Source: Eublepharis macularius (taxonomy: Eukaryota > Chordata > Lepidosauria > Squamata > Eublepharidae). From it: a stretch of 64,000 nt of DNA. A model generated the notes under the pieces. The model ran no database searches. It was not told where the DNA came from and saw nothing but the letters and a program-made list of their open reading frames with translations. Below, piece by piece: positions 1 to 64,000 of this stretch; positions within the stretch are counted from its first letter, which is position 1; each line of letters begins with the position of its first letter. The translations under genes were made by a program, and so were the position numbers. The stretch covers positions 8,641,001 through 8,705,000 of the forward strand of contig NC_072795.1 in NCBI RefSeq assembly GCF_028583425.1, written 5' to 3'.

Positions 1-740
1 TCATTAGTGATATGAAAAACAACGTTATTGGCAGTTTTCACATGTCCTTATTGTAGCACCATAGTATCGTATAGTATCGCAATTGTTCCTCTATACTCAC
101 AGCTGTACACACATCCTCTTAATCTACCGGTGAAAACCAGTCATCCTCCAGTAACTGTTGTGTTTTCTTTGATTGTGCAGATTTCCCATTTATTCCGCTT
201 TGTAACGCTTCTTTAGCTCTTTTTTCACCTGCATGAGAACAATCGGAAACGCTTTTCCAGAAACTGCCAACTCGACCCTCCGCCTTTTTCAGCTTCTGAG
301 CCATTGGAAGAGATTTTCCTACCCAAGACCAGGAATATTACAAGCCTTTGTGGGTTCCTGGCAACAGTGACACCAATTTTTTTTCAATGGACACCTTTAT
401 CTTGCTATTATGACATCACATTTAAAAGGAATCAACCACAAACACAGCTGACAATTGACGAACATTGAAATTAAGCGTTTAATGTCTACTGTTAAAGTTT
501 CACTTTCCACATAATGGAACCCCCAGCCTGTTTTTTTTTTCATTTTCTCATTGTGAGAGTGCAATTGCACAAATCTACTGAATAAATGCAAACTAATTTT
601 TGAGCGGGAACATAATGGCAGCAGTTCTCGGTCAGGAAGAGCGGACGATTTGGGCAGAAGCCCTTCTCTTTCTGATGATGTACCAAAGGTATGGCTGACA
701 GAGAACCATAGAGCTCAGAATCAGATCAACCACCAGTTGC
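1..740 (+). repeat. Intron 1 of gene A, paralogous to the right end of the window
   Basis: From about base 24 this sequence aligns collinearly with 62792-64000, inside intron 1 of gene B. Shared stretches include the segment around 600-640 and its match around 63860-63900. Identity looks high (roughly nine bases in ten by eye). Gene B has about 515 extra bases after 62818. This is the direct sign of the tandem gene duplication, and it places exon 1 of gene A just outside the window. The run 741-1300 continues the intron, but its partner lies beyond the right edge; nothing else was recognised in it. Confidence 0.85.
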
Positions 741-1299
741 CCTGTCAGTAGCATAACTGCTCTCTGAGGGGCCATGGTGGAGAGTCTTTGGTTGATCTCC
801 TCAGACAAAGGGATTTTGGAGGCACGCTTGCTATTTACAGGTTTTCAAATTTGGTAACCAAGAAGTTCAACCAATGTCTTTTAAAGTAAATTGGTGAGTA
901 AGAAATACGGCCTATCATAGGCCACCTTGGAGGATGGGAGGTCAAATCTTGCATATTGAAAGAGCAATATAGCACAAATCCTGGTGCCTGTTGAAAAAAA
1001 GGGGGAAATGAGCAGGAATGCTTTCATCAACCGTGACACAAGCTCATCCACCACCCACTATTGCGCTTTTTCTGAGGAATGTGAATTTCTGAAAGTGCAA
1101 CGAAGCAGCAGAATTCAAGGCAATGTGAACGGCATGCCATGATAGTGGGATCGCAGCTAACGGAATCATAGTGCAAATTTAGCGGATATTTGGACGTGTG
1201 AAAACAGCCATTATTTGGATCTGTTTTCTAATTTGGATTTGTTACTATTTTTGTGTATACCCTTCAAAAAATGTATTGGTTAGGGTTGGACTCATTTCA

Positions 1300-1495
1300 G
1301 GTGGCTAGCCATGTGAGTCTGTGGTAGAACAGCAGGATCTGAGTTCTGCAGCATCTTCAAGGCCAACAAAATGTTCAGGGTGTAAGCTTTTGAGAGTCAA
1401 AAGTATCTGAAGAAGGGAGCTTTGACCCTCAAAAGCTTATATCATGAAAATCTTGTTAGTCTGTACAGTGCCATTGGACTCAGATCCAGGGGTTG
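1300..1495. mobile_element. Palindromic dispersed repeat (GTCCAGTAGCACC-type family)
   Basis: The two halves are near reverse complements: a 'gtctgtggtagaacag' arm, 'gtaagcttttgagagtcaaa', then 'tgaccctcaaaagcttata' and 'cttgttagtctgtacagtg'. Related copies occur at 1775-2150, 33065-33185, 35660-35880 and 56540-56755. The family is common in reptile genomes. Its class (foldback DNA element or SINE-like) is not settled from this sequence. Confidence 0.55.
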
Positions 1496-1774
1496 GATTC
1501 ATCATTGTGGTTAATTTACTTTTCCATTGATCTCAAACGGGAATCCATTTCTACCAAGAATTGCTTTTGTCACAGGCAATGTGATCAAGTTTCTAAGAAG
1601 TTCTCCTTCTCCGTCCTTGGGAAAGAAGAAAAAAAACAGACAGAAAGGTTTAAGCTATAAAGACTTTGAAATAAACACTTTACTAAGTGATGGAGAAGAG
1701 TCTGGTTAGCCTCAAAACAGAAGTGAAAGACATAAACTGCTGCTTTATGAATTTGTAGTGAAGCCATGCCTCAG

Positions 1775-2150
1775 CTAGAATGCCACAGTAGGAAAGAGCA
1801 AGAGTCCAGTAGCACCTATAAGCAGGGCTTTTTTTCTGGGAAAAGAGGTGGTGGAACTTAGTGGTGGAACTCAAGACCGCACCATGACATCACTTTGGGT
1901 CAGCTGAAACAAGGGGGGAGTTTTTTAAAGTTTAAATTGCCCTCGGCGAAAATGGTCTACACTCCCCTCTGTCTGGAGATCAGGGGGTGGGGCCACCGGC
2001 CATGTGACCATTTTTAAGAGGTGCCGGAACTCTGTTCCACTGCGTTCCCACTGAAAAAAAGCCCTGCCTATAAGACTAACAAAATTTGTGGTCAGGTATG
2101 AGCTTTTGTGAGCCATTCTTGCTCTTTTCTACTGCTACAGACAGATGAAC
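1775..2150. mobile_element. Second copy of the palindromic repeat, split by a MITE
   Basis: The pieces 1785-1822 ('agagtccagtagcacctata') and 2067-2145 ('agactaacaaaatttgtgg...') are one element interrupted by the hAT MITE at 1823-2066. Removing the MITE and one copy of its 8-bp duplication restores the family consensus, which shows the order of insertion. Confidence 0.6.
1823..2066. mobile_element. hAT-type MITE, 244 bp
   Basis: The inverted ends are CAGGGCTTTTTTTC and GAAAAAAAGCCCTG. It is flanked by a perfect 8-bp duplication CCTATAAG (1815-1822 and 2067-2074), the hAT hallmark. It has no coding capacity, so it is a non-autonomous element inserted into a palindromic repeat. Confidence 0.88.
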
Positions 2151-2254
2151 ATGGCTACCCATCTTGATCTAGAATACCACAATGATGGAATACAGTCCAA
2201 AATACATTTCCAAATTTTAGCTGTTCTTCGTTAGTACTTCTAGCCTGAGTGCTA

Positions 2255-3965
2255 TTTCTTTTTTCTTTTTTCTTTTTTTATAATATAAGTTTTATTAAGT
2301 TTTCAGAAATACAAAGAAAGAAAAAAAACTTTTTAGTATCAGATTCGTGTACAAGATAGTCCATTATATGGTCAATATTTCAGTAAATTTGCAATATAGA
2401 CATCAATCCATAGAAAAGGAAACTGAATATCCATGCCCCCCACTTCTTTCTCTCTTTATATAGTGCACAGTCCATTTAAATCTCTCCAAGCACTTTTTAA
2501 TTTTCTTGCTTTTTAACCCACCAATTCAATTTCCTTTCCCATTTCTAACAATTATTTATATTTTAAGTGAGCATCATCTTAAGGCACATTTCGATCCTTT
2601 AATTCTTGAGCCTAGAATACTAAGCCCTTAGTCTTTCCAGAAATAGAGCAGAGAGAAGAAAAGAAAAAAGGACAGAAAATAGAAGTGAACATCCACATCA
2701 TTACATTCTATTGTTAGTCCCATTATTTGTATATGTCATTAACTAAATATTTTCTTAAAGGACAGAAGCATACCATGAATTTTTTTATAACAGCCTACCC
2801 TCGATCTTTGATATATCAAATCTCAAGCCATCTAAGATTTAATACTTGTATTTTCATTATAAAAAGGCAGACAAAATAAATAAAAAGAATTCCAATAAAA
2901 AACATAAGAAATAAGAGGGGAAATAAGAGACACTCAAGACCTGTTAACTGGGTCATACTTTGAATTTCATTTTTGTTCCTCTTCTCTCTCCCTCTAAAAT
3001 GATATTATGGCTCCTTCTTTCTTAATTGAAGTACGTTGTGTGCTTTTTGCTTCGTACAGAGGCAATACACTAGCTCTCTTCTTCACAGCTTTCTTTCCAC
3101 GCTCCTCCCCCTTCTTCTCCACCTTTCGTACTTTCACAGAAAAAGACTGGTTTTCTACTCCATTTTGTTGTTGTTTCTCCTCCAATTTTCTTTCAAATAA
3201 GTCTGTCCCATCAAGGTTTTCTTCTAGTTTGGCATCTATCACAGTGCCCTTACCTGATTTCAATCCAAGTGTCACGTCTGTTTTTCTTAATACGTCATCC
3301 ATCAGCTAAGAGGTTTGCTGCAGCTTTGAAACTATCTTTTCAGAGAGCGCTATTTTATTCACTCACTTTCAGATGATCAATCAAAGATTCTTAAAACAGG
3401 TAAAAAGCTATTTTGCTCTTGCTGCTTATAGTTCAGAAGATTTTTGCTCCCCAGCTCTCTCCCAGGAAAACTCATTTTGCAATCACTCTTCAATGACAGT
3501 CCCCTGGTTCAGAAAGCAGCCGCTTCTCCGGAGGATAATAAAAAAACCCCTCATCAAGCTGGATAGCTCGATTTTCTTACTTGGAGAGATGTCAAGTAGA
3601 ATCACTCTTTTTTGGTAATTCAGTTGTCTTTACTTCTATCTTGTCAGGAATCTTCGCTTTGTTTTCGCTTATTCAGAATCCCGGAGTTCGTAGTTTGAGA
3701 GCCATAAGGCTTCTTCCTCGGTCCTTGCCTTTTGAGCCGGCGTGGGGGCTGCACAGGGGGTTGCCAGTCCCCTTGAGCTCTTCCACCTTACTCTGGCCTG
3801 CCCCCCCTCTCCATGGGGGGGGGTCTTGGGGCCCTGAATCCTCGAGTCCCAAGTAGTCGGGAAGATCATGGCACTGAGCTCATAACTCAACTGCCGTGAC
3901 AGCACCACACCATTCCGGAAGTCAGTACTATTTCTTAAATATGGTTGTATAATGCTAAACATTGA
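2255..3965 (-). mobile_element. L1-like LINE remnant, internally deleted
   Basis: Read on the minus strand, the low-coordinate end (2255-2330) looks like an A-rich 3' tail with an AATAAA-like signal. A lysine-rich 102-codon reading frame lies at 2994-3302, starting MDDVLRKTD. Upstream of it is a GC-rich stretch (3670-3960) resembling a LINE 5' region. No reverse transcriptase is left between them. The L1 label rests on overall layout and is tentative. Confidence 0.4.
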
Positions 3966-4470
3966 GGCTTTTTGTTTGTGTCAGATCATATCTGCTTGTT
4001 TAATTTGTAGCTTTATATAGGTCATTTTTATGCTCATGATTTTATGATCATATTATTGTAGTGTTTTTTCCTTGTGTGCCACCTCATGCAGGCATCTGGG
4101 GAGGCAGCATATACAGTCTAAATAAATAAATTACACAAATGGAGAAGAAGAAGATGTACTAAAATTCAGTTGGATCCCATTGGAATGTGGATATTCAGAA
4201 ATCATGAGCTCACTGCATATCCCCTAATGCTTGGGTATATATTGGAAAGAGCTCCTTTGCCCACAGACGTCTTTCTGCTTATAATTCCAATCAAAACGTA
4301 TCTGATTACATGCTCTGCTTTTCGCCAGTGCCGTAAGCATTCCACAGACTAGTTGCTGAGAAGGCAGCTGCTGTGTTGCTATGGATTTACTGATGGCTGA
4401 AATTGAATTCAGAATTGATACCAAATGTTTATAATTGACATACCGCTCTGACCTGTGTCTCGCCTTGAGC
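3966..4470. other. No recognised feature
   Basis: AT-rich intronic sequence; no coding, RNA or clear repeat structure was found. Confidence 0.5.
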
Positions 4471-4570
4471 AATTTTAACAGTGCAATCCTATGGAGAGTT
4501 GCTCCAGTCTAAGCCCATTGACTTCAATGGGCTTAGACTGGTGTAACTCTTCATAGGATTGCATTGTAAG
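4471..4570. mobile_element. Short foldback element (AATCCTATG hairpin)
   Basis: The arms 'gtgcaatcctat' and 'ataggattgcat' flank 'agtctaagcccattga' and its complement 'tcaatgggcttagact', giving an almost perfect 90-100 bp hairpin. A sister copy is at 56408-56495, and related AATCCTAA-containing pieces are at 29214-29390. Confidence 0.75.
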
Positions 4571-5110
4571 TTTGTGAAATCTCTCTTATGCTTGAAGGTC
4601 AGAGAGTGCGAATGAGTCATTCCTTGCAAACAAACGCCCCATGTGTTTGAGATACGGGGGGAAACACTTTCCTTATATACTGCCAAGAAATTTTAAATTT
4701 CCCTTAGCTATACCTACAAAATTTAAGAAACTGGCATGCCATGATGAATGAGAATCACAAAAAAGTGTTACCCCCGCACTGGAGATTTTTTTTAAAAAGT
4801 CTTGGCAGCCTTTGATACTTCTGCATAGCTCCGCAGAAGTTGCTTGTGTTTACTTTGTGTTTTCCTTGTGTTTTCCTGCTTGAGCTTTAAATAGTGGAAA
4901 AGTTGTGGGAGGAAAGGAGAAGACAACCTCCCTCCTACAGATGACTTTCCCTGATCCTTGAAGCAACCACCTGGGGCTGTTAATTAGCATTAGAGGCTAA
5001 TGATACTTGTTTTGGCCCTTACCTTGTCAAGCAGCAATGTGAGAGAACACACACCCATTTATCCTGTAAAGAGACTGAATGTGCACATCTCACCTGGTTA
5101 TGAGCCAACA
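4571..5110. other. No recognised feature
   Basis: Intronic sequence of gene A without identifiable coding or repeat content. Confidence 0.45.
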
Positions 5111-5112
5111 GA

Positions 5113-5250
5113 GGGTCAAGCTAGAAGTGACAAATTACACTACGTGATCGAGTGGAGCTCAAGTGGAGCACAAGTGAACAGGGAGGAATAAATGTGAGTC
5201 TGTTCACTTGCCATTCAAGCATAACTCATCACTTCTAGCTTGGCCCTTAG
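5113..5250. mobile_element. Small inverted-repeat MITE
   Basis: It begins 'agggtcaagctagaagtgac' and ends 'catcacttctagcttggccc', imperfect inverted ends of about 20 bp. The ends resemble those of the larger foldback element at 31963-32455 (CCAAGCTACAAGTGAC), so both probably belong to one family. Confidence 0.6.
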
Positions 5251-5677
5251 AATTCTCAAGAAACAGGGATTTCCCCCTCCTAGAACATTTAATGTGTTGT
5301 ACAGAACAATCATATATGAACAAATGTATATGAACAGTGATGCATGTTGCTGACCTATGATACCATTTATAAACATTCATGCATGCACAGAGACATAGGC
5401 ACACACACACAGCTCTCCTGAGCAAGAAGTTTGGTCATAGAAGTAGGAATGGCTGCAACTACTGTGGTAGTAAATGCAAGAAGTATGTAATAAATTTTTA
5501 TCCCCTCCTTGATGAATTCAGGACTGGGTGAGAATGAATAAACTACAACTCTATTTGGACAGAATGCTGTTAGTTGGGAGGGGTGGTGTCTTTGGAGTGG
5601 GAAGTGGCATGTTGTTTATTCCGGATGGGACAGCTTTAAAATAGCAAGTCTACAGCGGAAGGATGCTGCCTAGTATA

Positions 5678-5885
5678 GAGCTGCTGTAGCATAGCGGTTA
5701 AGTGGTTGGGCTCTGAGCCAGCACTCTGCTGGTTCGACTCCCACTACTGCTGTAAACTCTTCAGGTGGCCTTGGGTAAGCCACTCCTCTCAGCCCAGCTC
5801 CCCAGTTGGAATAAGTAGATAATGATAACACTGATTTTGTTCACTGCTTGGAGTGTGGCACTAATCTGTTCAGAAGAGCAGTATA
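5678..5885 (+). mobile_element. tRNA-derived SINE
   Basis: The head has pol III promoter-like boxes: A-box region 'tagcatagcggttaagtggt' and B-box 'ggttcgactcc'. A body 'ggtggccttgggtaagccac' follows. A partial relative is at 18385-18575. The A/B spacing is tRNA-like, but the 3' half is SINE body rather than an acceptor stem, so it is not a tRNA gene. Confidence 0.7.
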
Positions 5886-6003
5886 TAGAATCATAAAATT
5901 ATAGAGTTGGGGTCTCCAGGGTCATGTAGTCCAACCCTGTGCACAATGCAGGCAATTCATGACTACCTCCCCCCACACCCACAGTGACCCCTGATCCATG
6001 CCC
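5886..6003 (-). mobile_element. CR1 LINE 3' end fragment
   Basis: 'tagaatcataaaattataga' followed by 'gtagtccaaccctgtgcaca' matches, in reverse, the well-known 3' end of CR1 elements. The same 3' end ('agaatcatagagttggaagg') is seen at 23325 on the longer CR1. Only about 120 bp remain. 6004-6343 has no recognised feature. Confidence 0.75.
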
Positions 6004-6343
6004 AGAATATAAGCACACTGTTGTTGTTGATTTACCTTTCAAGGTCCAAGTGGTTCTGTGATTAAATGTGTTTTACTGATATTGATTGGTCCATGAGCTG
6101 TCACTTATTTAAAAAGAAATAACTTCAGTTATCCATGCTGTAGTCAGACCAGTGCTTAATTAGCGGGATACACATGTAGGACTCTCAAAGTTTGGAGCAT
6201 TTCTCTTGAGTGTAAAACACAACGATGTATGCTTTTATAAAAGGGATCACTGCCTAGTGTATACAAAGGTCCAAGATCTGGGCAATGCTTTGTTGGAACG
6301 GAACGTTTCCCAGAAATAAACAGATGGAAAGAATAAAAGACAT

Positions 6344-6508
6344 GTATTGTCGAAGGCTTTCATGGCCGGAGAACGATGGTTGTTGTGGGTTTTCCGGGCT
6401 GTATTGCCATGGTCTTGGCATTGTAGTTCCTGACGTTTCGCCAGCAGCTGTGGCTGGCATCTTCAGAAGTGTAGCACCAAAAGACAGAGATCTCTCGGTG
6501 TCACAGTA
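6344..6508 (+). mobile_element. Terminal fragment of a Penelope-like element
   Basis: The stretch 'tattgtcgaaggctttcatg' through 'agagatctctcggtgtcaca' is nearly identical to 52840-53000, the terminal region of the Penelope-like element with the GIY-YIG frame. Only the terminal repeat is present here. It runs straight into the 6509-6872 minisatellite. Confidence 0.8.
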
Positions 6509-6872
6509 CCTTCAAGGCACTCCTCCCCACCTTACCTTCAAGGCATTCCTCTCCACACTACCTTCTTCAAGGCCCTCCCCCTACCTTCAAGACATTCCCC
6601 CACCCTACCTTCAAGGCATTCCTCCCCACCTTACCTTCAAGGCATTCCTACCTTTGAGGCACTCCCCCACCCTTCCCTCAAGGCATTCCTCCCCACCCTA
6701 CCTTCAAGGCATTCCTCCCCACCCGACCTTTTTCAAGGCATTCCTCCCCACTTTACCTTCTTCAAGGCAGTCCTCTCCATCCTACCTTTAAGGCATTCCC
6801 CCACCCCACCTTCAAGTCATTCCCCTCCACCCTACCTTCAAGGCACTCTTCCCCACTCTACCTTCAAGGCAC
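6509..6872 (+). repeat. Minisatellite, ~27-bp unit
   Basis: About 13 imperfect copies of a unit like 'ccttcaaggcattcctcccc' plus 'accctac', with length variants. The first copy abuts the terminal repeat of the Penelope-like element. The reading frames across it are repetitive by-products. Confidence 0.85.
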
Positions 6873-6892
6873 GTCCAGCAACCCTCCCAAGC

Positions 6893-7512
6893 AGCATGGA
6901 ACAGGAGGGAGGGCCAAACAGCTAAGAAGCATGGTGACATTGCAGGAGGAAAAGGGAAGGAAAAAAGACATGGAAAGAGAAAGGGAGAGAAAGAAAGAGG
7001 GAAGCAAGGAAAGAAGGAAAGAAAGAGAAAGAGGGAGGGAAAGGCTGGGGAAGAGGCAGGAGAAGCAGGAGGACCAGGAGTAGCCTCCCACCCCAGCACT
7101 CCAAACAGCTGAGAGGTGGGGCAACATTGCAGGAAGAAAGAAAGAGAAAGGGAAATGGAAAGAGAAAGGGAGGGAGGGAAAGAAAGAGGGAAGCAAGGAA
7201 AGAGGGAAAGAAAGAGAAAGAGGGAGGGGAAATCTGGGGAAGAGGCAGCCGAAGCAGGTGCCCAGAGTGGCCCTGCCACTGCTGCTGAGCCACCAAACAG
7301 CTGAGCTGTGGCAGAGCAGCAGCCAACACCAGTGCTCTCCCCGACTCTGCTGGAGGCAGCTGGGCCGAGTGGGCAACAGCCAGGGAGGAAGATCCACCTG
7401 GGGAGGTGGGCCCAGGAGTCTTTGGGTGCTGGGGGTGGGGCCACCAGGCACATGGCTGATGGTCAAAGGTGACAGAATGCTGCTCTGGCATTTTCTGGCT
7501 CAAAAAAGCCCT
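6893..7512. repeat. Purine-rich tandem repeat and degraded hAT end
   Basis: Units starting at 'ccaaacagct' (about 6916, 7093 and 7292) recur at 180-200 bp spacing. Each of the first two carries a long GAAA/GGGA tract (6950-7050 and 7130-7235). The far end 'tcaaaaaagccctg' (7499-7512) matches the CAGGGCTTTTTT-type hAT terminus seen at 1823, so the block may be the expanded inside of a hAT element whose left end is lost. The overlapping minus-strand frames of about 200 codons are low-complexity artefacts. Confidence 0.6.
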
Positions 7513-8166
7513 GCTGCTAACACCAGCTGGTTTGCTTACTTGTTATGAGGGTGGATAGGGCCTCTGGCCTCTTGCTGTGACTGGTTGAGCTGTTCTGATC
7601 CTTGGTGAGAACTGGCAGGAGGGATAAAAGGAGCAGGAGGGATTGTAATAAAAATGGGAGTTTTCATTGAAATATCAATCTGTTTAGTTAAACGGAACAG
7701 AAGGAAGAGAAAGTAAATTGAGGGAATGCACTTAGAGTAAGGTGGTTTGGAACTGAAAGGTGATTGGTTGGATGGGTAAGCAGCACACCTGATTGGTGGG
7801 AATTTTAAAAATTCTAGACAATTAGGCCAATGAGGAGTTGAAGAAAAGTTGAGGAAAAGAAAGACAGATGAAAAAAGGGACCTTGAAAATCTTGTAAAAT
7901 GAAGCTGCCAAGGAAAGAGTAGATGGCTTACATACGAACAGATAAAAAGTAAAGATTGCAATATATTTGGTCACAGTATAGAAATCTTAGTAACAGCAGT
8001 TGAAGTTTAGAGCAGGAATCCACAGTCTTGCTGAGCCTGTGGACACTTTTTGAATTTTGAGACTGGGGAGTGTGTACCACATATGGCTGCCACAGGGGCC
8101 AGGAGCAAGCACAAAATGGCTACCATGGGGTGTTGTACCAGTAACAAAATATTCGAGTGCTGCAAA
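7513..8166. other. No recognised feature
   Basis: Intronic sequence of gene A; no convincing gene or repeat was recognised. Confidence 0.4.
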
Positions 8167-8435
8167 TAGGGATCCCAGGTCCCCCAGTGTGGGATCCCCA
8201 CTTCAGCCCTCTGGGCTAGCGGAGGTGGAAAGGTGGGGGACAGTCCTACTGGGCATGCTTTCAGGGTGGCATGCATGTCACTTCTGGGAATGATGTTGTC
8301 GCACTGGCCTGGGAGTGTTCCTGGCAGCACTCCCCCCCCCCACTGACCAGGTGCATGACAACAGTTAGACAAAAAACAAGGTGAGTACCAGGTGCTCCCC
8401 TCCTGCCAGGAGTGTAAGAGCACCTGGCAACCTCA
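8167..8435. mobile_element. hAT-type MITE (TAGGG family), 269 bp
   Basis: The left end is TAGGGATCCCAGGTCC and the right end is ACCTGGCAACCTCA. The flanks GCTGCAAA (8159-8166) and GCTGCAAG (8436-8443) form a 7/8 target duplication. Same family as 13093, 29889 and 54769. Confidence 0.8.
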
Positions 8436-8904
8436 GCTGCAAGCCATGTCTTCTTCTATGCTGCGTGCCTATGTTTGTTAATGAATTTTTCTTCATTTGT
8501 ATTTCCGGGTTTATTTACCTTATATACTGAAATTTGTATGGTTATGTTATGCCTGAAACAGCTAACCCTCTGCACTGTTCCCAATTACACATAAAAGGGC
8601 AGGAGTGAAGGGAGTCGTATTTAGAACTTTAATTGCAATTATAGGAGAGAGAACAAAATGCCAAAAATGGTTCCCTCTGGCTCCTCACTTGAGCAGCAGA
8701 GTTTTTATAGCAATCATGATATCACAATATCTGTGTACCTAATTACAATATGATTGGTTTACAATTTGTTGCTGTTAGAAATTTCAGTATGGTCAAAAGT
8801 TAGGAATCAAATTGTGGAATGGTCAGGGAGTGGATATTCCTCTCAGTCCTGAAATTTTGCTTTTCGATCACTGGCCAGATATTTCGGTGCAAAAATGTAA
8901 GAGA
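8436..8904. other. No recognised feature
   Basis: Possibly retroelement-derived, but no ends or motifs could be fixed. Confidence 0.3.
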
Positions 8905-9395
8905 AGCTTTATCTCTCTGTTGGTAGCCACAGCCAAGCAGACCATCGCTGCTCATTGGAAAGACTGCAAAACTTACACTTGAAACATGGTACGATAGGAT
9001 CTGGGAAAGTTATATCATGTCTCAAATTACTCAAAATATTTTTTTTACGGGATATTCTCTAGTCTCTAAATTTAATCTCATACATATTTATTGGGATCCA
9101 GTCATTGCTTATTTTAGAATCAACAATGTTATACCAAATCGTTCTGATTATAAGATATGGATATCTACTTAAATAAGTTTATTTTATCCCCTATAAATAT
9201 TGGATTCTGAAATGTGTAAATATTGGTATTAGACAAAAGACTAATATCGAAACTACTAGCACTCTATTGTGTAATTACTTTATTTTCAGTTTTTGGGTAC
9301 TTCAGGTTGAATGTTGGTTTATTGATTTATAAGCTTATCTCACAATCTATTGGTCTTTTTTTCAATGCTTAACTTGAAATTGTAATGTTTGTCAA
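8905..9395 (+). mobile_element. L1 LINE ORF2 C-terminal remnant and 3' UTR
   Basis: 'gccacagccaagcagaccatcg' onward translates to an ATAKQTIAAHWKD-like string, the conserved motif near the C-terminus of L1 ORF2. A frame-broken tail and AT-rich 3' region follow. It is 5'-truncated and dead. Confidence 0.6.
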
Positions 9396-9790
9396 AGTTT
9401 TTTTTAAAAAATCAATATATCTTTATTAAAAAATTATAACAATAAACTATTAAACTTTATACAATCATGAATTTGCAGTCATACAAGAAGTTAATACTAA
9501 AATCCGTTAATAAATACATACATCAAAATTAATAAACACATAACATATCATAATAAGTAACAACTGAGTGCATTTTAAAGCAGTTTAGAGGGTTATATCT
9601 GAACATCTATCTGAACAAATATAAGGAGAAAGTACTTGTAAATTCTATCATATTAAATTGACAGATTACTTATATATTTGCATATGTATGAAAGAGTTTA
9701 AGACCAGGTAAGGAACTATTATTTTCGAGGTATTCAAAGAAAGGAAACCATTTCTCAATAAAGTTGGTTGTTCTTGGAAAATTTTCTACT
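9396..9790 (-). mobile_element. AT-rich LINE 3' end, opposite orientation
   Basis: Begins with a T-rich/AATAAA-complement stretch ('aaatcaatatatctttatta') resembling the 3' tails at 2255 and 19740. No coding sequence is recognisable. 9791-10279 has nothing further apart from the splice acceptor of exon 2. Confidence 0.4.
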
Positions 9791-10279
9791 TGGTAAATTT
9801 TATCATATAACTTTTCACAATGCTAGCCTGTACCGTTATCTTGCCTTCAGTACTCAATGTAACTAAACACAGGTACTCAAAGTTTCTAAGCAATTGTGAG
9901 CTGCTTATTGCAAACACATAAGAAATCACTACTTGTATTAGGTCCGTCTGCATACAATTATTAATTATTATAGCTGAGCTTGGCTGTGCTATCAATTATG
10001 TAAATCTTCAAGTAAATAATTAAACCTAATTTATTCCTACATTTAAAGTGGCAGTGCTGTGTATCACAGGGATTACAACAGGGAACTTGAAAGGAAGTGA
10101 CCCAGAAGCAAGGGGTTGGAGGGAGATGTGAAGGAAGAGACGACAACTGGGAGGGAGAATAGGCAGAGAGAAACTTCTCTCTGAGGAGCTGTGGAAGGAT
10201 GATGTTAACATATCTATTTGGAATCATTTTGTCTGCTTGAAAATAACTCTACTATTCTCTCTTTTGGTCCAAATGGCAG

Positions 10280-10442
10280 CTGGCAAAGGAGTATGGAAAC
10301 ATGTATACCATATGGGCAGGGCCTCTGTCTGTGGTGGTATTTTCTGGATTTGAAGCAGTGAAAGAAAGTATGGTCAAACATTCAGAATATTTTGATGAGC
10401 GACCAATGACTCCTTTTTATGAAGATTTAGGGGAAAAAAGGG
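10280..10442 (+). CDS. CYP2J-like gene A, exon 2
   Basis: 163 nt between acceptor 'aaatggcag' and donor 'gtaagt', starting in phase 0 and ending in phase 1, exactly as in other CYP2 genes. Encodes residues 57-110 and the first base of codon 111, starting LAKEYGNMYTIW and ending near GEKR. This is the N-terminal beta-1/helix A-B region, where KYG(N)-type wording after the proline hinge is characteristic of CYP2 proteins. The following intron (10443-11429, 987 bp) has a CT-rich spot near 10850 and otherwise nothing recognised. Confidence 0.93.
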
Positions 10443-11429
10443 GTAAGTTCTTGTGAAGAGGAAAGGTTTTCTCTGTTTTCTTTCCAGAGAAATCCTCACG
10501 GAATGTTACACAAAATACCATTGTTCTTACTTCCTCCATTTTCTCCCTAATGGGAACCCACCGATGGTCACCTGGTAATCCTACTCACAGAGTTGTTGCT
10601 GTGAGGCTAAAATGAAGGAAGTGGAAAATGAGAGTGCAGGCCACTTTGGATTCTTATTGTGCCTCTCCTCAAAAACAGCCAATAAGAGCAGGCAGAATGC
10701 TGGGCCAGTGGCAGTTGGAGACAGTTGGAAAGAGTTAGAGTGGTGGAGAAGGCATTTGGAGATGCTAAAAGAAGGCAGCAGAGATATGGAGAGCATCTTA
10801 CAGTACTCTAGCTTGAAGGCATCAGTATGTATGTATAAATGTATGGGTTCTCTCTCTCTCTCTTCCTCTCATAGTTAGAATTTGACTGTGTTGTCTCTAA
10901 AGCCAGTTCACTTGGTACATTGTTTCTCCATGCAAACTGTCCAAATCTTATCCATGTACACACATGCATTTAGCATTTAGGAGAGATGTCTATGAGTTGT
11001 ATATTTACATGCAGAAAGTGTAATATATGGAGATGCCATAATATGGCCTTTAATCACAGGTATGTCTGTAATGGTCTCTTGTGTACCTTTTAAGCAATAT
11101 GACTATGAAAAAGAACAGGGACTTTTAAGAACTATTTTATGAACAAGTGCTAAATCTCTTAGTAGTCAAAACTGGAAGTAAATGGGGCCCTTGAATGTTT
11201 GTAAACATACAGAGAGAGCCTTTCTCATTAATTTAACACTACAAGACTGTGAAAAATTCCAAATCAATGTTTCGGATCAGTAATTCAGTAATTCTGGATC
11301 AGTTCTTAAAGGATCAGTAATTCTGGAATGTTCAGGAGTGCAAAGGCACTGCATTTTGAACTTTCTAAGCTAATAACCTGATATATTTTTACATGAATTG
11401 TTGTTATACTTTTTCACTGATATCTTCAG

Positions 11430-11579
11430 GTATTGGACTTTCAAACGGTCACACCTGGAAGCAACAGAGGAAGTTTGGGCTGATTACTCTGCGGAAGCTG
11501 GGACTGGGGAAGAAAGGCATCGAGCACAAAATAGAGGAGGAGGCCCATCAGCTTGTCGAGACTCTTGCACGTGAAAAGG
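11430..11579 (+). CDS. CYP2J-like gene A, exon 3 (C helix)
   Basis: 150 nt, acceptor 'tatcttcag' and donor 'gtatgc', phase 1 to 1. Encodes residues 111-160, starting GIGLSNGHTWKQQRKF. The WxxxR motif (W120, R124) of the C helix, which contacts a heme propionate, is present. The exon ends LVETLAREKG, typical of CYP2. Intron 3 (11580-17614, 6 kb) holds a SINE, a MITE, a 5S-derived SINE and the minisatellite element described separately. Confidence 0.93.
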
Positions 11580-12071
11580 GTATGCATTACTAGGATATTT
11601 TACCTTTACCTACCTACTAGAAGATTACTCTGAGATTTGTCCCGGTGTGCAGAACTCTGTCTTTCTTTCTACTTTTAAACTCACATGGAGCACGCCATTT
11701 AACACTGCATTTTCAATGTGTTCCAAATAGTTTGTTTTAAAAATGTGTGTAGTTTTCCTTCCTTCCTTTTGTGCCTCCCCCTTTTTTCAGACAGTTGTCT
11801 GAAAGCAGCTCCAATCAATTAAGAGAGACAAATCCAGCCCTCAGGCATATAATCTAAAATGACAAGGCATACAGAGGAAGGGAAGGACAGGTAGATGTCA
11901 GAGATGTCTGATAGAATAAGGCCTTTTCACATGTTACATTATCCCCTTGTAGAAGGGCTTTTTCTTTGCCTAAGGCATAACCTATAAATAATTCTACACA
12001 ACAATAGTGTTTTTCATTGCACATTTGCAATTGCAATTCACATTGTTTAACCCTTGGTTTCAGTATGCACA

Positions 12072-12298
12072 AACACTTGGAACTGCCTCATACTGAGTCA
12101 GATCATTGGTCTATCAATGGTCTATTGATGGTCTATCAATCTTGTCTATTCAGACTTGCATCAGCTCTCCATGGTGTTAGATAGAGGTCTTTCGCACCAC
12201 CTATTACCTTATCTTTTTAACTGGAGACACCGGGGATTGAACCTGGGACCTTCCACATGCCAAACAAATGCTCTACCAATGAGCCATAGCCTCTCTCT
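12072..12298 (-). mobile_element. tRNA-derived SINE (minus strand)
   Basis: Reverse complement of 12220-12298 reads 'atggctcattggtagagcat' ... 'ggtcccaggttcaatccccg', a tRNA-like A and B box. The body continues to 'gactcagtatgaggcagttc' at 12090. This is a widespread reptile SINE type. The sequence beyond the B box is not a tRNA acceptor arm. Confidence 0.75.
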
Positions 12299-13092
12299 GA
12301 CACGTCAAATAGATTTCCATTCTTGCATACAAGATGTGATGTTAGAGGTTTGTCTGACAATGTTGGAGGAGACATACATCTTACACGATCACATCCAGTG
12401 GGGGCCAGGTTGATCTCCTCTAACTGGGGTCCCTGTTCCTTCGGTGGATATGGTTTCCTGGAGCCTTTGGTCTACTTGCTATTAGAAGAGTTTAGAGTGC
12501 CCTTTTGCTACTTGCAGCCATTCTTATGCAACCAGCAGAGTTTCTGCTGGCAGGGAGAGGAGAAACAAGGTACCTATAATGGCTCATTCTGTAGATAACG
12601 AACTGAAGACAAGTTGGTTTTCTGTTGAGATCTGTTGCACTGAAAGAGGGTTTGGTTTACTACTGTTTTTGGGGCCTCTCACCAATGGCAAAGGCCACAG
12701 GCAACTTCCCTAAACTTTGCGTGTCCGAATGGCACATCAGAGTCTTACAGGATCGGCAAACAAATAATGGTGGGAAAAGAAACCCTTGCAGGAGATAGCA
12801 TTTTTCCTTGAAGATGTCTGACAGACAAGCTTCATCCCCAAGTTTCATTGGGAAGATTACAAACCATGGAAGGAGCCCCCTCATTCTGTAAACATGCCCT
12901 GCTTTGTATTATTCTTAAGGAACATGGATTCCAAATCAAACATCAACTTTCTCTTCCTCAAAAGTAAGGGATTTGCTTGCTGGAGGTTGGACTTCTGGCC
13001 AGAACCGATCTGTGGTAGCAGCAATTCCCCTTTCGAAGGGTCTGGACTTGGCTTGGCCCACCAAGACCTCAGCATTTGCTCAGCCCCCCAAA
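12299..13092. other. No recognised feature
   Basis: Intron 3 sequence without a clear repeat or gene. Confidence 0.4.
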
Positions 13093-13414
13093 TAGGGTTG
13101 CCAGATGGGGTCTGGCCTAATACCGGACACTGAGGAGAAGCAGGGGGGAACTTACCTTTCACACATGCAGAACGCATGTGCTCCTGGGTCAATGTGATGT
13201 CATGTAGGAAGTGAGTCATCATGCTGACCCCCACACACTCCTGGGCACCAATCCTGGATTGCACTGCACAGCCCTAGGAGGCCAGCCAGGCGCCTGGGCT
13301 GGCAGGCCACTTTCTCAGCCCAGCTCAGGTGTCCAGTTTTGAGGGGATGTTTTTCCCAGACTGTTCCCCAAAATACAAGAGTCTGGGCCAAAACTGGACA
13401 CCTGACAACTCTTC
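13093..13414. mobile_element. hAT-type MITE (TAGGG family), degraded
   Basis: The left end TAGGGTTGCCAGATGGGG is well kept. The right end 'ggacacctgacaactcttc' is degraded. The flanks agree at 6/8 positions (CCCCCAAA / AACCCAAA), so the exact right boundary is uncertain by a few bases. Confidence 0.6.
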
Positions 13415-13569
13415 AACCCAAAGAACATGTCTTTTGATGACCCAAGGTCTAGATATAATATCAAATCAGGGGCCCTTGAACTAGCAGGACCTTTCTAACT
13501 AACACCTTTCTAGTTAATCTTGGGCAGTATTTCTAAACACTGCTGATAATTAGGAAGGTGTGGTGGTGG

Positions 13570-13790
13570 AAAGAGCACACAAGTCAGATTTGACTTATGG
13601 CGACCCCTGGTGGGGTCTTCATGGCAAAACACTAAGAGAGGTGGTTTGCCATTGCCTGCCTCTGCAACCCTCGTCTTCGTTGGAGGTCTCCCATCCAATT
13701 ACTAACCAAGGCCTACCCTGCTTAGCTTCTGAGATCTGATGAGATCAGGCTCACCTGGACTATCCAGGTCAGGTACTGAGCTGGAATTTT
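13570..13790 (-). mobile_element. 5S rRNA-derived SINE (minus strand)
   Basis: 'ctcccatccaattactaacc' and 'accctgcttagcttctgaga' followed by 'tctgatgagatcaggc' is the reverse complement of the internal promoter half of eukaryotic 5S rRNA. It is joined to a SINE body containing 'ggtggtttgccattgcctgc' (13640). Sister copies are at 28905-29130 (minus) and 36353-36560 (plus). The body and decay rule out a 5S gene. 13791-14519 holds nothing recognised. Confidence 0.75.
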
Positions 13791-14519
13791 CAGATGTGTG
13801 TTGCAAGTGTGTACCGGCCTCGGTTCAGCAAAGGCATATTTGCAAGAGAAAGAACTGCAGGTACAAGCAGAACCTCCTTTGCTTGCTATGCAGGATGTAG
13901 CACCCTTTTGAATTAAAATAGACACCATTACTATCACTATAAATATGATCCTACTGAGTAGTTTCTGTGTTTCAGTATTTCTTCAACTCTGTATTGGATT
14001 TTTGATTATTTTTAAATCGTTGCAAATTTTCATATTCACATACGCACATGCCTATTACATTTTATAGTGACTGCCTTCTTGCCGCCCCCATCCTAACCCC
14101 CCCTTCACAGGTTTGGAGCTTCACAGGCAGTAAAGGGCAGTCACTTCATGCTACCAGTCTAACCTCTCTTAGCAATTAAAGAACCTTGACCCAAATACAC
14201 ACAGGGTCCCTTCTCTTCTCTTTCAGAGGCTCCACCAGACAGACTTCCTGTTCCCTATATTTATTTCCCCTCGGTCAGCTACTGCCCAGAGATATTGGGG
14301 AACTATTGGGGAAAGGGAACTTAGAGTTTACTTTCCCTTGCATCTGCTGTCACCATTTAGATTAACTCTATTGGCCCATTTATCATGACCTGAGGTCTGA
14401 GGTTTGTGTGTGTGATATTTTCCCTCAGCCAATGACTTCAAGCCGGCCATGGTTAAACAAAACAAAATTAAACTTTATTTACATGATAGAACACTAGAGT
14501 GAATAATTTTAATACTATA

Positions 14520-15184
14520 TTGGGGACTAGCAACAAAGCCCGTTGTGGGGAAAAATGCAACGAGCTCTAGAAAGGGGAGGACGGGCAAGCAGGCATTCGC
14601 TCCTCCTCCATCACTGATTCCAGCTGATGAAGGAGGGGGGTGGGCACTGTCATCTGCTCCACACCTGACCTTCCTGGTCTTGATCATGTGAAGGTGTGGT
14701 AGGCTTTGATACCTGCTCCATGCCTGATAATACTGGGTAAAGGTGGGGGCATTGGCTCCTGTTCTGCGCCTGACTATCGCTGAGTGAAGGGGGGCAGGCA
14801 TTGCCACCTTCTCCAAGCCTGATCCCAGCTGGGTGAAGGGAGGAACAGACATTGCCTCCTGCTCTGCTCCTGATTCTGGCAGGTTGAAGGGGGGGGGGGA
14901 GGCATTGCTACATGTTTGGCTCCTGACTCCAGCAGGGTGAAGACAGGGAGGGCATTGTCATCTGTCCCACATCTGATCTCGGCCATGTGCTACCTGCTCC
15001 AGCCTGATACAGGCTGGGTAAAGGAGGGCAAGAACTGCCTCCTGATCCACTCCTGACGGTGGCTGGGTGAAGAGGGCAGGCATTGCTGCTTGCTTTCCAC
15101 TGGGTGGAGGAGCAGGCATTGACACCTGCTCCACACCTGATCCCAACAGGTGAACGTGGGTGGTGGGCTTTACTACCTGCTCTA
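14520..15184 (-). repeat. Minisatellite-bearing repeat, left part (~60-bp units)
   Basis: Starts with 'ggactagcaacaaagcccgt', then 10-11 imperfect copies of a 55-66 bp unit whose core is 'gggcattgccacctgctcca' and 'cctgatcccagctgggtgaag'. It is continued at 16056-16780, the break being the MITE insertion at 15193. A shorter copy with the same leader is at 20427-20745, so the minisatellite travels with a dispersed element. Confidence 0.8.
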
Positions 15185-15192
15185 CTCCTGAT

Positions 15193-16047
15193 TAGAGATG
15201 GGCACGAACATCAATACGAACCAAAAAAAGCCACAAATAGCCCAATCTGCTGTTTGTGAACAAGCTGTTTGTGAGGCCCCATTCTAAATGAGCAGGTGGT
15301 CATTGCAAGACTCATTCGTTGCTGTTCATCAAGCCAGACAGACTGGCACCTGCAATCAATTCCCTTGGCAACTTAGTCAGGGATTGTCTGAACTCTGTCT
15401 GAACTCCTGATGTTGCCCTGGAAACCCCAATCTAAGCCCAATTTAGCTTGAGAGGCAGGTCTTCCTTTCAAGTGTGGAGCTCCAAATTTGTTACAAGAAA
15501 GCAAAGACCATGGGGGAGGGGGGGCTCCCAGCTCTGGCTAGTCTTTGAAGATAGTGGAGAGGCAGAGACAGTTACTGTTGGCATTTTGATAGAGAGACAG
15601 GGAGAGTGCATTGGAGCTTGAATTTTCTTTGTGTGTGGTAAGATATGGATCTACAGGTTCCAGGGCTGCAGCCAGGCTCTGGGGCCAAGCTATTATTTAC
15701 TATTGGTACCTTTCCTGCTGCCTGCTCAGGTAAGGTTTCTGGGAGTGGTGTGGTAGGGATCTACACCTTCAAGTTCCAGGGCTGCTGCCAGGCTTTGGGG
15801 CCAAGCTATTATTTATTATTGGTACCTTTCCTGGTGCCTGCTCAGGTCAGGTTTCTTGGAGTGGTGCAGTAGGGATCTTGACCAAACTTGGATGATGGCT
15901 GGAGGAGAGCCTGCTGACTCCCACAAACATCCAACCACAAACATGTTCGTGAACAGGTCATGCTCGTAAGTGTTCGTGAGTCCCTGTTCGTGGATGGCAA
16001 TGAACAACAAACATCATGTTCATTTTTTCTGTTCGCGCCCATCTCTA
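15193..16047. mobile_element. hAT element/MITE inserted in minisatellite, 855 bp
   Basis: The ends TAGAGATGGGCACGAAC and GTTCGCGCCCATCTCTA are inverted repeats. The flanks CTCCTGAT (15185-15192) and CTTCTGAT (16048-16055) are a 7/8 target duplication. The inside has an internal near-duplicate: 'ggtaccttcctgctgcctgctcagg' at about 15705 and a relative at about 15822. The ends are rich in GTTCGTGAAC-like words. No transposase is present. Related ends occur at 34067 and 35177. Confidence 0.85.
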
Positions 16048-16055
16048 CTTCTGAT

Positions 16056-16780
16056 CCCCGCTGGGTGAAGGGGATGGGTAGGCATTGCCAAGTGCTCCAC
16101 TCATAATACCAGCTGGGTTAATGTTGGGGTGGGCATTGCCATTGGACTGCTCCTAATACCAGCTGGGTTAAGGCAAGGGGCAGGCATTTCCACCTGCTCA
16201 GCTTCTGATCCCAGCTGGCTGACGGGAGTTGGGCATCGCCACCTGCTCCACACCTAATACCAGCTGGGTTAAGGCAGGGGCTGGGCATTGCCACCTGCTC
16301 CACTCCTAATACCAGCTGGGTTAAGACAGGGGGTGGGCATTGCCATCTTCTCCACTAATATTTCCAGCTGGGTTAAGGGGAGGTGGACATTTCCACCTGC
16401 TCCGCTCCTAATAACAGCTGGGTTTGGGCAGGTGGTGGGCATTGCCAACTGGTCTGCTCCTGATCCCAACTGATTCAAAAGGGGGCAGGCATTGTCACTT
16501 GCTCTACAGGTGATACCAGCTGCGTTATGGTGGGGATTAGGCATTGCCACCTGCTGCGCTCCTAATACCAACTTGGTTAAGGCAGGGGGTGGCCATTGCC
16601 ACCTCATCTGCTCCTAATACCAGCTGGGTGAAGGCAGCGGTGGGCATTGACACCTTCTCCACTCCTAATATCAGCTGCGTTAAGTTGGGTGGTGGGCTTT
16701 GCCACCTGCCTCACTCCTAATACCAGCTGTGTGAAGGTGGGAGGCAGGCATTGCTGCTTGCTCACAGCCTGGGCTTCCTA
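16056..16780 (-). repeat. Minisatellite-bearing repeat, right part
   Basis: About 12 more units ('taataccagctgggttaagg' ... 'gggcattgccacctgctcc'), 55-65 bp each, more uniform than the left part. The segment 16781-17089 beyond it has no recognised feature. Confidence 0.8.
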
Positions 16781-17089
16781 CCATGGCACATTTTCTAGAG
16801 GGACATGGTTCCTTGCCTAGACTTCCCTCCATGGCAGCGCCCTCTGGTGGTGCACCAGGGTATGAAGTGAGTTGTCTGAAATACGCGTACTCATTTATGC
16901 AGTAAGATAAACAGGGAATGTTTCAATGTAACTGAACAAGTTTGTAATCAGCCAGTAAATATGGCTGCTGCCTTCTCTCAGTAGCCCCAAAAGCCCTTTC
17001 CCCCACTGTTACTGTCCTGCAATGGACACCAACTGTCATTGGCCCAGCATTCTCCCTGCTCTTATTGGACAGTCCTCTCCATCAAACAT

Positions 17090-17205
17090 GTTTATTGAAA
17101 TTTCTTTGATATTGATGGTACTGACTCAAAATGTATAATCTGCCTTGAGTCTCAGTGAGAAAGATGGACTATTAATAACAAATAAATAAATGAATTTAAT
17201 TTGCC
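17090..17205 (+). repeat. Dispersed repeat end ('cttgagtctcagtgag')
   Basis: 'taatctgccttgagtctcag' followed by 'aataaataaatgaa' is the plus orientation of the repeat whose minus copies lie at 18070-18160, 19280-19650 and 61135-61490. Probably the 3' end of a LINE/SINE family with a simple-sequence tail; not named. Confidence 0.5.
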
Positions 17206-17614
17206 TAACAGCATGAGTGACTACAGTGGAAATTTTTGGCTGTCCATAAAGTTCTCATTTCCACTACGATGCCTTGCCTCCCTACTCAAATACATGCAAA
17301 TGTAAGAATGCTTTCCTTGGAGAAATCTTTGCTAAAGAGACTTGAGTAGGATTCTGAGTAAACCTAATTAGGATTGCTCTGATAGCTTCTTTATAATGTG
17401 ACATTTATTACAACTGGTGGGGTGGTAGAAGTTTTATATTTTCTAAATTTTTGGAATACTAATAAATATGTTCTTTACCTGTTTTCTAATGCACAAATAA
17501 ATGATGAAACATTTCAGTGGCTTCGCTCTCTCGGGTATCACTCCATGGTGAAGTTCTGCTCTCAGAATTAACCAGAGGCAGAATTAATACTAATACGAAC
17601 ATTTCATTTTCCAG

Positions 17615-17775
17615 GGCAGCCTCTTGACCCTTCATCAGCCATCACTAATTCCGTCACCAATGTGATTTGTTCTCTGACTTTTGGTCAACGATTTACCCTT
17701 GAAGATGAAGAATTCATCAAGTTGAGAGATGCCTTATGGAATATCTTACAATTTACCATGACCTTCTTTCAGTTA
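17615..17775 (+). CDS. CYP2J-like gene A, exon 4
   Basis: 161 nt, acceptor 'cattttccag' and donor 'gtgagt', phase 1 to 0. Encodes residues 161-214, starting GQPLDPSSAITNSVTNVICS and including TFGQRF. The (G)xPFDP and N-V-I-C-S-(I/L)-x-FG-x-RF wording is the conserved helix D-E block of CYP2 proteins. Intron 4 is 1,087 bp. Confidence 0.94.
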
Positions 17776-18069
17776 GTGAGTTGCCTTTTTCCCCCTCCTA
17801 AGCATTCACCAGTACAATATACTCATAGACACTAACATTTAACCAAATCACTTTTCTCATCTGAATTTGTACCCCATTGAATTTAGAGTTGGAGGCATCT
17901 GAAAGGGGGATGGGTAGATGATGGTTACTGAAAAGGAGATGTCAGATATTCTGTGGAGGACTTATACGGGGTTCCTCTAGTCCATTTCTATGTATATACA
18001 GGAAGTTTTAACTCACGTGAGATGTACACGCTTTGTTGAGTTCTAATGATGACAACACCACTTAATTTA

Positions 18070-18160
18070 ACATTATTTTTATGTATGTATGTATGTATTT
18101 ATACTCTACCTTTCTCACTAAGATCCAAGGCAGATTATACAGTGTTATTCAAATGATCAA
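18070..18160 (-). repeat. Dispersed repeat with ATGT tail
   Basis: (TATG)n near 18082, then 'tctacctttctcactaagat' and 'ccaaggcagattatacagtg': same family as 19280 and 61135. Confidence 0.5.
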
Positions 18161-18384
18161 CAGCTATGAAATTCATCCAACAAATACAATATGACAGCCA
18201 GACAGGAGGGCTGCTGTTGCAGAAGTGGCTAGCCACTGGTACACTTGTAGCATTCTTAGTCTGTTCCGTAAAGGGCATTGCCAGAGGCTGGGTGGCAAGC
18301 AAAAGTCCCAGAGGTGGGCCCTGTGAGCCATGACTGCACCAGTGTCCATAACTGCCTGTGGTAAAAAGCTCTTCAAGCCAGTAA

Positions 18385-18575
18385 ATTGGAACAGAGGAAA
18401 GTTCTGTTAGTTCGATTCTTACTACTGCCATGAACTCTGCAGGTGGCCTTGCGTAAGCCACTCCTCTCAGCCCCATCTCCCTAGCTGTCTTGTGGAAATA
18501 ACAACACTGACGTTTTTAACCACTCTGTATGTGGCATTAATATGTTTAGAAGAGTGGTATATAAGCACACAGTTG
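18385..18575 (+). mobile_element. tRNA-derived SINE fragment
   Basis: 'gttagttcgattcttactactgcc' and 'ggtggccttgcgtaagccac' match the SINE at 5678-5885 from its B box onward; the 5' head is missing. Confidence 0.6.
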
Positions 18576-18862
18576 TTGTTTTTGATATGCCTGTACATGA
18601 ATAGGAGCATGGTTGTGCACCTTGGCAAGATAGGGAGTCCCACAGATGGGTGTTAGTATCAATAGAAGATGAGCTTCGGGTGGGGGGAGATGCAGCAACT
18701 AAATTAAAATCACTAATGACACCACTGGAAAACAGGAAGAAAGGAATAAGGGCATCTTCACCCATTCATGTGCCTAAGTGGCGACCCAAGGAATAGGTTT
18801 CTGGGTTATATTACGGAGTCTCCTTGTGGCAGTCACAGGAATTTTTTCTTTCTTTCTTGTAG

Positions 18863-19039
18863 CTGTATGACACTCTCCCCTGGCTCATGAAACATCTCCC
18901 AGGGCCTCACAAGAAGGCATTTGCTTCCCTTGATTTTATACTTTCTGTTGCAAGGAAGGAGATAGAAAAGCATAAGACACATCGGGCTATGCATGAGCCA
19001 CAGGATTTCATCGATTACTACCTACTTCAGATAGAAAAA
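18863..19039 (+). CDS. CYP2J-like gene A, exon 5
   Basis: 177 nt, acceptor 'ttcttgtag' and donor 'gtaagt', phase 0 to 0. Encodes residues 215-273, starting [20 protein letters not shown] and ending [14 protein letters not shown](x)(x)(I/A)F and P-x-DFIDxYLxxxEK are standard CYP2 wording in the F-G and H helices. Intron 5 is 3.7 kb and repeat-rich. Confidence 0.94.
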
Positions 19040-19279
19040 GTAAGTACTGGCTTTGTGTTCAGCTCTTATTATCCAGCATTATGTCGCATGCTCCTAGATG
19101 ATTTTGGGACAATTTCTCTCTCCCAGCCTAATTGACTTTGTATGGCTGTTTCAAAAATAAAATGAGAAGAAACCATGTAACTTGTTCTGGGTTTCTACGA
19201 GGAAGAGTGGGATAAAAATGTAATACTAAGTAATTTTTTAAAAATATGGTTAAAGATGTTATGTGGAATAGACTAATAT

Positions 19280-19292
19280 TCCTTTCTCGTAT

Positions 19293-19339
<47 letters not shown>

Positions 19340-19650
19340 TAGTCTGCCTTTCTCATTGAGACTCAAGGCAGATTACATAGCATGAGATCAGTATAATCAG
19401 TAAAAAGCGCATTGCAATACAGTATCAAGGACAGTTCCATAAACAATGCCATAGGGTAAATAGATACAAGTTTAAAAGACATAGTATTAGCAAGAATACA
19501 ATACACAGTAGATAAAGTACTGAAGCAGAACATAATCAATTCTAGGACTAACATTAGACAACATGGAGCACTGGTGGTACATAGGAGTACATATTTAAAG
19601 CAGCAGATAATATGTAAGGCAATATAGTGATGAAGTCTATGGTCCACAAC
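19280..19650 (-). repeat. (ATTT)n and dispersed repeat
   Basis: Thirteen or so ATTT units (19289-19340) followed by 'gtctgcctttctcattgaga' and 'ctcaaggcagattacatagc'. The family body extends to about 19620. The tail is a simple-sequence 3' end on the minus strand. Confidence 0.6.
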
Positions 19651-19729
19651 TCATTAGCAAAGCATCTAAGACCCCATCCCTACAATACAGACTTCCCATT
19701 TGAGCAAAAAGCCTTTTTGAATAGATCGG

Positions 19730-20190
19730 GTTTGCATCATTTACAAATTATTATGAATTTACGAATTATTACATTTCGTAACAATTTTTATTTTATTAAT
19801 AAGATTAAAGGCCCAATAAAGGGGCAGAGAAAAGAAAAATTAAAGAAAAAGGGATCAAAAGAGAGAGAGAGAAAAGAGAAAAAGAAAGAAATGAAAATTA
19901 AAGAAAGAAAAAAACAAAGAAAAATAATACATATTTCATTTTCCAATTTCTTCTACAACACTTATTATATCTTTACACACCTTGTACTTGTAGTTTTAAT
20001 ACCTCTAAAATTTACTTTTTCAATACTGTCACTTCTTTTATTTTTTCTCAGTTTTATCTAATTAGAAATCAAATCCACAAATCATCAATTCATTTTTTTC
20101 ATCTCACCAGTAAGTCAATAAGGGGTTTCCAATTAACCATGAAAGTAGACAGTGTTTTATCTCTAATCAGAACTGAAAGTTTAGCCATCT
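19730..20190 (-). mobile_element. AT-rich LINE 3' end
   Basis: Minus-strand AATAAAA-rich tail at 19780-19800 and an A/G-rich tract at 19825-19930. It resembles the tails at 2255 and 9396. No conserved coding motif is left. Confidence 0.35.
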
Positions 20191-20299
20191 CTGCTAACTC
20201 CATCATTTTCACAATTCAGTTATCCATTGAAGGCAATACTGTACTTTTCCATTTTTGCAGATATAAAATATTCCTGAAGAATGCCACTCAGGGGTAAAT

Positions 20300-20426
20300 T
20301 TAGAGAGCCAGTGTGGTGTATTGGTTGTAATGTTGGACTAGGATCTGGGAAACCTGAGTTCAAAACCTCAGCCTTCCATGAAAGTTTGAGTGACCTGGGG
20401 CTAGTTATTTGTGTCATTATTTAGAA
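20300..20426 (+). mobile_element. tRNA-derived SINE
   Basis: 'gagagccagtgtggtgtatt' ... 'gagttcaaaacctc' is the head of a common squamate-type tRNA SINE, 127 bp, abutting the minisatellite-bearing repeat at 20427. Confidence 0.75.
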
Positions 20427-20745
20427 CTAGTAACAAATCCCGTTGTTGGAAAAAATACAATGGACTCTAGAAAGAGGTGGGTGGGCAGGTGGGCATTGCG
20501 TCCTCCTCTGTGACTGATCCTGGCTAGGATCAGGCACGTGCGGGGGGGGGGGGAGGCATTGCCATGTGCTCTGCTCCTAATCTCAGCTGGGGGATGGCAG
20601 AGGTGGGCATTGCCACCCACTCTGCTCTTGATCCCAGCTGGGTGAAGGTTGGGGCAGGCATTTCTACCTGCTCCACTCCTAATGTCAGCTGGATGATGGT
20701 GGGGTACGGGCATTGCCACCTGCTCCTCTTCTGATCCCATCAATA
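20427..20745 (-). repeat. Short copy of the minisatellite-bearing repeat
   Basis: Leader 'gaactagtaacaaatcccgttg' matches that at 14522. About five units with 'gggcattgccacc' follow. Confidence 0.75.
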
Positions 20746-21127
20746 GAAAACCACTGTTCCTGTAATTAACACAGTATTACAATATACATCAGCCAAATGT
20801 TTTTTATCCATTATAATTTAAAGTGCTAGTGCAAAACTCATAAGTGCAGATGTACAAATTAATTTAGACACCAACAACTGGCACTACCGTTCCTCCCAGA
20901 ACAGACAAAAAAAGTGAGTATACTTTTCATTAGGGTATCAATATACGTAATTATAAGACTGAGCACTATTGGGGTGTTATTTATATTACAAGAAGTGAGA
21001 ATTATCCCCTGAGAAAGTGGTTACGAAGCAGGTGATTAGCTAGCATCCTGCTGGGATTTTTGGAGTGTTTTGGGAACACCCATACTGGTCTGGTGCAGTG
21101 GGGCTCCCCATCTGCAGCTCTGGTGTA
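20746..21127. repeat. Unclassified repeat, half of an inverted pair
   Basis: 'aactggcactaccgttcctc' near 20876 is the reverse complement of 'aggaacggtagcgccagtt' near 22083. The two stretches flank the 21128-21830 repeat and may be ends of one element or two copies in opposite directions. Confidence 0.35.
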
Positions 21128-21830
21128 TTGTTGTTGTTGTTGTTGTTGTTGTTGTTATTTATTACATTTCTAACCTGCCCTTCCTGCAAGCGGGCTCAGG
21201 GCGAGGTACAGCAGTTATAAAAATATAATACAAATATTAAAACAATTCATAAAACAACAGTTCATCATAAAATCAACAACAGATAGTAACTGTCCCAAGA
21301 TGGGGTCAATTCCAGATTCCTGCCCATTAGCATACAGGGGGAGGGAAGCGGACGGATAATGTACTGCAACCCATATGTGGGGCAGCAAATGAATGGGCAC
21401 TACATAGTCCCGTGCTGTACCCATATGTTGGGCAGCTGGCTGGTGGACACTGCATAACTCCACACTTACTGGGAGGCTGGTGGGAGGCTCAGTGAGGATC
21501 TCATGCTGGCCTCAGCCATATGCCTGGTGGAACATCTCCATCTTACAGGCCCACTGAAATGATAGAAGACCCTGACGGGCCCGGGTGTCCTTAGACAGAG
21601 AGTTCTACCAGGTTGGGGCCAGGACCGAAAAGGCCCTGGCCCTGGTTGAAGCCAACCGAGCCTCCCTGGGGTCAGGGACCACCAGCAGATGTTTTCCAGC
21701 TGATCAGAGTGTTCTCTGGGGCATATATGGGGAGAGGCGGTCCCTTAGGTATGTGGATTTAAAATTATTAAGGAAGTGACCATCTATGGAGTGCTGCAGC
21801 TCGTTGTACCTGTGGAAAGTATTGGAGTAA
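21128..21830 (-). repeat. Dispersed repeat with (TTG)n and 'gcaagcgggctcaggg' motif
   Basis: (TTG)n at 21129-21158, then 'ttcctgcaagcgggctcagg', and at the far end 'gttctaccaggttggggcca' and 'gagcctccctggggtcaggg'. A shorter copy is at 26440-26700. This is an abundant reptile repeat of about 0.7 kb; its class is unknown from here. Confidence 0.5.
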
Positions 21831-22194
21831 AGCATTACTAGGACGTTCTACAAGCATCAATTAGATCACACCACAGGGGAGGAATAACATGCGCCTCCAT
21901 CACCCCTTTCAGGAACTGTTTACAAGACTAACTTTATCTGTCTATTTTCCTGTGCACTATTATGTATTGAAAAAATAAATTTTTTATACCCTAAGCTATT
22001 TTTCTACTGATGTATGACGATTTATTGGATAATTGAACTATTGTATGTATCATTAATTTGTACTGTCACTTCAAATGAGATCTGGAAGGAACGGTAGCGC
22101 CAGTTATGTCTAGCAGTTATGTCTTTGGGTACAGATAGTATAGTTATATCATATTAACCAAGAGGAATACCAAAGTCATATAGTCCTTATTTAG

Positions 22195-22490
22195 GTAAAT
22201 GGAGTCCCCTGTGCAAGCACCAAGTCATTATTGACCCATGGGGGGACATCGCATCACAACGTTTTCTTGGCAGACCTTTTATGGGGTGGTTTACCATTGC
22301 CTTCCCCAATCATCTACACTTTACCCCCATGAAACTGGATACTCATTTTACCGACCTTGGAAGGATAGAAGGCTGTGTCAACCTTCAACCAGCTAGTTGA
22401 ACCCAGTTTCCACCAGAATTGAACTCAGGTCATGAGCAGAGCTTGGGCTGCAGTACTGCCGCTTACCACTCTGCGCCATGGGATCCTTAT
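22195..22490 (-). mobile_element. tRNA-derived SINE (minus strand)
   Basis: Reverse complement starts 'ccatggcgcagagtggtaag' with 'tgagttcaattctg' further in, i.e. A and B boxes. The tail includes 'ggtttaccattgccttcccc' at 22290. Decayed; not a tRNA gene. Confidence 0.7.
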
Positions 22491-22707
22491 TTAGTGTCAT
22501 CTTATCTTCAGTTTGGTCCTTCACATACAGGTTTAGATTTGTGGCTGCAAATACAGTTGAGGTCTATTTCATTGTTCAGGTTGTTCAATCTCCCATATTT
22601 TCAGTATTTACAGTTTTCTGGAACTTTGAATAGTGCTTTGATATGAATAGCAAAATATGTAGCATTCATTGTAAACTCTATTTTACTTTTTCCATCGTCA
22701 ATAACAG

Positions 22708-22849
22708 AACAAGAAAGATCCCAACTCTACCTACAATGAAGAGAACCTGTCCCAGTGCATTTTTGACTTGTTTATTGCAGGAACAGAAACAACCACCCAC
22801 ACACTTCTCTGGGCACTAGTCCTCATGGCGAATCATCCAGATATCCAAG
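22708..22849 (+). CDS. CYP2J-like gene A, exon 6 (I helix)
   Basis: 142 nt, acceptor 'caataacag' and donor 'gtgaga', phase 0 to 1. Encodes residues 274-320. It contains the oxygen-activation signature AGTETT (297-302) inside FDLFIAGTETTTHTLLWAL; the acid-threonine pair needed for O2 cleavage is intact. Ends ANHPDIQ, as in CYP2. Intron 6 (22850-28184) contains a CA repeat, a CR1, a Ty3/gypsy remnant and an L1 remnant. Confidence 0.95.
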
Positions 22850-23187
22850 GTGAGAGACTGTTGTGCGATGTAAACAAAGCCCCTTTGATATTTACAGAGA
22901 AGAAGCTAACTTTGGCTTTTTTAATGCAATGGATTGCATACATGATTGCTGACACACCCATTCGCATATCTAGTGTGACTCTAAAATGAGGAAGTCCAGA
23001 GATGCCACATGCACACACATGCTCCAGCCTTAGTCAAACCACACAGGTGAATGCTCATGTCCCAGTGTCTGGGGAATGCCTGCCATTGTCATCCATGCTT
23101 TTTCCCTAATCAAAAGTGAAAGTTTGCATGGGGAAGACCAAAACAAAATCTCTTAAAATGTTGAATTCACATCTACCAAGACATGCA

Positions 23188-23203
23188 GATGTCTTGGTAG
23201 ACA

Positions 23204-23245
<42 letters not shown>
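23188..23245. repeat. (CA)n microsatellite
   Basis: About 20 CA units with one interruption, within intron 6. Confidence 0.9.
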
Positions 23246-23324
23246 GAATTCTATCATTCTCTCCTTCCTGACTGGTTGTTACTAATGCTTTGCCCATTCA
23301 AATGGGCAAAGCAGCAGATAGGTA

Positions 23325-25140
23325 CATAGAATCATAGAGTTGGAAGGGGCCATACAGACCATCTAGTCCAACCCCCTGCCCAGTGCAGGATCAGCCTAAA
23401 GCATCTCTGACAAATATTCATCCAGCCTCTTCTTGAAAACTGTCAGTGAAGGGGAGCTCACCACCTCCCTAGGCAGCTGATTCCACTTTTGAACTACTCT
23501 GACCGTGAAAAAGTTTTTCCTAATATCCAGTTTGGTACCTTTGTGCATGTAGTTTTAGCCCATTGCTTTGCGTCCTGCCCTCTGCTGCCAACTGGAACAG
23601 CTCCTTGCCCTCTTCCAAATGACAGCCTTTCAAATATTTAAAGAGAGCAATCATGTCCCCCCTCAACCTCCTCTTCTCCAAACTAAACATTCCCAAGGCC
23701 CTCAGCCTTTCCTCGTAGGGCTCAGTCTCCAGACCCCTGATCATTCTTGTCGCTCTCCTCTGCACCCTCTTGATTTTGTCCACATCCTTTTTGAAGTGAG
23801 GCCTCCAGAACTGCACACAATACTCCAGGTGTGGCCTGACCAAGGCAGTATAGAGGGGGGCTATGACCTCCTGCGATTTCGATGCTATGGCCCCTTTGAT
23901 ACAACCCAGGATTGAATTAGCCTTTTTTGCCACTGCATCACACTGACTGCTCATATTCAGTTTACAGTCCACTCTTACCCCAAGGTCTCTTTCACATATA
24001 CTACTGCCCAGAAGTGTATCCCCCATCTAGTATTTGTGCTTCCCATTTTTGTGGCCCAGATGTAATACTGTGCACTTGTCTTTGTTGAATTGCATCCTAT
24101 TCACAGCTGCCCACTTCTCCAGAGTATTCAGGTCTTGTTGAATTTTAATTCTATCTTCTTGGGTGTTTGCTACTCCTCCCAAATTGGTATCATCAGCAAA
24201 TTTAATGAGCAGCCCTTCCACTCCTTCATCCAGATAATTGATAAAAATATTGAAAAGTACCGGGCCCAAAACTGAGCCCTGCGGCACCCTACTGGACACC
24301 TCCCTCCAATCTGATGAAACGCCTTTGACCACCACTCTTTGGGTGTGGTCCTCAAACTAGTTCCCTATCCACTGAACTGTCCTATAGTCCACTCCACAGT
24401 CTTCCAGTTTGCCCATCAGAATGTCATGGGGGACCTTATCAAAAGCTTTACTGAAATCCAGATAAATCACTTCAACAGAGTTTCCCCGATCCAGTAAGCT
24501 GGTCACTCGATCAAAGAAGGAAACCAGGTTGGTCTGGCAAGATCGGTTAGGGACAAAACCATGCTGACTTCCCCGGATCACTGAGCAGTCCTTCAGATGC
24601 TTACAGATTGATCCCTTTAAAATCTGTTCTAATATCTTCCTAGCAACAGAAGTCAGACTGACCGGCCTGTAGTTTCCCGGGTCGTCCTTCTTCCCTTTCT
24701 TAAAGATTGGGATAACATTCGCTCTTCTCCAATCTTGTGGCACATCCCCAGTCCTCCAAGAGGCCTTGAAGATGATGGACAGTGGTTCTGCAAGTTCTCT
24801 AGAAAGTTCTTTCAGCACTCTTGGGTGCACCCCATCTGGCCCAGGGGATTTGTATTCATCCAGTGCAGCCAGATGCCTCTCCACAACCTCTCTGTCAATG
24901 TCAACTAGCCACTTAGGTGTCCTGTCACATTTTCTATCTCTAGATGTGCCTGAGTTCTTCAGGGAGAAAAAGAGGCAAAAAAGTCATTAAGCCTGTCTGC
25001 TTTTTCTCTGTCCTGCATCAGAGTTTCTCCATCTACTCCCAACAGCAGTCCAATGGCCTCTTTTACCTTGTGTTTGCTTCTCACATATCTGTAGAAGTTT
25101 TTCTTATTGTAGCAAGCCCTCCTGGCCAGACCCAGCTCTT
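23325..25140 (-). mobile_element. CR1 LINE, 5'-truncated, minus strand
   Basis: The ORF2 reverse transcriptase reads down the minus strand from about 24950 to 23520 in one frame with two in-frame stops (24357-24359 and 24027-24029). Motifs: SPGPDGVHPRVLKEL, NYRPVSLTS, DFSKAFDKVPH, PQGSVLGPVLF and the catalytic FADDT box, then the CR1 C-terminal block RPHLEYCVQFW and RRATRMIRGLE. The 3' UTR ends at the typical 'agaatcatagagttggaagg' (about 23325-23345). The good preservation suggests a fairly young copy, but it cannot move: the stops and the missing 5' part disable it. Confidence 0.92.
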
Positions 25141-26109
25141 ACTGAGCTTTGGCATCAATCAAAGAAAAGCAGGGCGGCTACCTGTCCACCACTCCTTCCC
25201 CCTTCAAGGAATCACTGCCACAGATGAGACTGTTTCCAGGACTGTACCATGGATAATGGTACACCTTATGTTTATGTACATTCACTATGGTTCCGTCTCG
25301 ACCCAGAGCCTCTCATCCCCAATTCCTGCCAGTTCACTGACTGCAACAGGACTCCTAGTAGCCTCTAAGAGTTCTGGTCATTAGTTTGAAGCACCCTTGT
25401 TTCTGGGTTCTTTCATGAGTGTGTGTACCTCCATAGCAAGCAATACTGGACACAGACTGGTAAAATATAAAGAGATTTATTATAGAAAAAACACAGGAGT
25501 ATATGCTAGGCAGAAACCGCTCATAAAGACTTTTAGGCAAGGCAAAAACAAATAACAGCTTGCTCATTCTATCTATGTTCTATCCGGCTAAAATACTACT
25601 TTGCTGACTGTTCTCTGAGTTGGTTCCAAGGCAGGTTGTTCTTACCAAGTCCACCTATGCCAGCTCACTCTAGGCATCCTGGAGTTGGCATGGAGCTAGA
25701 AGATCTCATCTTCCATAGCTAGTAACTGGCAGTGGTTGCAAGGCAGCATAGCTGGTCAGAAGAACTGGACTGAATGGTGTCCAGCTAGAAAGTGGTAGAA
25801 TGGGGTAAAATGGTAAGCTGCTTGGTAACAGAGAGGCTTCTTCCCAGTGATGGGGGCCATCCGCCCACTCCAAGAACCAATCAGGGCTCATTACTTAATT
25901 AGCCATTACTTAAGTGTGAAAGTTTAGGGAATATGGCTAGAGACGAGATCAACGCTAGCCACTGGGCTTCTCAAGGCCACTTTCTCAGGAAAGATAGGAA
26001 TGCAGGGCAATTAATTATCAGTGGCTGTGCCTCTCTCAACAAACAGGCCTAGGAAGATCTCTTGCAGGCATGAAGGCTGAACCAAAGTTTTACTCTGAGC
26101 ATGATGAAA
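25141..26109. other. Possible LTR-type sequence, no firm call
   Basis: Non-coding. It lies directly beside the Ty3/gypsy pol remnant and may contain a decayed LTR around 25380-25900, but no clear ends were found. Confidence 0.3.
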
Positions 26110-27125
26110 CAGGGCTTGCTCCTTACAGGTTTAGAGAACAAATATTTACATTGGCAATCCCTATGGACCTCAGATTACCATTTTGCAACACAATAAACCA
26201 TTCCTGAAAGAAAAAACATGGTTAACAGGAAAACAAACTATTATAGATGTACAAGGGTTTGCCCGATTTGTAGTACAGAATGCAATAACCTGGGAATTGC
26301 TTTTCATGCATCTAGGCAATGCATCAGCCACTACATGTTCATGTCCTGGGGCATTCACAATGTCAGAATGAAAATCCTGGAGCAGTAACCTCTACCTTAG
26401 TGGCTTCCCATTATTATTTGGAGTGTTATTATTATTTTTATTACTATTACTATTTATTATATTTATATCCCACCTTCCCCGCAAGCGGGCTCAGGGTGGT
26501 TTACAACAGAAGATAAAATATACAAGATAAAATCACAATAAATTAATAAACTAATAAAACACCTGCTCACCATATAACATCTGACGGAGGTGGAGATGCG
26601 GCTTAACCATGCGTGGCTGCTCATATATGGGGGGTAGATGGTCAATACCATCTACCAGTAGCCAGCAGAGTGTGGCCTGGCCAATACATGGTGTGAACTT
26701 TCTGTCTCATAGGCATAGTTTGAGTTTTTCCAAAGCCCGTACAATGGCTACACTCTTGCTGTACTGTGGCCAGATGTTGTTCTCCACTCCCTGGTCAGGA
26801 ACAGGACAGGATAAAATTTCTCCTCCTGATCAGCTTGGCTATTCACAGCTCCCAAACCTAACATTTTTTACAAATTCACTCTGTACACAGTGCTTGCTCC
26901 CTGATTACCTTATAAGGTGTAGATGCCATAGGAGACGCTTTGCCAGTTTCTATTACATGATAGGCAGATAGAGTTTTCCTGGTATATGGGAGAACACATC
27001 TTCGAATTCTAACACTGCTTTCACCTGGGCAATCTTTTCTGCAGATATGGATTTCATCCTTATAAAATCCTCCCAATACAGCCAGTAACACGTTCTTCTC
27101 TTTTTCTTCATTCATAAATAATTTT
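26110..27125 (-). mobile_element. Ty3/gypsy-like pol remnant
   Basis: Minus-strand translation of 26876-27115 gives VIETGKASPMASTPYKV, the conserved start of the Ty3/gypsy reverse transcriptase. 26170-26358 gives GHEHVVADALPRC, the RNase H 'VADALSR' motif. The domains are frame-broken and closer together than in an intact pol, and the copy is interrupted by the repeat at 26440-26700. Dead copy. Confidence 0.65.
26440..26700 (-). repeat. Short copy of the 'gcaagcgggctcaggg' repeat
   Basis: 'ttatatcccaccttccccgc' followed by 'aagcgggctcagggtggttt' matches 21165-21215. Inserted in the gypsy remnant. Confidence 0.6.
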
Positions 27126-28110
27126 AGGTTGCTGCAACTGAAAAACTGGATTTTTCGACCAGGCTATTTGTTTCTGGATGGTACGCTGTTGCTGGGAGGT
27201 ACTTCCCTCTATATATTTCCCATTATTAGGGAAGACATGGACCAAGTCCCTAAATCAGTAATTATTTCATAGGTTAAACTTAATCTACAGAAAATAGCCA
27301 GTAGTGTTGGCCAAGGGAACTGCTTCTGGAAATCTAGTTGCAAATCCTCCAAGGTTAACGTGTTCTTGTTTCTCCTTCTGGAGGATTTCAACAATATAAG
27401 ATGTTAATTTTGCCATTATCGCATATTCATATAATTTATTCTTCCACTCCTTCAGATCTGAACATCTTTCTGCCTTCCATCTTTCTGCAAATACTACGCT
27501 TGCTGCTGTCACCATGTACTTAAAAACTTCACTATGTGTCTTTGTAATAGTACTTGGTCAAATATTTAATAACATATTTTTGGGATTTATCACAAACTGA
27601 AATTTTTATGTCTATTATATTGCTTCATGTACTTCTATCCAATATTTCCTTGCTTTCTTGCATGTCCACCACATATGATAAACTGTTGCATCCATATTCT
27701 GACATTTCCAGCACTTTCCCTTATACTATTTATTAGTTTTTACAATGTCCTTGGGAGTAATATACCATCTGAAGAACATTTTATATACATTCTCTCTTAA
27801 TATTTGACATTCTGTAAATTTAATTTCTTTAGTCCATAGGTTTTCCCACTGGCTTGTGCATATATTTTCTCCAAAGCTTTGCTTCCATTTTATTATGTAG
27901 CTTTTTACTTGCTGTGTTTTTAAATCATATTGGGATCACATTTTATATATTTTTCCTAATAGGTGATTTGTATCTCCAGTGATTAATTGTTCAAAAGCCA
28001 TTTTCTCTCTTAACCGGCTTCCTTCTTTGGCTACTGTTGGGATTCTTCACCCAGTTCCTGCAGTTCAGCTAACATTCAGGCTTCTTTAAAGGAACTATTT
28101 GGAATAATTT
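27126..28110 (-). mobile_element. L1 LINE ORF2 C-terminal remnant
   Basis: Minus-strand frames contain a [24 protein letters not shown] stretch (about 27650-27720) and, further on (27285-27515), KLYEYAIMAKLTSYI, both typical of the L1 ORF2 C-terminus. Frame-broken. It ends just before exon 7. Confidence 0.7.
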
Positions 28111-28184
28111 CATTTGCAATCTATATTTTTCAATGTTTGCCCCATGCAATGTCCAAAGTAAAGCTTTGATTTCATTTCCATTAG

Positions 28185-28372
28185 AAAAAGTCCAAAAGGA
28201 GATAGATGAAGTTTTGGGTTCCTCTCAGTCATTCTCCTATGAAGACTGGAAGAAGCTGCCCTATACCAGTGCTGTGATTCATGAGATCCAGCGTTTCAAA
28301 TATATCTTATTGTTTGGGATCCCCCGCCAATGTGCAAAGGATGTGAACATTATGGGGTTTCTCATCCCTAAG
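28185..28372 (+). CDS. CYP2J-like gene A, exon 7 (K helix)
   Basis: 188 nt, acceptor 'tttccattag' and donor 'gtaagg', phase 1 to 0. Encodes residues 321-383, starting EKVQKEIDEVLG and ending MGFLIPK. The invariant ExxR of the K helix is E354/R357 in HEIQRF. The upstream reading frame from 28133 is intronic; the true exon start is fixed by phase and family length. Confidence 0.95.
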
Positions 28373-28904
28373 GTAAGGGAAGACTGCTCTCCTGTATCGA
28401 ATGTAACTTGAGCACCGTTCAACAGCACTTCAACTGATAAAACTGCTAAAATTGTAGTTGACCTTCAGACCCCCTTTGTTTGTAGTGCACAGTTTTTGTC
28501 AAACTGAGCCTCTCTTTTATTCACCTGGAAGATTTCCATGCATAGGTACAAAAGAGGTTTTCAGTAGTGCAGTGCAAGCATTATCCAGGTGGTTGGGGAA
28601 CTCAGCACACTTGATTCCTGGGCTCTGGGTTCCTTGAGGACTCTCTCTTTGACAGCCTTACAGTACATGTCCTCCCGAAGTCCACTGTAGGTCCTGATAG
28701 TCAACGTGTATTCTGGTTGAGTACAATGAACAGCACAACATATAGGGAGAGGGAGGTGGAGCATAGATAGCATTCCTCCCTCTGCTTTTCTTCCCTTAAT
28801 ATTCACAACCCTTTCCTTCACTCCCATTCCCACCACATAGCCTGAAAATGTTGACCTCCATTCAGTAACCCAAGTCAATTTCATTTTACATACTGAGGCT
28901 CTGA

Positions 28905-29130
28905 ACTGGTGGTCAGTGCCCTCAAGTCATAGCTGACTTATGGCGACACTTAGTGGAGTTTTCATGGCCAGAGACTGAGAGGGGTGGTTTGCCATTGCCT
29001 GCCGCTGCAACCCTGGTCTGCGTTGAAGGTCTCCCATCCAAATCCTAACCAAGGCTGACCCTGCTTAGCTTCTGAGATCTGATGAGAAGAGGCTCACCTG
29101 GGCCATTCAGGTCAGGGCAGGCTGTGAACT
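28905..29130 (-). mobile_element. 5S rRNA-derived SINE (minus strand)
   Basis: 'ccctgcttagcttctgagat' and 'ggtctcccatccaaatccta' match the reverse of 5S rRNA. The body 'ggtggtttgccattgcctgc' is shared with 13570-13790. Confidence 0.75.
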
Positions 29131-29213
29131 GCACTCCTCCAAATTCACCCTGTTCATGGAAATGAATTTAACTCAGCCTTTTAGAGGTTAAGAAAGCTTT
29201 GGCCAATTCAGTT

Positions 29214-29395
29214 CAGTGCAATCCTAAACATGTTTACTTAGAAAGAAGTCCAATCAAATTGAATGGGTTTTACTCACAAGGAAGCAGGCTAAGGATTGCA
29301 GCCTAAGGAAGCAATCCTAAGTAGGTGTACTGAGAAGCAAGTCCCATTACATTTACTGAAAAACGTTCTTAGGATTGCAGCCTCCCATTTTGCAG
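29214..29395. repeat. Tandem AATCCTAA repeat fragments
   Basis: Two neighbouring copies of a 'gcaatcctaa...gtccaat/gtcccat...aggattgcag' unit, related to the hairpins at 4471 and 56408. Confidence 0.55.
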
Positions 29396-29679
29396 GAGCA
29401 CAGGTATGAATCTCCAAACTTAAGAACTTGAAATGAAAATGCTTCAAAAGGAAAGATATAAGATATATCTATATGGATATGTTTGTAGTTTATCAAGGCA
29501 GAGAAAAATTAACTCTTCTACAATTTCATAGGAGTTTAACTTTTTCATGACCCCACTATAAACAGTCTTTAGCAAGATTAGTAAGTGGGTTTATGGGTAC
29601 AAGTGTGCAGCTTCTGCTTTTATGAAGTAAAAAGAGTGTCCTGAATTAATGATGTTGATAAATATAAAGAAAGACCTTC

Positions 29680-29880
29680 CTTTCCCCAGGCTTTTCTCCT
29701 CTACCCGTTTTTCTCTTCCCAGGCTTTTCTTCCTTTTTTCTTCACAGACTTCCCATCCCCATTCCCTCCACTCTTTCCAACTCTTTCTCCCCCTATTTCC
29801 CTCACATTCTGTCCTCTCAGTCTTTTCTCCACTCCCCCTGCACTCATTCACCACTTTGTCTGCTTTCACTCAGCCTTTGT
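29680..29880. repeat. Pyrimidine-rich tract
   Basis: 200 bp of C/T-rich sequence (purine-rich on the minus strand). The frames on both strands are low complexity. Confidence 0.6.
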
Positions 29881-29888
29881 TCTGTAGG

Positions 29889-30378
29889 TAGGGTTGCCAG
29901 TTGTCTGGTTATCACACAGACAGTCTGGTGTTTTGTTGGACTGTCTAGGGGAAATGGACTCAAAATACCAGCTACCTAGAGGGGAGGGAGGAGAAGAGGA
30001 GGAAAGGAAAGTTGAGGAAGGGGAGGGAACAGCACAGCAAGCAAGAAGCTGGCCCACTCGCTGCTGTGGAACAGAAGGTATTTGGCTGGGGGGTCAGCAT
30101 GACTTGCACTCCAGACCAATGGTGTCCTTTCCTCTCTACTCCCCATTGAGGGGCACACCTCCAGAAGAGCTAGTCTGCTCACCATTGGCCCCAGCTATGC
30201 AGCGCAGCCACTGAGAAACTCACAGTCTGTGGCCTGCGTGGCCTGGTGTGATGACATCACATCTGAAAGTGATGCCAGTGCACCAGGCTGAGAAGATCTT
30301 ACCTAAAGTGCGTACTGGTGGCCTCTCTCCTTCAGGATCTGGATTTGGGAGGGGGGAGTAAACCACTTGGCAGCCCTA
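29889..30378. mobile_element. hAT-type MITE (TAGGG family), 490 bp
   Basis: Ends TAGGGTTGCCAGTTGTC and CACTTGGCAGCCCTA. A perfect 8-bp duplication TCTGTAGG lies at 29881-29888 and 30379-30386. Confidence 0.88.
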
Positions 30379-30479
30379 TCTGTAGGGCTTGTCTAGGCCC
30401 AGGCTCCAGTGCCTTGGTCTCTAGGCAACCTCACAATACTGACAGTGTGATCGCATGAGACTTTGTGAGATGTCAATTT

Positions 30480-31200
30480 GGCATTGCCACCCTAGTCGGA
30501 ATAATGAGACAGACACAAGGCTTGGAACTAAAGGGCCACTTTATTAAATATAACATCAACCATTAATTCGGCAAGAGCCACCTAGCGGTACAGGTCAAGC
30601 CACGGGGTCACCCCTGGACCTCCACCTTGACCTGTCTGGGCAAGCCCCACAGACCCAAGTGTGATCCATCCTATGGATGACCAAGACACGGCTGGCCAGC
30701 AAAATGGATCCCCCCAGCTCAAGCTCCTAAGCCTCAGCCATACAGCAGTGAGGGAAGGACTTGCACATGGGGTTCCCCAAGGCAGTCTGCCCACGCAGCG
30801 TGGCGGCCGTCACAAGCAGTACCATCCGCTCCTGGCAGACCCCTCTTCCCCATCAGTGGAGAAGCGCCTAGGGTACTCACTGGCCAGCTCCCTATTCCCA
30901 AACTGTATCCTGCCAGTGACCGTCCTAAGGTGGCTCCACCTTGCCAATTACCTCAAACCTCCACAAGTAGTACAAGGTAGGCAAAAAACCACCTCCTCCC
31001 CATGCCAATTAGGGGAAAGGGGGAAAAATTCCTACCTGGCTCTGTCAACAGCAGCTGGCTAGTCCTGCACTACTACAGGGTGAGGTGGGTGGGCCGAGCA
31101 TGCAGAGCCACTGCCAGCCGGCTGGGAAGAGTTGCCTCATAAGGCTCCTTTCTCCGCTCCCCCAGCCTGAGACCCAGAAGTGCTCTGTCTCCTTCTTCTT
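30480..31200 (-). mobile_element. Possible LTR/retroelement fragment
   Basis: On the minus strand an ATTTAATAAAGTGGCCC signal (30540) is followed by a short U5-like stretch. The rest is GC-rich non-coding. Boundaries and class are not determined. Confidence 0.3.
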
Positions 31201-31367
31201 TCAAGGAGGCAAAGAGCAGCCCCTCTGGCTGGGAGGGCTGTATTCTCTGTTTTGGACAAATTTTAGGCCACTATTTATTTTTTATGTTTTAGATTTTTGT
31301 TCAAGAGGAACAAAAATGAAATGTGATGTTCTGAATACATCCTAATCCATTCATTTCTTCTTTACAG

Positions 31368-31509
31368 GGGACAATAGTTATTCCAGATTTCCGCTCTGTT
31401 CTTTTTGAATCAAAGCACTGGGCGACCCCTTGGGAGTTCAATCCAAATAATTTTTTGGACAAGGAAGGCAAGTTTGTGGAAAAAGAAGAATTCCTTCCAT
31501 TTGGAGCAG
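31368..31509 (+). CDS. CYP2J-like gene A, exon 8 (meander)
   Basis: 142 nt, acceptor 'ctttacag' and donor 'gtaaat', phase 0 to 1. Encodes residues 384-430, starting GTIVIPDFRSVLFESKHW. The FNPNNFLD meander motif and FLPFGAG at the start of the heme loop are present. Intron 8 is 1.3 kb. Confidence 0.95.
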
Positions 31510-31539
31510 GTAAATGCAGAAGTTCTACCTCCCTCCCTC

Positions 31540-31760
31540 CCCCACTCTCTCTCTCTCATTATATAGTTAAAGTGGCAGAGATTTGAAAGAAAGCAGAAAT
31601 CCAGTATAGAGCTGAAATAATGCTGAAAGAAAGCATAATGAATTAAACACAATATATTAAACAGTGCAGAAACCATCCAGCAGGAACATTCAAACAACAA
31701 CCAACAGTATAGACTAATATAATCTATAGTCCCTATCTGTTACCAATGCATCTCTGATCC
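31540..31760. repeat. Dispersed repeat body
   Basis: Contains 'aacagtatagactaatataa' and 'tctatagtccc', resembling 61340-61410. It belongs to the CTCACTGAG repeat family. Confidence 0.4.
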
Positions 31761-31962
31761 GTTTTCTTACAGTATTGGCCTCCTACCTGAATAATTCATT
31801 TTTGCCCTCCTGAATAATTCACTTTTGCAATGTTTGTGGAAGGCCAGGAATGCAGAAGTCCTCTAACCTGTTCAAAGCATGTCATTCCATAAAAAGAGAG
31901 GCATAACAACAACAATAACATTTGATTTATGTACTGCCCTTCAGGATAACTTAAGGGCCACT

Positions 31963-32455
31963 CAGAGCCAAGCTACAAGTGACATTTTTCACGTGAAGGA
32001 CACCTGATAGTTTTCACAAGTTTTTCTGGAAACTGAAGTCCCTCTCCCCTGCCCCTTTTCCTTCTGTTCCTTCCCCTCTCTGTTAGAATCGCTGTCTGAA
32101 GAGCCAGAGAAAGCCTGTGGCAGCAGCAGCTTTTGCAAATCATCTTGCTCCCAGGGAGCTGCTCTGGAGAAAGCTGACATGTCGGTGAAGCTGAGCAGGA
32201 TGCCCAGGGAAGGGAGAATGTTGCAGCTGCCTGCCCCCAAAGATCATTGAGAACAGGCTTGTGACTGGAGGAATGATTTGCAAAAGCTGCTGTTGCCGCA
32301 GGCTTTCTCCGGCTCTTCAGGCAGCAATTCTAACAGACAGGGGAAGGAACAGAAGGAAAAGGGGCGGGGAAGAGGGACTTCAGTTCCCAGAAAAACTTGC
32401 GAAAACGATCAAGTGTCTTTCACGTGAAAAATGTCACTTGTAGCTTGGCTTTCAG
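31963..32455. mobile_element. Foldback element with long inverted repeats
   Basis: The left arm 'gccaagctacaagtgacatt' with 'tttcacgtgaa' pairs with the right arm 'ttcacgtgaaaaatgtcact' with 'tgtagcttggc'. Pairing continues inward through the 'aactgaagtccctctcccc' and 'gggaagagggacttcagtt' segments for roughly 170 bp per arm. No ORF. A small relative is at 5113. A TCAGAG flank is present on both sides but is not proven to be a target duplication. Confidence 0.75.
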
Positions 32456-32799
32456 AGTGGTTTACAAAGTATGTTATGCACATGTATGGTCTGTTATTCA
32501 TTTTGCCCATTTGCAGGGTGGTACTAGCAGAGGGCCCTGTTCAGATGAGCAACACTGCCCTGGTGGAGCATAGGGAGAGACCTCTCAGATATGAGGGACC
32601 AAGGCCATGAAGGGATTTGTATATGATAATAAATGCCTAGAACTGAGCCTGGTAAATGCTGGGAAGCCAACAGAGTGACTACTAAAATAAATGGAACATT
32701 CCCTTAAGTCTGTATTAGTTGTTAGTCAGGGAAATATACAATGGAGAGTACGTAGAGTACATTATAACTCCCTTGCTGATTTCCATATTTTTTCTTCAG

Positions 32800-32990
32800 G
32801 GGCACGTGAATGTCTTGGGGAGCAGCTGGCAAAGATCGAGGTCTTCATCTTCTTCATCAGCCTGCTGAGGTCATTCACGTTTAAGCCACCAGAAGGAGTG
32901 AAAAAAATCAGTGAAGACCCTGTAGTACGAATCGTCACCCCTCCCCATCATTATAAGGTCTGCGCTATTCCCCGCAGCAGCGGATCATAA
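32800..32990 (+). CDS. CYP2J-like gene A, exon 9 (heme loop, stop)
   Basis: 191 nt including the TAA stop at 32988-32990; acceptor 'tttcttcag', phase 1. It completes the heme-binding signature FGAGARECLG, with axial ligand Cys435, then EQLAKIEVFIFF (L helix), and ends CAIPRSSGS. This C-terminus resembles CYP2J proteins (VCAIPR). Confidence 0.95.
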
Positions 32991-33064
32991 GCCACAAAAT
33001 ATTAGCTTTTTTGTTACTATCCATTTCATCCTATTTCATTGAAAGATCATCTAACATTCTGCTT

Positions 33065-33185
33065 TCGGTAGGTAGCCATGTTTGTCTGCAGTAGAACAGC
33101 CAGATTTTGGTCCAGTGATATTTTAGAGATAACACATTTTTCAGGGTAGAAGCTTTCGAGAGTCAGAGCTCCCTTTTTCAGATAC
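33065..33185. mobile_element. Palindromic-repeat family fragment
   Basis: 'tagccatgtttgtctgcagtagaacag' and 'gtagaagctttcgagagtca' match the family at 1300 and 35660. Confidence 0.6.
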
Positions 33186-33329
33186 CTGGGACCCAAGCAT
33201 TCTGCTGATCCTTGGTGAAGTTCATTCATGCTGTCCTTTAGTTTCTTCTTTTGATGAGAGCTGTTCAGAGAAGAAATTTGGACAGATCTATGCTGTTGTT
33301 CATTGTTTGCTTATCATTACCTAATATAT

Positions 33330-33817
33330 TGTAAGAGCCGTGGCCCCTGCCATACTCTGGGGATTGGGGGTTCACTGTCAGGCTGTAGATCTCTGGACCT
33401 GATCTTTCATGACATGCTTTGAGAGTGCTATTAGACCTGTGTATTAAACCTGTGTGAGAAATGACTAAGTGAGAACTGCGTGCTGTGGGAAGGTATGAAG
33501 GAATGTGGTTATCAGAGTTGCCAGGGAGACGCAGCCAGTTGGCTTGAGAAGGATGGGATTCTAGTCAAACCAAATCTACTTTTTCTATTTTACTTTCTGT
33601 TTGTGCATTGATGGGAACCTAGCTAAGGGGAGGAGGTTAGCGTAGAGTGGGTTGTGCTTGAAGGGTTTAATATGCTTAGTAGGGGGGAGGGAAGAGTTAT
33701 TCCTGACAAGAAATGTCTGCAGTGCTGGACTATTAGAGTCTCAATAAGGCTTTAACTCATGTATCCATGGACTCATGCAGTAAAGTTACCGATGATCTAA
33801 GTTGTCAGTTTCTGACA
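33330..33817 (+). mobile_element. Solo LTR, 488 bp, in the gene A 3' region
   Basis: Starts TGTAAGAGCC and ends TTTCTGACA (TG...CA), flanked by a perfect 5-bp duplication TATAT (33325-33329, 33818-33822). An AATAA-like signal (33742) sits near its 3' end. It lies 340 bp past the gene A stop codon, so it may be transcribed in the 3' UTR. Confidence 0.75.
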
Positions 33818-33919
33818 TATATGCAATATAGTTTGCTGATTCTGCCAAAGAACTCCATACAGAATGCTTGCCATGTACAAAACTAAAAGTTGCTTATTGT
33901 ATCTATGCACCTTTCACTG

Positions 33920-33925
33920 AATAAA
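33920..33925 (+). promoter_or_regulatory. Candidate polyadenylation signal of gene A
   Basis: AATAAA in 'cactgaataaagtctttg', 930 bp after the stop codon. It is the first canonical signal noticed downstream; the real 3' end could lie earlier (for example inside the solo LTR). Confidence 0.35.
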
Positions 33926-34066
33926 GTCTTTGATTACCTTCATCAGCTCTTTCTGCATTCTGTATTCCTTTAGAAGTGCCAAATCTGATTTTGCAAATGA
34001 TTGTGCTAAAGAGGCAAATGTACACATGGAGAAGGAATTTCATGACAATGAGTCTATGATTATGAT

Positions 34067-35177
34067 TAAAGATGGGCACAAACTGCATTATGAACCTCAA
34101 AAACCCACGAAAATTGTGATTGCGCAATCGTGACCCGGTGGATCGTGATCGGCCACGGCCAACGAACCAGCGGTCGGAAGAGGCCTGGTTTGGGGCGTTC
34201 GGGCACGGTACGGGAATCCAGACACTCAGGCGCCAGCAATCTATTCTCTGGCAGTGGAGCCAGGGGAATGCCTGAGCTCTGTCTGCCCTCCTTCTGTCAC
34301 CCTGAAAACCCGAATGGAAGCCCAGCTTTCCTTGATCAGCAGGGCTTCCTTCCAACCACGGAGCAGAAAAGCAATCACAAGCTGGGAGAAGACAGCCAGG
34401 GGAGAGAGGGGGAAGGGGGTGTTCTGTAACGATGGGCACTCCAATCTCATCCCTGCAAACCCTGATAGGCAGCTCTGATGGCCAAACACAGACCTCCCGT
34501 GTTGCTGAATGGGACCTGGGGGGAGGCGGCTCATCACCGCCTCCCCATGCCTGCCAGGCCCGGCAGCCGCCGCCACCACCCACTTTCCCACATAGCTGGG
34601 AATAGCAGCGTGCCCTGCTTTGGCCTCCACGATCCATGGATCGGGTGTCAGGGTCTGTTTGTATGTTGCCTGACAGGGAGCAACCTGACTAATGCCATGT
34701 TTAATTCTTTAGTTGTTTAGTCTTCTTTTCCCTCTAGGCCCCATCTGCGAGGAGCCGTTTCCATGGGAGAAGACACTGTCTTATCTTTTCTGAAAGCCGA
34801 GTCAACCTTGACTAGTGTTCCCACAGAGAACTCTCCTGCTATGTGAACTCTGGGGGGAGGCTGGGCTCTGAGAGTGTGAAATGTAACAACTTCTATTCTG
34901 TATCTCATTCCTAACAATGCCTTGTTCAGCCAGGGTCTCAAATCCTGGAGTATGGACATCTAGACCTGAATGCTGTCTTTCAAAATAAAACCTTTTGAAA
35001 TCAAAAGACCTTGTCTTCTTGCAGAGGGGAGTAGGGCAGACTCTCATGTCTGGAAATGCCATAGTCTGACATTGGGAACGGGAGATGATAAGTGTGGATC
35101 GTTAATTCGGGATCGTTGCCGGTGCCGATCCACGATCAGTTGGATTGTTAAATTTTTTTGGATCGTGCCCATCTCTA
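34067..35177. mobile_element. hAT element/MITE containing a solo LTR
   Basis: The left end TAAAGATGGGCACAAAC and right end GGATCGTGCCCATCTCTA are inverted and related to those of the element at 15193. The flanks agree at 5/8. The interior is GC-rich and includes repeated GATCGTG-like words near both ends. No transposase is present; the reading frames are not protein-like. A solo LTR at 34646-35071 interrupts it. Confidence 0.65.
34646..35071 (+). mobile_element. Solo LTR, 426 bp
   Basis: Begins TGTCAGGGTCTG and ends ATAGTCTGACA (TG...CA with inverted TGTCAG/CTGACA). The flanks TCGGG and TTGGG agree at 4/5. An AAAATAAAA signal is near 34981. Nested in the hAT element. Confidence 0.7.
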
Positions 35178-35496
35178 TTCATGACTCCTTGAGACTCAGT
35201 GAGAATGGTGGGCTACAAATAAAGTAAGTAAATAAAAACATACCAGCATGTGGGGAATAATCAGCAATCCAATCTAATAATTCTTAGTGGGAACCATGCC
35301 AATTATGCTAATATTAGAAGTCTTTTAGACACTAGAGGAAAAGTCAAAATCCTGGGTCCTATTGATGAATTCAAATTCTCTTTTTGCAAGATGTAGGTTG
35401 ACAAAAAATACGAGATAACGTAATGAGAAGGAGAGGTGGATCTGGTGAGATTATTGAATTTCTGGTCTATCAAATGCCTGTTGATGAAGGCAAGAA

Positions 35497-36285
35497 AGGG
35501 GTGGCCAAACTGTGGCTTGGGAGCCACCCGTGGCTCTTCTAGACAAATTGTGCAGCTCCCAGAGGTCTCTGCATATCGCTGTGGCCATACATTTAGTTTA
35601 TTTCCCTCTCTTCCCTCCCTTTCCTCCTTCCTTTCCATGTCTTTCCCTCCCTCTCTTCTTTCCAGAGCAGTTAGCTATGTTAGTCTGTAGTAGCAAAATA
35701 GTAGAGTCCAGTAGCACCTTTAAGACTAACCAACTTTACTGTAGCATAAGTTTTCGAGAACCACAGTTCTCTTCATCAGATGCATCTGACAAAGAGAACT
35801 GTGGTTCTCAAAAGCTTATGCTACTATAAAGTTGGTTAACCTTAAAGTTGCTACTGGACTCTTTTCTATTTCTTTTCTTTCTCCCCTTCTTTCTTTCCAT
35901 GCTTTCCCTCCCTTTTCCTTCTTTCCTTCCTTCTTTCCATATCTTTCATATTTTCAAGAAAAATGTTGGCGTTGCCAGGTCTGACTCAGAAAATACCTGG
36001 GGACTTTGGGAGTGAAGCCTAGCAAGGATGTGACATCATTTTTGTGATGTCGCTTCCAAGTCAAAGGTCAGGTGATGGCTCTTCCCAAACTCCACACCTT
36101 CTGATGATGTTACTTTCAGCATATTGCACCAAAGCCCCACCCCTTCCTCTGATGTCACTTTCAGGACACTCCCCCAAACCTGCCTCCTCATCTGAAGTCA
36201 CTTCAATGCATCATGTCTTGTGGCTCTCAAACATCTGATGTTTATTCTATTTGGCTTTTACATTAAGCAAGTTTGGCCACCCCTG
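35497..36285. mobile_element. hAT element ('AGGGGTGGCCAAACT' ends)
   Basis: The left end AGGGGTGGCCAAACTGTGG and right end AAGTTTGGCCACCCCT are inverted. The flanks GGCAAGAA (35489-35496) and GGCTAGAA (36286-36293) agree at 7/8. The inner text ('tcttgtggctctcaaacatc') is that of a widespread vertebrate hAT family. Interrupted by a palindromic repeat at 35660-35880. Confidence 0.78.
35660..35880. mobile_element. Palindromic repeat, nearly complete copy
   Basis: The arms 'agtccagtagcacctttaag' ... 'gaaccacagttctcttcatc' and the complement 'gagaactgtggttctcaaaa' ... 'gctactggactctttt' meet near 35786, giving a hairpin of about 100 bp per arm. Best copy of this family in the window. Confidence 0.7.
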
Positions 36286-36352
36286 GGCTAGAAGATGAGT
36301 GGATGTCTTTGGTCACTTTCTTGATCATATTTGCAGAGAAGTTTGCATAGTA

Positions 36353-36560
36353 AAACTCTGACCTGGATGGCCCAGGTTAGCATGAATTTTTCTTGGAGGC
36401 TAAGCAGTGTTGACCCATATTAGTACTTGAATGAGAGACAACCAAGGGAATTTAGGGTTGCTACACCAAGGCAGGCAGAGGCAAATCACTTGTGTTCCTG
36501 ACTTGCCTTAAAAACCCTGTGGGGTTGCCATAAGTTGGCTACAACTTGACAGTACTTTCC
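36353..36560 (+). mobile_element. 5S rRNA-derived SINE (plus strand)
   Basis: 'ggaggctaagcagtgttgac' and 'tagtacttgaatgagagac' correspond to the 5S rRNA internal control region. The body includes 'ggggttgccataagttggct'. Decayed. Confidence 0.7.
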
Positions 36561-36789
36561 ACCACTGCTACATTGTAAGGCAGGTTTCTGGATAGTCCTT
36601 GGAAGTTGACTATTATCCTGCAAAATTACATTGTTAACCAAAGTCTGAATTTTGGTGAAAGGAAACCTAAAGAAACCATAGAACAGAGCCATTGTCAGGG
36701 TGTATCTAAGTCCCCATGGAAACCTGTCTACTTCTTTATATGCTTGTATCTTGACAGTACATGGCTTGATGTTACTTCTTCAACTTTAA

Positions 36790-36974
36790 TTCAAAACCTT
36801 GTGCCCTCCTGTAATATCACACACTTCATGTCTTGAGAAGAGGGAAGTAGGTGGGCAGATGGGTATCTAAAGCAGATCTCCTGACTCAGGGGCTCTTTTG
36901 TGGAGAAATACTTAGGCCCTGCAGGATATTATGGTGTGAGAGAGAAGCACGGGCTGCTGAACTTTTGATCTTAT
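36790..36974. repeat. Duplicated block, left copy
   Basis: About 180 bp ('ccttgtgccctcctgtaata' to 'aacttttgatcttatta') are repeated in the same orientation, about 95% identical, at 54047-54231. The two copies bracket the retroelement plus giant hAT segment. No TG...CA ends, so this is not an obvious LTR. Confidence 0.75.
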
Positions 36975-37064
36975 TATCTTTCGATCTGGGTACCACCACA
37001 CTCCTCCTGCCGGAGGGTGCTGGGGCGGCCCGGTCAGCAGCATCTGTTTGTGTGCTCACTAGCA

Positions 37065-38003
37065 CTAGTGGTGGTGGAGATGGTAAAACTGCAGGCGGGG
37101 GTTGAGTTCCATCAGTTGGGTGGCTTGGGCTAGCTCCCCCCTCATGGCCTCCACTTGGGCCTCCAGAGCGGCATAGCAGGCCACCCCATCAATAGGACGT
37201 AGTTGCCTTCCATCGCCAGGATTTCCTGGTGCAGTCACCACAGCTCTGAGGAGTTCCTCCTCCCAAGCTTGTTGCATCTTCAACGCCCTCTCCCATTCCT
37301 CGATCAAGATCATAAGTTCCGTCCCTGCTCCAGATTCTGGTGTAGTTCCAGTCGGGTCGGCTAGTACCCCCGAATCCTGGGGAGTACCCACTCCGATAGG
37401 AGTTCCAGAAGCATCCTGATAGTAGCTGGAGCTGGATGATGTAGACCCAAGGGAGCCCTCCGTGAGATCTCCCCCAATTTGTACATCCCGAGGCACTGAT
37501 TGCGCCGCTTCCACCGCGCTTAGGCGGCCTGCTTGAGAGTCCTGAAACACTGTCCCTCCAGCCTCCAAAGGTATCAATGGGCATTGTACTCCGGAAACAC
37601 TGTCCGCCCAACCCTTAGTGAGGCCTGATACCGCTAGCAGATCGTAGCGCATAACTTGGACTTGCTCCATAAGGATATCCAAACGATCCTCTGATTGGCA
37701 TTGTCCCACTTCCAGAGTAGTAGGGTCTGTGCGCCCTAACTCCACATGTTCCCAACTGTGGAGTTCTTGCGGCGAGACCCACTGTAAATTGTAAGAAGGG
37801 GGTTCCCTCCCCATCTCACTCTCGAGCAGTCCCTGCTCCTCCACATAGCAACCGGCCGACTCATCCCAACGGTAATTAGGAGCCATGCTGAGCATCGCCG
37901 GGGGGATTGCTGCAGTAGACGTTTGCAGCATTTCCCAGACACGATCTCCTCCTTGACTTTCCACGATAGGGGAGAGGTGAGGGTCTAAGCTGATGAGTCC
38001 CAT
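37065..38003 (-). CDS. gag-like ORF of a presumed LTR retroelement, 312 codons
   Basis: Open frame with ATG at 38001-38003 and TAG at 37065-37067. The N-terminus is MGLISLDPHLSP. The C-terminal half is rich in A/E/L with coiled-coil-like runs (ILIEEWERALKMQQAWEEEL). No zinc knuckle, protease or RT follows. Just upstream on the minus strand lies a sequence with an AATAAAC signal (about 38083) that could be an LTR; the giant hAT is inserted in it. The family is not recognised. A gag role is inferred only from position, length and composition. It could be another retroelement ORF or a chance-conserved frame. Confidence 0.35.
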   Translation of the reverse strand: MGLISLDPHLSPIVESQGGDRVWEMLQTSTAAIPPAMLSMAPNYRWDESAGCYVEEQGLLESEMGREPPSYNLQWVSPQELHSWEHVELGRTDPTTLEVGQCQSEDRLDILMEQVQVMRYDLLAVSGLTKGWADSVSGVQCPLIPLEAGGTVFQDSQAGRLSAVEAAQSVPRDVQIGGDLTEGSLGSTSSSSSYYQDASGTPIGVGTPQDSGVLADPTGTTPESGAGTELMILIEEWERALKMQQAWEEELLRAVVTAPGNPGDGRQLRPIDGVACYAALEAQVEAMRGELAQATQLMELNPRLQFYHLHHH

Positions 38004-38222
38004 CCCTGCCGAATAGCGTGTAAACAGAGTCCCTCTGCGTTGCTCTCTATCCTCTCTTGGTCTCTTGAGTCAAAGGTTGTTTATTGAGAGAAGATATATG
38101 CTCAGAAAGTACAAGTGTCCATAGGTAATCCAAAGGCTAAAATAAGATTTGGCTGTACACAGATATCTTGTTGAGAATGACCTGTTAAATGCTTGCTACA
38201 GTATATCAAACCCTGTAGGCCA
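38004..38222 (-). mobile_element. Left piece of a candidate LTR split by the hAT insertion
   Basis: If 38007-38230 is joined to 52440-52613, the minus strand reads TGTTACCCACAG ... ATTCGGCA, about 400 bp with TG...CA ends and a polyadenylation-like AATAAA. The gag-like ATG starts four bases after it. The missing second LTR makes this tentative. Confidence 0.4.
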
Positions 38223-38239
38223 GCCCCCACTAGGGATGT

Positions 38240-38405
38240 GCGTTTCGGCATTCTGAATGCCGAAAGAATGCCGAAACAAAAGTGTTTCGGCATTCTTCAA
38301 GAATCCCGAAACGTTTCGGGGAATGCCGAAACGTTTCGGGATTGCCGAAAGAAAAACCCGAAACGTTTCGGGATTCTTTCGGCATTCTTTCGGCATTCGA
38401 GAATC
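38240..38405. promoter_or_regulatory. Left subterminal motif cluster (CCGAAA/TTTCGG)
   Basis: Thirteen CCGAAA or TTTCGG words in about 160 bp, several joined as the palindrome CCGAAACGTTTCGG, many followed by 'gaatg' or 'cattc'. hAT transposases bind short subterminal repeats, so this is the likely binding platform. A perfect-looking hairpin ('attttgctagccg' with 'cggctagcaaaat') follows at 38411-38454. Confidence 0.75.
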
Positions 38406-39053
38406 GCCATTTTGATTTTGCTAGCCGTTTGCCTTAGCAAGCGGCTAGCAAAATCCTGCTGGAAGCAAAGGCTTCCTGCAGGCTCTTAGAAGAGGGGAGG
38501 GGGGGAGAAGGAGTGAATCACTCACTCCTTCTGTCACCCCCCACCCCTCTTGCAAAGGAGGATAGGGAATCCTGCTTTGCCTTGCAAATGCAAGGTGCAA
38601 GCATTGCATTGCACTTTGCATTTGCAAAGCAGCAGAGATTCCCGCCAAAACTAACAGGTAGGGGAGGGGGAGCAGGAGGAGGGTGGCTCTTGGAGTGTGG
38701 GTTGGGAAAGGCAGGGGACTGGGGACTTTAGGAGTCACCAATCCCACTGCTGCATTCTCATGCCAGCCAATAGATTTAAATCTTTGGCTGAGGCTGCAGC
38801 AGGGGATTTAAATTTGGAGCAAGACTGTCTGGAACACTTCTGTTGCTGCTGCTGCTGAGCTGTGACCGAGAGAGGAGAAGAAGAGAGACTGCACCTGGAG
38901 CCTGGAGGACATCTGCCTGGAGGATCAACTGTGCTGGACATCCTGAGAGGACACCTGGTAGGCCTTTTTAAAATTTTTGTAAATTTTTTTGATGCCGGGC
39001 AATGTGCTGCTGTGGCCTGCCTCTGCAAAAAGGTGTTGCAGTTTATTCTTGGC

Positions 39054-42000
39054 ATGGCCTGGGGGACAGGTTGGGCAGACAATGTTTGATGGTGGGGTGG
39101 GGGTTTCAGCATTGGTTGTTGTGCTTGCCTTCTTAAAGCTCGATCCACTGTTTTAAGATTAAAACAAGAGTGTGCCAGCTTTGGGCCTACACAGGCCAGA
39201 AGCCTTTCTTCTGGCTGGCTCTCACAGTTGTGCTCCACAATCTGGAATGGTGTGGCTTGCTTTTCTGTGTCTGGTCCCCTGCTTGCAAGGATTCCCAACA
39301 GGCTCCGTCCTGATCAACTGTGCCAGCCTGTGGGCCACACACAGGTATGGCCTGGGGGACAGGTTGGGCAGACAATCTTTGATGGTGGGGGGGGGGGGGT
39401 TTCAGCATTGGTTGTTGTGCTTGCCTTCTTTAAGCTTGATCCACTGTTTTAAGATTAAAACAAGAGTGTGCCAGCTTTGGGCCTACACAGGCCAGAAGCC
39501 TTTCTTCTGGCTGGCTCTCACAGTTGTGCTTCACAATCTGGAATGGTGTGGCTTGCCTTTCTGTGTCTGGTCCCCTGCTTGCAAGGATTCCCAACAGGCT
39601 CCGTCCTGATCAACTGTGCCAGCCTGTGGGCCACACACAGGTATGGCCTGGGGGACAGGTTGGGCAGACAATCTTTGATGGTGGGGGGGGGGGGTTCAGC
39701 ATTGGTTGTTGTGCTTGCCTTCTTTAAGCTTGATCCACTGTTTTAAGATTAAAACCAGAGTGTGCCAGCTTTGGGCCTACACAGGCCAGAAGCCTTTCTT
39801 CTGGCTGGCTCTCACAGTTGTGCCTCACAATCTGGAATGGTGTGGCTTGCCTTTCTGTGTCTGGTCCCCTGCTAGCAAGGATTCCCAACAGGCTCCGTCC
39901 TGATCAACTGTGCCAGCCTGTGGGCCACACACAGGTATGGCCTGGGGGACAGGTTGGGCAGACAATGTTTGATGGTGGGGGGGGGGGGGGGTTTCAGCAT
40001 TGGTTGTTGTGCTTGCCTTCTTTAAGCTTGATCCACTGTTTGAAGATTAAAACCAGAGTGTGCCAGCTTTGGGCCTACACAGGCCAGAAGCCTTTCTTCT
40101 GGCTGGCTCTCACAGTTGTGCTTCACAATCTGGAATGGTGTGGCTTGCCTTTCTGTGTCTGGTCCCCTGCTAGCAAGGATTCCCAACAGGCTCCGTCCTG
40201 ATCAACTGTGCCAGCCTGTGGGCCACACACAGGTATGGCCTGGGGGACAGGTTGGGCAGACAATCTTTGATGGTGGGGGGGGGGGGTTCAGCATTGGTTG
40301 TTGTGCTTGCCTTCTTTAAGCTTGATCCACTGTTTGAAGATTAAAACCAGAGTGTGCCAGCTTTGGGCCTACACAGGCCAGAAGCCTTTCTTCTGGCTGG
40401 CTCTCACAGTTGTGCTTCACAATCTGGAATGGTGTGGCTTGCCTTTCTGTGTCTGGTCCCCTGCTAGCAAGGATTCCCAACAGGCTCCGTCCTGATCAAC
40501 TGTGCCAGCCTGTGGGCCACACACAGGTATGGCCTGGGGGACAGGTTGGGCAGACAATCTTTGATGGTGGGGGGGGGGGGTTCAGCATTGGTTGTTGTGC
40601 TTGCCTTCTTTAAGCTTGATCCACTGTTTGAAGATTAAAACCAGAGTGTGCCAGCTTTGGGCCTACACAGGCCAGAAGCCTTTCTTCTGGCTGGCTCTCA
40701 CAGTTGTGCTTCACAATCTGGAATGGTGTGGCTTGCCTTTCTGTGTCTGGTCCCCTGCTAGCAAGGATTCCCAACAGGCTCCGTCCTGATCAACTGTGCC
40801 AGCCTGTGGGCCACACACAGGTATGGCCTGGGGGACAGGTTGGGCAGACAATCTTTGATGGTGGGGGGGGGGGTTCAGCATTGGTTGTTGTGCTTGCCTT
40901 CTTTAAGCTTGATCCACTGTTTTAAGATTAAAACCAGAGTGTGCCAGCTTCGGGCCTACACAGGCCAGAAGCCTTTCTTCTGGCTGGCTCTCACAGTTGT
41001 GCTTCACAATCTGGAATGGTGTGGCTTGCCTTTCTGTGTCTGGTCCCCTGCTAGCAAGGATTCCCAACAGGCTCCGTCCTGATCAACTGTGCCAGCCTGT
41101 GGGCCACACACAGGTATGGCCTGGGGGACAGGTTGGGCAGACAATCTTTGATGGTGGGGGGGGGGGGTTTCAGCATTGGTTGTTGTGCTTGCCTTCTTTA
41201 AGCTTGATCCACTGTTTGAAGATTAAAACCAGAGTGTGCCAGCTTTGGGCCTACACAGGCCAGAAGCCTTTCTTCTGGCTGGCTCTCACAGTTGTGCTTC
41301 ACAATCTGGAATGGTGTGGCTTGCCTTTCTGTGTCTGGTCCCCTGCTAGCAAGGATTCCCAACAGGCTCCGTCCTGATCAACTGTGCCAGCCTGTGGGCC
41401 ACACACAGGTATGGCCTGGGGGACAGGTTGGGCAGACAATCTTTGATGGTGGGGGGGGGGGGGGGTTCAGCATTGGTTGTTGTGCTTGCCTTCTTTAAGC
41501 TTGATCCACTGTTTTAAGATTAAAACCAGAGTGTGCCAGCTTCGGGCCTACACAGGCCAGAAGCCTTTCTTCTGGCTGGCTCTCACAGTTGTGCTTCACA
41601 ATCTGGAATGGTGTGGCTTGCCTTTCTGTGTCTGGTCCCCTGCTAGCAAGGATTCCCAACAGGCTCCGTCCTGATCAACTGTGCCAGCCTGTGGGCCACA
41701 CACAGGTATGGCCTGGGGGACAGGTTGGGCAGACAATCTTTGATGGTGGGGGGGGGGGGGTTTCAGCATTGGTTGTTGTGCTTGCCTTCTTTAAGCTTGA
41801 TCCACTGTTTTAAGATTAAAACCAGAGTGTGCCAGCTTCGGGCCTACACAGGCCAGAAGCCTTTCTTCTGGCTGGCTCTCACAGTTGTGCTTCACAATCT
41901 GGAATGGTGTGGCTTGCCTTTCTGTGTCTGGTCCCCTGCTAGCAAGGATTCCCAACAGGCTCCGTCCTGATCAACTGTGCCAGCCTGTGGGCCACACACA

Positions 42001-42888
42001 GGTATGGCCTGGGGGACAGGTTGGGCAGACAATCTTTGATGGTGGGGGGGGGGGGGTTCAGCATTGGTTGTTGTGCTTGCCTTCTTTAAGCTTGATCCAC
42101 TGTTTGAAGATTAAAACCAGAGTGTGCCAGCTTCGGGCCTACACAGGCCAGAAGCCTTTCTTCTGGCTGGCTCTCACAGTTGTGCTTCACAATCTGGAAT
42201 GGTGTGGCTTGCCTTTCTGTGTCTGGTCCCCTGCTAGCAAGGATTCCCAACAGGCTCCGTCCTGATCAACTGTGCCAGCCTGTGGGCCACACACAGGTAT
42301 GGCCTGGGGGACAGGTTGGGCAGACAATCTTTGATGGTGGGGGGGGGGGGGTTCAGCATTGGTTGTTGTGCTTGCCTTCTTTAAGCTTGATCCACTGTTT
42401 GAAGATTAAAACCAGAGTGTGCCAGCTTCGGGCCTACACAGGCCAGAAGCCTTTCTTCTGGCTGGCTCTCACAGTTGTGCTTCACAATCTGGAATGGTGT
42501 GGCTTGCCTTTCTGTGTCTGGTCCCCTGCTAGCAAGGATTCCCAACAGGCTCCGTCCTGATCAACTGTGCCAGCCTGTGGGCCACACACAGGTATGGCCT
42601 GGGGGACAGGTTGGGCAGACAATCTTTGATGGTGGGGGGGGGGGGTTCAGCATTGGTTGTTGTGCTTGCCTTCTTTAAGCTTGATCCACTGTTTTAAGAT
42701 TAAAACAAGAGTGTGCCAGCTTTGGGCCTACACAGGCCAGAAGCCTTTCTTCTGGCTGGCTCTCACAGTTGTGCTTCACAATCTGGAATGGTGTGGCTTG
42801 CTGTTCTGTGTCTGGTCCCCTGCTAGCAAGGATTCCCAACAGGCTCCGTCCTGATCAACTGTGCCAGCCTGTGGGCCACACACAGGTA
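39054..42888 (+). repeat. Tandem array, 13 units of ~295 bp
   Basis: The marker 'acaggtatgg' recurs at 39341, 39637, 39931, 40229, 40523, 40817, 41110, 41405, 41702, 41998, 42293, 42588 and 42882. Spacing is 293-298 bp, with one earlier unit from about 39054. Units differ by a handful of substitutions and by the length of a G run (about 9-14 G). Shared variants, such as 'ctttgggcc' versus 'cttcgggcc' and 'gttttaag' versus 'gtttgaag', spread over neighbouring units and show homogenisation. Short frames repeated in each unit (WNGVACLSVSGPLL) are by-products. Confidence 0.95.
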
Positions 42889-43560
42889 TGCTGCTTTGGC
42901 CAAGGTAACCCTTTTTGGTTGCTGGCCTGGCACTCACAGTTGTGCTCCACAATCTGGAATGGTGTGGCTTGCGTTTCTGTGTCTGGTCCCCTGCTTGCAA
43001 GGATTCCCAACAGGCTCCGTCCTGATCAACTGTGCCAGCCTTCGGCCCACACACAGGCCTGCTGCTCCGGCTTTGGTAACCCTTCCCGTTTGCTGGCCTG
43101 GCACTCACTGTTTTGCTTCACATTCAGGTTGTTTATCGTTGGTGGACCTCTTCTGGACTGGACTGCACTTGGTGGACATCGGCCTGCAGATCTCTGCGTG
43201 GAGGATCAACATTGCTGGACATCTGCACTGGTGGACTGGTAGGGTTGTTGTTAAATTTGGTTTTTGAGCTTATGTCTGCTGCTGTGCCTACCTGCGAGCA
43301 TATGCTTTGGCTCTGTCTTTATGGCTTGGGCCGGGGGGGGGGCATTTTCTGGTTGGGCAAGAGGATATTGTTTGGGGGTTAGGGGGGCCAGCATTGATCG
43401 CAGTGCCTGCTTTCTTTCATGTTTCATTTTTCAAGTTTGAGTGTGGGGTGGGCATGAACTGCTGTTTCACAGGACTAAAAAATGAGTGTGCCAGCTTCTG
43501 GCCTGCACAGGCCAGAAGCTCTGCTGGGTGGATGTGTTTTGTTTTGCTGCTGGTTGGCCC
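42889..43560 (+). repeat. Degenerate units and exon-like module right of the array
   Basis: 42890-43090 holds two diverged partial units ('aactgtgccagcct' ... 'caacaggctccgtcctgatc'). 43155-43238 is a module resembling 38905-38957 ('ggaggatcaac' ... 'ctggacatc'), ending before 'gtaggg'. 43400-43540 is another diverged unit ('gtgtgccagcttctggcctg'). Confidence 0.7.
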
Positions 43561-43673
43561 TAGCCTTTAAGGGGGGGGGGGCTGACTTGGCTTGTGCAAC
43601 GGGGCCTTGAATTTTGGGGTTGCGTGTGCGGCGTGTGGTGTTGACTCTGCTAACATTTCCAATTTTCTTGACA

Positions 43674-44426
43674 GCATCGTGGAGGAGAGGAGGACCAGCT
43701 GCAAGACCGCCTGAACATCGCTGGACTGCAGGACTGGTGTTAGTGTGAGCGAGTCCGGGTTCACATTTGGGTGGCCTTGGGGGTGGGTTCTTGCTAGCTT
43801 GGGAGGGGGGAGGCTCATCTTCAAAACACCACATCCACACCCCACACCGACATACCACAGATACATCGGTCCCGCTAAATAGTGTCTCTTAGGTAGGTAG
43901 GCCAGTTGGTAGGTGATCAGTGGATAATTGCCCTCAACTTAATTATTAGGGAAACCGAGCCTAGTTTTTTTTAAAAAACTAAATAGGGACTCAGCAGGGA
44001 AAGCATTAGTGAGTGAGTGTTAGGTTTGAATTCTATATATATATATATATATATATAAAAATTTGTAATAGCTGTCAATAGGCTTCCCATTAGTGCCCCC
44101 ATAACTAGGGTTCCACTGCCCATCTCTGGCACACGTGGTGGTGCCAGGCCGGCCCGGGCATACTAGTGTGTGAGTGTTTAAGGCTTTGTCACCTGTTATT
44201 GGGGTTTAGGGCCAGCTCAATTCCAGAGGAATTCAGCTGATTGGCAGGCTCAGGTTCCCTGACATAAATAGGGTTGCTTAAAAAGGCACTTGATTGTTCA
44301 TCTCCAAGTCACAGAGCCACTAGAAACACAGATTTATAGCAGGTTAGTTAGGTCTTGAAAACAAAGTTGACCTTTGTTTTCTAAATCTTTTCTGATTAGT
44401 TAGGGTTGAATTTGGGAGGGGAAAGT
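43674..44426 (+). other. Putative leader of the transposase gene
   Basis: A splice-acceptor-like 'ttccaattttcttgacag' ends at about 43673. The next 60 bp repeat the module with 'ggaggagaggaggaccagct'. Further on are a (TA)n run (44033-44057) and AT-rich TATA-like words 'acataaatag' (about 44262) and 'ttaaaaaggc' (about 44278) ahead of the ORF. Either a promoter or a spliced 5' UTR is possible; the sequence alone does not decide. Confidence 0.4.
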
Positions 44427-47165
44427 ATGTCAGAGAGGAAAGCAGAGAGGGGACCCGGGGGAAAGGCTAGGGAGAAATCTAGAGGGGAGGAGGGGAGGGG
44501 GAGGGGGACTGCTGCGGCAGCCCCTCCATCTGAGCGGAGGAGGCCCTCCCCTGCGCTGCTGCCGTTCACCAGCCTGGCTTCTGGTGACAGGAAGAGGGTT
44601 CGCAAGACTCTCTTTCCTGAGGCAGCTGCTGGAGGGCCACCCCCAACCCGGGTGCGTGAGGCAGGGGCTGGCACTGGGCAGGGGCCTGCTGCTGAGGCTC
44701 CTCCTCCTCCAGTGGTTGCGAGCCAGCTGCTGGAGGAGGGGCAGCATGTGGTGTCTCCTGGGATGGGCGCGGAGCACATGACTTTCCCTGCGCTCCCGCT
44801 CACCCCAGGAACCCGGAGGATGTTGGAGGAACTGCCCGTGAGACCCCCCCTGGGGCGGTCCACCCCAGTTTCCTCTGAGGCCAGCAGCAGGCCTCTCGCG
44901 GCTGTGCAGGAGGAGAGGACGCGGGAGGAAGAGGCAGAGACTGTGGTGGAAGAGCCCACATCTCTGCCCCTTCAGCCTCGTCCATCCCCACCTGCCCGGC
45001 CGAGAGTGGGACACGGTGTGTCCGGCCAGAGCACCTCACAGGAGGTGCCGCAGGGTGGTCCCGAACGCGCTTCTCCTGGGAAGCGTGGGATGCCCTTTTC
45101 CTCCGAACTCTGGAAGCACTTCCAGACAACGGAGGATCCCCGAGCAGCCCTGTGCCTGCATTGTAGGCAGCGCGTCAGCCGTGGCAAAGATGTGTGGCAT
45201 CTCTCCACGTCTGGGATGAGGTACCATATGAAGAGGCACCACCAGGCGGTGCTTCTTCGGGAGGAGGGTTCGAGTGGCGCCGCACGGCCGCCAGCTAGCC
45301 AGAAGGAGGCAGGCTCCTCTGGTGCTCTCCCCCCAAGGGTACCTGCAGGAAAGGGACGCCAAGCCTCTCTCCCGGAGATGCTTGGTATGCAGGGCGCTAG
45401 TGTGCCCAGAGAGGGGATCCGGAGGGCGAGCAGGCGCATCACGCGCCACATCGTCAACATGATAGCAGTGGATGGGCAACCGTATTCCGTAGTTGAAGAC
45501 TTCGGCTTCTCAGGGCTGCTCCAAGATTGCTTTCCCTGGTACGCCGTCCCTGCTCGCACGTCGTTGAGCAGATCGGTGGTGCCCTCGTTTTACAGGGCTG
45601 CCAGGGATCATGTGAAGGCACAGCTGTCCCGGGTTGCCGGGAGAACTGTGCACTTCACATCGGACATCTGGACCTGCCCAAGTGTGCAGCAAGCGTACCT
45701 CTCGCTTACTGCTCACTGGTGGGAACCCGAGTCGGTTCTGGGTGGGGGCCGGGGGGAGGTGCCTAGCACAGCTAGACAGGGAAGGATGCGAGACCGCCAG
45801 GCCGGCTACTGCAAGGCCTTGCTTCACGCCGAGGTGCTCGACGTGTCCCACACGGCGGAGAACATCGCTGCCACCTTAAGGAGACAGTTGGACGAGTGGA
45901 TAGGCCAGGGACCCGCCACCGTGGGATGCATGGTGACGGACGGTGGCAAGAACATGAGGGCAGCGGCGCATCTAGTGAGCCGAGAGAGCGTCTACTGTGC
46001 CGCTCACAAGCTTCACCTAGTGGTGAGAGATGCGCTGGGGTTGGGCTCCTCGAAGGAACCCGTGGATACCCGGACCCGTGAACTCCAGTTACTTGTCCAG
46101 AAATGTCGGAGGCTCACGGGTCACTTCTCGCGCAGCGTGAAGGCCACGCACGAACTGCGCCAGACACAGGTCAGGACAGGTGTGCCAGAGCACGCTCTGA
46201 TCACTGACGTCAGCACTCGCTGGAACTCCACCTGCGCCATGCTTGAGCGCTTGGTGGAGCAGCAGGCCGCACTCCACGCGTGGCTCTCCGAGCACCGCGG
46301 TGCGAGTCAGGTGGGTGAGTTCAACCGGGAGGATTGGCTCACCATCACCCAGACAGTGGAGGTCCTGAAGCCCTTCAAGGACTTCACTGTGGCGGTCTCG
46401 TCAGACACGGCGACCCTCGGTCTGGTCATTCCCCTGGTGCACACGCTCCAGAGGAATCTGGCCACCCTTGCAGACCGGGTCGCGCCCCGTGCTGACCTTG
46501 TTCCAGCGGTGCGCGCATTAGTGAGAAGGCTGCAGCAGGGCATAGCTGCCAGGCTAACTCCTCTCACTAAGGAAGAGTCATACATGTTGGCGACCATGTG
46601 TGACCCGCGCATAAAGGGCACTTTCGCCGAGCGGGACGGGAACCTCACCCAAGCCAGAGACGGGCTCTGCTCTTGGGTGAGGCGCAGGCAGGCCAAGAGG
46701 GGACGCCTGTCGACAGGGGGGACGCAAGAGGGGCCCTGCCGTGCGGGTCCCTCTGACGCCCCCTCTGCGCAGGCCCCCCCCGAGGCCACCACCGGAGTGC
46801 CGATGGAGATGGAGATGCTCCGGTGGGCCCTCGTCCCCTCTGGGGTCGTGAGGACCGTGAGAGAGGATCCGGCGGAGGCGATGGTCAGGGACTACCTCGC
46901 GGAGCCCTGCGAGTCGCTCTCCACCGATCCGCTCAGCTACTGGGCCAGGAAGGAGTCGGTCTGGCCGGACCTCTCCCTCGAGGCGCAGCGGCTGCTCTCA
47001 TGCCCTCCGACGAGCGTGGAGAGCGAGCGCGTCTTTTCACATGCGGGCGACATTGTCGGCCCACATCGCACTCGCCTTCTCCCATGGAGAGTCGAGCAGT
47101 TGACCTTCCTGAAGGTCAACTCTCGCCTCTTCGATTTCTCAGGACTGGACTTCCAGAGTGACTGA
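44427..47165 (+). CDS. hAT transposase, 912 aa, uninterrupted (ZBED-type)
   Basis: Single-exon frame from ATG 44427 (MSERKAERGPGG) to TGA 47163-47165. The in-frame TTG at 44406 is not a plausible start. Residues 1-220 are proline/glutamate/glycine-rich and disordered. A BED zinc finger at about 225-275 has C243, C246, H267 and H271. The RNase H-like catalytic core follows, with D413 (in FTSDIWTC), D505 (in MVTDGGKNM), a CxxH (C524, H527) and RWNST (598). The insertion domain is helical. E867 (SVESERVFSHAGD) opens the C-terminal hAT dimerisation region, about 835-900. All catalytic residues are present and there is no frameshift. It cuts the element out and inserts it with an 8-bp duplication, acting in the nucleus. 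Its G+C is far above the AT-rich surroundings. Automatic pipelines might call it a ZBED1/ZBED4-like host protein; the terminal repeats show it is the element's own transposase. Confidence 0.93.
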   Translation: MSERKAERGPGGKAREKSRGEEGRGRGTAAAAPPSERRRPSPALLPFTSLASGDRKRVRKTLFPEAAAGGPPPTRVREAGAGTGQGPAAEAPPPPVVASQLLEEGQHVVSPGMGAEHMTFPALPLTPGTRRMLEELPVRPPLGRSTPVSSEASSRPLAAVQEERTREEEAETVVEEPTSLPLQPRPSPPARPRVGHGVSGQSTSQEVPQGGPERASPGKRGMPFSSELWKHFQTTEDPRAALCLHCRQRVSRGKDVWHLSTSGMRYHMKRHHQAVLLREEGSSGAARPPASQKEAGSSGALPPRVPAGKGRQASLPEMLGMQGASVPREGIRRASRRITRHIVNMIAVDGQPYSVVEDFGFSGLLQDCFPWYAVPARTSLSRSVVPSFYRAARDHVKAQLSRVAGRTVHFTSDIWTCPSVQQAYLSLTAHWWEPESVLGGGRGEVPSTARQGRMRDRQAGYCKALLHAEVLDVSHTAENIAATLRRQLDEWIGQGPATVGCMVTDGGKNMRAAAHLVSRESVYCAAHKLHLVVRDALGLGSSKEPVDTRTRELQLLVQKCRRLTGHFSRSVKATHELRQTQVRTGVPEHALITDVSTRWNSTCAMLERLVEQQAALHAWLSEHRGASQVGEFNREDWLTITQTVEVLKPFKDFTVAVSSDTATLGLVIPLVHTLQRNLATLADRVAPRADLVPAVRALVRRLQQGIAARLTPLTKEESYMLATMCDPRIKGTFAERDGNLTQARDGLCSWVRRRQAKRGRLSTGGTQEGPCRAGPSDAPSAQAPPEATTGVPMEMEMLRWALVPSGVVRTVREDPAEAMVRDYLAEPCESLSTDPLSYWARKESVWPDLSLEAQRLLSCPPTSVESERVFSHAGDIVGPHRTRLLPWRVEQLTFLKVNSRLFDFSGLDFQSD

Positions 47166-47525
47166 GGTGAGCCCAACTTGTGGCCTGCATCCTCTATGAG
47201 TCCAATCCTTTGGAATCGCGCTCTCCCCTGTATAAAACCCTGTATATACAGTTAAAACCGGCCAGTAGAGGGAGGGTGGTTAGGAACCAGTGGCAAAGGG
47301 AAAACACCCAGCAATTTGAAAGCCCCCCCCCCCAGGGTATTCAAAACATCTCCCATCACTGAGACATACCCTGTGGGACCAAATTTATTATGAAAAATAA
47401 TGCCCCAGAAACATGGATTGCTACTGGAGGGAGAAACAGGTTAGATAGGGATTGCTTAGGTGTTTTTATCAGATGAAATCATTGTAAAAAAAATTGTAGA
47501 AGAATTGTTGTACTGTTTTTTGAAA

Positions 47526-47770
47526 GTTGATGTTCTGTTCATGTAAAAAAAAGGAAAAAAAAACCAAAAAAAAATGTTGTGATTATGTTTTTTAAAAGTT
47601 GATGTTCTGTTCATGTAAAAAAAAGGAAAAAAAACCCAAAAAAATGTTGTGATTATGTTTTTTAAAAGTTGATGTTCTGTTCATGTAAAAAAAAGGAAAA
47701 AAACCCAAAAAAAAATGTTGTGATTATGTTTTTTAAAAGTTGATTGAATGTTCATGTTTAAAAAAAAAAA
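47526..47770 (+). repeat. A-rich tandem repeat, ~71-bp unit
   Basis: 'gttgatgttctgttcatgta' starts at 47526, 47598 and 47668, and a diverged copy ('agttgattgaatgttcat') near 47739. Each is followed by runs of A and 'gttgtgattatgttttttaa'. It sits 360 bp after the transposase stop, in the presumed 3' UTR. 47166-47525 has no other recognised feature. Confidence 0.85.
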
Positions 47771-48020
47771 TTTGATGTTAATGTTGGGTTTGCATGGTTG
47801 GGGGATGCGGGAAGAGTGGTGGATGGGCACCGGCCAATGATGATCTCTCACAGATGTTCCCAGGTAAATTCTGAGGCTGGTGTGGGGGTGGGGGGAGACC
47901 TCTGCAGAACTGCTCCAGAAATACCATTGTCCAGTGCCTTGGAAGTGCCCAGTTCAGCTTTGTGTGTCTGAACTGAAAGCACAGCCACAGGAAATGACAT
48001 AGGTTCTGCTGGACCCTGTT

Positions 48021-48550
48021 GCAGTGGTTCCCCCCCATTAAGTCGTTTTATGGAGGGAGAGTTGTATTAGGCTGGTAGTTATTATGATCATCTTCTGTTT
48101 CCATGCCCTGTTGTGCCCGCTCACTATGTGACCTGTTGTAATGTTCAAAACTTTACTGTTTGTCCATTTCAAAAAAAAAATTGTGTTTAAGATTCTCTGA
48201 TGTGTAGTTAATTGTGTTGTGTTGTGCTATGAGGGACAATAAGTGTAATATGTTGTGATTTGTTGACCACTTGTAATTTGAAAATGAGAAAATAAAGGTT
48301 TTTTAAACTTAATGATTGTGTGTCTGTGTTCCCTTCTTTGATGGGAGGTTGGTTCCCAGCATAGGGAACAATGGGGCAGGCTGGCCAGCCTGTTCCTGGG
48401 GTACTCGGTGTGGGGCAGCTGAGGGTGGTTTTGGTTCTGAGAGGGGCTGAGTGGAGGATTTGGGTCTGTGTGTGGCAGCTGGGGTGGGGGAACTGGGTTT
48501 GTGTGGGGCTGTAAGGAGTGGACTATGGGGGATGAGAGCACTGGTCGTCC
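48021..48550 (+). repeat. Intra-element duplication, copy 1
   Basis: From 'gcagtggttcccccccatta' the sequence is almost identical to 51036 onward for 370 bp. It includes 'gaaaatgagaaaataaaggt' (AATAAA at 48291, a likely transposase polyadenylation signal), then continues with looser similarity (G-rich 'tgtgtggcagctggg'). Confidence 0.88.
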
Positions 48551-50785
48551 CTTTTGCCCAAGTAGGCCCCTGCTACTGTCCTGGTGTGGGCTTCCATGCC
48601 TCTATCAGTTGCTGGCCCTCCTTTGCCATCTTTTTCAGAAATTTTCCTAGGGCTGCCAAACTCCTGGTTGGGCTTGAGTTCAGGTTAGAGAGAGTAGTTC
48701 CCTACAGATAAACTGGCTGCTTCCAAGGGCAATCTCTTTAGAGGGCAAATGCGGACCATGGATTCTGGGGGAGATCCCTACTCAGATTTTCCTTTGCACA
48801 AGTCCCACCCCCAAATTGCCAGTAACTTCCAAGGCCAGAGTTTGCCACCCCAGAGAGATCCCGTTCCCACCCTCTTAGCCTTGGCATGAAAGTTGTAGCC
48901 CCCATGGAACGCTTCCAGGTTCCTGATTCCAAGCCCAATGACACCAATGTAAGACAATCCAGACCTCCATCAAAAATGGATTTTAAGTAGCAGTGGGATT
49001 GGGCTGCATTTCAGTCATTCACATATCTGGTTGTGTTCCCAAACATTTAGCTTATGGTTTTTTAAATCGGCGTATGGCACTTAAGGACACTTTTAAATGG
49101 TTCTAAAAACATATTTTTATTATGAAGTATTTAATGTGGCATTGATCAAGGGCAGGCCTTTTGGCCAAATGAGCAGTATCAGTACAGTAAAATTTAGACA
49201 AAGCTCATAGGAGGAAAAAGCATTCACACTGTGAAGTGGGAAGAAAGTTTCAATTTACATGTACCATGGACTCCGAAAAAGACATGTCCAGACCAAATCA
49301 GGCCTGCTTTCTCCCTTGAAGATATCAATTGATGATAGTGCTTATGTCACATCATGAGAAGACAAGGTTCACTAGAAAAGACAATAATGCTAAGAAAAAT
49401 TGAAGGCAGTAGGGAAAAGAAGAATACCCTAGATGTGGTAGATTGACTTCGGTTTGCAATACATGGACAAGGTTTTTGGGATACTGTGGAGCTCAATATA
49501 ATTCTAAAGTACACCACAAGTGATTTGAATGCATAAAACATACAGACACATACACATAAAATGTATATACCCCCTCCCCACCAAATTAAAGGTTTATCTT
49601 ATGCCCCGGTTTTCTCCCCCATGGGAACCTAGAGTGGTTTACACATTGCTGTTCTCCCTTGATTTGTTTCACCCTCATCACAACCAGGCTAACAATAGAC
49701 AGCTGCTCCATGCCTCACATTGGAGTGACTCCACCGATGGCCTTCTTAGTTGTATGAGGGGGTGGAGGGGGGGGGGGGAGGAAGGAAACAACGCACTCCT
49801 GCCCACTCTATCTGGGGCCTAGGTTACCAAATTGCTTGGCCTTGGCAAGGAGCCAGTGGTGGGGCGGCACTGGTTCTGGGGCCCCGTCAAGAACATTTGT
49901 CCAGGGCCCCAAAATCACCTAGACTGCCTCTGGAAAACACAACACAATTGTTTACTTAGGCTGAGCCAAGAACATCCATCAAGCCTACAAGGCACAGAAT
50001 CAGAGTCTGCCAGATTCTAGACCAACTCTCTAGCCATTGCACTACAGTGGATATCTAAAAATTGTTCATACCCCCACCAGCAACTTGAACATTTTTCTCC
50101 AAAAGGCACACAACTTGGCTGGGTCTCAAAAAGGACTATGATGCATGGGCCTGTCAATGCATACTGGTACTAAGGCTCTGGCCGGGGGGAGGGGGGCATT
50201 GTGCCAATGCCACCCTGGCTTTGGAAGGGGACAGTAAAATAGAAGAAATAATCTAGCTTCAGTGCCTCCCCCCCTTCTCTCTCTCTCTCTCTCTCTCTAT
50301 AATGTGAGTGAAAACATTACTATACCATCACTGAAGCCTACAGGATACTTAGGGTCTGTTCACACACGCATGATCATTTAATGGCAATGCTCTGGCATGA
50401 TGATGTCTGTTCTAGGAAGTGATGTGATCATCACACAAGGCTGGGGAGCACGCACAATTCACAGCAGGCAGATTTGGGCCACAAGGGATCCTGCTTTGGC
50501 CTGCAGGGCCCAAATCAGCCCACTGCAAAGCACAGGCATACTCTCAGGGCAGCCAGATGACATCAGTGACATCACGGCAGCAGCCCCTGGAGCGTACCTT
50601 GAAGGCTCATTCACTGACTTTCCCCCTTCGGGGTGATAGGTGAGAGTGGGGGATCCCCCACCAAGGGGAAACGGATCCCTAATTGTGTCTGAGGTTGTGG
50701 AAATCAAATGGGTCATATTGCTTCTGTCTTTGAGGGACTTACATGCACATTATATTTAACTCCAGATTTCTTGATTGTCAAGGAA
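48551..50785. other. Spacer inside the giant hAT with SINE remnants
   Basis: No transposase-related coding. 49985-50052 is a decayed tRNA-SINE head on the minus strand ('gattctagaccaactctcta' reversed) and 49590-49700 may be its tail. 50265-50305 has a (CT)n run. 50350-50640 is CpG-bearing non-coding sequence. Probably later insertions into the element. Confidence 0.45.
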
Positions 50786-51035
50786 TGCATGTGGTGGGGG
50801 GTGGGGGGAAGGGTGGGAAAAGGGCCCCTGAGGGTGAGGGTGGCATTTGGCATGCAAAATGCCACCCCTGGCAAGACAAGCCTCTCCCAGCTGTCAGTGG
50901 TAGAGATGAGAGCAGAGCACCCACTTGGGGAGGCCATGAAATGGCCCCCCCAAGTGGGAGCAGGCTGAGCCTTGGTGGGGGGATGGGAGGAAGGGTGGGA
51001 GAAGGGCCCCAGAGGGTTGGGGGGGGGATTTTGAT
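50786..51035 (+). repeat. G-rich ~175-bp repeat, first block
   Basis: Partial units with 'tggcatgcaaaatgccaccc' and 'gccatgaaatggcccccccaa', themselves near-palindromic. Repeated at 51722-52060. Confidence 0.75.
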
Positions 51036-51735
51036 GCAGTGGTTCCCCCCCATTAAGTCATGTTATGGAGGGAGAGTTGTATTAGGCTGGTAGTTATTAT
51101 GATCATCTTCTGTTTCCATGCCCTGTTGTGCCCGCTCACTATGTGACCTGTTGTAATGTTCAAAACTTTACTGTTTGTCCATTTCAAAAAAAAAATTGTG
51201 TTTAAGATTCTCTGATGTGTAGTTAATTGTGTTGTGTTGTGCTATGAGGGACAATAAGTGTAATATGTTGTGATTTGTTGACCACTTGTAATTTGAAAAT
51301 GAGAAAATAAAGGTTTTTTAAACTTAATGATTGTGTGTCTGTGTTCCCTTCTTTGATGGGAGGTTGGTTCCCAGCATAGGGAACAATGGGGCAGGCTGGC
51401 CAGCCTTCTCTGCGGGTGGTGGGGGGGGTCAGGGGGGTGGTTGTCTGTGTGCCAGGGCAGGTGCTCTTTCCCAGGGACGATTTGGCACTGCCACCATTGT
51501 GGCACCCCTTGTCTGTGCAGAACTGCCCTGGGAAAGAGAGTTTAGGGGTTCCCAAAAGGGGAGGGCAGGCCAGCCTGTTCCTGGGGTTATGGTGGGTGTG
51601 GGGCAGGTGGGGGTTGATTTGGGTCTGTGAGGGGCTACTGGGGGGATTTGGGTCTGTGTGTGGCAGCTGGGGGGGAATTGGGTTTGTGTGGGGCTGTGAA
51701 GGGTGGACTTTAGGGGCTGAGAGCACCTACTTGGG
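51036..51735 (+). repeat. Intra-element duplication, copy 2
   Basis: Matches 48021-48550 with few differences over the first 370 bp. It carries an extra ~160 bp at 51407-51567 ('gggcaggtgctctttcccag'). Confidence 0.88.
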
Positions 51736-52060
51736 GAGGCCATGAAATGGCCCCCCCAAGTGGGAGCAGGCTGAGCCTTGGTGGGGGGTGGGAGGAGGGG
51801 TGGGAGAAGGGCCCCAGAGGGTTGGGGGGCATTTTGCATGCAAAATGCCACCCCTGGCAACACAAGCCTCCCCCAGCTGTCAGTGGTAGAGATTAGAGCA
51901 CCTACTTGGGGAGGCCATGAAATGGCCCCCCCAAGTGGGAGCAGGCTGAGCCTTGGTGGGGGGTGGGAGGAGGGGTGGGAGAAGGGCCCCTGAGGGCTGG
52001 GGGGCATTTTGCATGCAAAATGCCACCCCTGGCAAAGGAAGCCTGCTTCTTCATTTTTTC
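51722..52060 (+). repeat. G-rich ~175-bp repeat, second block (two units)
   Basis: 'cctacttggggaggccatga' starts near 51725 and 51899. Each unit includes 'cattttgcatgcaaaatgcc', a 20-bp near-perfect palindrome. Confidence 0.8.
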
Positions 52061-52264
52061 CCCATAGGAAATAATGAAGAAGATGCTCCTTTATGGGAGG
52101 ATGGGGGGACCTGCTTTGGGGGGCCATAACATGGCCCCCCAAAGTCCAATCTGTCTGAAACTTGGGTGGGTGTTAGAGAAGGGTTAGAGGAAGGTCCCCA
52201 CCAATTTTGGGCTTATTTGGTGGGAAAATGCCTCCTCCAGGCGTCCTGAAAGACGGAGGCATTT

Positions 52265-52412
52265 TCCCAGCAAAAAAACCCGAAAGAATCCCGAAAGAAT
52301 GCCGAAATAATGCCGAATCCCGAATCCCGAAAGAGATTCTTGTTTCGGCATTCGGCTAATGCCGGTAGAGAATCTTGTTTCGGGTAATCCCGAAACAAGA
52401 AAGCCGAAAGTT
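52265..52412. promoter_or_regulatory. Right subterminal motif cluster (CCGAAA/TTTCGG)
   Basis: Eight CCGAAA or TTTCGG words plus variants CCGAAT in about 145 bp before the right terminal repeat, mirroring the left cluster. Confidence 0.72.
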
Positions 52413-52439
52413 TTTTCCTTGCACACCCCTAGCCCCCAC

Positions 52440-52613
52440 CCTTGGTGTCTACCCAGTTAGTACAGAAGGTGGGAAAACGAAAGGAGTTGTCTCAAGGTCA
52501 CTGTGGTGAGCCATCTAAGGTAAGGCTGTCTCGGGAACCAAGCTGCTCCTGTGAACATAAACTGTACTGGAAAAATACATTAGACAAGCAATATGGAAGA
52601 ACTGTGGGTAACA
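52440..52613 (-). mobile_element. Right piece of the LTR split by the giant hAT
   Basis: Ends (plus strand) in 'ctgtgggtaaca', i.e. TGTTACCCACAG on the minus strand, a plausible LTR 5' end. See 38004-38222. Confidence 0.4.
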
Positions 52614-54046
52614 GACCTGGCAATAAGGATGATTTATTATCCTCTAGCCTTTATCAGAAAGGGTATGAATTAAGAGCAGGTATTGCAGGGACGAACAAGT
52701 TGTTCCAGAGAACCAAGTTCTGACATGGTAGCTAGCATCATGTTCACAGAGCCAGTCATTTGCATCCAAACCTGTCTCCATCTTTCCTGGGAAAGCCAAC
52801 CCCGTACAGGACATTATTTTGCAAGTAATAACAAGGTTGTATTGTCGAAGGCTTTCACGGCCGGAGAACGATGGTTGTTGTGGGTTTTCCGAGCTGTATT
52901 GCTGTGGTCTTGGCATTGTAGTTCCTGATGTTTCGCCAGCAGCTGTGGCTGGCATCTTCAGAGGTGTAGCACCAAAAGACAGAGATCTCTCAGTGTCACA
53001 GTGTGGAAAAGATGTAGGTCATTTGCATCTACTCAGGAGGGGTGGGGTTGAGCTGAGTCATCCTGTAAGAATTTCCCAGGGTGTGGAATGCTAATGGCGG
53101 GAGGCTTCACTGTATCCTGAGGAGGTTCTTTTGCATATGGATTGGTACTTGATGTGCTAATCTTCTCTGCAGGGCTATTGTAGGGGATAGAATGTTTTGT
53201 TAGCCTGGTGTTTTTCAGAACTGGAAACCATGCTCTGTTCATTCTTAAGGTTTCTTCTTTCCTGTTGAAGTTTTGCTTATGCTTGTGAATTTCAATGGCT
53301 TCCCTGTGCAGTCTGACAAAGTAGTTGGAAGTGTTGTCCAGTATTTTGGTGTCCTGGAATAAGATACTGTGCCCTGTTTGAGTTAGGCTATGTTCAGCCA
53401 CTGCTGATTTTTCAGGTTGTCCAAGTCTGCAGTGTCTTTCATGTTCTTTTATTCTTGTCTGGATGCTACGCTTTGTGGTCCCGATGTAAACTTGTCCACA
53501 GCTGCAGGGTATACGGTATACTCTTTTCCACACTGTGACACTGAGAGATCTCTGTCTTTTGGTGCTACACCTCTGAAGATGCCAGCCACAGCTGCTGGCG
53601 AAACGTCAGGAACTACAATGCCAAGACCACGGCAATACAGCCCAGAAAACCCACAACAACCACCAATAACAAGGTTGTTATGATAGGCTCCCCATCCACA
53701 CATATATTTTATTAATTTATTTATGAAATATATACCCTGCTTTTCTGCTCTTATAAGGGCCACTGAGGTGGCTAACAAATTAAAAATATATTAATAAAAC
53801 AACTCTCTTCCCAAAACATGACATCAGTTGTGATGAGGATGATTTATTATCCTCTAGCCTTTATCAGAAGAATTAAGAGCACATATTGCAGGGATAAACA
53901 GCTTGTTAAAGAGAACCAAGTTCTGACACTGAAGGTAGCAACATGTTCACAGAGCCAGTCATTTGCCTTCAAATCAGTTGCCGCCTTTCCTGGGAAAGTC
54001 AATCCTATACAGGCCATTATTTTTCAAGTAACAATAAGGTTGTTAT
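52614..54046 (+). repeat. Two tandem copies of an unnamed ~430-bp repeat
   Basis: Unit: 'gatgatttattatcctctag', 'ccaagttctgacatggtagc', 'gacattattttgcaagtaat', then 'ataccctgcttttctgctct' and '(a)aaacatgacatcagttg'. Copy 1 is 52614-52839 plus 53678-53828; copy 2 runs from 53829 to 54046. The same dimer, with the same junction, is found at 57500-58200, and a single copy at 60620-61000. Confidence 0.7.
52840..53664 (-). mobile_element. Penelope-like element, 5'-truncated
   Basis: The minus-strand frame 53533-53033 contains the GIY-YIG endonuclease motif (VYRIPCSCGQVYIGTTKRS, then RIKEHERHCR), the C-terminal domain of Penelope-like retroelements. The reverse transcriptase is missing. The ends (52840-53000 and 53520-53664) are inverted copies of the same terminal repeat. 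It is flanked by a 13-bp duplication AATAACAAGGTTG (52827-52839, 53665-53677). The frame lacks an ATG and is a fragment. Confidence 0.88.
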
Positions 54047-54231
54047 GAAACCTTGCGCCCTCCTGTAATATCACACACTTCATGTCTTGAGAAGAGAGAA
54101 GTAGGTGGGCACATGGGTATCTAAAGCAGGTCTCCTGACCCAGGGGCTTTTTTGTGGAGAAATACTTTGGCCCTGCAGGATATTATGGTGTGAGGGAGAA
54201 GCATGGGCTGCTGAACTTTTGATCTTATTAG
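54047..54231. repeat. Duplicated block, right copy
   Basis: Same-orientation copy of 36790-36974. Similarity stops abruptly after 'gatcttatta' on both sides. Confidence 0.75.
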
Positions 54232-54768
54232 GAGTAATTATTCCAGGGGCATTATTTGTAGTCAGGCTTGCTTTCACGTTATTAAGAAAGCTGACAAATA
54301 TGAGATATCATTAAGTCCCTCTCCTCATGTGCTTTAAGCCCAAGCAGGCTGTCTGGCTAAGATGGACAACTACTGGAATGTGAGCATGAGGTGAGACTAG
54401 CTTCAACCTCCACCACAGAGTTGTGCAAAACTGAATAACAAAAGGGTCTCCAGAAGCTCTTGACTTAATCTCATTGTCCACCTTCCTGATCTTTCCTATT
54501 TCCATTTCCCCACCTGAGTCACTCAGGGACTGATAAGCCTCATCCAGCCAGCCAGCAGGAGTCATCAATCCTTTTTTTAAAAAACACCTTGAGTTCCTCT
54601 CAGGAAGGCACAACTAAGCCCTCCTGGTCCTATTTTCTCACCTCAGGAAACAACCATCAAGTTATTATCTTTGGGAGCAAGATGTCAGTTTTGCCTCAGG
54701 ATATGTTTTGTTCTATATTTAGGCTTTCCTTCCATGTGCCCAGCATGTCCTGGGACCTCCCACCCATG
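54232..54768. other. No recognised feature
   Basis: Intergenic sequence with no gene or clear repeat. Confidence 0.4.
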
Positions 54769-55421
54769 TAGGGATCCCAGACCCCCAGACCCCGCCCCCA
54801 CTTACCTGAGCAGCGGGGGGGGCACGCACTTTCCTAGCGCATTTCCCCGTGGCGCGCTCCTGTGCACCGCAGCCACTGAGATCTGGCCTGTTTTGGCCCT
54901 GATTGGGGCAGCTGTGGAGCATGGGAGCACTCCTGCACTCTGCAGCACTCAAAATGGGCCTGATCCATGGCAAACCAGGCCTGTTTTCAGCAGCTGCAGA
55001 GCACAGGAGTGCTCCTGCACTTTGCAGTGCCCCAAATGAGCTCGTTTTGGCACAGATTGGGCCTGCTTTTGAGCCGCTGTGGGAGTGCAGGAACACTCCT
55101 GTGCTCTGCAGCGTCAAAAATGGGCCTGTTTTGGAGCAGATCGGGCCCATTTTGAGGCACTGCCAAGTGCAGGAATGCTCCTGCGCTCCACAGCGCCTCA
55201 AAAACAGGCCCAATCTTTGGCAGAACATCCCGTTTCCAGTGCTGCAGAGCGTCCTGCGATCCGCAGCGCCCGAAAATGGGCCTGCCCAGGGGCCGCGTGA
55301 TAACGTCACTCCTGAAGTGACATCATCGTGCCTGTGGGGGGGGGCATGCACCCCCTTTCCCCAAAGGTAAGTGCCAGGCCCCTGTCCCCCGCCGGGAGGT
55401 TGAGGTGGCCTGACAACCCTA
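54769..55421. mobile_element. hAT-type element (TAGGG family), 653 bp, with internal minisatellite
   Basis: Ends TAGGGATCCCAGACCC and GGCCTGACAACCCTA. A perfect 8-bp duplication CACCCATG lies at 54761-54768 and 55422-55429. Inside, 54890-55290 has about five units of ~80 bp ('gagcacaggagtgctcctgc' ... 'aaatgggcctg'). No transposase. Confidence 0.88.
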
Positions 55422-55679
55422 CACCCATGGACCCTTGGACTGCACGTCTGAGTCCCCTCTCTCCCCTTTCATGAGATTCTTGCTCTCCATTCTGCTCCTC
55501 CATGGAAACTTCTTTGTTCTCAAATCTCTCCTGGAACTGGTAAATATAACCCGATCCTTGAACTTCTATCCCCACTTTCCTTACTATTTCTCTAGTTAGC
55601 TGTGTGTGTGTGTGCTGTGTGTATTTTTTAACATTTATTTTTGTTATTTTATAAATAAAAAACCCTTTTGATTGAACAT

Positions 55680-56400
55680 ATGCTTATTTGTTGAAAAAGT
55701 TCTCTAGAGGAAGGGTATCCTCGTATACATAGGCACAGAAGATCCCTAAGTTAACACTCCTCTTGAAAGTGTCACCTTGTTGCAATTTCCCCCAATTTAC
55801 CTCATTGGGTAACACTTTGGCTGGTACACATCTCTCCAGGCTCCTGCCGGTCCCCTCTTCTGACTTCAACTCACATCGATCTGGTCTGCACTCCTTAGCC
55901 CCTGGTCACTCCTCCTTGGTCTGGGCTGAAAGTCCACCTTGGGTCACTGATTACCACTGGTTGTTCTAGTCTGGGTATTTTCCTCTGGTCACGGGTCATC
56001 ACTAGTTGCTCTGGTCTGGTCAATCATAGCTGGCCACTGGTCACCTGTTCCTATGGTCTGGTCATTCATTGCTGGCCATTGGTCATCACTGGTTGCTCTA
56101 GTCTGAGCACTTGTATCTGCTCACTGTTCAACTGCTCACATCGAGATAAAGCATCTGCAACAGTTGTCTTTGCTTTTTCCATGCTGGATATTAAAATTGT
56201 CCTCTTGGATATACCGTCACAATCTCTGTAATAACACGTTGGTGCTGTTCAATGTTTGCAGCCATTTTGACGAGTGACGGTCTGTTAGTAGTATGAATGC
56301 TTGGCCCCAAATATAGCTCTTTAACTTGTTAGCCAAGTATTTTTTGCACAAAGAGATAGTTCTGCTCCCTGCTAGTTAGTTTTTTTGCTCAGGTGAGCTA
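55680..56400 (-). mobile_element. Ty3/gypsy-like remnant
   Basis: The minus strand at about 56130-56190 reads KTTVADALSRCEQ, the RNase H motif. Neighbouring frames (55684-55869) are open but unrecognised. Interrupted and frame-broken. Confidence 0.5.
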
Positions 56401-56407
56401 CTGGCAG

Positions 56408-56495
56408 TAAAATCCTGAGCAGAGTTACACCAGTCTAAGTCCATTGATTTCAGTGGGCTTAGACTAGAGAAACTTTTCTTAGGATTGCATTGTCG
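56408..56495. mobile_element. Short foldback element
   Basis: 'aatcctgagcagagttacac' and 'cttttcttaggattgcattg' flank 'cagtctaagtccattgattt' and its complement. Sister of 4471-4570. Confidence 0.7.
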
Positions 56496-56539
56496 GTGTC
56501 TTAAGCCATCACTCTCTGGAATCACATCATCACTTTATA

Positions 56540-56755
56540 TCTTTTCTTTAAGCCTACAAAAAACAAGAGTCCAGTAGCACCTGTAAAACTAACAAAAATT
56601 TTATTAGGGACTCACAACTCACTTCTTTAGATTCTGCTAGAACGACTAGCTGAAGAAGTAAGCTATGATTAATGAAAGCTCAAACCCTAACCCAAATTTT
56701 GTTAGTCTTATGGGTGCTACTGGACTCTTGCTACAGACAGACTAACACAGCTTGA
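56540..56755. mobile_element. Palindromic repeat family copy
   Basis: The left arm 'agagtccagtagcacctgta' and right arm 'gggtgctactggactcttgc' form a long hairpin. Same family as 35660. Confidence 0.65.
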
Positions 56756-57490
56756 TCTTTAGGCCTAGTATTCTTTAGGTGCTGGGTTAGACTTCAGTTT
56801 TTCAGTTTCAAGCTTTTGCTTAATTGAGTTGTTTTGCTGGATTTTATCTTTGTGTTTATCACATTCTTTATATGCATCTCTTTCTTTATCTGTTTTATCT
56901 TTCTCTCCATCCTCTGGAGGTTTCAGCCATTCATTTTTTGGCTTCCCTTTCAATGACAATTTTTTCCAATACTTGGTGTTACGCCTAGGGACCATTTGAG
57001 CTGATGGATGATACTATCCTCTTTTGCCTCTTATTTTAGGTCATTTAATGGGTTTGCATCAGAAATTGTTTTAAGAGAAGCATATAGGTCATGGCTGATC
57101 TCTCTGTTTTTGTGGACCACCTCCCACTTTTTCTGACAGCTTTCTTTGGAAATTGCAGAAGAGAGGCGGTCTTGCTTTTTTCCTCATTACATAAACTCGC
57201 TTTTAGTTTATTGTTTTTCACAGGTAAGAAATCCATCACTAAGTTCCCTAACTCAAATTCTCATTTTTGGGCACCTACATCATATGACTTCGGTTGTTTT
57301 GCTTAGGGTGTTGCTATATTGTTTTGTAATATTCTTGACAGGCGATCTCAGACACTGGCCCCAATCAGGCAGTGGGCGGGTCATTAAAGGGCCTGTGTTC
57401 CTAGCATGGTTCCAAGAGGAACACTCATATTGACCTCTTTAGGAGCTGTTTAATTACAGCTTTCAAAGAACGGCATACATCTCTTCCCAC
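56756..57490 (-). pseudogene. Lysine-rich open fragments, possible LINE ORF1 or retrocopy
   Basis: Minus-strand frames at 57045-57239 (MMDFLPVKNNKLKAS) and 56765-56995 (KNEWLKPPEDGEKDKTDKER) are charged and separated by stops. No domain is recognised. They may be parts of one decayed retro-derived gene. Function unknown. Confidence 0.3.
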
Positions 57491-57499
57491 ATTATAGCA

Positions 57500-58490
57500 T
57501 CATTTTTGATAAGGTATTGCAGGGACGAACAACTTGTTCCAGAGAACCAAGTTCTGACATGGTAGCTAGCACCACAGAGCCAGCCATTTGCATCCAAACC
57601 CGTCTCCACCTTTCTTGGGAAAGCCAACCCCGTACAGGACATTATTTTCCAAGTAATAACAAGGTTGTTATGATAGCCTCCCCATCCACACATATATTTT
57701 ATTAATTTATTTTATGAAATATATACCCTGCTTTTCTGCCCTTATAAGGGCCAGTGAGGTGGATAACAAATTAAAAATATATTAATAAAACAACTCTCTT
57801 CCCAAAACATGACATCAGTTGTGATGAGGATGATTTATTATCCTCTAGCCTTTATCAGAAAAGTTATGAATTAAGAGCACATGTTGCAGGGATAAACAAC
57901 TTGTTAAAGAGAACCAAGTTCTGACACTGTAGGTAGCGACATGTTCACAGAGCCAGTCATTTGCCTTCAAATCAGTTGCCACCTTTCCTGGGAAAGTCAA
58001 TCCTATACAGGCCATTATTTTTTAAGTAACAATAAGGTTGTTATGATAGGCTCCCTATCCTCAGATTTATTTTATTAATTTATTTTATGAAATTTATACC
58101 CTGCTTACCTACCCTGATAAGGGTCTCTGAGGGGGCTAACAAATTAAAACATACATTAATATATCAACATCTTGAAAACCATTAAAACCAACAATAACAC
58201 AGCCTCAAAAATTAAAATCAGAATACAAATGCATACAAAAACATAAAACAATTAAAACTGGGCAGAAAGTAGGATCACTGAGGCAACAGCAAATGGTACA
58301 AAAATGTCTTCACCAGCTAGCAGAAGATGGCAACAGAGTGGGGCAGGCAAGTTTTCCTGGGGAGATATTTCCATAATTTTGGTGTCACAACTGAGGAGCC
58401 CCTCTCCAGGGTTGCCACCTGCCTAATCTCAGCAAGTGGGGTCTTCTGAAACAGGGCCTCCAAAGATGTCTGCAGTGTTCAGGTAGGTTC
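57500..58490 (+). repeat. Second dimer of the ~430-bp repeat and its extension
   Basis: Copies at about 57508-57825 and 57826-58200. The junction 'aaaacatgacatcagttgtg' is identical to that near 53815. 58200-58490 continues with a repeat body ('ttggtgtcacaactgaggag'). Confidence 0.65.
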
Positions 58491-58699
58491 ATAAGGGAGT
58501 AGGCTGTTGTGATGGAACTGACTTTAAAACGAAAATTCCCACAGTGCAGCACTCAGAAAGGAAAGAACTTAATAACTACATGGAAGGAGAGATTGATTGA
58601 CAGGCCCCCGATTGGCTTGTCAGAATGACAGTTGTTGCTGACAGGATTTTTCAGTTCAGTTACAATTTGGAGTTCAGTTGAGACTGTGGAGTCTAACAA

Positions 58700-59490
58700 G
58701 GAGGGTCAGACCAGTACCCCTCTGAAGTAAGGGAATAGAGAACATTTACTCTGCTCTGGTTAGTGCTTACCAAGAGTATTGTGTTCAGTTTTGGGCACCA
58801 CAATTTCAGAAGGATATAGACAAGCTGGAACATGTCCAGAGGAGGGCAATGAAGATGGTGAGGGGTCTGGAGACCAAGTGCTATGAGGAAAGGTTGATGG
58901 AGATAGGTATGTTTAGCCTGGAGAGGAGATGGCTGAAAGGTGATATGATAACCATCTTCAAGTACTTGAAGGGCTATCATATAGAGAGGATGGCTCAGAG
59001 CTGTGTTCCACTGACCCAGAAAGTCGGACCAGAACTAACGGGTTGAAAGTAAATCAGCTTTTTCAGAGTTTTCAACTAAACATCAGGAAGAACTTCCTGA
59101 CAGTTATAACTCACTGAAACAGGCTTCCTCGGGAGCTGGTGGGCTCTCCTTCTTTGGAGTTTTTTAAGCAGAGGCCAGATGGCTGTCTTACAGCAATGCT
59201 GATTCTGTGAACCTAGGCAGATCATGAGAGGGAGGGCAGGAAGGGTTACACCAGTGCTCGTGGCCCCTTCTTACATGCCCAGGGTAATGCCTATCACCAT
59301 CTTGGGGTCAGGTAGCAATTTTCCCCAGGCTGGTTTGGTGGATGCTGATGGTGTTATGCCATCTTCTGGGCATGGAGCAGGGCATGGGCATGGGGGTGTG
59401 GGGAGGGGGGGTTGTGAAGTTTCTGCATTGTGCAGGGGGTTGGACTAGATTACCTTAAAGATACCTTCCAACTCTATGATTCTACAATTT
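58700..59490 (+). mobile_element. CR1 LINE 3' portion, plus strand
   Basis: Translates to C-terminal CR1 wording ([19 protein letters not shown]) at 58860-58970. The 3' UTR 'gggttggactagattacctt' ends 'ccaactctatgattct' at 59483, the CR1 terminus. Heavily broken. Confidence 0.82.
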
Positions 59491-59499
59491 TCCCAAACT

Positions 59500-60620
59500 G
59501 TCACATCAGTGTTTTGAGGGAGAAGAATTCCCAGTATAAAAGCCAGCACAAGCTGAAACCTATATATCCAGCCACAATAGAACTGGGGGGTGTTTTAGGA
59601 CAGAGGGATTGGGTAGTAATCGAAACTCCTATTCTAGCAAGAAAGGAAGAAGACTTAATTGCTCTTAAGAGAATAATAATGATTGCCCAGTGTCTGGAAA
59701 GGTGGTTTGGGCTCTAAGGAGGACCCCAGGTCTTTTGTAAAGGGAAAAACAATGTTGAACTAATGTCAGAACATCTAAGTTGTAAAGGGAAATCTGTGGA
59801 GAAACATTATTTCTTTAACCAAAGTATGAAAATACAAACCTCTCCCTCTTAAGTATTATAAACATTGAACCCAAGCTGCAAGCAAATCGTTGTGACTATT
59901 ACTTTTAACATATTCTGTTCTACTAACAAATATAATCATAGCAATTTCATCCCCTGACTGTCCATATTCCATCCCTGTCTGTTTAATAAGGTTGCTATTT
60001 CTTTTGTGAGTTACTCAGCCTCCAGTGCTTCTCTCTTATCAAGTTTCTGGGCTGGGCTAAAAAGCCAAATTATAACTGATTATCTGAGAGGTTCTAGCTT
60101 GGGGGGGTCAGAGTTTAACTCCTGCAGGAATTCAGCCCTGTTTCTACTTTCTCCCTCTGTTGAATCTTCCAGTGGAGTGGTAGCTGCTGCGTTTCCTACT
60201 TCAAACATTTCACCACACCTCATCTTCTCCTCAGAACCCTCATGTGTATCCATTTTGATAGAAGTCTCCCTACATACAATTTCTGCTGGAGAAGCTTCAA
60301 TTCTTCTCTTGTTCAAGCTGTTTTTCCTTCCAAATATTTTCATGTTTCAGCCTTTCCCTCTCCAAACGTAATTTCTTTTCCTGAAATCTACGTTCTTCTG
60401 CTTCTGTTTTTATCTTTTGCTCTTGTAATTTCAAAGATATTCATCCGTTTTTCTCTTTCAGAATCTCTGTGTACTCTGGGGATGTAGAAATTACCTCAGA
60501 ACATCCTAAAGTTACTACTGTTCCATTTCCCTTGGCCTGGTGCTGTACCAGGGATACCCTCTAAATCTTAACAGATTTCTCCTCATGTAGTATTCCCCAT
60601 TCAATAAACATTTCAGTTAA
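59500..60620 (-). mobile_element. Retroelement-like remnant (gag-like), uncertain
   Basis: Minus-strand frames at 60080-60343 (RAEFLQELNSDPPK) and the run upstream (RRFQEKKLRLERERLKHE) are charged, helix-forming and interrupted. This fits a gag-like or coiled-coil retroelement ORF. 59500-60000 has no recognised content. Confidence 0.3.
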
Positions 60621-61010
60621 AGTGTGATGAGGTTGATTTATTACCCCTCGCCTTTACCTTTACTTTTTAGCCTTTATCAGAAAGGGTATGAATTAAGAGC
60701 ACATATTGGAGGGATAAAAACCTTTTCCCAGAGTTCCAGGTTCTGACACGGTAGCTAGCAACATGTTCACAGAGCCAGTCCTATGCATCCACATCTTTGC
60801 TGGGAATATAAACTCCATACAGGCCATTATTTTCCAAGTAATAACAAGGTTGTTATAAGTTCCCGATCAGCATATTTATTTTATTAATTTATTTTATAAA
60901 ATTTATACCCTGCCACTGAGGTGGCAAAAAATTAAAACATACATTAATAACACATCTTGAAAACCATTAAAGCCACCAATAACACAGTATCAAAACAATT
61001 AAAACCAGAG
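60620..61010 (+). repeat. Single copy of the ~430-bp repeat
   Basis: 'gatgaggttgatttattacc' ... 'aataacaaggttgttataag' ... 'atttataccctgccactgag'. More diverged than the two dimers. Confidence 0.65.
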
Positions 61011-61134
61011 CTTAAGTGTATACAATTTTGTTTGTTCAACCGTTAAGCAGAGGCAGCAAGTTAGATAGATATTGTGGAGTAACCAGAAATATTGTGCATG
61101 TATTTCCTCACTGAAATAATTAAAGTACATTTGC

Positions 61135-61490
61135 TGGACCATTTTTATTTTATTTATGTTATTTATGGTCCACTTTTGTCACTGAGACTTAAGGTGGATT
61201 GCAAAGTATAAGTCAATATGAGCAAAGTCTGGGACATTGAATAAAAATACAATAAGGTACAGATTGCAGAAAGTTGATAGCGAGCATAGATCTGAATACA
61301 GATATAAAACATTGCAGAAACAAGATAAAAGTAATTTGACATGGCCTATTAAATGCCCTGGAAACTCCCAGTAGGAGCATATCTACACCAACAGTGTAGT
61401 CTATAGTAGCTGTGCCTTTACATCTCCCTGAGCCAGTTACCTGAGCAAAAAGCGCTCCTGAATAATTCATCATCAGGTTGCCTTACTATG
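61135..61490 (-). repeat. Dispersed repeat ('cactgagacttaaggtgg')
   Basis: 'tttatgttatttatggtcca' then 'gtcactgagacttaaggtgg'; the body reaches 'agtgtagtctatagtagctg'. Family of 18070 and 19280. 61490-62034 is the presumed 5' flank of gene B, with no proven promoter; 'gatatattaaagg' near 61900 is a possible TATA-like word. Confidence 0.5.
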
Positions 61491-62034
61491 TTTTCAGTGA
61501 AAAATCAATAAACTCAAATGCGCACTGCAGGCATTAAAGAACACAGAATATATGAGATATTTCACAGACTTTCTATGCATATCTGAGAGCATTCAAAGGC
61601 AAAGCAGAAAACTCTGCAAAAATAAAGCATCTGGTTTAACATTTCCCTAATTCTGTTTATAAATCATTAGTCTGTAGTAAGTTCTTTTCAGAAGATTTTT
61701 TATGGCATGTATTGGCCCATTGCCTAGGGTTAGGTCATAATGATATTTGATGTTATACTCTCTTCCACAACATGAATTTTATTACAATTAGTGTGTCAAT
61801 AGCTACATGTGATATTATACTACACACCTGGAGGATCACATTCCAAGGGAATGGTAGTTTCGGTGTGCAATGTTTCTACATTCATTTTAATAACTGGGAT
61901 ATATTAAAGGACATTAATAGAAGAATCTCAGAGAAGCAGCAATATCTCCGAGGAGCACAAAAAGCACCTAGAGAAAAAGCATCCTATATTCCCAGTTATA
62001 CAGGAAAGCTACAAACACAGAGGGGGAAAAGATA

Positions 62035-62202
62035 ATGTGGATACCGGCAACTTTGATATCAGTGCTGGCCTGTCTTCTGATTGTGCACTTTCTGAAACAA
62101 CTCTGCTCACACAAGAACTATCCTCCAGGGCCTCTTCGGCTTCCTCTCATTGGAAACGTTTGGCGGATAATACCGAACTTTTCTCAGGATACTTTCATTA
62201 AG
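62035..62202 (+). CDS. Gene B: CYP2J-like gene, exon 1 (start of second paralogue)
   Basis: 168 nt, 56 codons, ATG at 62035, donor 'gtatgt' after AAG (62200-62202), phase 0, as in CYP2 exon 1. Residues 4-20 (PATLISVLACLLIVHFL) form the N-terminal ER anchor. It is followed by the basic stop-transfer KQLCSHK and the proline-rich hinge YPPGPLRLPLIGN (29-41) that starts the P450 fold. QDTFIK at the end joins well to an exon 2 like that of gene A (LAKEYGN), which supports a close paralogue. Exons 2-9 lie beyond the window. An upstream frame of 87 codons ends in a TAA overlapping this ATG (TAATG). Confidence 0.9.
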
Positions 62203-64000
62203 GTATGTCCTTTAGAATCGTTAATCTGCTGAGTAAGAGGATGAGTAAAGAGCTTTTTGACTTCTAGCCTCCCTATGGTAAAAATAGGTTACTTAGCTGA
62301 AATTGTTCTATGCTGCCACTTATTTAAGTTCTGCCCCAATCCAAGATAACCTTAATAATTCTATGGATTTTAGAACAGATTAGGTGCTTTGGTCCCTCTT
62401 CGTAGGAGGATATTTCTGCATCTGCCACAGGAAGGGAGACTGCCTTCCTTCCATTTCTTCAATACCAGCATATAATGCCCAAATCAGAGGACTTACACCT
62501 GCATAAGGGAGGGGGAATGGGCTGTGTACAGGTAACCTCTAAAAATAAATCACAAGTAAGCAACCTAGTCTCCTTCTATGGGGTTTCTGCCATCCATCAT
62601 ATTGGTGGCTGTGAATGAGACAAACTTAATAGTGGGCGCAAGAAAACCAGGGGTGGAGGAACTGCTCTTACAAATGCAGCACCAGCTTTGGTACGTAAAT
62701 AAATGGCACAATCTTTCATAAAGATAATTGATGTCAAATAGAATCTTTGGGCAGGTCTGTAACAGAAACATCTGCAGAGGAAGCAGCAAGTTATTGGCCG
62801 TTTTCACTTGTCCTTATTTTAACAACGTCATGTATGCCAGCCTGCATCCTGCCATTACTATGTTTTACATCTGTACTAAACTGCTAACATGAAATGTACT
62901 GAGCTAAAGGGGGTTGTCTACTAGTGAGGTTGTTATCTAGCAAAAGTATTTACTTTCATTTCTGGAGCAAGTGTCCTTGGACACGGGCTGTGAATAACAA
63001 GCATTGTATCTTTTCTCAAAGCTGTGCTAATTTCACTGTGTGCTATGTCTAACTAAAACAATCAGTTCCCATGTAACAACTTGTGGGTTTCGCACCAGAA
63101 TATCAACACACCCAAAGGGCGGGAAGTCTCCCTGTAACTAGCTTGATTCCATTTTGAATAATCACTTATGCTAGTTACTACCTTTGAGTGAACACCTAGG
63201 ACTGGATGGCTCTCCAATGAAAGTTACTTCAACCAATGCAACCGAGTGCTTGCTGTGAGGGACTTGGGGATCTGGCTGCCTAGGACTGACACAACAACTT
63301 TAACAACATCCCATTTATATAGCACCATTATATTGTAGCACCGTAGTTTCACATAGTATCACAGCTGTACACACATCCTCTTAATCCACCCATGAAAACC
63401 CGTCATCCTCCCGTAATCGTTGCATTTTCTTTGATCACACAGATTTCCTGTTTATTATGCTTTGTAATGCTTCTCTAGCTGTTTTTTCACCTGCATGAAA
63501 ACAATCGGAAACACTTTTCCAGAGACTGCCAACTCAACCCCTCCTCCTTTTTCAGCTTCTGTACCCTAGGAAGAGATTTTCCCACCCAAGACCAGGAATT
63601 GCAGAAGCCTTTCCAGGTTCCTGGCAACAGTGATGCCAATTTTTTTTTTAAATGGACACCTTTATTGCTCTATTTGTGACATCTTGTTTAATAGGAATCA
63701 ATAACAAACACAGCCGACAATTGACGAACATTGAAATTAAATGTCTACTGTTAAAGTTTTACTTTCCGAATAATGGAATGCCCCCAGCCAGGTTTTTTTT
63801 TTTCATTTTCTCATAGTGAGAGCGCAATTGTGCAAATCCACTAAATAAATGCAAACTGGTTTTTGAGCAGGAACATGATGGCAGCAGTTCTCGGTCAGGA
63901 AGAGTGGACAATTTGGGCAGAAGTCCTTCTCTTTCTGATGATGTACCAAAGGTATGGCTGACAGAGAACCATAGAGCTCAGGATCAGATCAACCACCAGT
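62203..64000 (+). repeat. Intron 1 of gene B, paralogous to the window start
   Basis: 62203-62791 has no counterpart in the window. 62792-62818 and about 63334-64000 match bases 24-740 (with small gaps such as the missing 'cgttta' near 63741). The 515 bp between (62819-63333) are present only in gene B. Confidence 0.85.

Follow-up and report, generated by a model that had tools for sequence, protein, structure and literature searches.

A large, recently amplified and probably autonomous hAT (Ac-type) transposon family in a vertebrate genome

The hAT element at 38231-52431 of the window (the whole stretch of 64,000 nucleotides of Eublepharis macularius DNA that was analysed) spans about 14 kb and is very probably a complete member of a large and recently amplified, probably autonomous family of hAT (Ac-type) DNA transposons in a vertebrate genome. 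hAT elements normally measure 2.5-5 kb, the range against which the original prediction had called this one unusually large. That description held for the family as a whole, as all 13 copies examined measured 12.6-15.3 kb, compared with 4.6 kb for maize Ac (PMC3260210) and 4,720 bp for Tgf2 (PMC4890040). The window family is an unusually large variant of a known hAT type, and its size is a family trait, not the outcome of an insertion into the window copy.

Structure of the element and its transposase

The terminal repeats, the exact 8-bp duplication and the 912-codon reading frame with D413, D505, E867, a BED finger and a dimerisation region, all of which had been predicted, were found at the positions given for them. 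The features of the element were as follows, in window coordinates.

38223..38230, no strand: left target-site duplication, GCCCCCAC
38231..38242, + strand: left terminal inverted repeat, TAGGGATGTGCG
38231..38430, + strand: left subterminal region, 13 TTTCGG/CCGAAA motifs
38431..39050, + strand: remainder of the left arm, containing imperfect palindromes (e.g. 38565-38643)
39051..43097, + strand: tandem array of composite units of about 294 bp (A of about 123 bp plus B of 171 bp), in the order (AB)x13 B
43098..44426, + strand: transposase gene, 5' region, with TATA-like CATAAATAGG at 44263
44427..47165, + strand: transposase ORF, 912 aa
47166..48541, + strand: 3' region, with a tandem repeat of about 70 bp (47514-47767) and the polyadenylation signal AATAAA at 48291
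48017..48430, + strand: 3'-end segment, with a 96% identical duplicate at 51032-51442
48542..50790, + strand: F segment, 2.25 kb, non-coding and not repeated elsewhere in the window
50791..52231, + strand: right arm, with the duplicated 3'-end segment (51032-51442) and repeats of about 175 bp (51720-52044)
52232..52431, + strand: right subterminal region, 8 TTTCGG/CCGAAA motifs
52420..52431, - strand: right terminal inverted repeat, TAGGGGTGTGCA
52432..52439, no strand: right target-site duplication, GCCCCCAC

The two flanking copies of GCCCCCAC matched at all eight positions, and the terminal inverted repeats were identical at 10 of 12. In hAT elements these repeats are short and start with (C/T)AG, as both do here. 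A scan of every pair on either side of the transposase within 25 kb, with an 8/8 duplication and an inverted repeat of at least 10/12 required, returned two pairs, and only the 38231/52431 pair had a hAT-like start. In 30 sequences simulated from a first-order Markov model, the scan averaged 0.2 pairs (never more than 1), none of them hAT-like. The combination of ends and duplication is better than chance. The TTTCGG/CCGAAA motif was concentrated at the ends, with 13 occurrences in the left 200 bp and 8 in the right 200 bp, compared with 1 in the element interior and 6 in the rest of the window. By analogy with Ac and Hermes, we propose the left-end motifs as candidate binding sites for the BED finger of the transposase.

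An N-terminal BED zinc finger is common, though not universal, in the hAT superfamily. In the window protein it was found at residues 226-273 (PF02892, 34.2 bits against a cut-off of 20.6, E 2.5e-08), and the hAT dimerisation region was found at 821-896 (PF05699, 57.4 bits against a cut-off of 21.4, E 1.3e-15). The catalytic triad was complete, with D, D and E occupying the D413, D505 and E867 columns in 41 of the 52 aligned relatives, and a CxxH was located at residues 524-527. A Foldseek search with the predicted fold gave 12 matches at E<=0.001, all of them Hermes chains (E down to 2.7e-17); the model is Hermes-like, with the triad predicted to lie in an RNase-H-like core. The coding sequence suggests that the element is autonomous. 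Upstream of it, the TATA-like CATAAATAGG was kept in 13 of 13 copies and is a putative promoter, and the transcript may end near the AATAAA at 48291.

The extra length had been attributed to structured repeats and not to cargo genes. The second half of that statement stood, as the seven other ORFs of the element matched no Pfam family above cut-off and gave two weak matches below it; the first half stood only in part, since the 2.25-kb F segment is non-coding and unrepeated. The F segment was present in 12 of 12 other copies, split near its right end in the oldest by about 1.5 kb of extra DNA, and the duplication of the 3'-end segment was also found in other copies. Nested-insertion and LTR readings of 48017-51442 were rejected, as this arrangement was common to all 12 other copies. 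Ten other young copies matched the window copy over the left arm (38231-39050) at 99.6% identity or more, and all 10 shared the last 40 bp of the right end exactly.

The array occupied about 4 kb in the window copy, where its units were nearly identical and were therefore amplified recently. Unit number varied from 8 to 16 A units in the 11 young copies, and an older copy carried a simpler array of 171-bp units. Both the array and the right arm were CpG-poor. Apparent stages of the array (ABBBBBB, mixed and (AB)nB) were also observed, and they could be a natural record of tandem-repeat copying during transposition. The array illustrates the way in which a satellite-like repeat may grow within a transposon. 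Transposon repeats gave rise to tandem arrays in Atenspm and Tetris (PMC9659126); the window family differs from this type in that its composite units, as many as 16, precede the transposase ORF, and the available part of that source describes no hAT element with a satellite-like array.

Copies, insertion sites and age of the family

Other copies with the same ends were plentiful. The exact left-end 42-mer (from base 38231) matched the host assembly 261 times, and exact 40-mers from the transposase ORF and the F segment matched 716 and 696 times genome-wide, while all reversed controls gave 0. A single-relic reading was ruled out by the 261 left-end and 716 ORF matches. On contig C1, F lay downstream of 60 of 76 ORF matches and the ORF lay upstream of 61 of 65 F matches; the exact F 40-mer was absent downstream of 16 of the 76 ORF matches and 4 of 20 left ends. 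Two of those left ends, exact but without the exact ORF 40-mer, were examined as possible short derivatives, a reading rejected for this pair because both continued through the 5 kb examined and into the array.

Ten young copies were taken as the first 10 of 40 left ends with a 100% match, and because they were chosen for an identical left end they over-represent young copies. All ten were complete (12.7-15.3 kb), and each had its own matching 8-bp duplication. A mid-aged copy (12.6 kb) and an older copy (12.9 kb), which belonged to other subfamilies and held the third and second places, respectively, in the ORF 40-mer list, also had exact 8-bp duplications; the older copy measured 12,863 bp, the extra DNA in F included. 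An exact duplication (8/8 each), of the length seen in hAT elements, was thus present at all 13 complete copies, including that of the window. The alternative that the left and right ends belong to two unrelated insertions failed on these duplications at the 10 young and 2 other-subfamily copies. Empty sites, also sought, were found in a reciprocal form, as copies c2 and c5 both lie inside one repeat family, and the repeat copy that houses one runs without interruption or gap through the site of the other, where a single octamer is present, 7/8 identical. The flanks of the 11 young copies had nothing else in common beyond short stretches of dispersed repeats.

The target sites followed a clear pattern. 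Among 51 target octamers, 40 of them left flanks only from contigs C1 and C3, A occupied position 7 in 45 and T occupied position 2 in 36, with both together in 33 and neither in 3. Buster elements target nnnTAnnn, and TA was found at positions 4-5 in 2 of the 51. The observed pattern, nTnnnnAn, is that printed for Hermes (PMC2803484, PMC10368747), and it points to the Ac family as against Buster. Exact left ends were clustered, with 13 adjacent pairs less than 200 kb apart among 92 on four contigs, compared with 1.98 expected if uniform. Local jumping is known for Ac, and the clustering fits local jumping or hot regions; the members of one close pair on contig C2, c6 and c7, 58 kb apart, were not especially similar (0.23% divergence).

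The prediction of a young family agreed with the divergence outside the array, which averaged 0.264% over the 55 pairs of the 11 young copies. These copies were 99.47-99.99% identical outside the array, yet differed by whole array units. The closest pair had 1 difference in 10,460 bases; their duplications differed and their flanks were unrelated. The ORF was intact in 8 of the 11 young copies, including that of the window, and broken in 3. All of the best 50 of 17,305 tblastn candidates encoded the identical, stop-free 912 aa, which is a lower bound on the number of such genes and not a fraction, because genome-wide lists put the best matches first. Between the window ORF and the older copy, dN/dS was about 0.59, with an even spread of 21, 20 and 23 changes at the three codon positions, which is insufficient as a sign of strong purifying selection. 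With so many near-identical, apparently intact copies, the family moved recently and may still move, and judging from these sequences, current activity is likely.

Proposed mechanism and alternative readings

Transposase would be made from an unspliced gene, with its promoter near 44263 and its poly(A) site near 48291. Its BED fingers may collect at the subterminal clusters of TTTCGG motifs, which are denser at the left end, and its catalytic core would then cut at the 12-bp ends. The whole 13-15 kb element would be reinserted at nTnnnnAn octamers, producing the 8-bp duplications, and copy number probably rises through sister-chromatid repair of excision gaps or through jumps during replication. 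When the 294-bp array is copied through, its unit number would change, and we propose that this is why near-identical young copies differ by whole array units.

A stronger reading is put forward tentatively, as one that may well prove wrong: that this is a presently mobile giant amniote hAT, a 13-15 kb unit whose architecture was kept through successive waves without collapse to short derivatives, and whose composite array changes by whole units. The older, mid-aged and eleven young copies all had a common non-coding right arm. If this reading is true, the non-coding arms and the array would be useful in cis (for regulation, for spacing or for repairing gaps), and each copying event would leave its mark in the length of the array. 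Equally tentative is the possibility that the family burst recently and is now silent, through host silencing or because mobilisation is over. The broken ORFs in 3 of 11 young copies would agree with this, and the CpG-poor array and right arm fit methylation; however, many identical intact ORFs and a pair one base apart in 10,460 argue against it, as movement must therefore have been very recent.

The remaining explanations concern how the window copy came to its size, how the copies spread and what the ORF is, and none of them is probable. That a hAT element of about 5 kb was accidentally swollen by a nested insertion (F) and local satellite expansion is very unlikely: F does sit between 96%-identical duplicated segments, and the near-identical array units were recently amplified, but F and its surrounding duplication occupied an identical position in each of the 12 other copies, one of them about 5% diverged, F 40-mers were nearly as numerous as ORF 40-mers, and the young element still measured 10.3-10.46 kb without its array. 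Segmental duplication or satellite-type amplification, in place of transposition, would account for the clustering of exact left ends, yet each of the 13 complete copies had a duplication of its own and related empty sites exist; for the copies examined this reading was rejected on the flanks of the 11 young ones, unrelated apart from dispersed repeats, and overall we regard it as extremely unlikely. It is hardly conceivable that the ORF is a ZBED4-type gene domesticated by the host, a reading suggested by the name 'ZBED4-like' given to database relatives, since the ORF occurs in hundreds of dispersed copies, lies within terminal repeats in 13 of 13 and encodes a complete DDE triad.

Active hAT elements have been called rare in vertebrates (PMC4890040). 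In this one assembly, transposase genes that are open and identical occur many times over, together with matching ends, so activity is directly testable. If it is active, the family would provide a natural cut-and-paste element of unusual size, bearing on the DNA load that a hAT transposase can handle and on vertebrate gene-delivery tools.

Relatives and comparison with known hAT elements

Maize Ac makes an 8-bp target duplication. The window family resembles Ac in this, in its short ends and in its clustered subterminal hexamers, which are CCGAAA-type in the window element. Ac has 11-bp ends, and its transposase binds AAACGG hexamers in the outermost 200 bp on either side (PMC3260210); the window family is three times larger, with another hexamer, a tandem array and a long non-coding right arm. 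The largest Ds-related class of maize B73 (486 of 903) was filler-bearing, and none of those tested responded to Ac (PMC3260210), whereas the 10 exact-left-end copies of the window family were all full length. Housefly Hermes also combines a BED finger with subterminal repeats, and has a 612-aa transposase and an AAGT-type subterminal motif (PMC10368747). The window element shares this combination, the predicted fold and nTnnnnAn targets, but has a 912-aa transposase and a proposed TTTCGG-type motif. Tol2 and Tgf2 of fish are, like the window family, vertebrate hAT elements; compared with Tgf2, which has a 686-aa transposase (PMC4890040), the window family is far longer and inhabits a different host group.

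Protein searches scored about 7,990 candidates sharing most words. The alignment comprised 52 homologues, all of the 54 fetched except P0050 and P0054, and the tree comprised 48 homologues and the window protein (P0005, P0007, P0017 and P0031 were excluded). The tree covered ZBED4-like and ZBED1-like relatives, two groups assigned to Ac in PMC3606216, and had no Buster or plant Ac row. The closest relatives were 'ZBED4-like' hAT transposases of Eublepharis, Pogona, Anolis, Crocodylus and amphibians (P0001, P0008, P0009, P0011-P0015, P0018-P0028, P0030), which, like the window transposase, have a DDE core, a hAT dimerisation region and, in most, a BED finger. Within a tetrapod clade, the window transposase paired with Eublepharis P0001 (55% identity, 100% coverage, SH-aLRT 99), in which N replaces D505 and the segment with E867 is missing, whereas the window protein is complete. 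No relatives were found in viral_contigs by protein or by left-end pattern, and nothing in literature titles and abstracts, a body apart from Repbase and most subscription papers, was recognised as the window hAT family. Anolis carolinensis was represented by nine closely similar rows in the transposase tree.

Ends and copies of the element

The findings in this study indicated that the element at 38231-52431 belongs to a real, very large and young family of Ac-type hAT transposons. The left end of the element was TAGGGATGTGCG, the right end was the inverted counterpart of TAGGGGTGTGCA (10/12 identical), and the octamer GCCCCCAC lay directly outside both, confirming the predicted hAT terminal repeats with an exact 8-bp duplication. 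When all position pairs flanking the transposase within 25 kb were scanned, two combined a perfect octamer with at least 10/12 inverted identity, and just one of these, 38231-52431, had a hAT-like start; no hAT-like pair was found in 30 Markov-1 sequences under the same scan.

The original prediction called for other copies with the same ends, and the exact left-end 42-mer was found 261 times in the host assembly (2.24 Gb, 72 contigs; reversed control, 0). Exact 40-mers of the transposase open reading frame (ORF, 44427-47165) and of F, a 2.25-kb non-coding segment between duplicated 3'-end segments (48542-50790), occurred 716 and 696 times genome-wide (control 0 for each). The left-end count was lower than the ORF count at least partly because other subfamilies differ in the 42-mer; both further copies read off the ORF list (the mid copy and the old copy) had left ends with changes inside it. 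On contig C1, for which the lists of all three matches were complete, 18 of 20 exact left ends were followed by a same-strand ORF 40-mer at a distance of 4.9-7.8 kb, and element sequence persisted across the 5 kb read at the other two. F lay 8.2-11.1 kb downstream for 16 of these left ends (4/20 without exact F downstream) and downstream of 60 of the 76 ORF matches (16/76 without), while an ORF match was upstream of 61 of the 65 F matches. By our own arithmetic, with completeness checked in few, ~700 copies of ~13.5 kb would make up ~0.4% of the genome (~9-10 Mb). The best 50 of 17,305 tblastn candidates, on contigs C1-C11, were all 100% identical over 912 aa with no stop; with best matches ranked at the top, the figure is a minimum for the number of identical ORFs and not a proportion.

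The ten young copies read (c1-c10) headed a list of 40 perfect left ends and were thus chosen for that feature. All were complete (12,716-15,339 bp) and identical in their last 40 bp, each had its own perfect octamer, and each contained all non-array blocks of the window's element, F included, in order at 98.1-100% identity. The ORF was intact in 7 of the 10, or 8 of 11 counting the window's copy, and was broken in three by one premature stop and two frameshifts. Array-free divergence among the 11 averaged 0.264% (range 0.010-0.533%, 55 pairs), and c9 and c10, 176 kb apart with differing octamers, showed one difference in 10,460 aligned bases, bearing out the predicted youth of the family. Vertebrate sequences accumulate ~1-2 substitutions per 10^9 sites per year; at this rate, the mean divergence would take on the order of a million years to build up, and that of the closest pair roughly tens of thousands.

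Target sites and genomic placement

An exact 8-bp duplication was present in 13/13 complete copies (11 young, mid and old), the octamer pairs of the mid and old copies being CTCATGAG and CTCTTCTG. Among 51 target octamers, 11 verified on both sides and 40 read on the left side only, next to additional exact left ends, A stood at position 7 in 45, T at position 2 in 36 and TA at positions 4-5 in 2. The family has this pattern in common with Hermes, for which nTnnnnAn is printed in passages of two papers (PMC2803484; PMC10368747). Empty sites, a further check proposed originally, were found in related, reciprocal form at c2 and c5, which were inserted at different points of one repeat family. 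The joined flanks of either copy aligned gap-free across the junction to the other's neighbouring repeat copy (248 bp at 79.8%; 260 bp at 78.8%), with a single octamer, 7/8 identical. The flanks of c2 and c5 were 75-77% identical over ~1.4 kb, and the repeat family appeared LINE-like by eye. Flanks of the other young copies had in common just stretches of dispersed repeats.

The 92 exact left ends on C1-C4 included 13 adjacent pairs within 200 kb, versus 1.98 expected under uniform placement; the maximum in 5,000 simulation runs, with the extent of C4 approximated, was 9. Either local jumping, as known from Ac, or a preference for certain insertion regions would fit such clustering. Local jumping gains no help from c6 and c7, which lie 58 kb apart and diverge by 0.23%.

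Size, transposase and proposed transposition

The old copy (12,863 bp, exact duplication) had blocks 93.7-97.6% identical to the window's, contained F and the duplicated 3'-end segments, and had ~1.5 kb of additional DNA close to F's right end. Because these segments were already in the old copy and young copies measured 10.3-10.46 kb without the array, the large size belongs to the family, as had been proposed. Another seven ORFs within the element lacked any Pfam domain above cut-off. The array (39051-43097 in the window; ~294-bp unit of A, ~123 bp, and B, 171 bp) ran ABBBBBB in the old copy, ABABABBABABBABABB in the mid copy and (AB)nB in young copies, with 8 to 16 A units and three beginning ABB. 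A single copy per earlier stage does not establish the order, but the composite unit seems to have arisen out of a simple B array before expanding. Twelve units of the window's array differed pairwise by 0-11 substitutions. CpG observed/expected was 0.07 in the array (39051-42926) versus 0.65 in the ORF, for which different methylation or a different origin are alternatives.

The ORF encoded 912 aa with D413, D505, E867, a BED finger and the hAT dimerisation region, so that every predicted part of an intact transposase was present. Structure prediction with an alignment of 26 sequences gave a model (mean pLDDT 69.5; first ~220 residues of low confidence) whose 12 PDB matches at E<=0.001 were all Hermes transposase. 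The nearest whole-protein relative among the candidates scored was a Eublepharis record (55% identity, full length) with N at the D505 position and the segment with E867 missing. Residues 345-912 as query listed 50 proteins, including ones from Pogona, Anolis, Crocodylus, frogs and a caecilian, and 41 of 52 aligned relatives kept D, D and E at the triad columns. A quick ML tree (49 rows, window protein included) placed the window protein and this Eublepharis record as a sister pair (SH-aLRT 99), followed by one Pogona and a second Eublepharis protein (SH-aLRT 99). Judged by this placement, the host is probably squamate. The dN/dS of 0.59 for the ORF, with changes even over codon positions, was weak evidence of selection.

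TTTCGG/CCGAAA occurred 13 times in the left 200 bp and 8 times in the right 200 bp of the element, once in its 13.8-kb interior and 6 times in the remainder of the window. Published excerpts describe hexamers within 200 bp of the Ac ends, bound cooperatively by transposase (PMC3260210), and Hermes BED domains that bind left-end but not right-end subterminal repeats (PMC10368747). By analogy, the clustered motifs, denser at the left end, are natural candidates for transposase-binding sites. All 13 copies retained a TATA-like site 164 bp ahead of the ORF, and 12/13 had AATAAA (48291 in the window) in the same context, which makes one unspliced transposase gene of ~4 kb likely. Using the sister chromatid as template to mend the gap left by excision could generate more copies and alter array length. 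As far as seen, the mechanism of the family is ordinary; it is unusual in its size, the uniformity of the copies read, the number of intact transposase genes and the evolving internal array.

Other features of the window

97-737 and 63359-64000: two repeat copies, 87% identical, near the window's two ends
13564-13773, 28907-29116 and 36358-36535: 5S-rRNA-like repeat in three related copies, with the Rfam 5S match at 13658-13773
14733-14894, 16042-16754 and 20549-20739: diverged ~51-bp minisatellite in three related places
24360-24983, minus strand: reverse transcriptase fragment (RVT_1, E 8.2e-15), probably a LINE remnant
53033-53533, minus strand: GIY-YIG-type endonuclease-like ORF adjoining the insertion (Pfam T5orf172, E 0.015, below cut-off)

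The 5S-rRNA-like copies are perhaps a 5S-derived SINE, and the GIY-YIG-like ORF may be the tail end of a Penelope-like retroelement.
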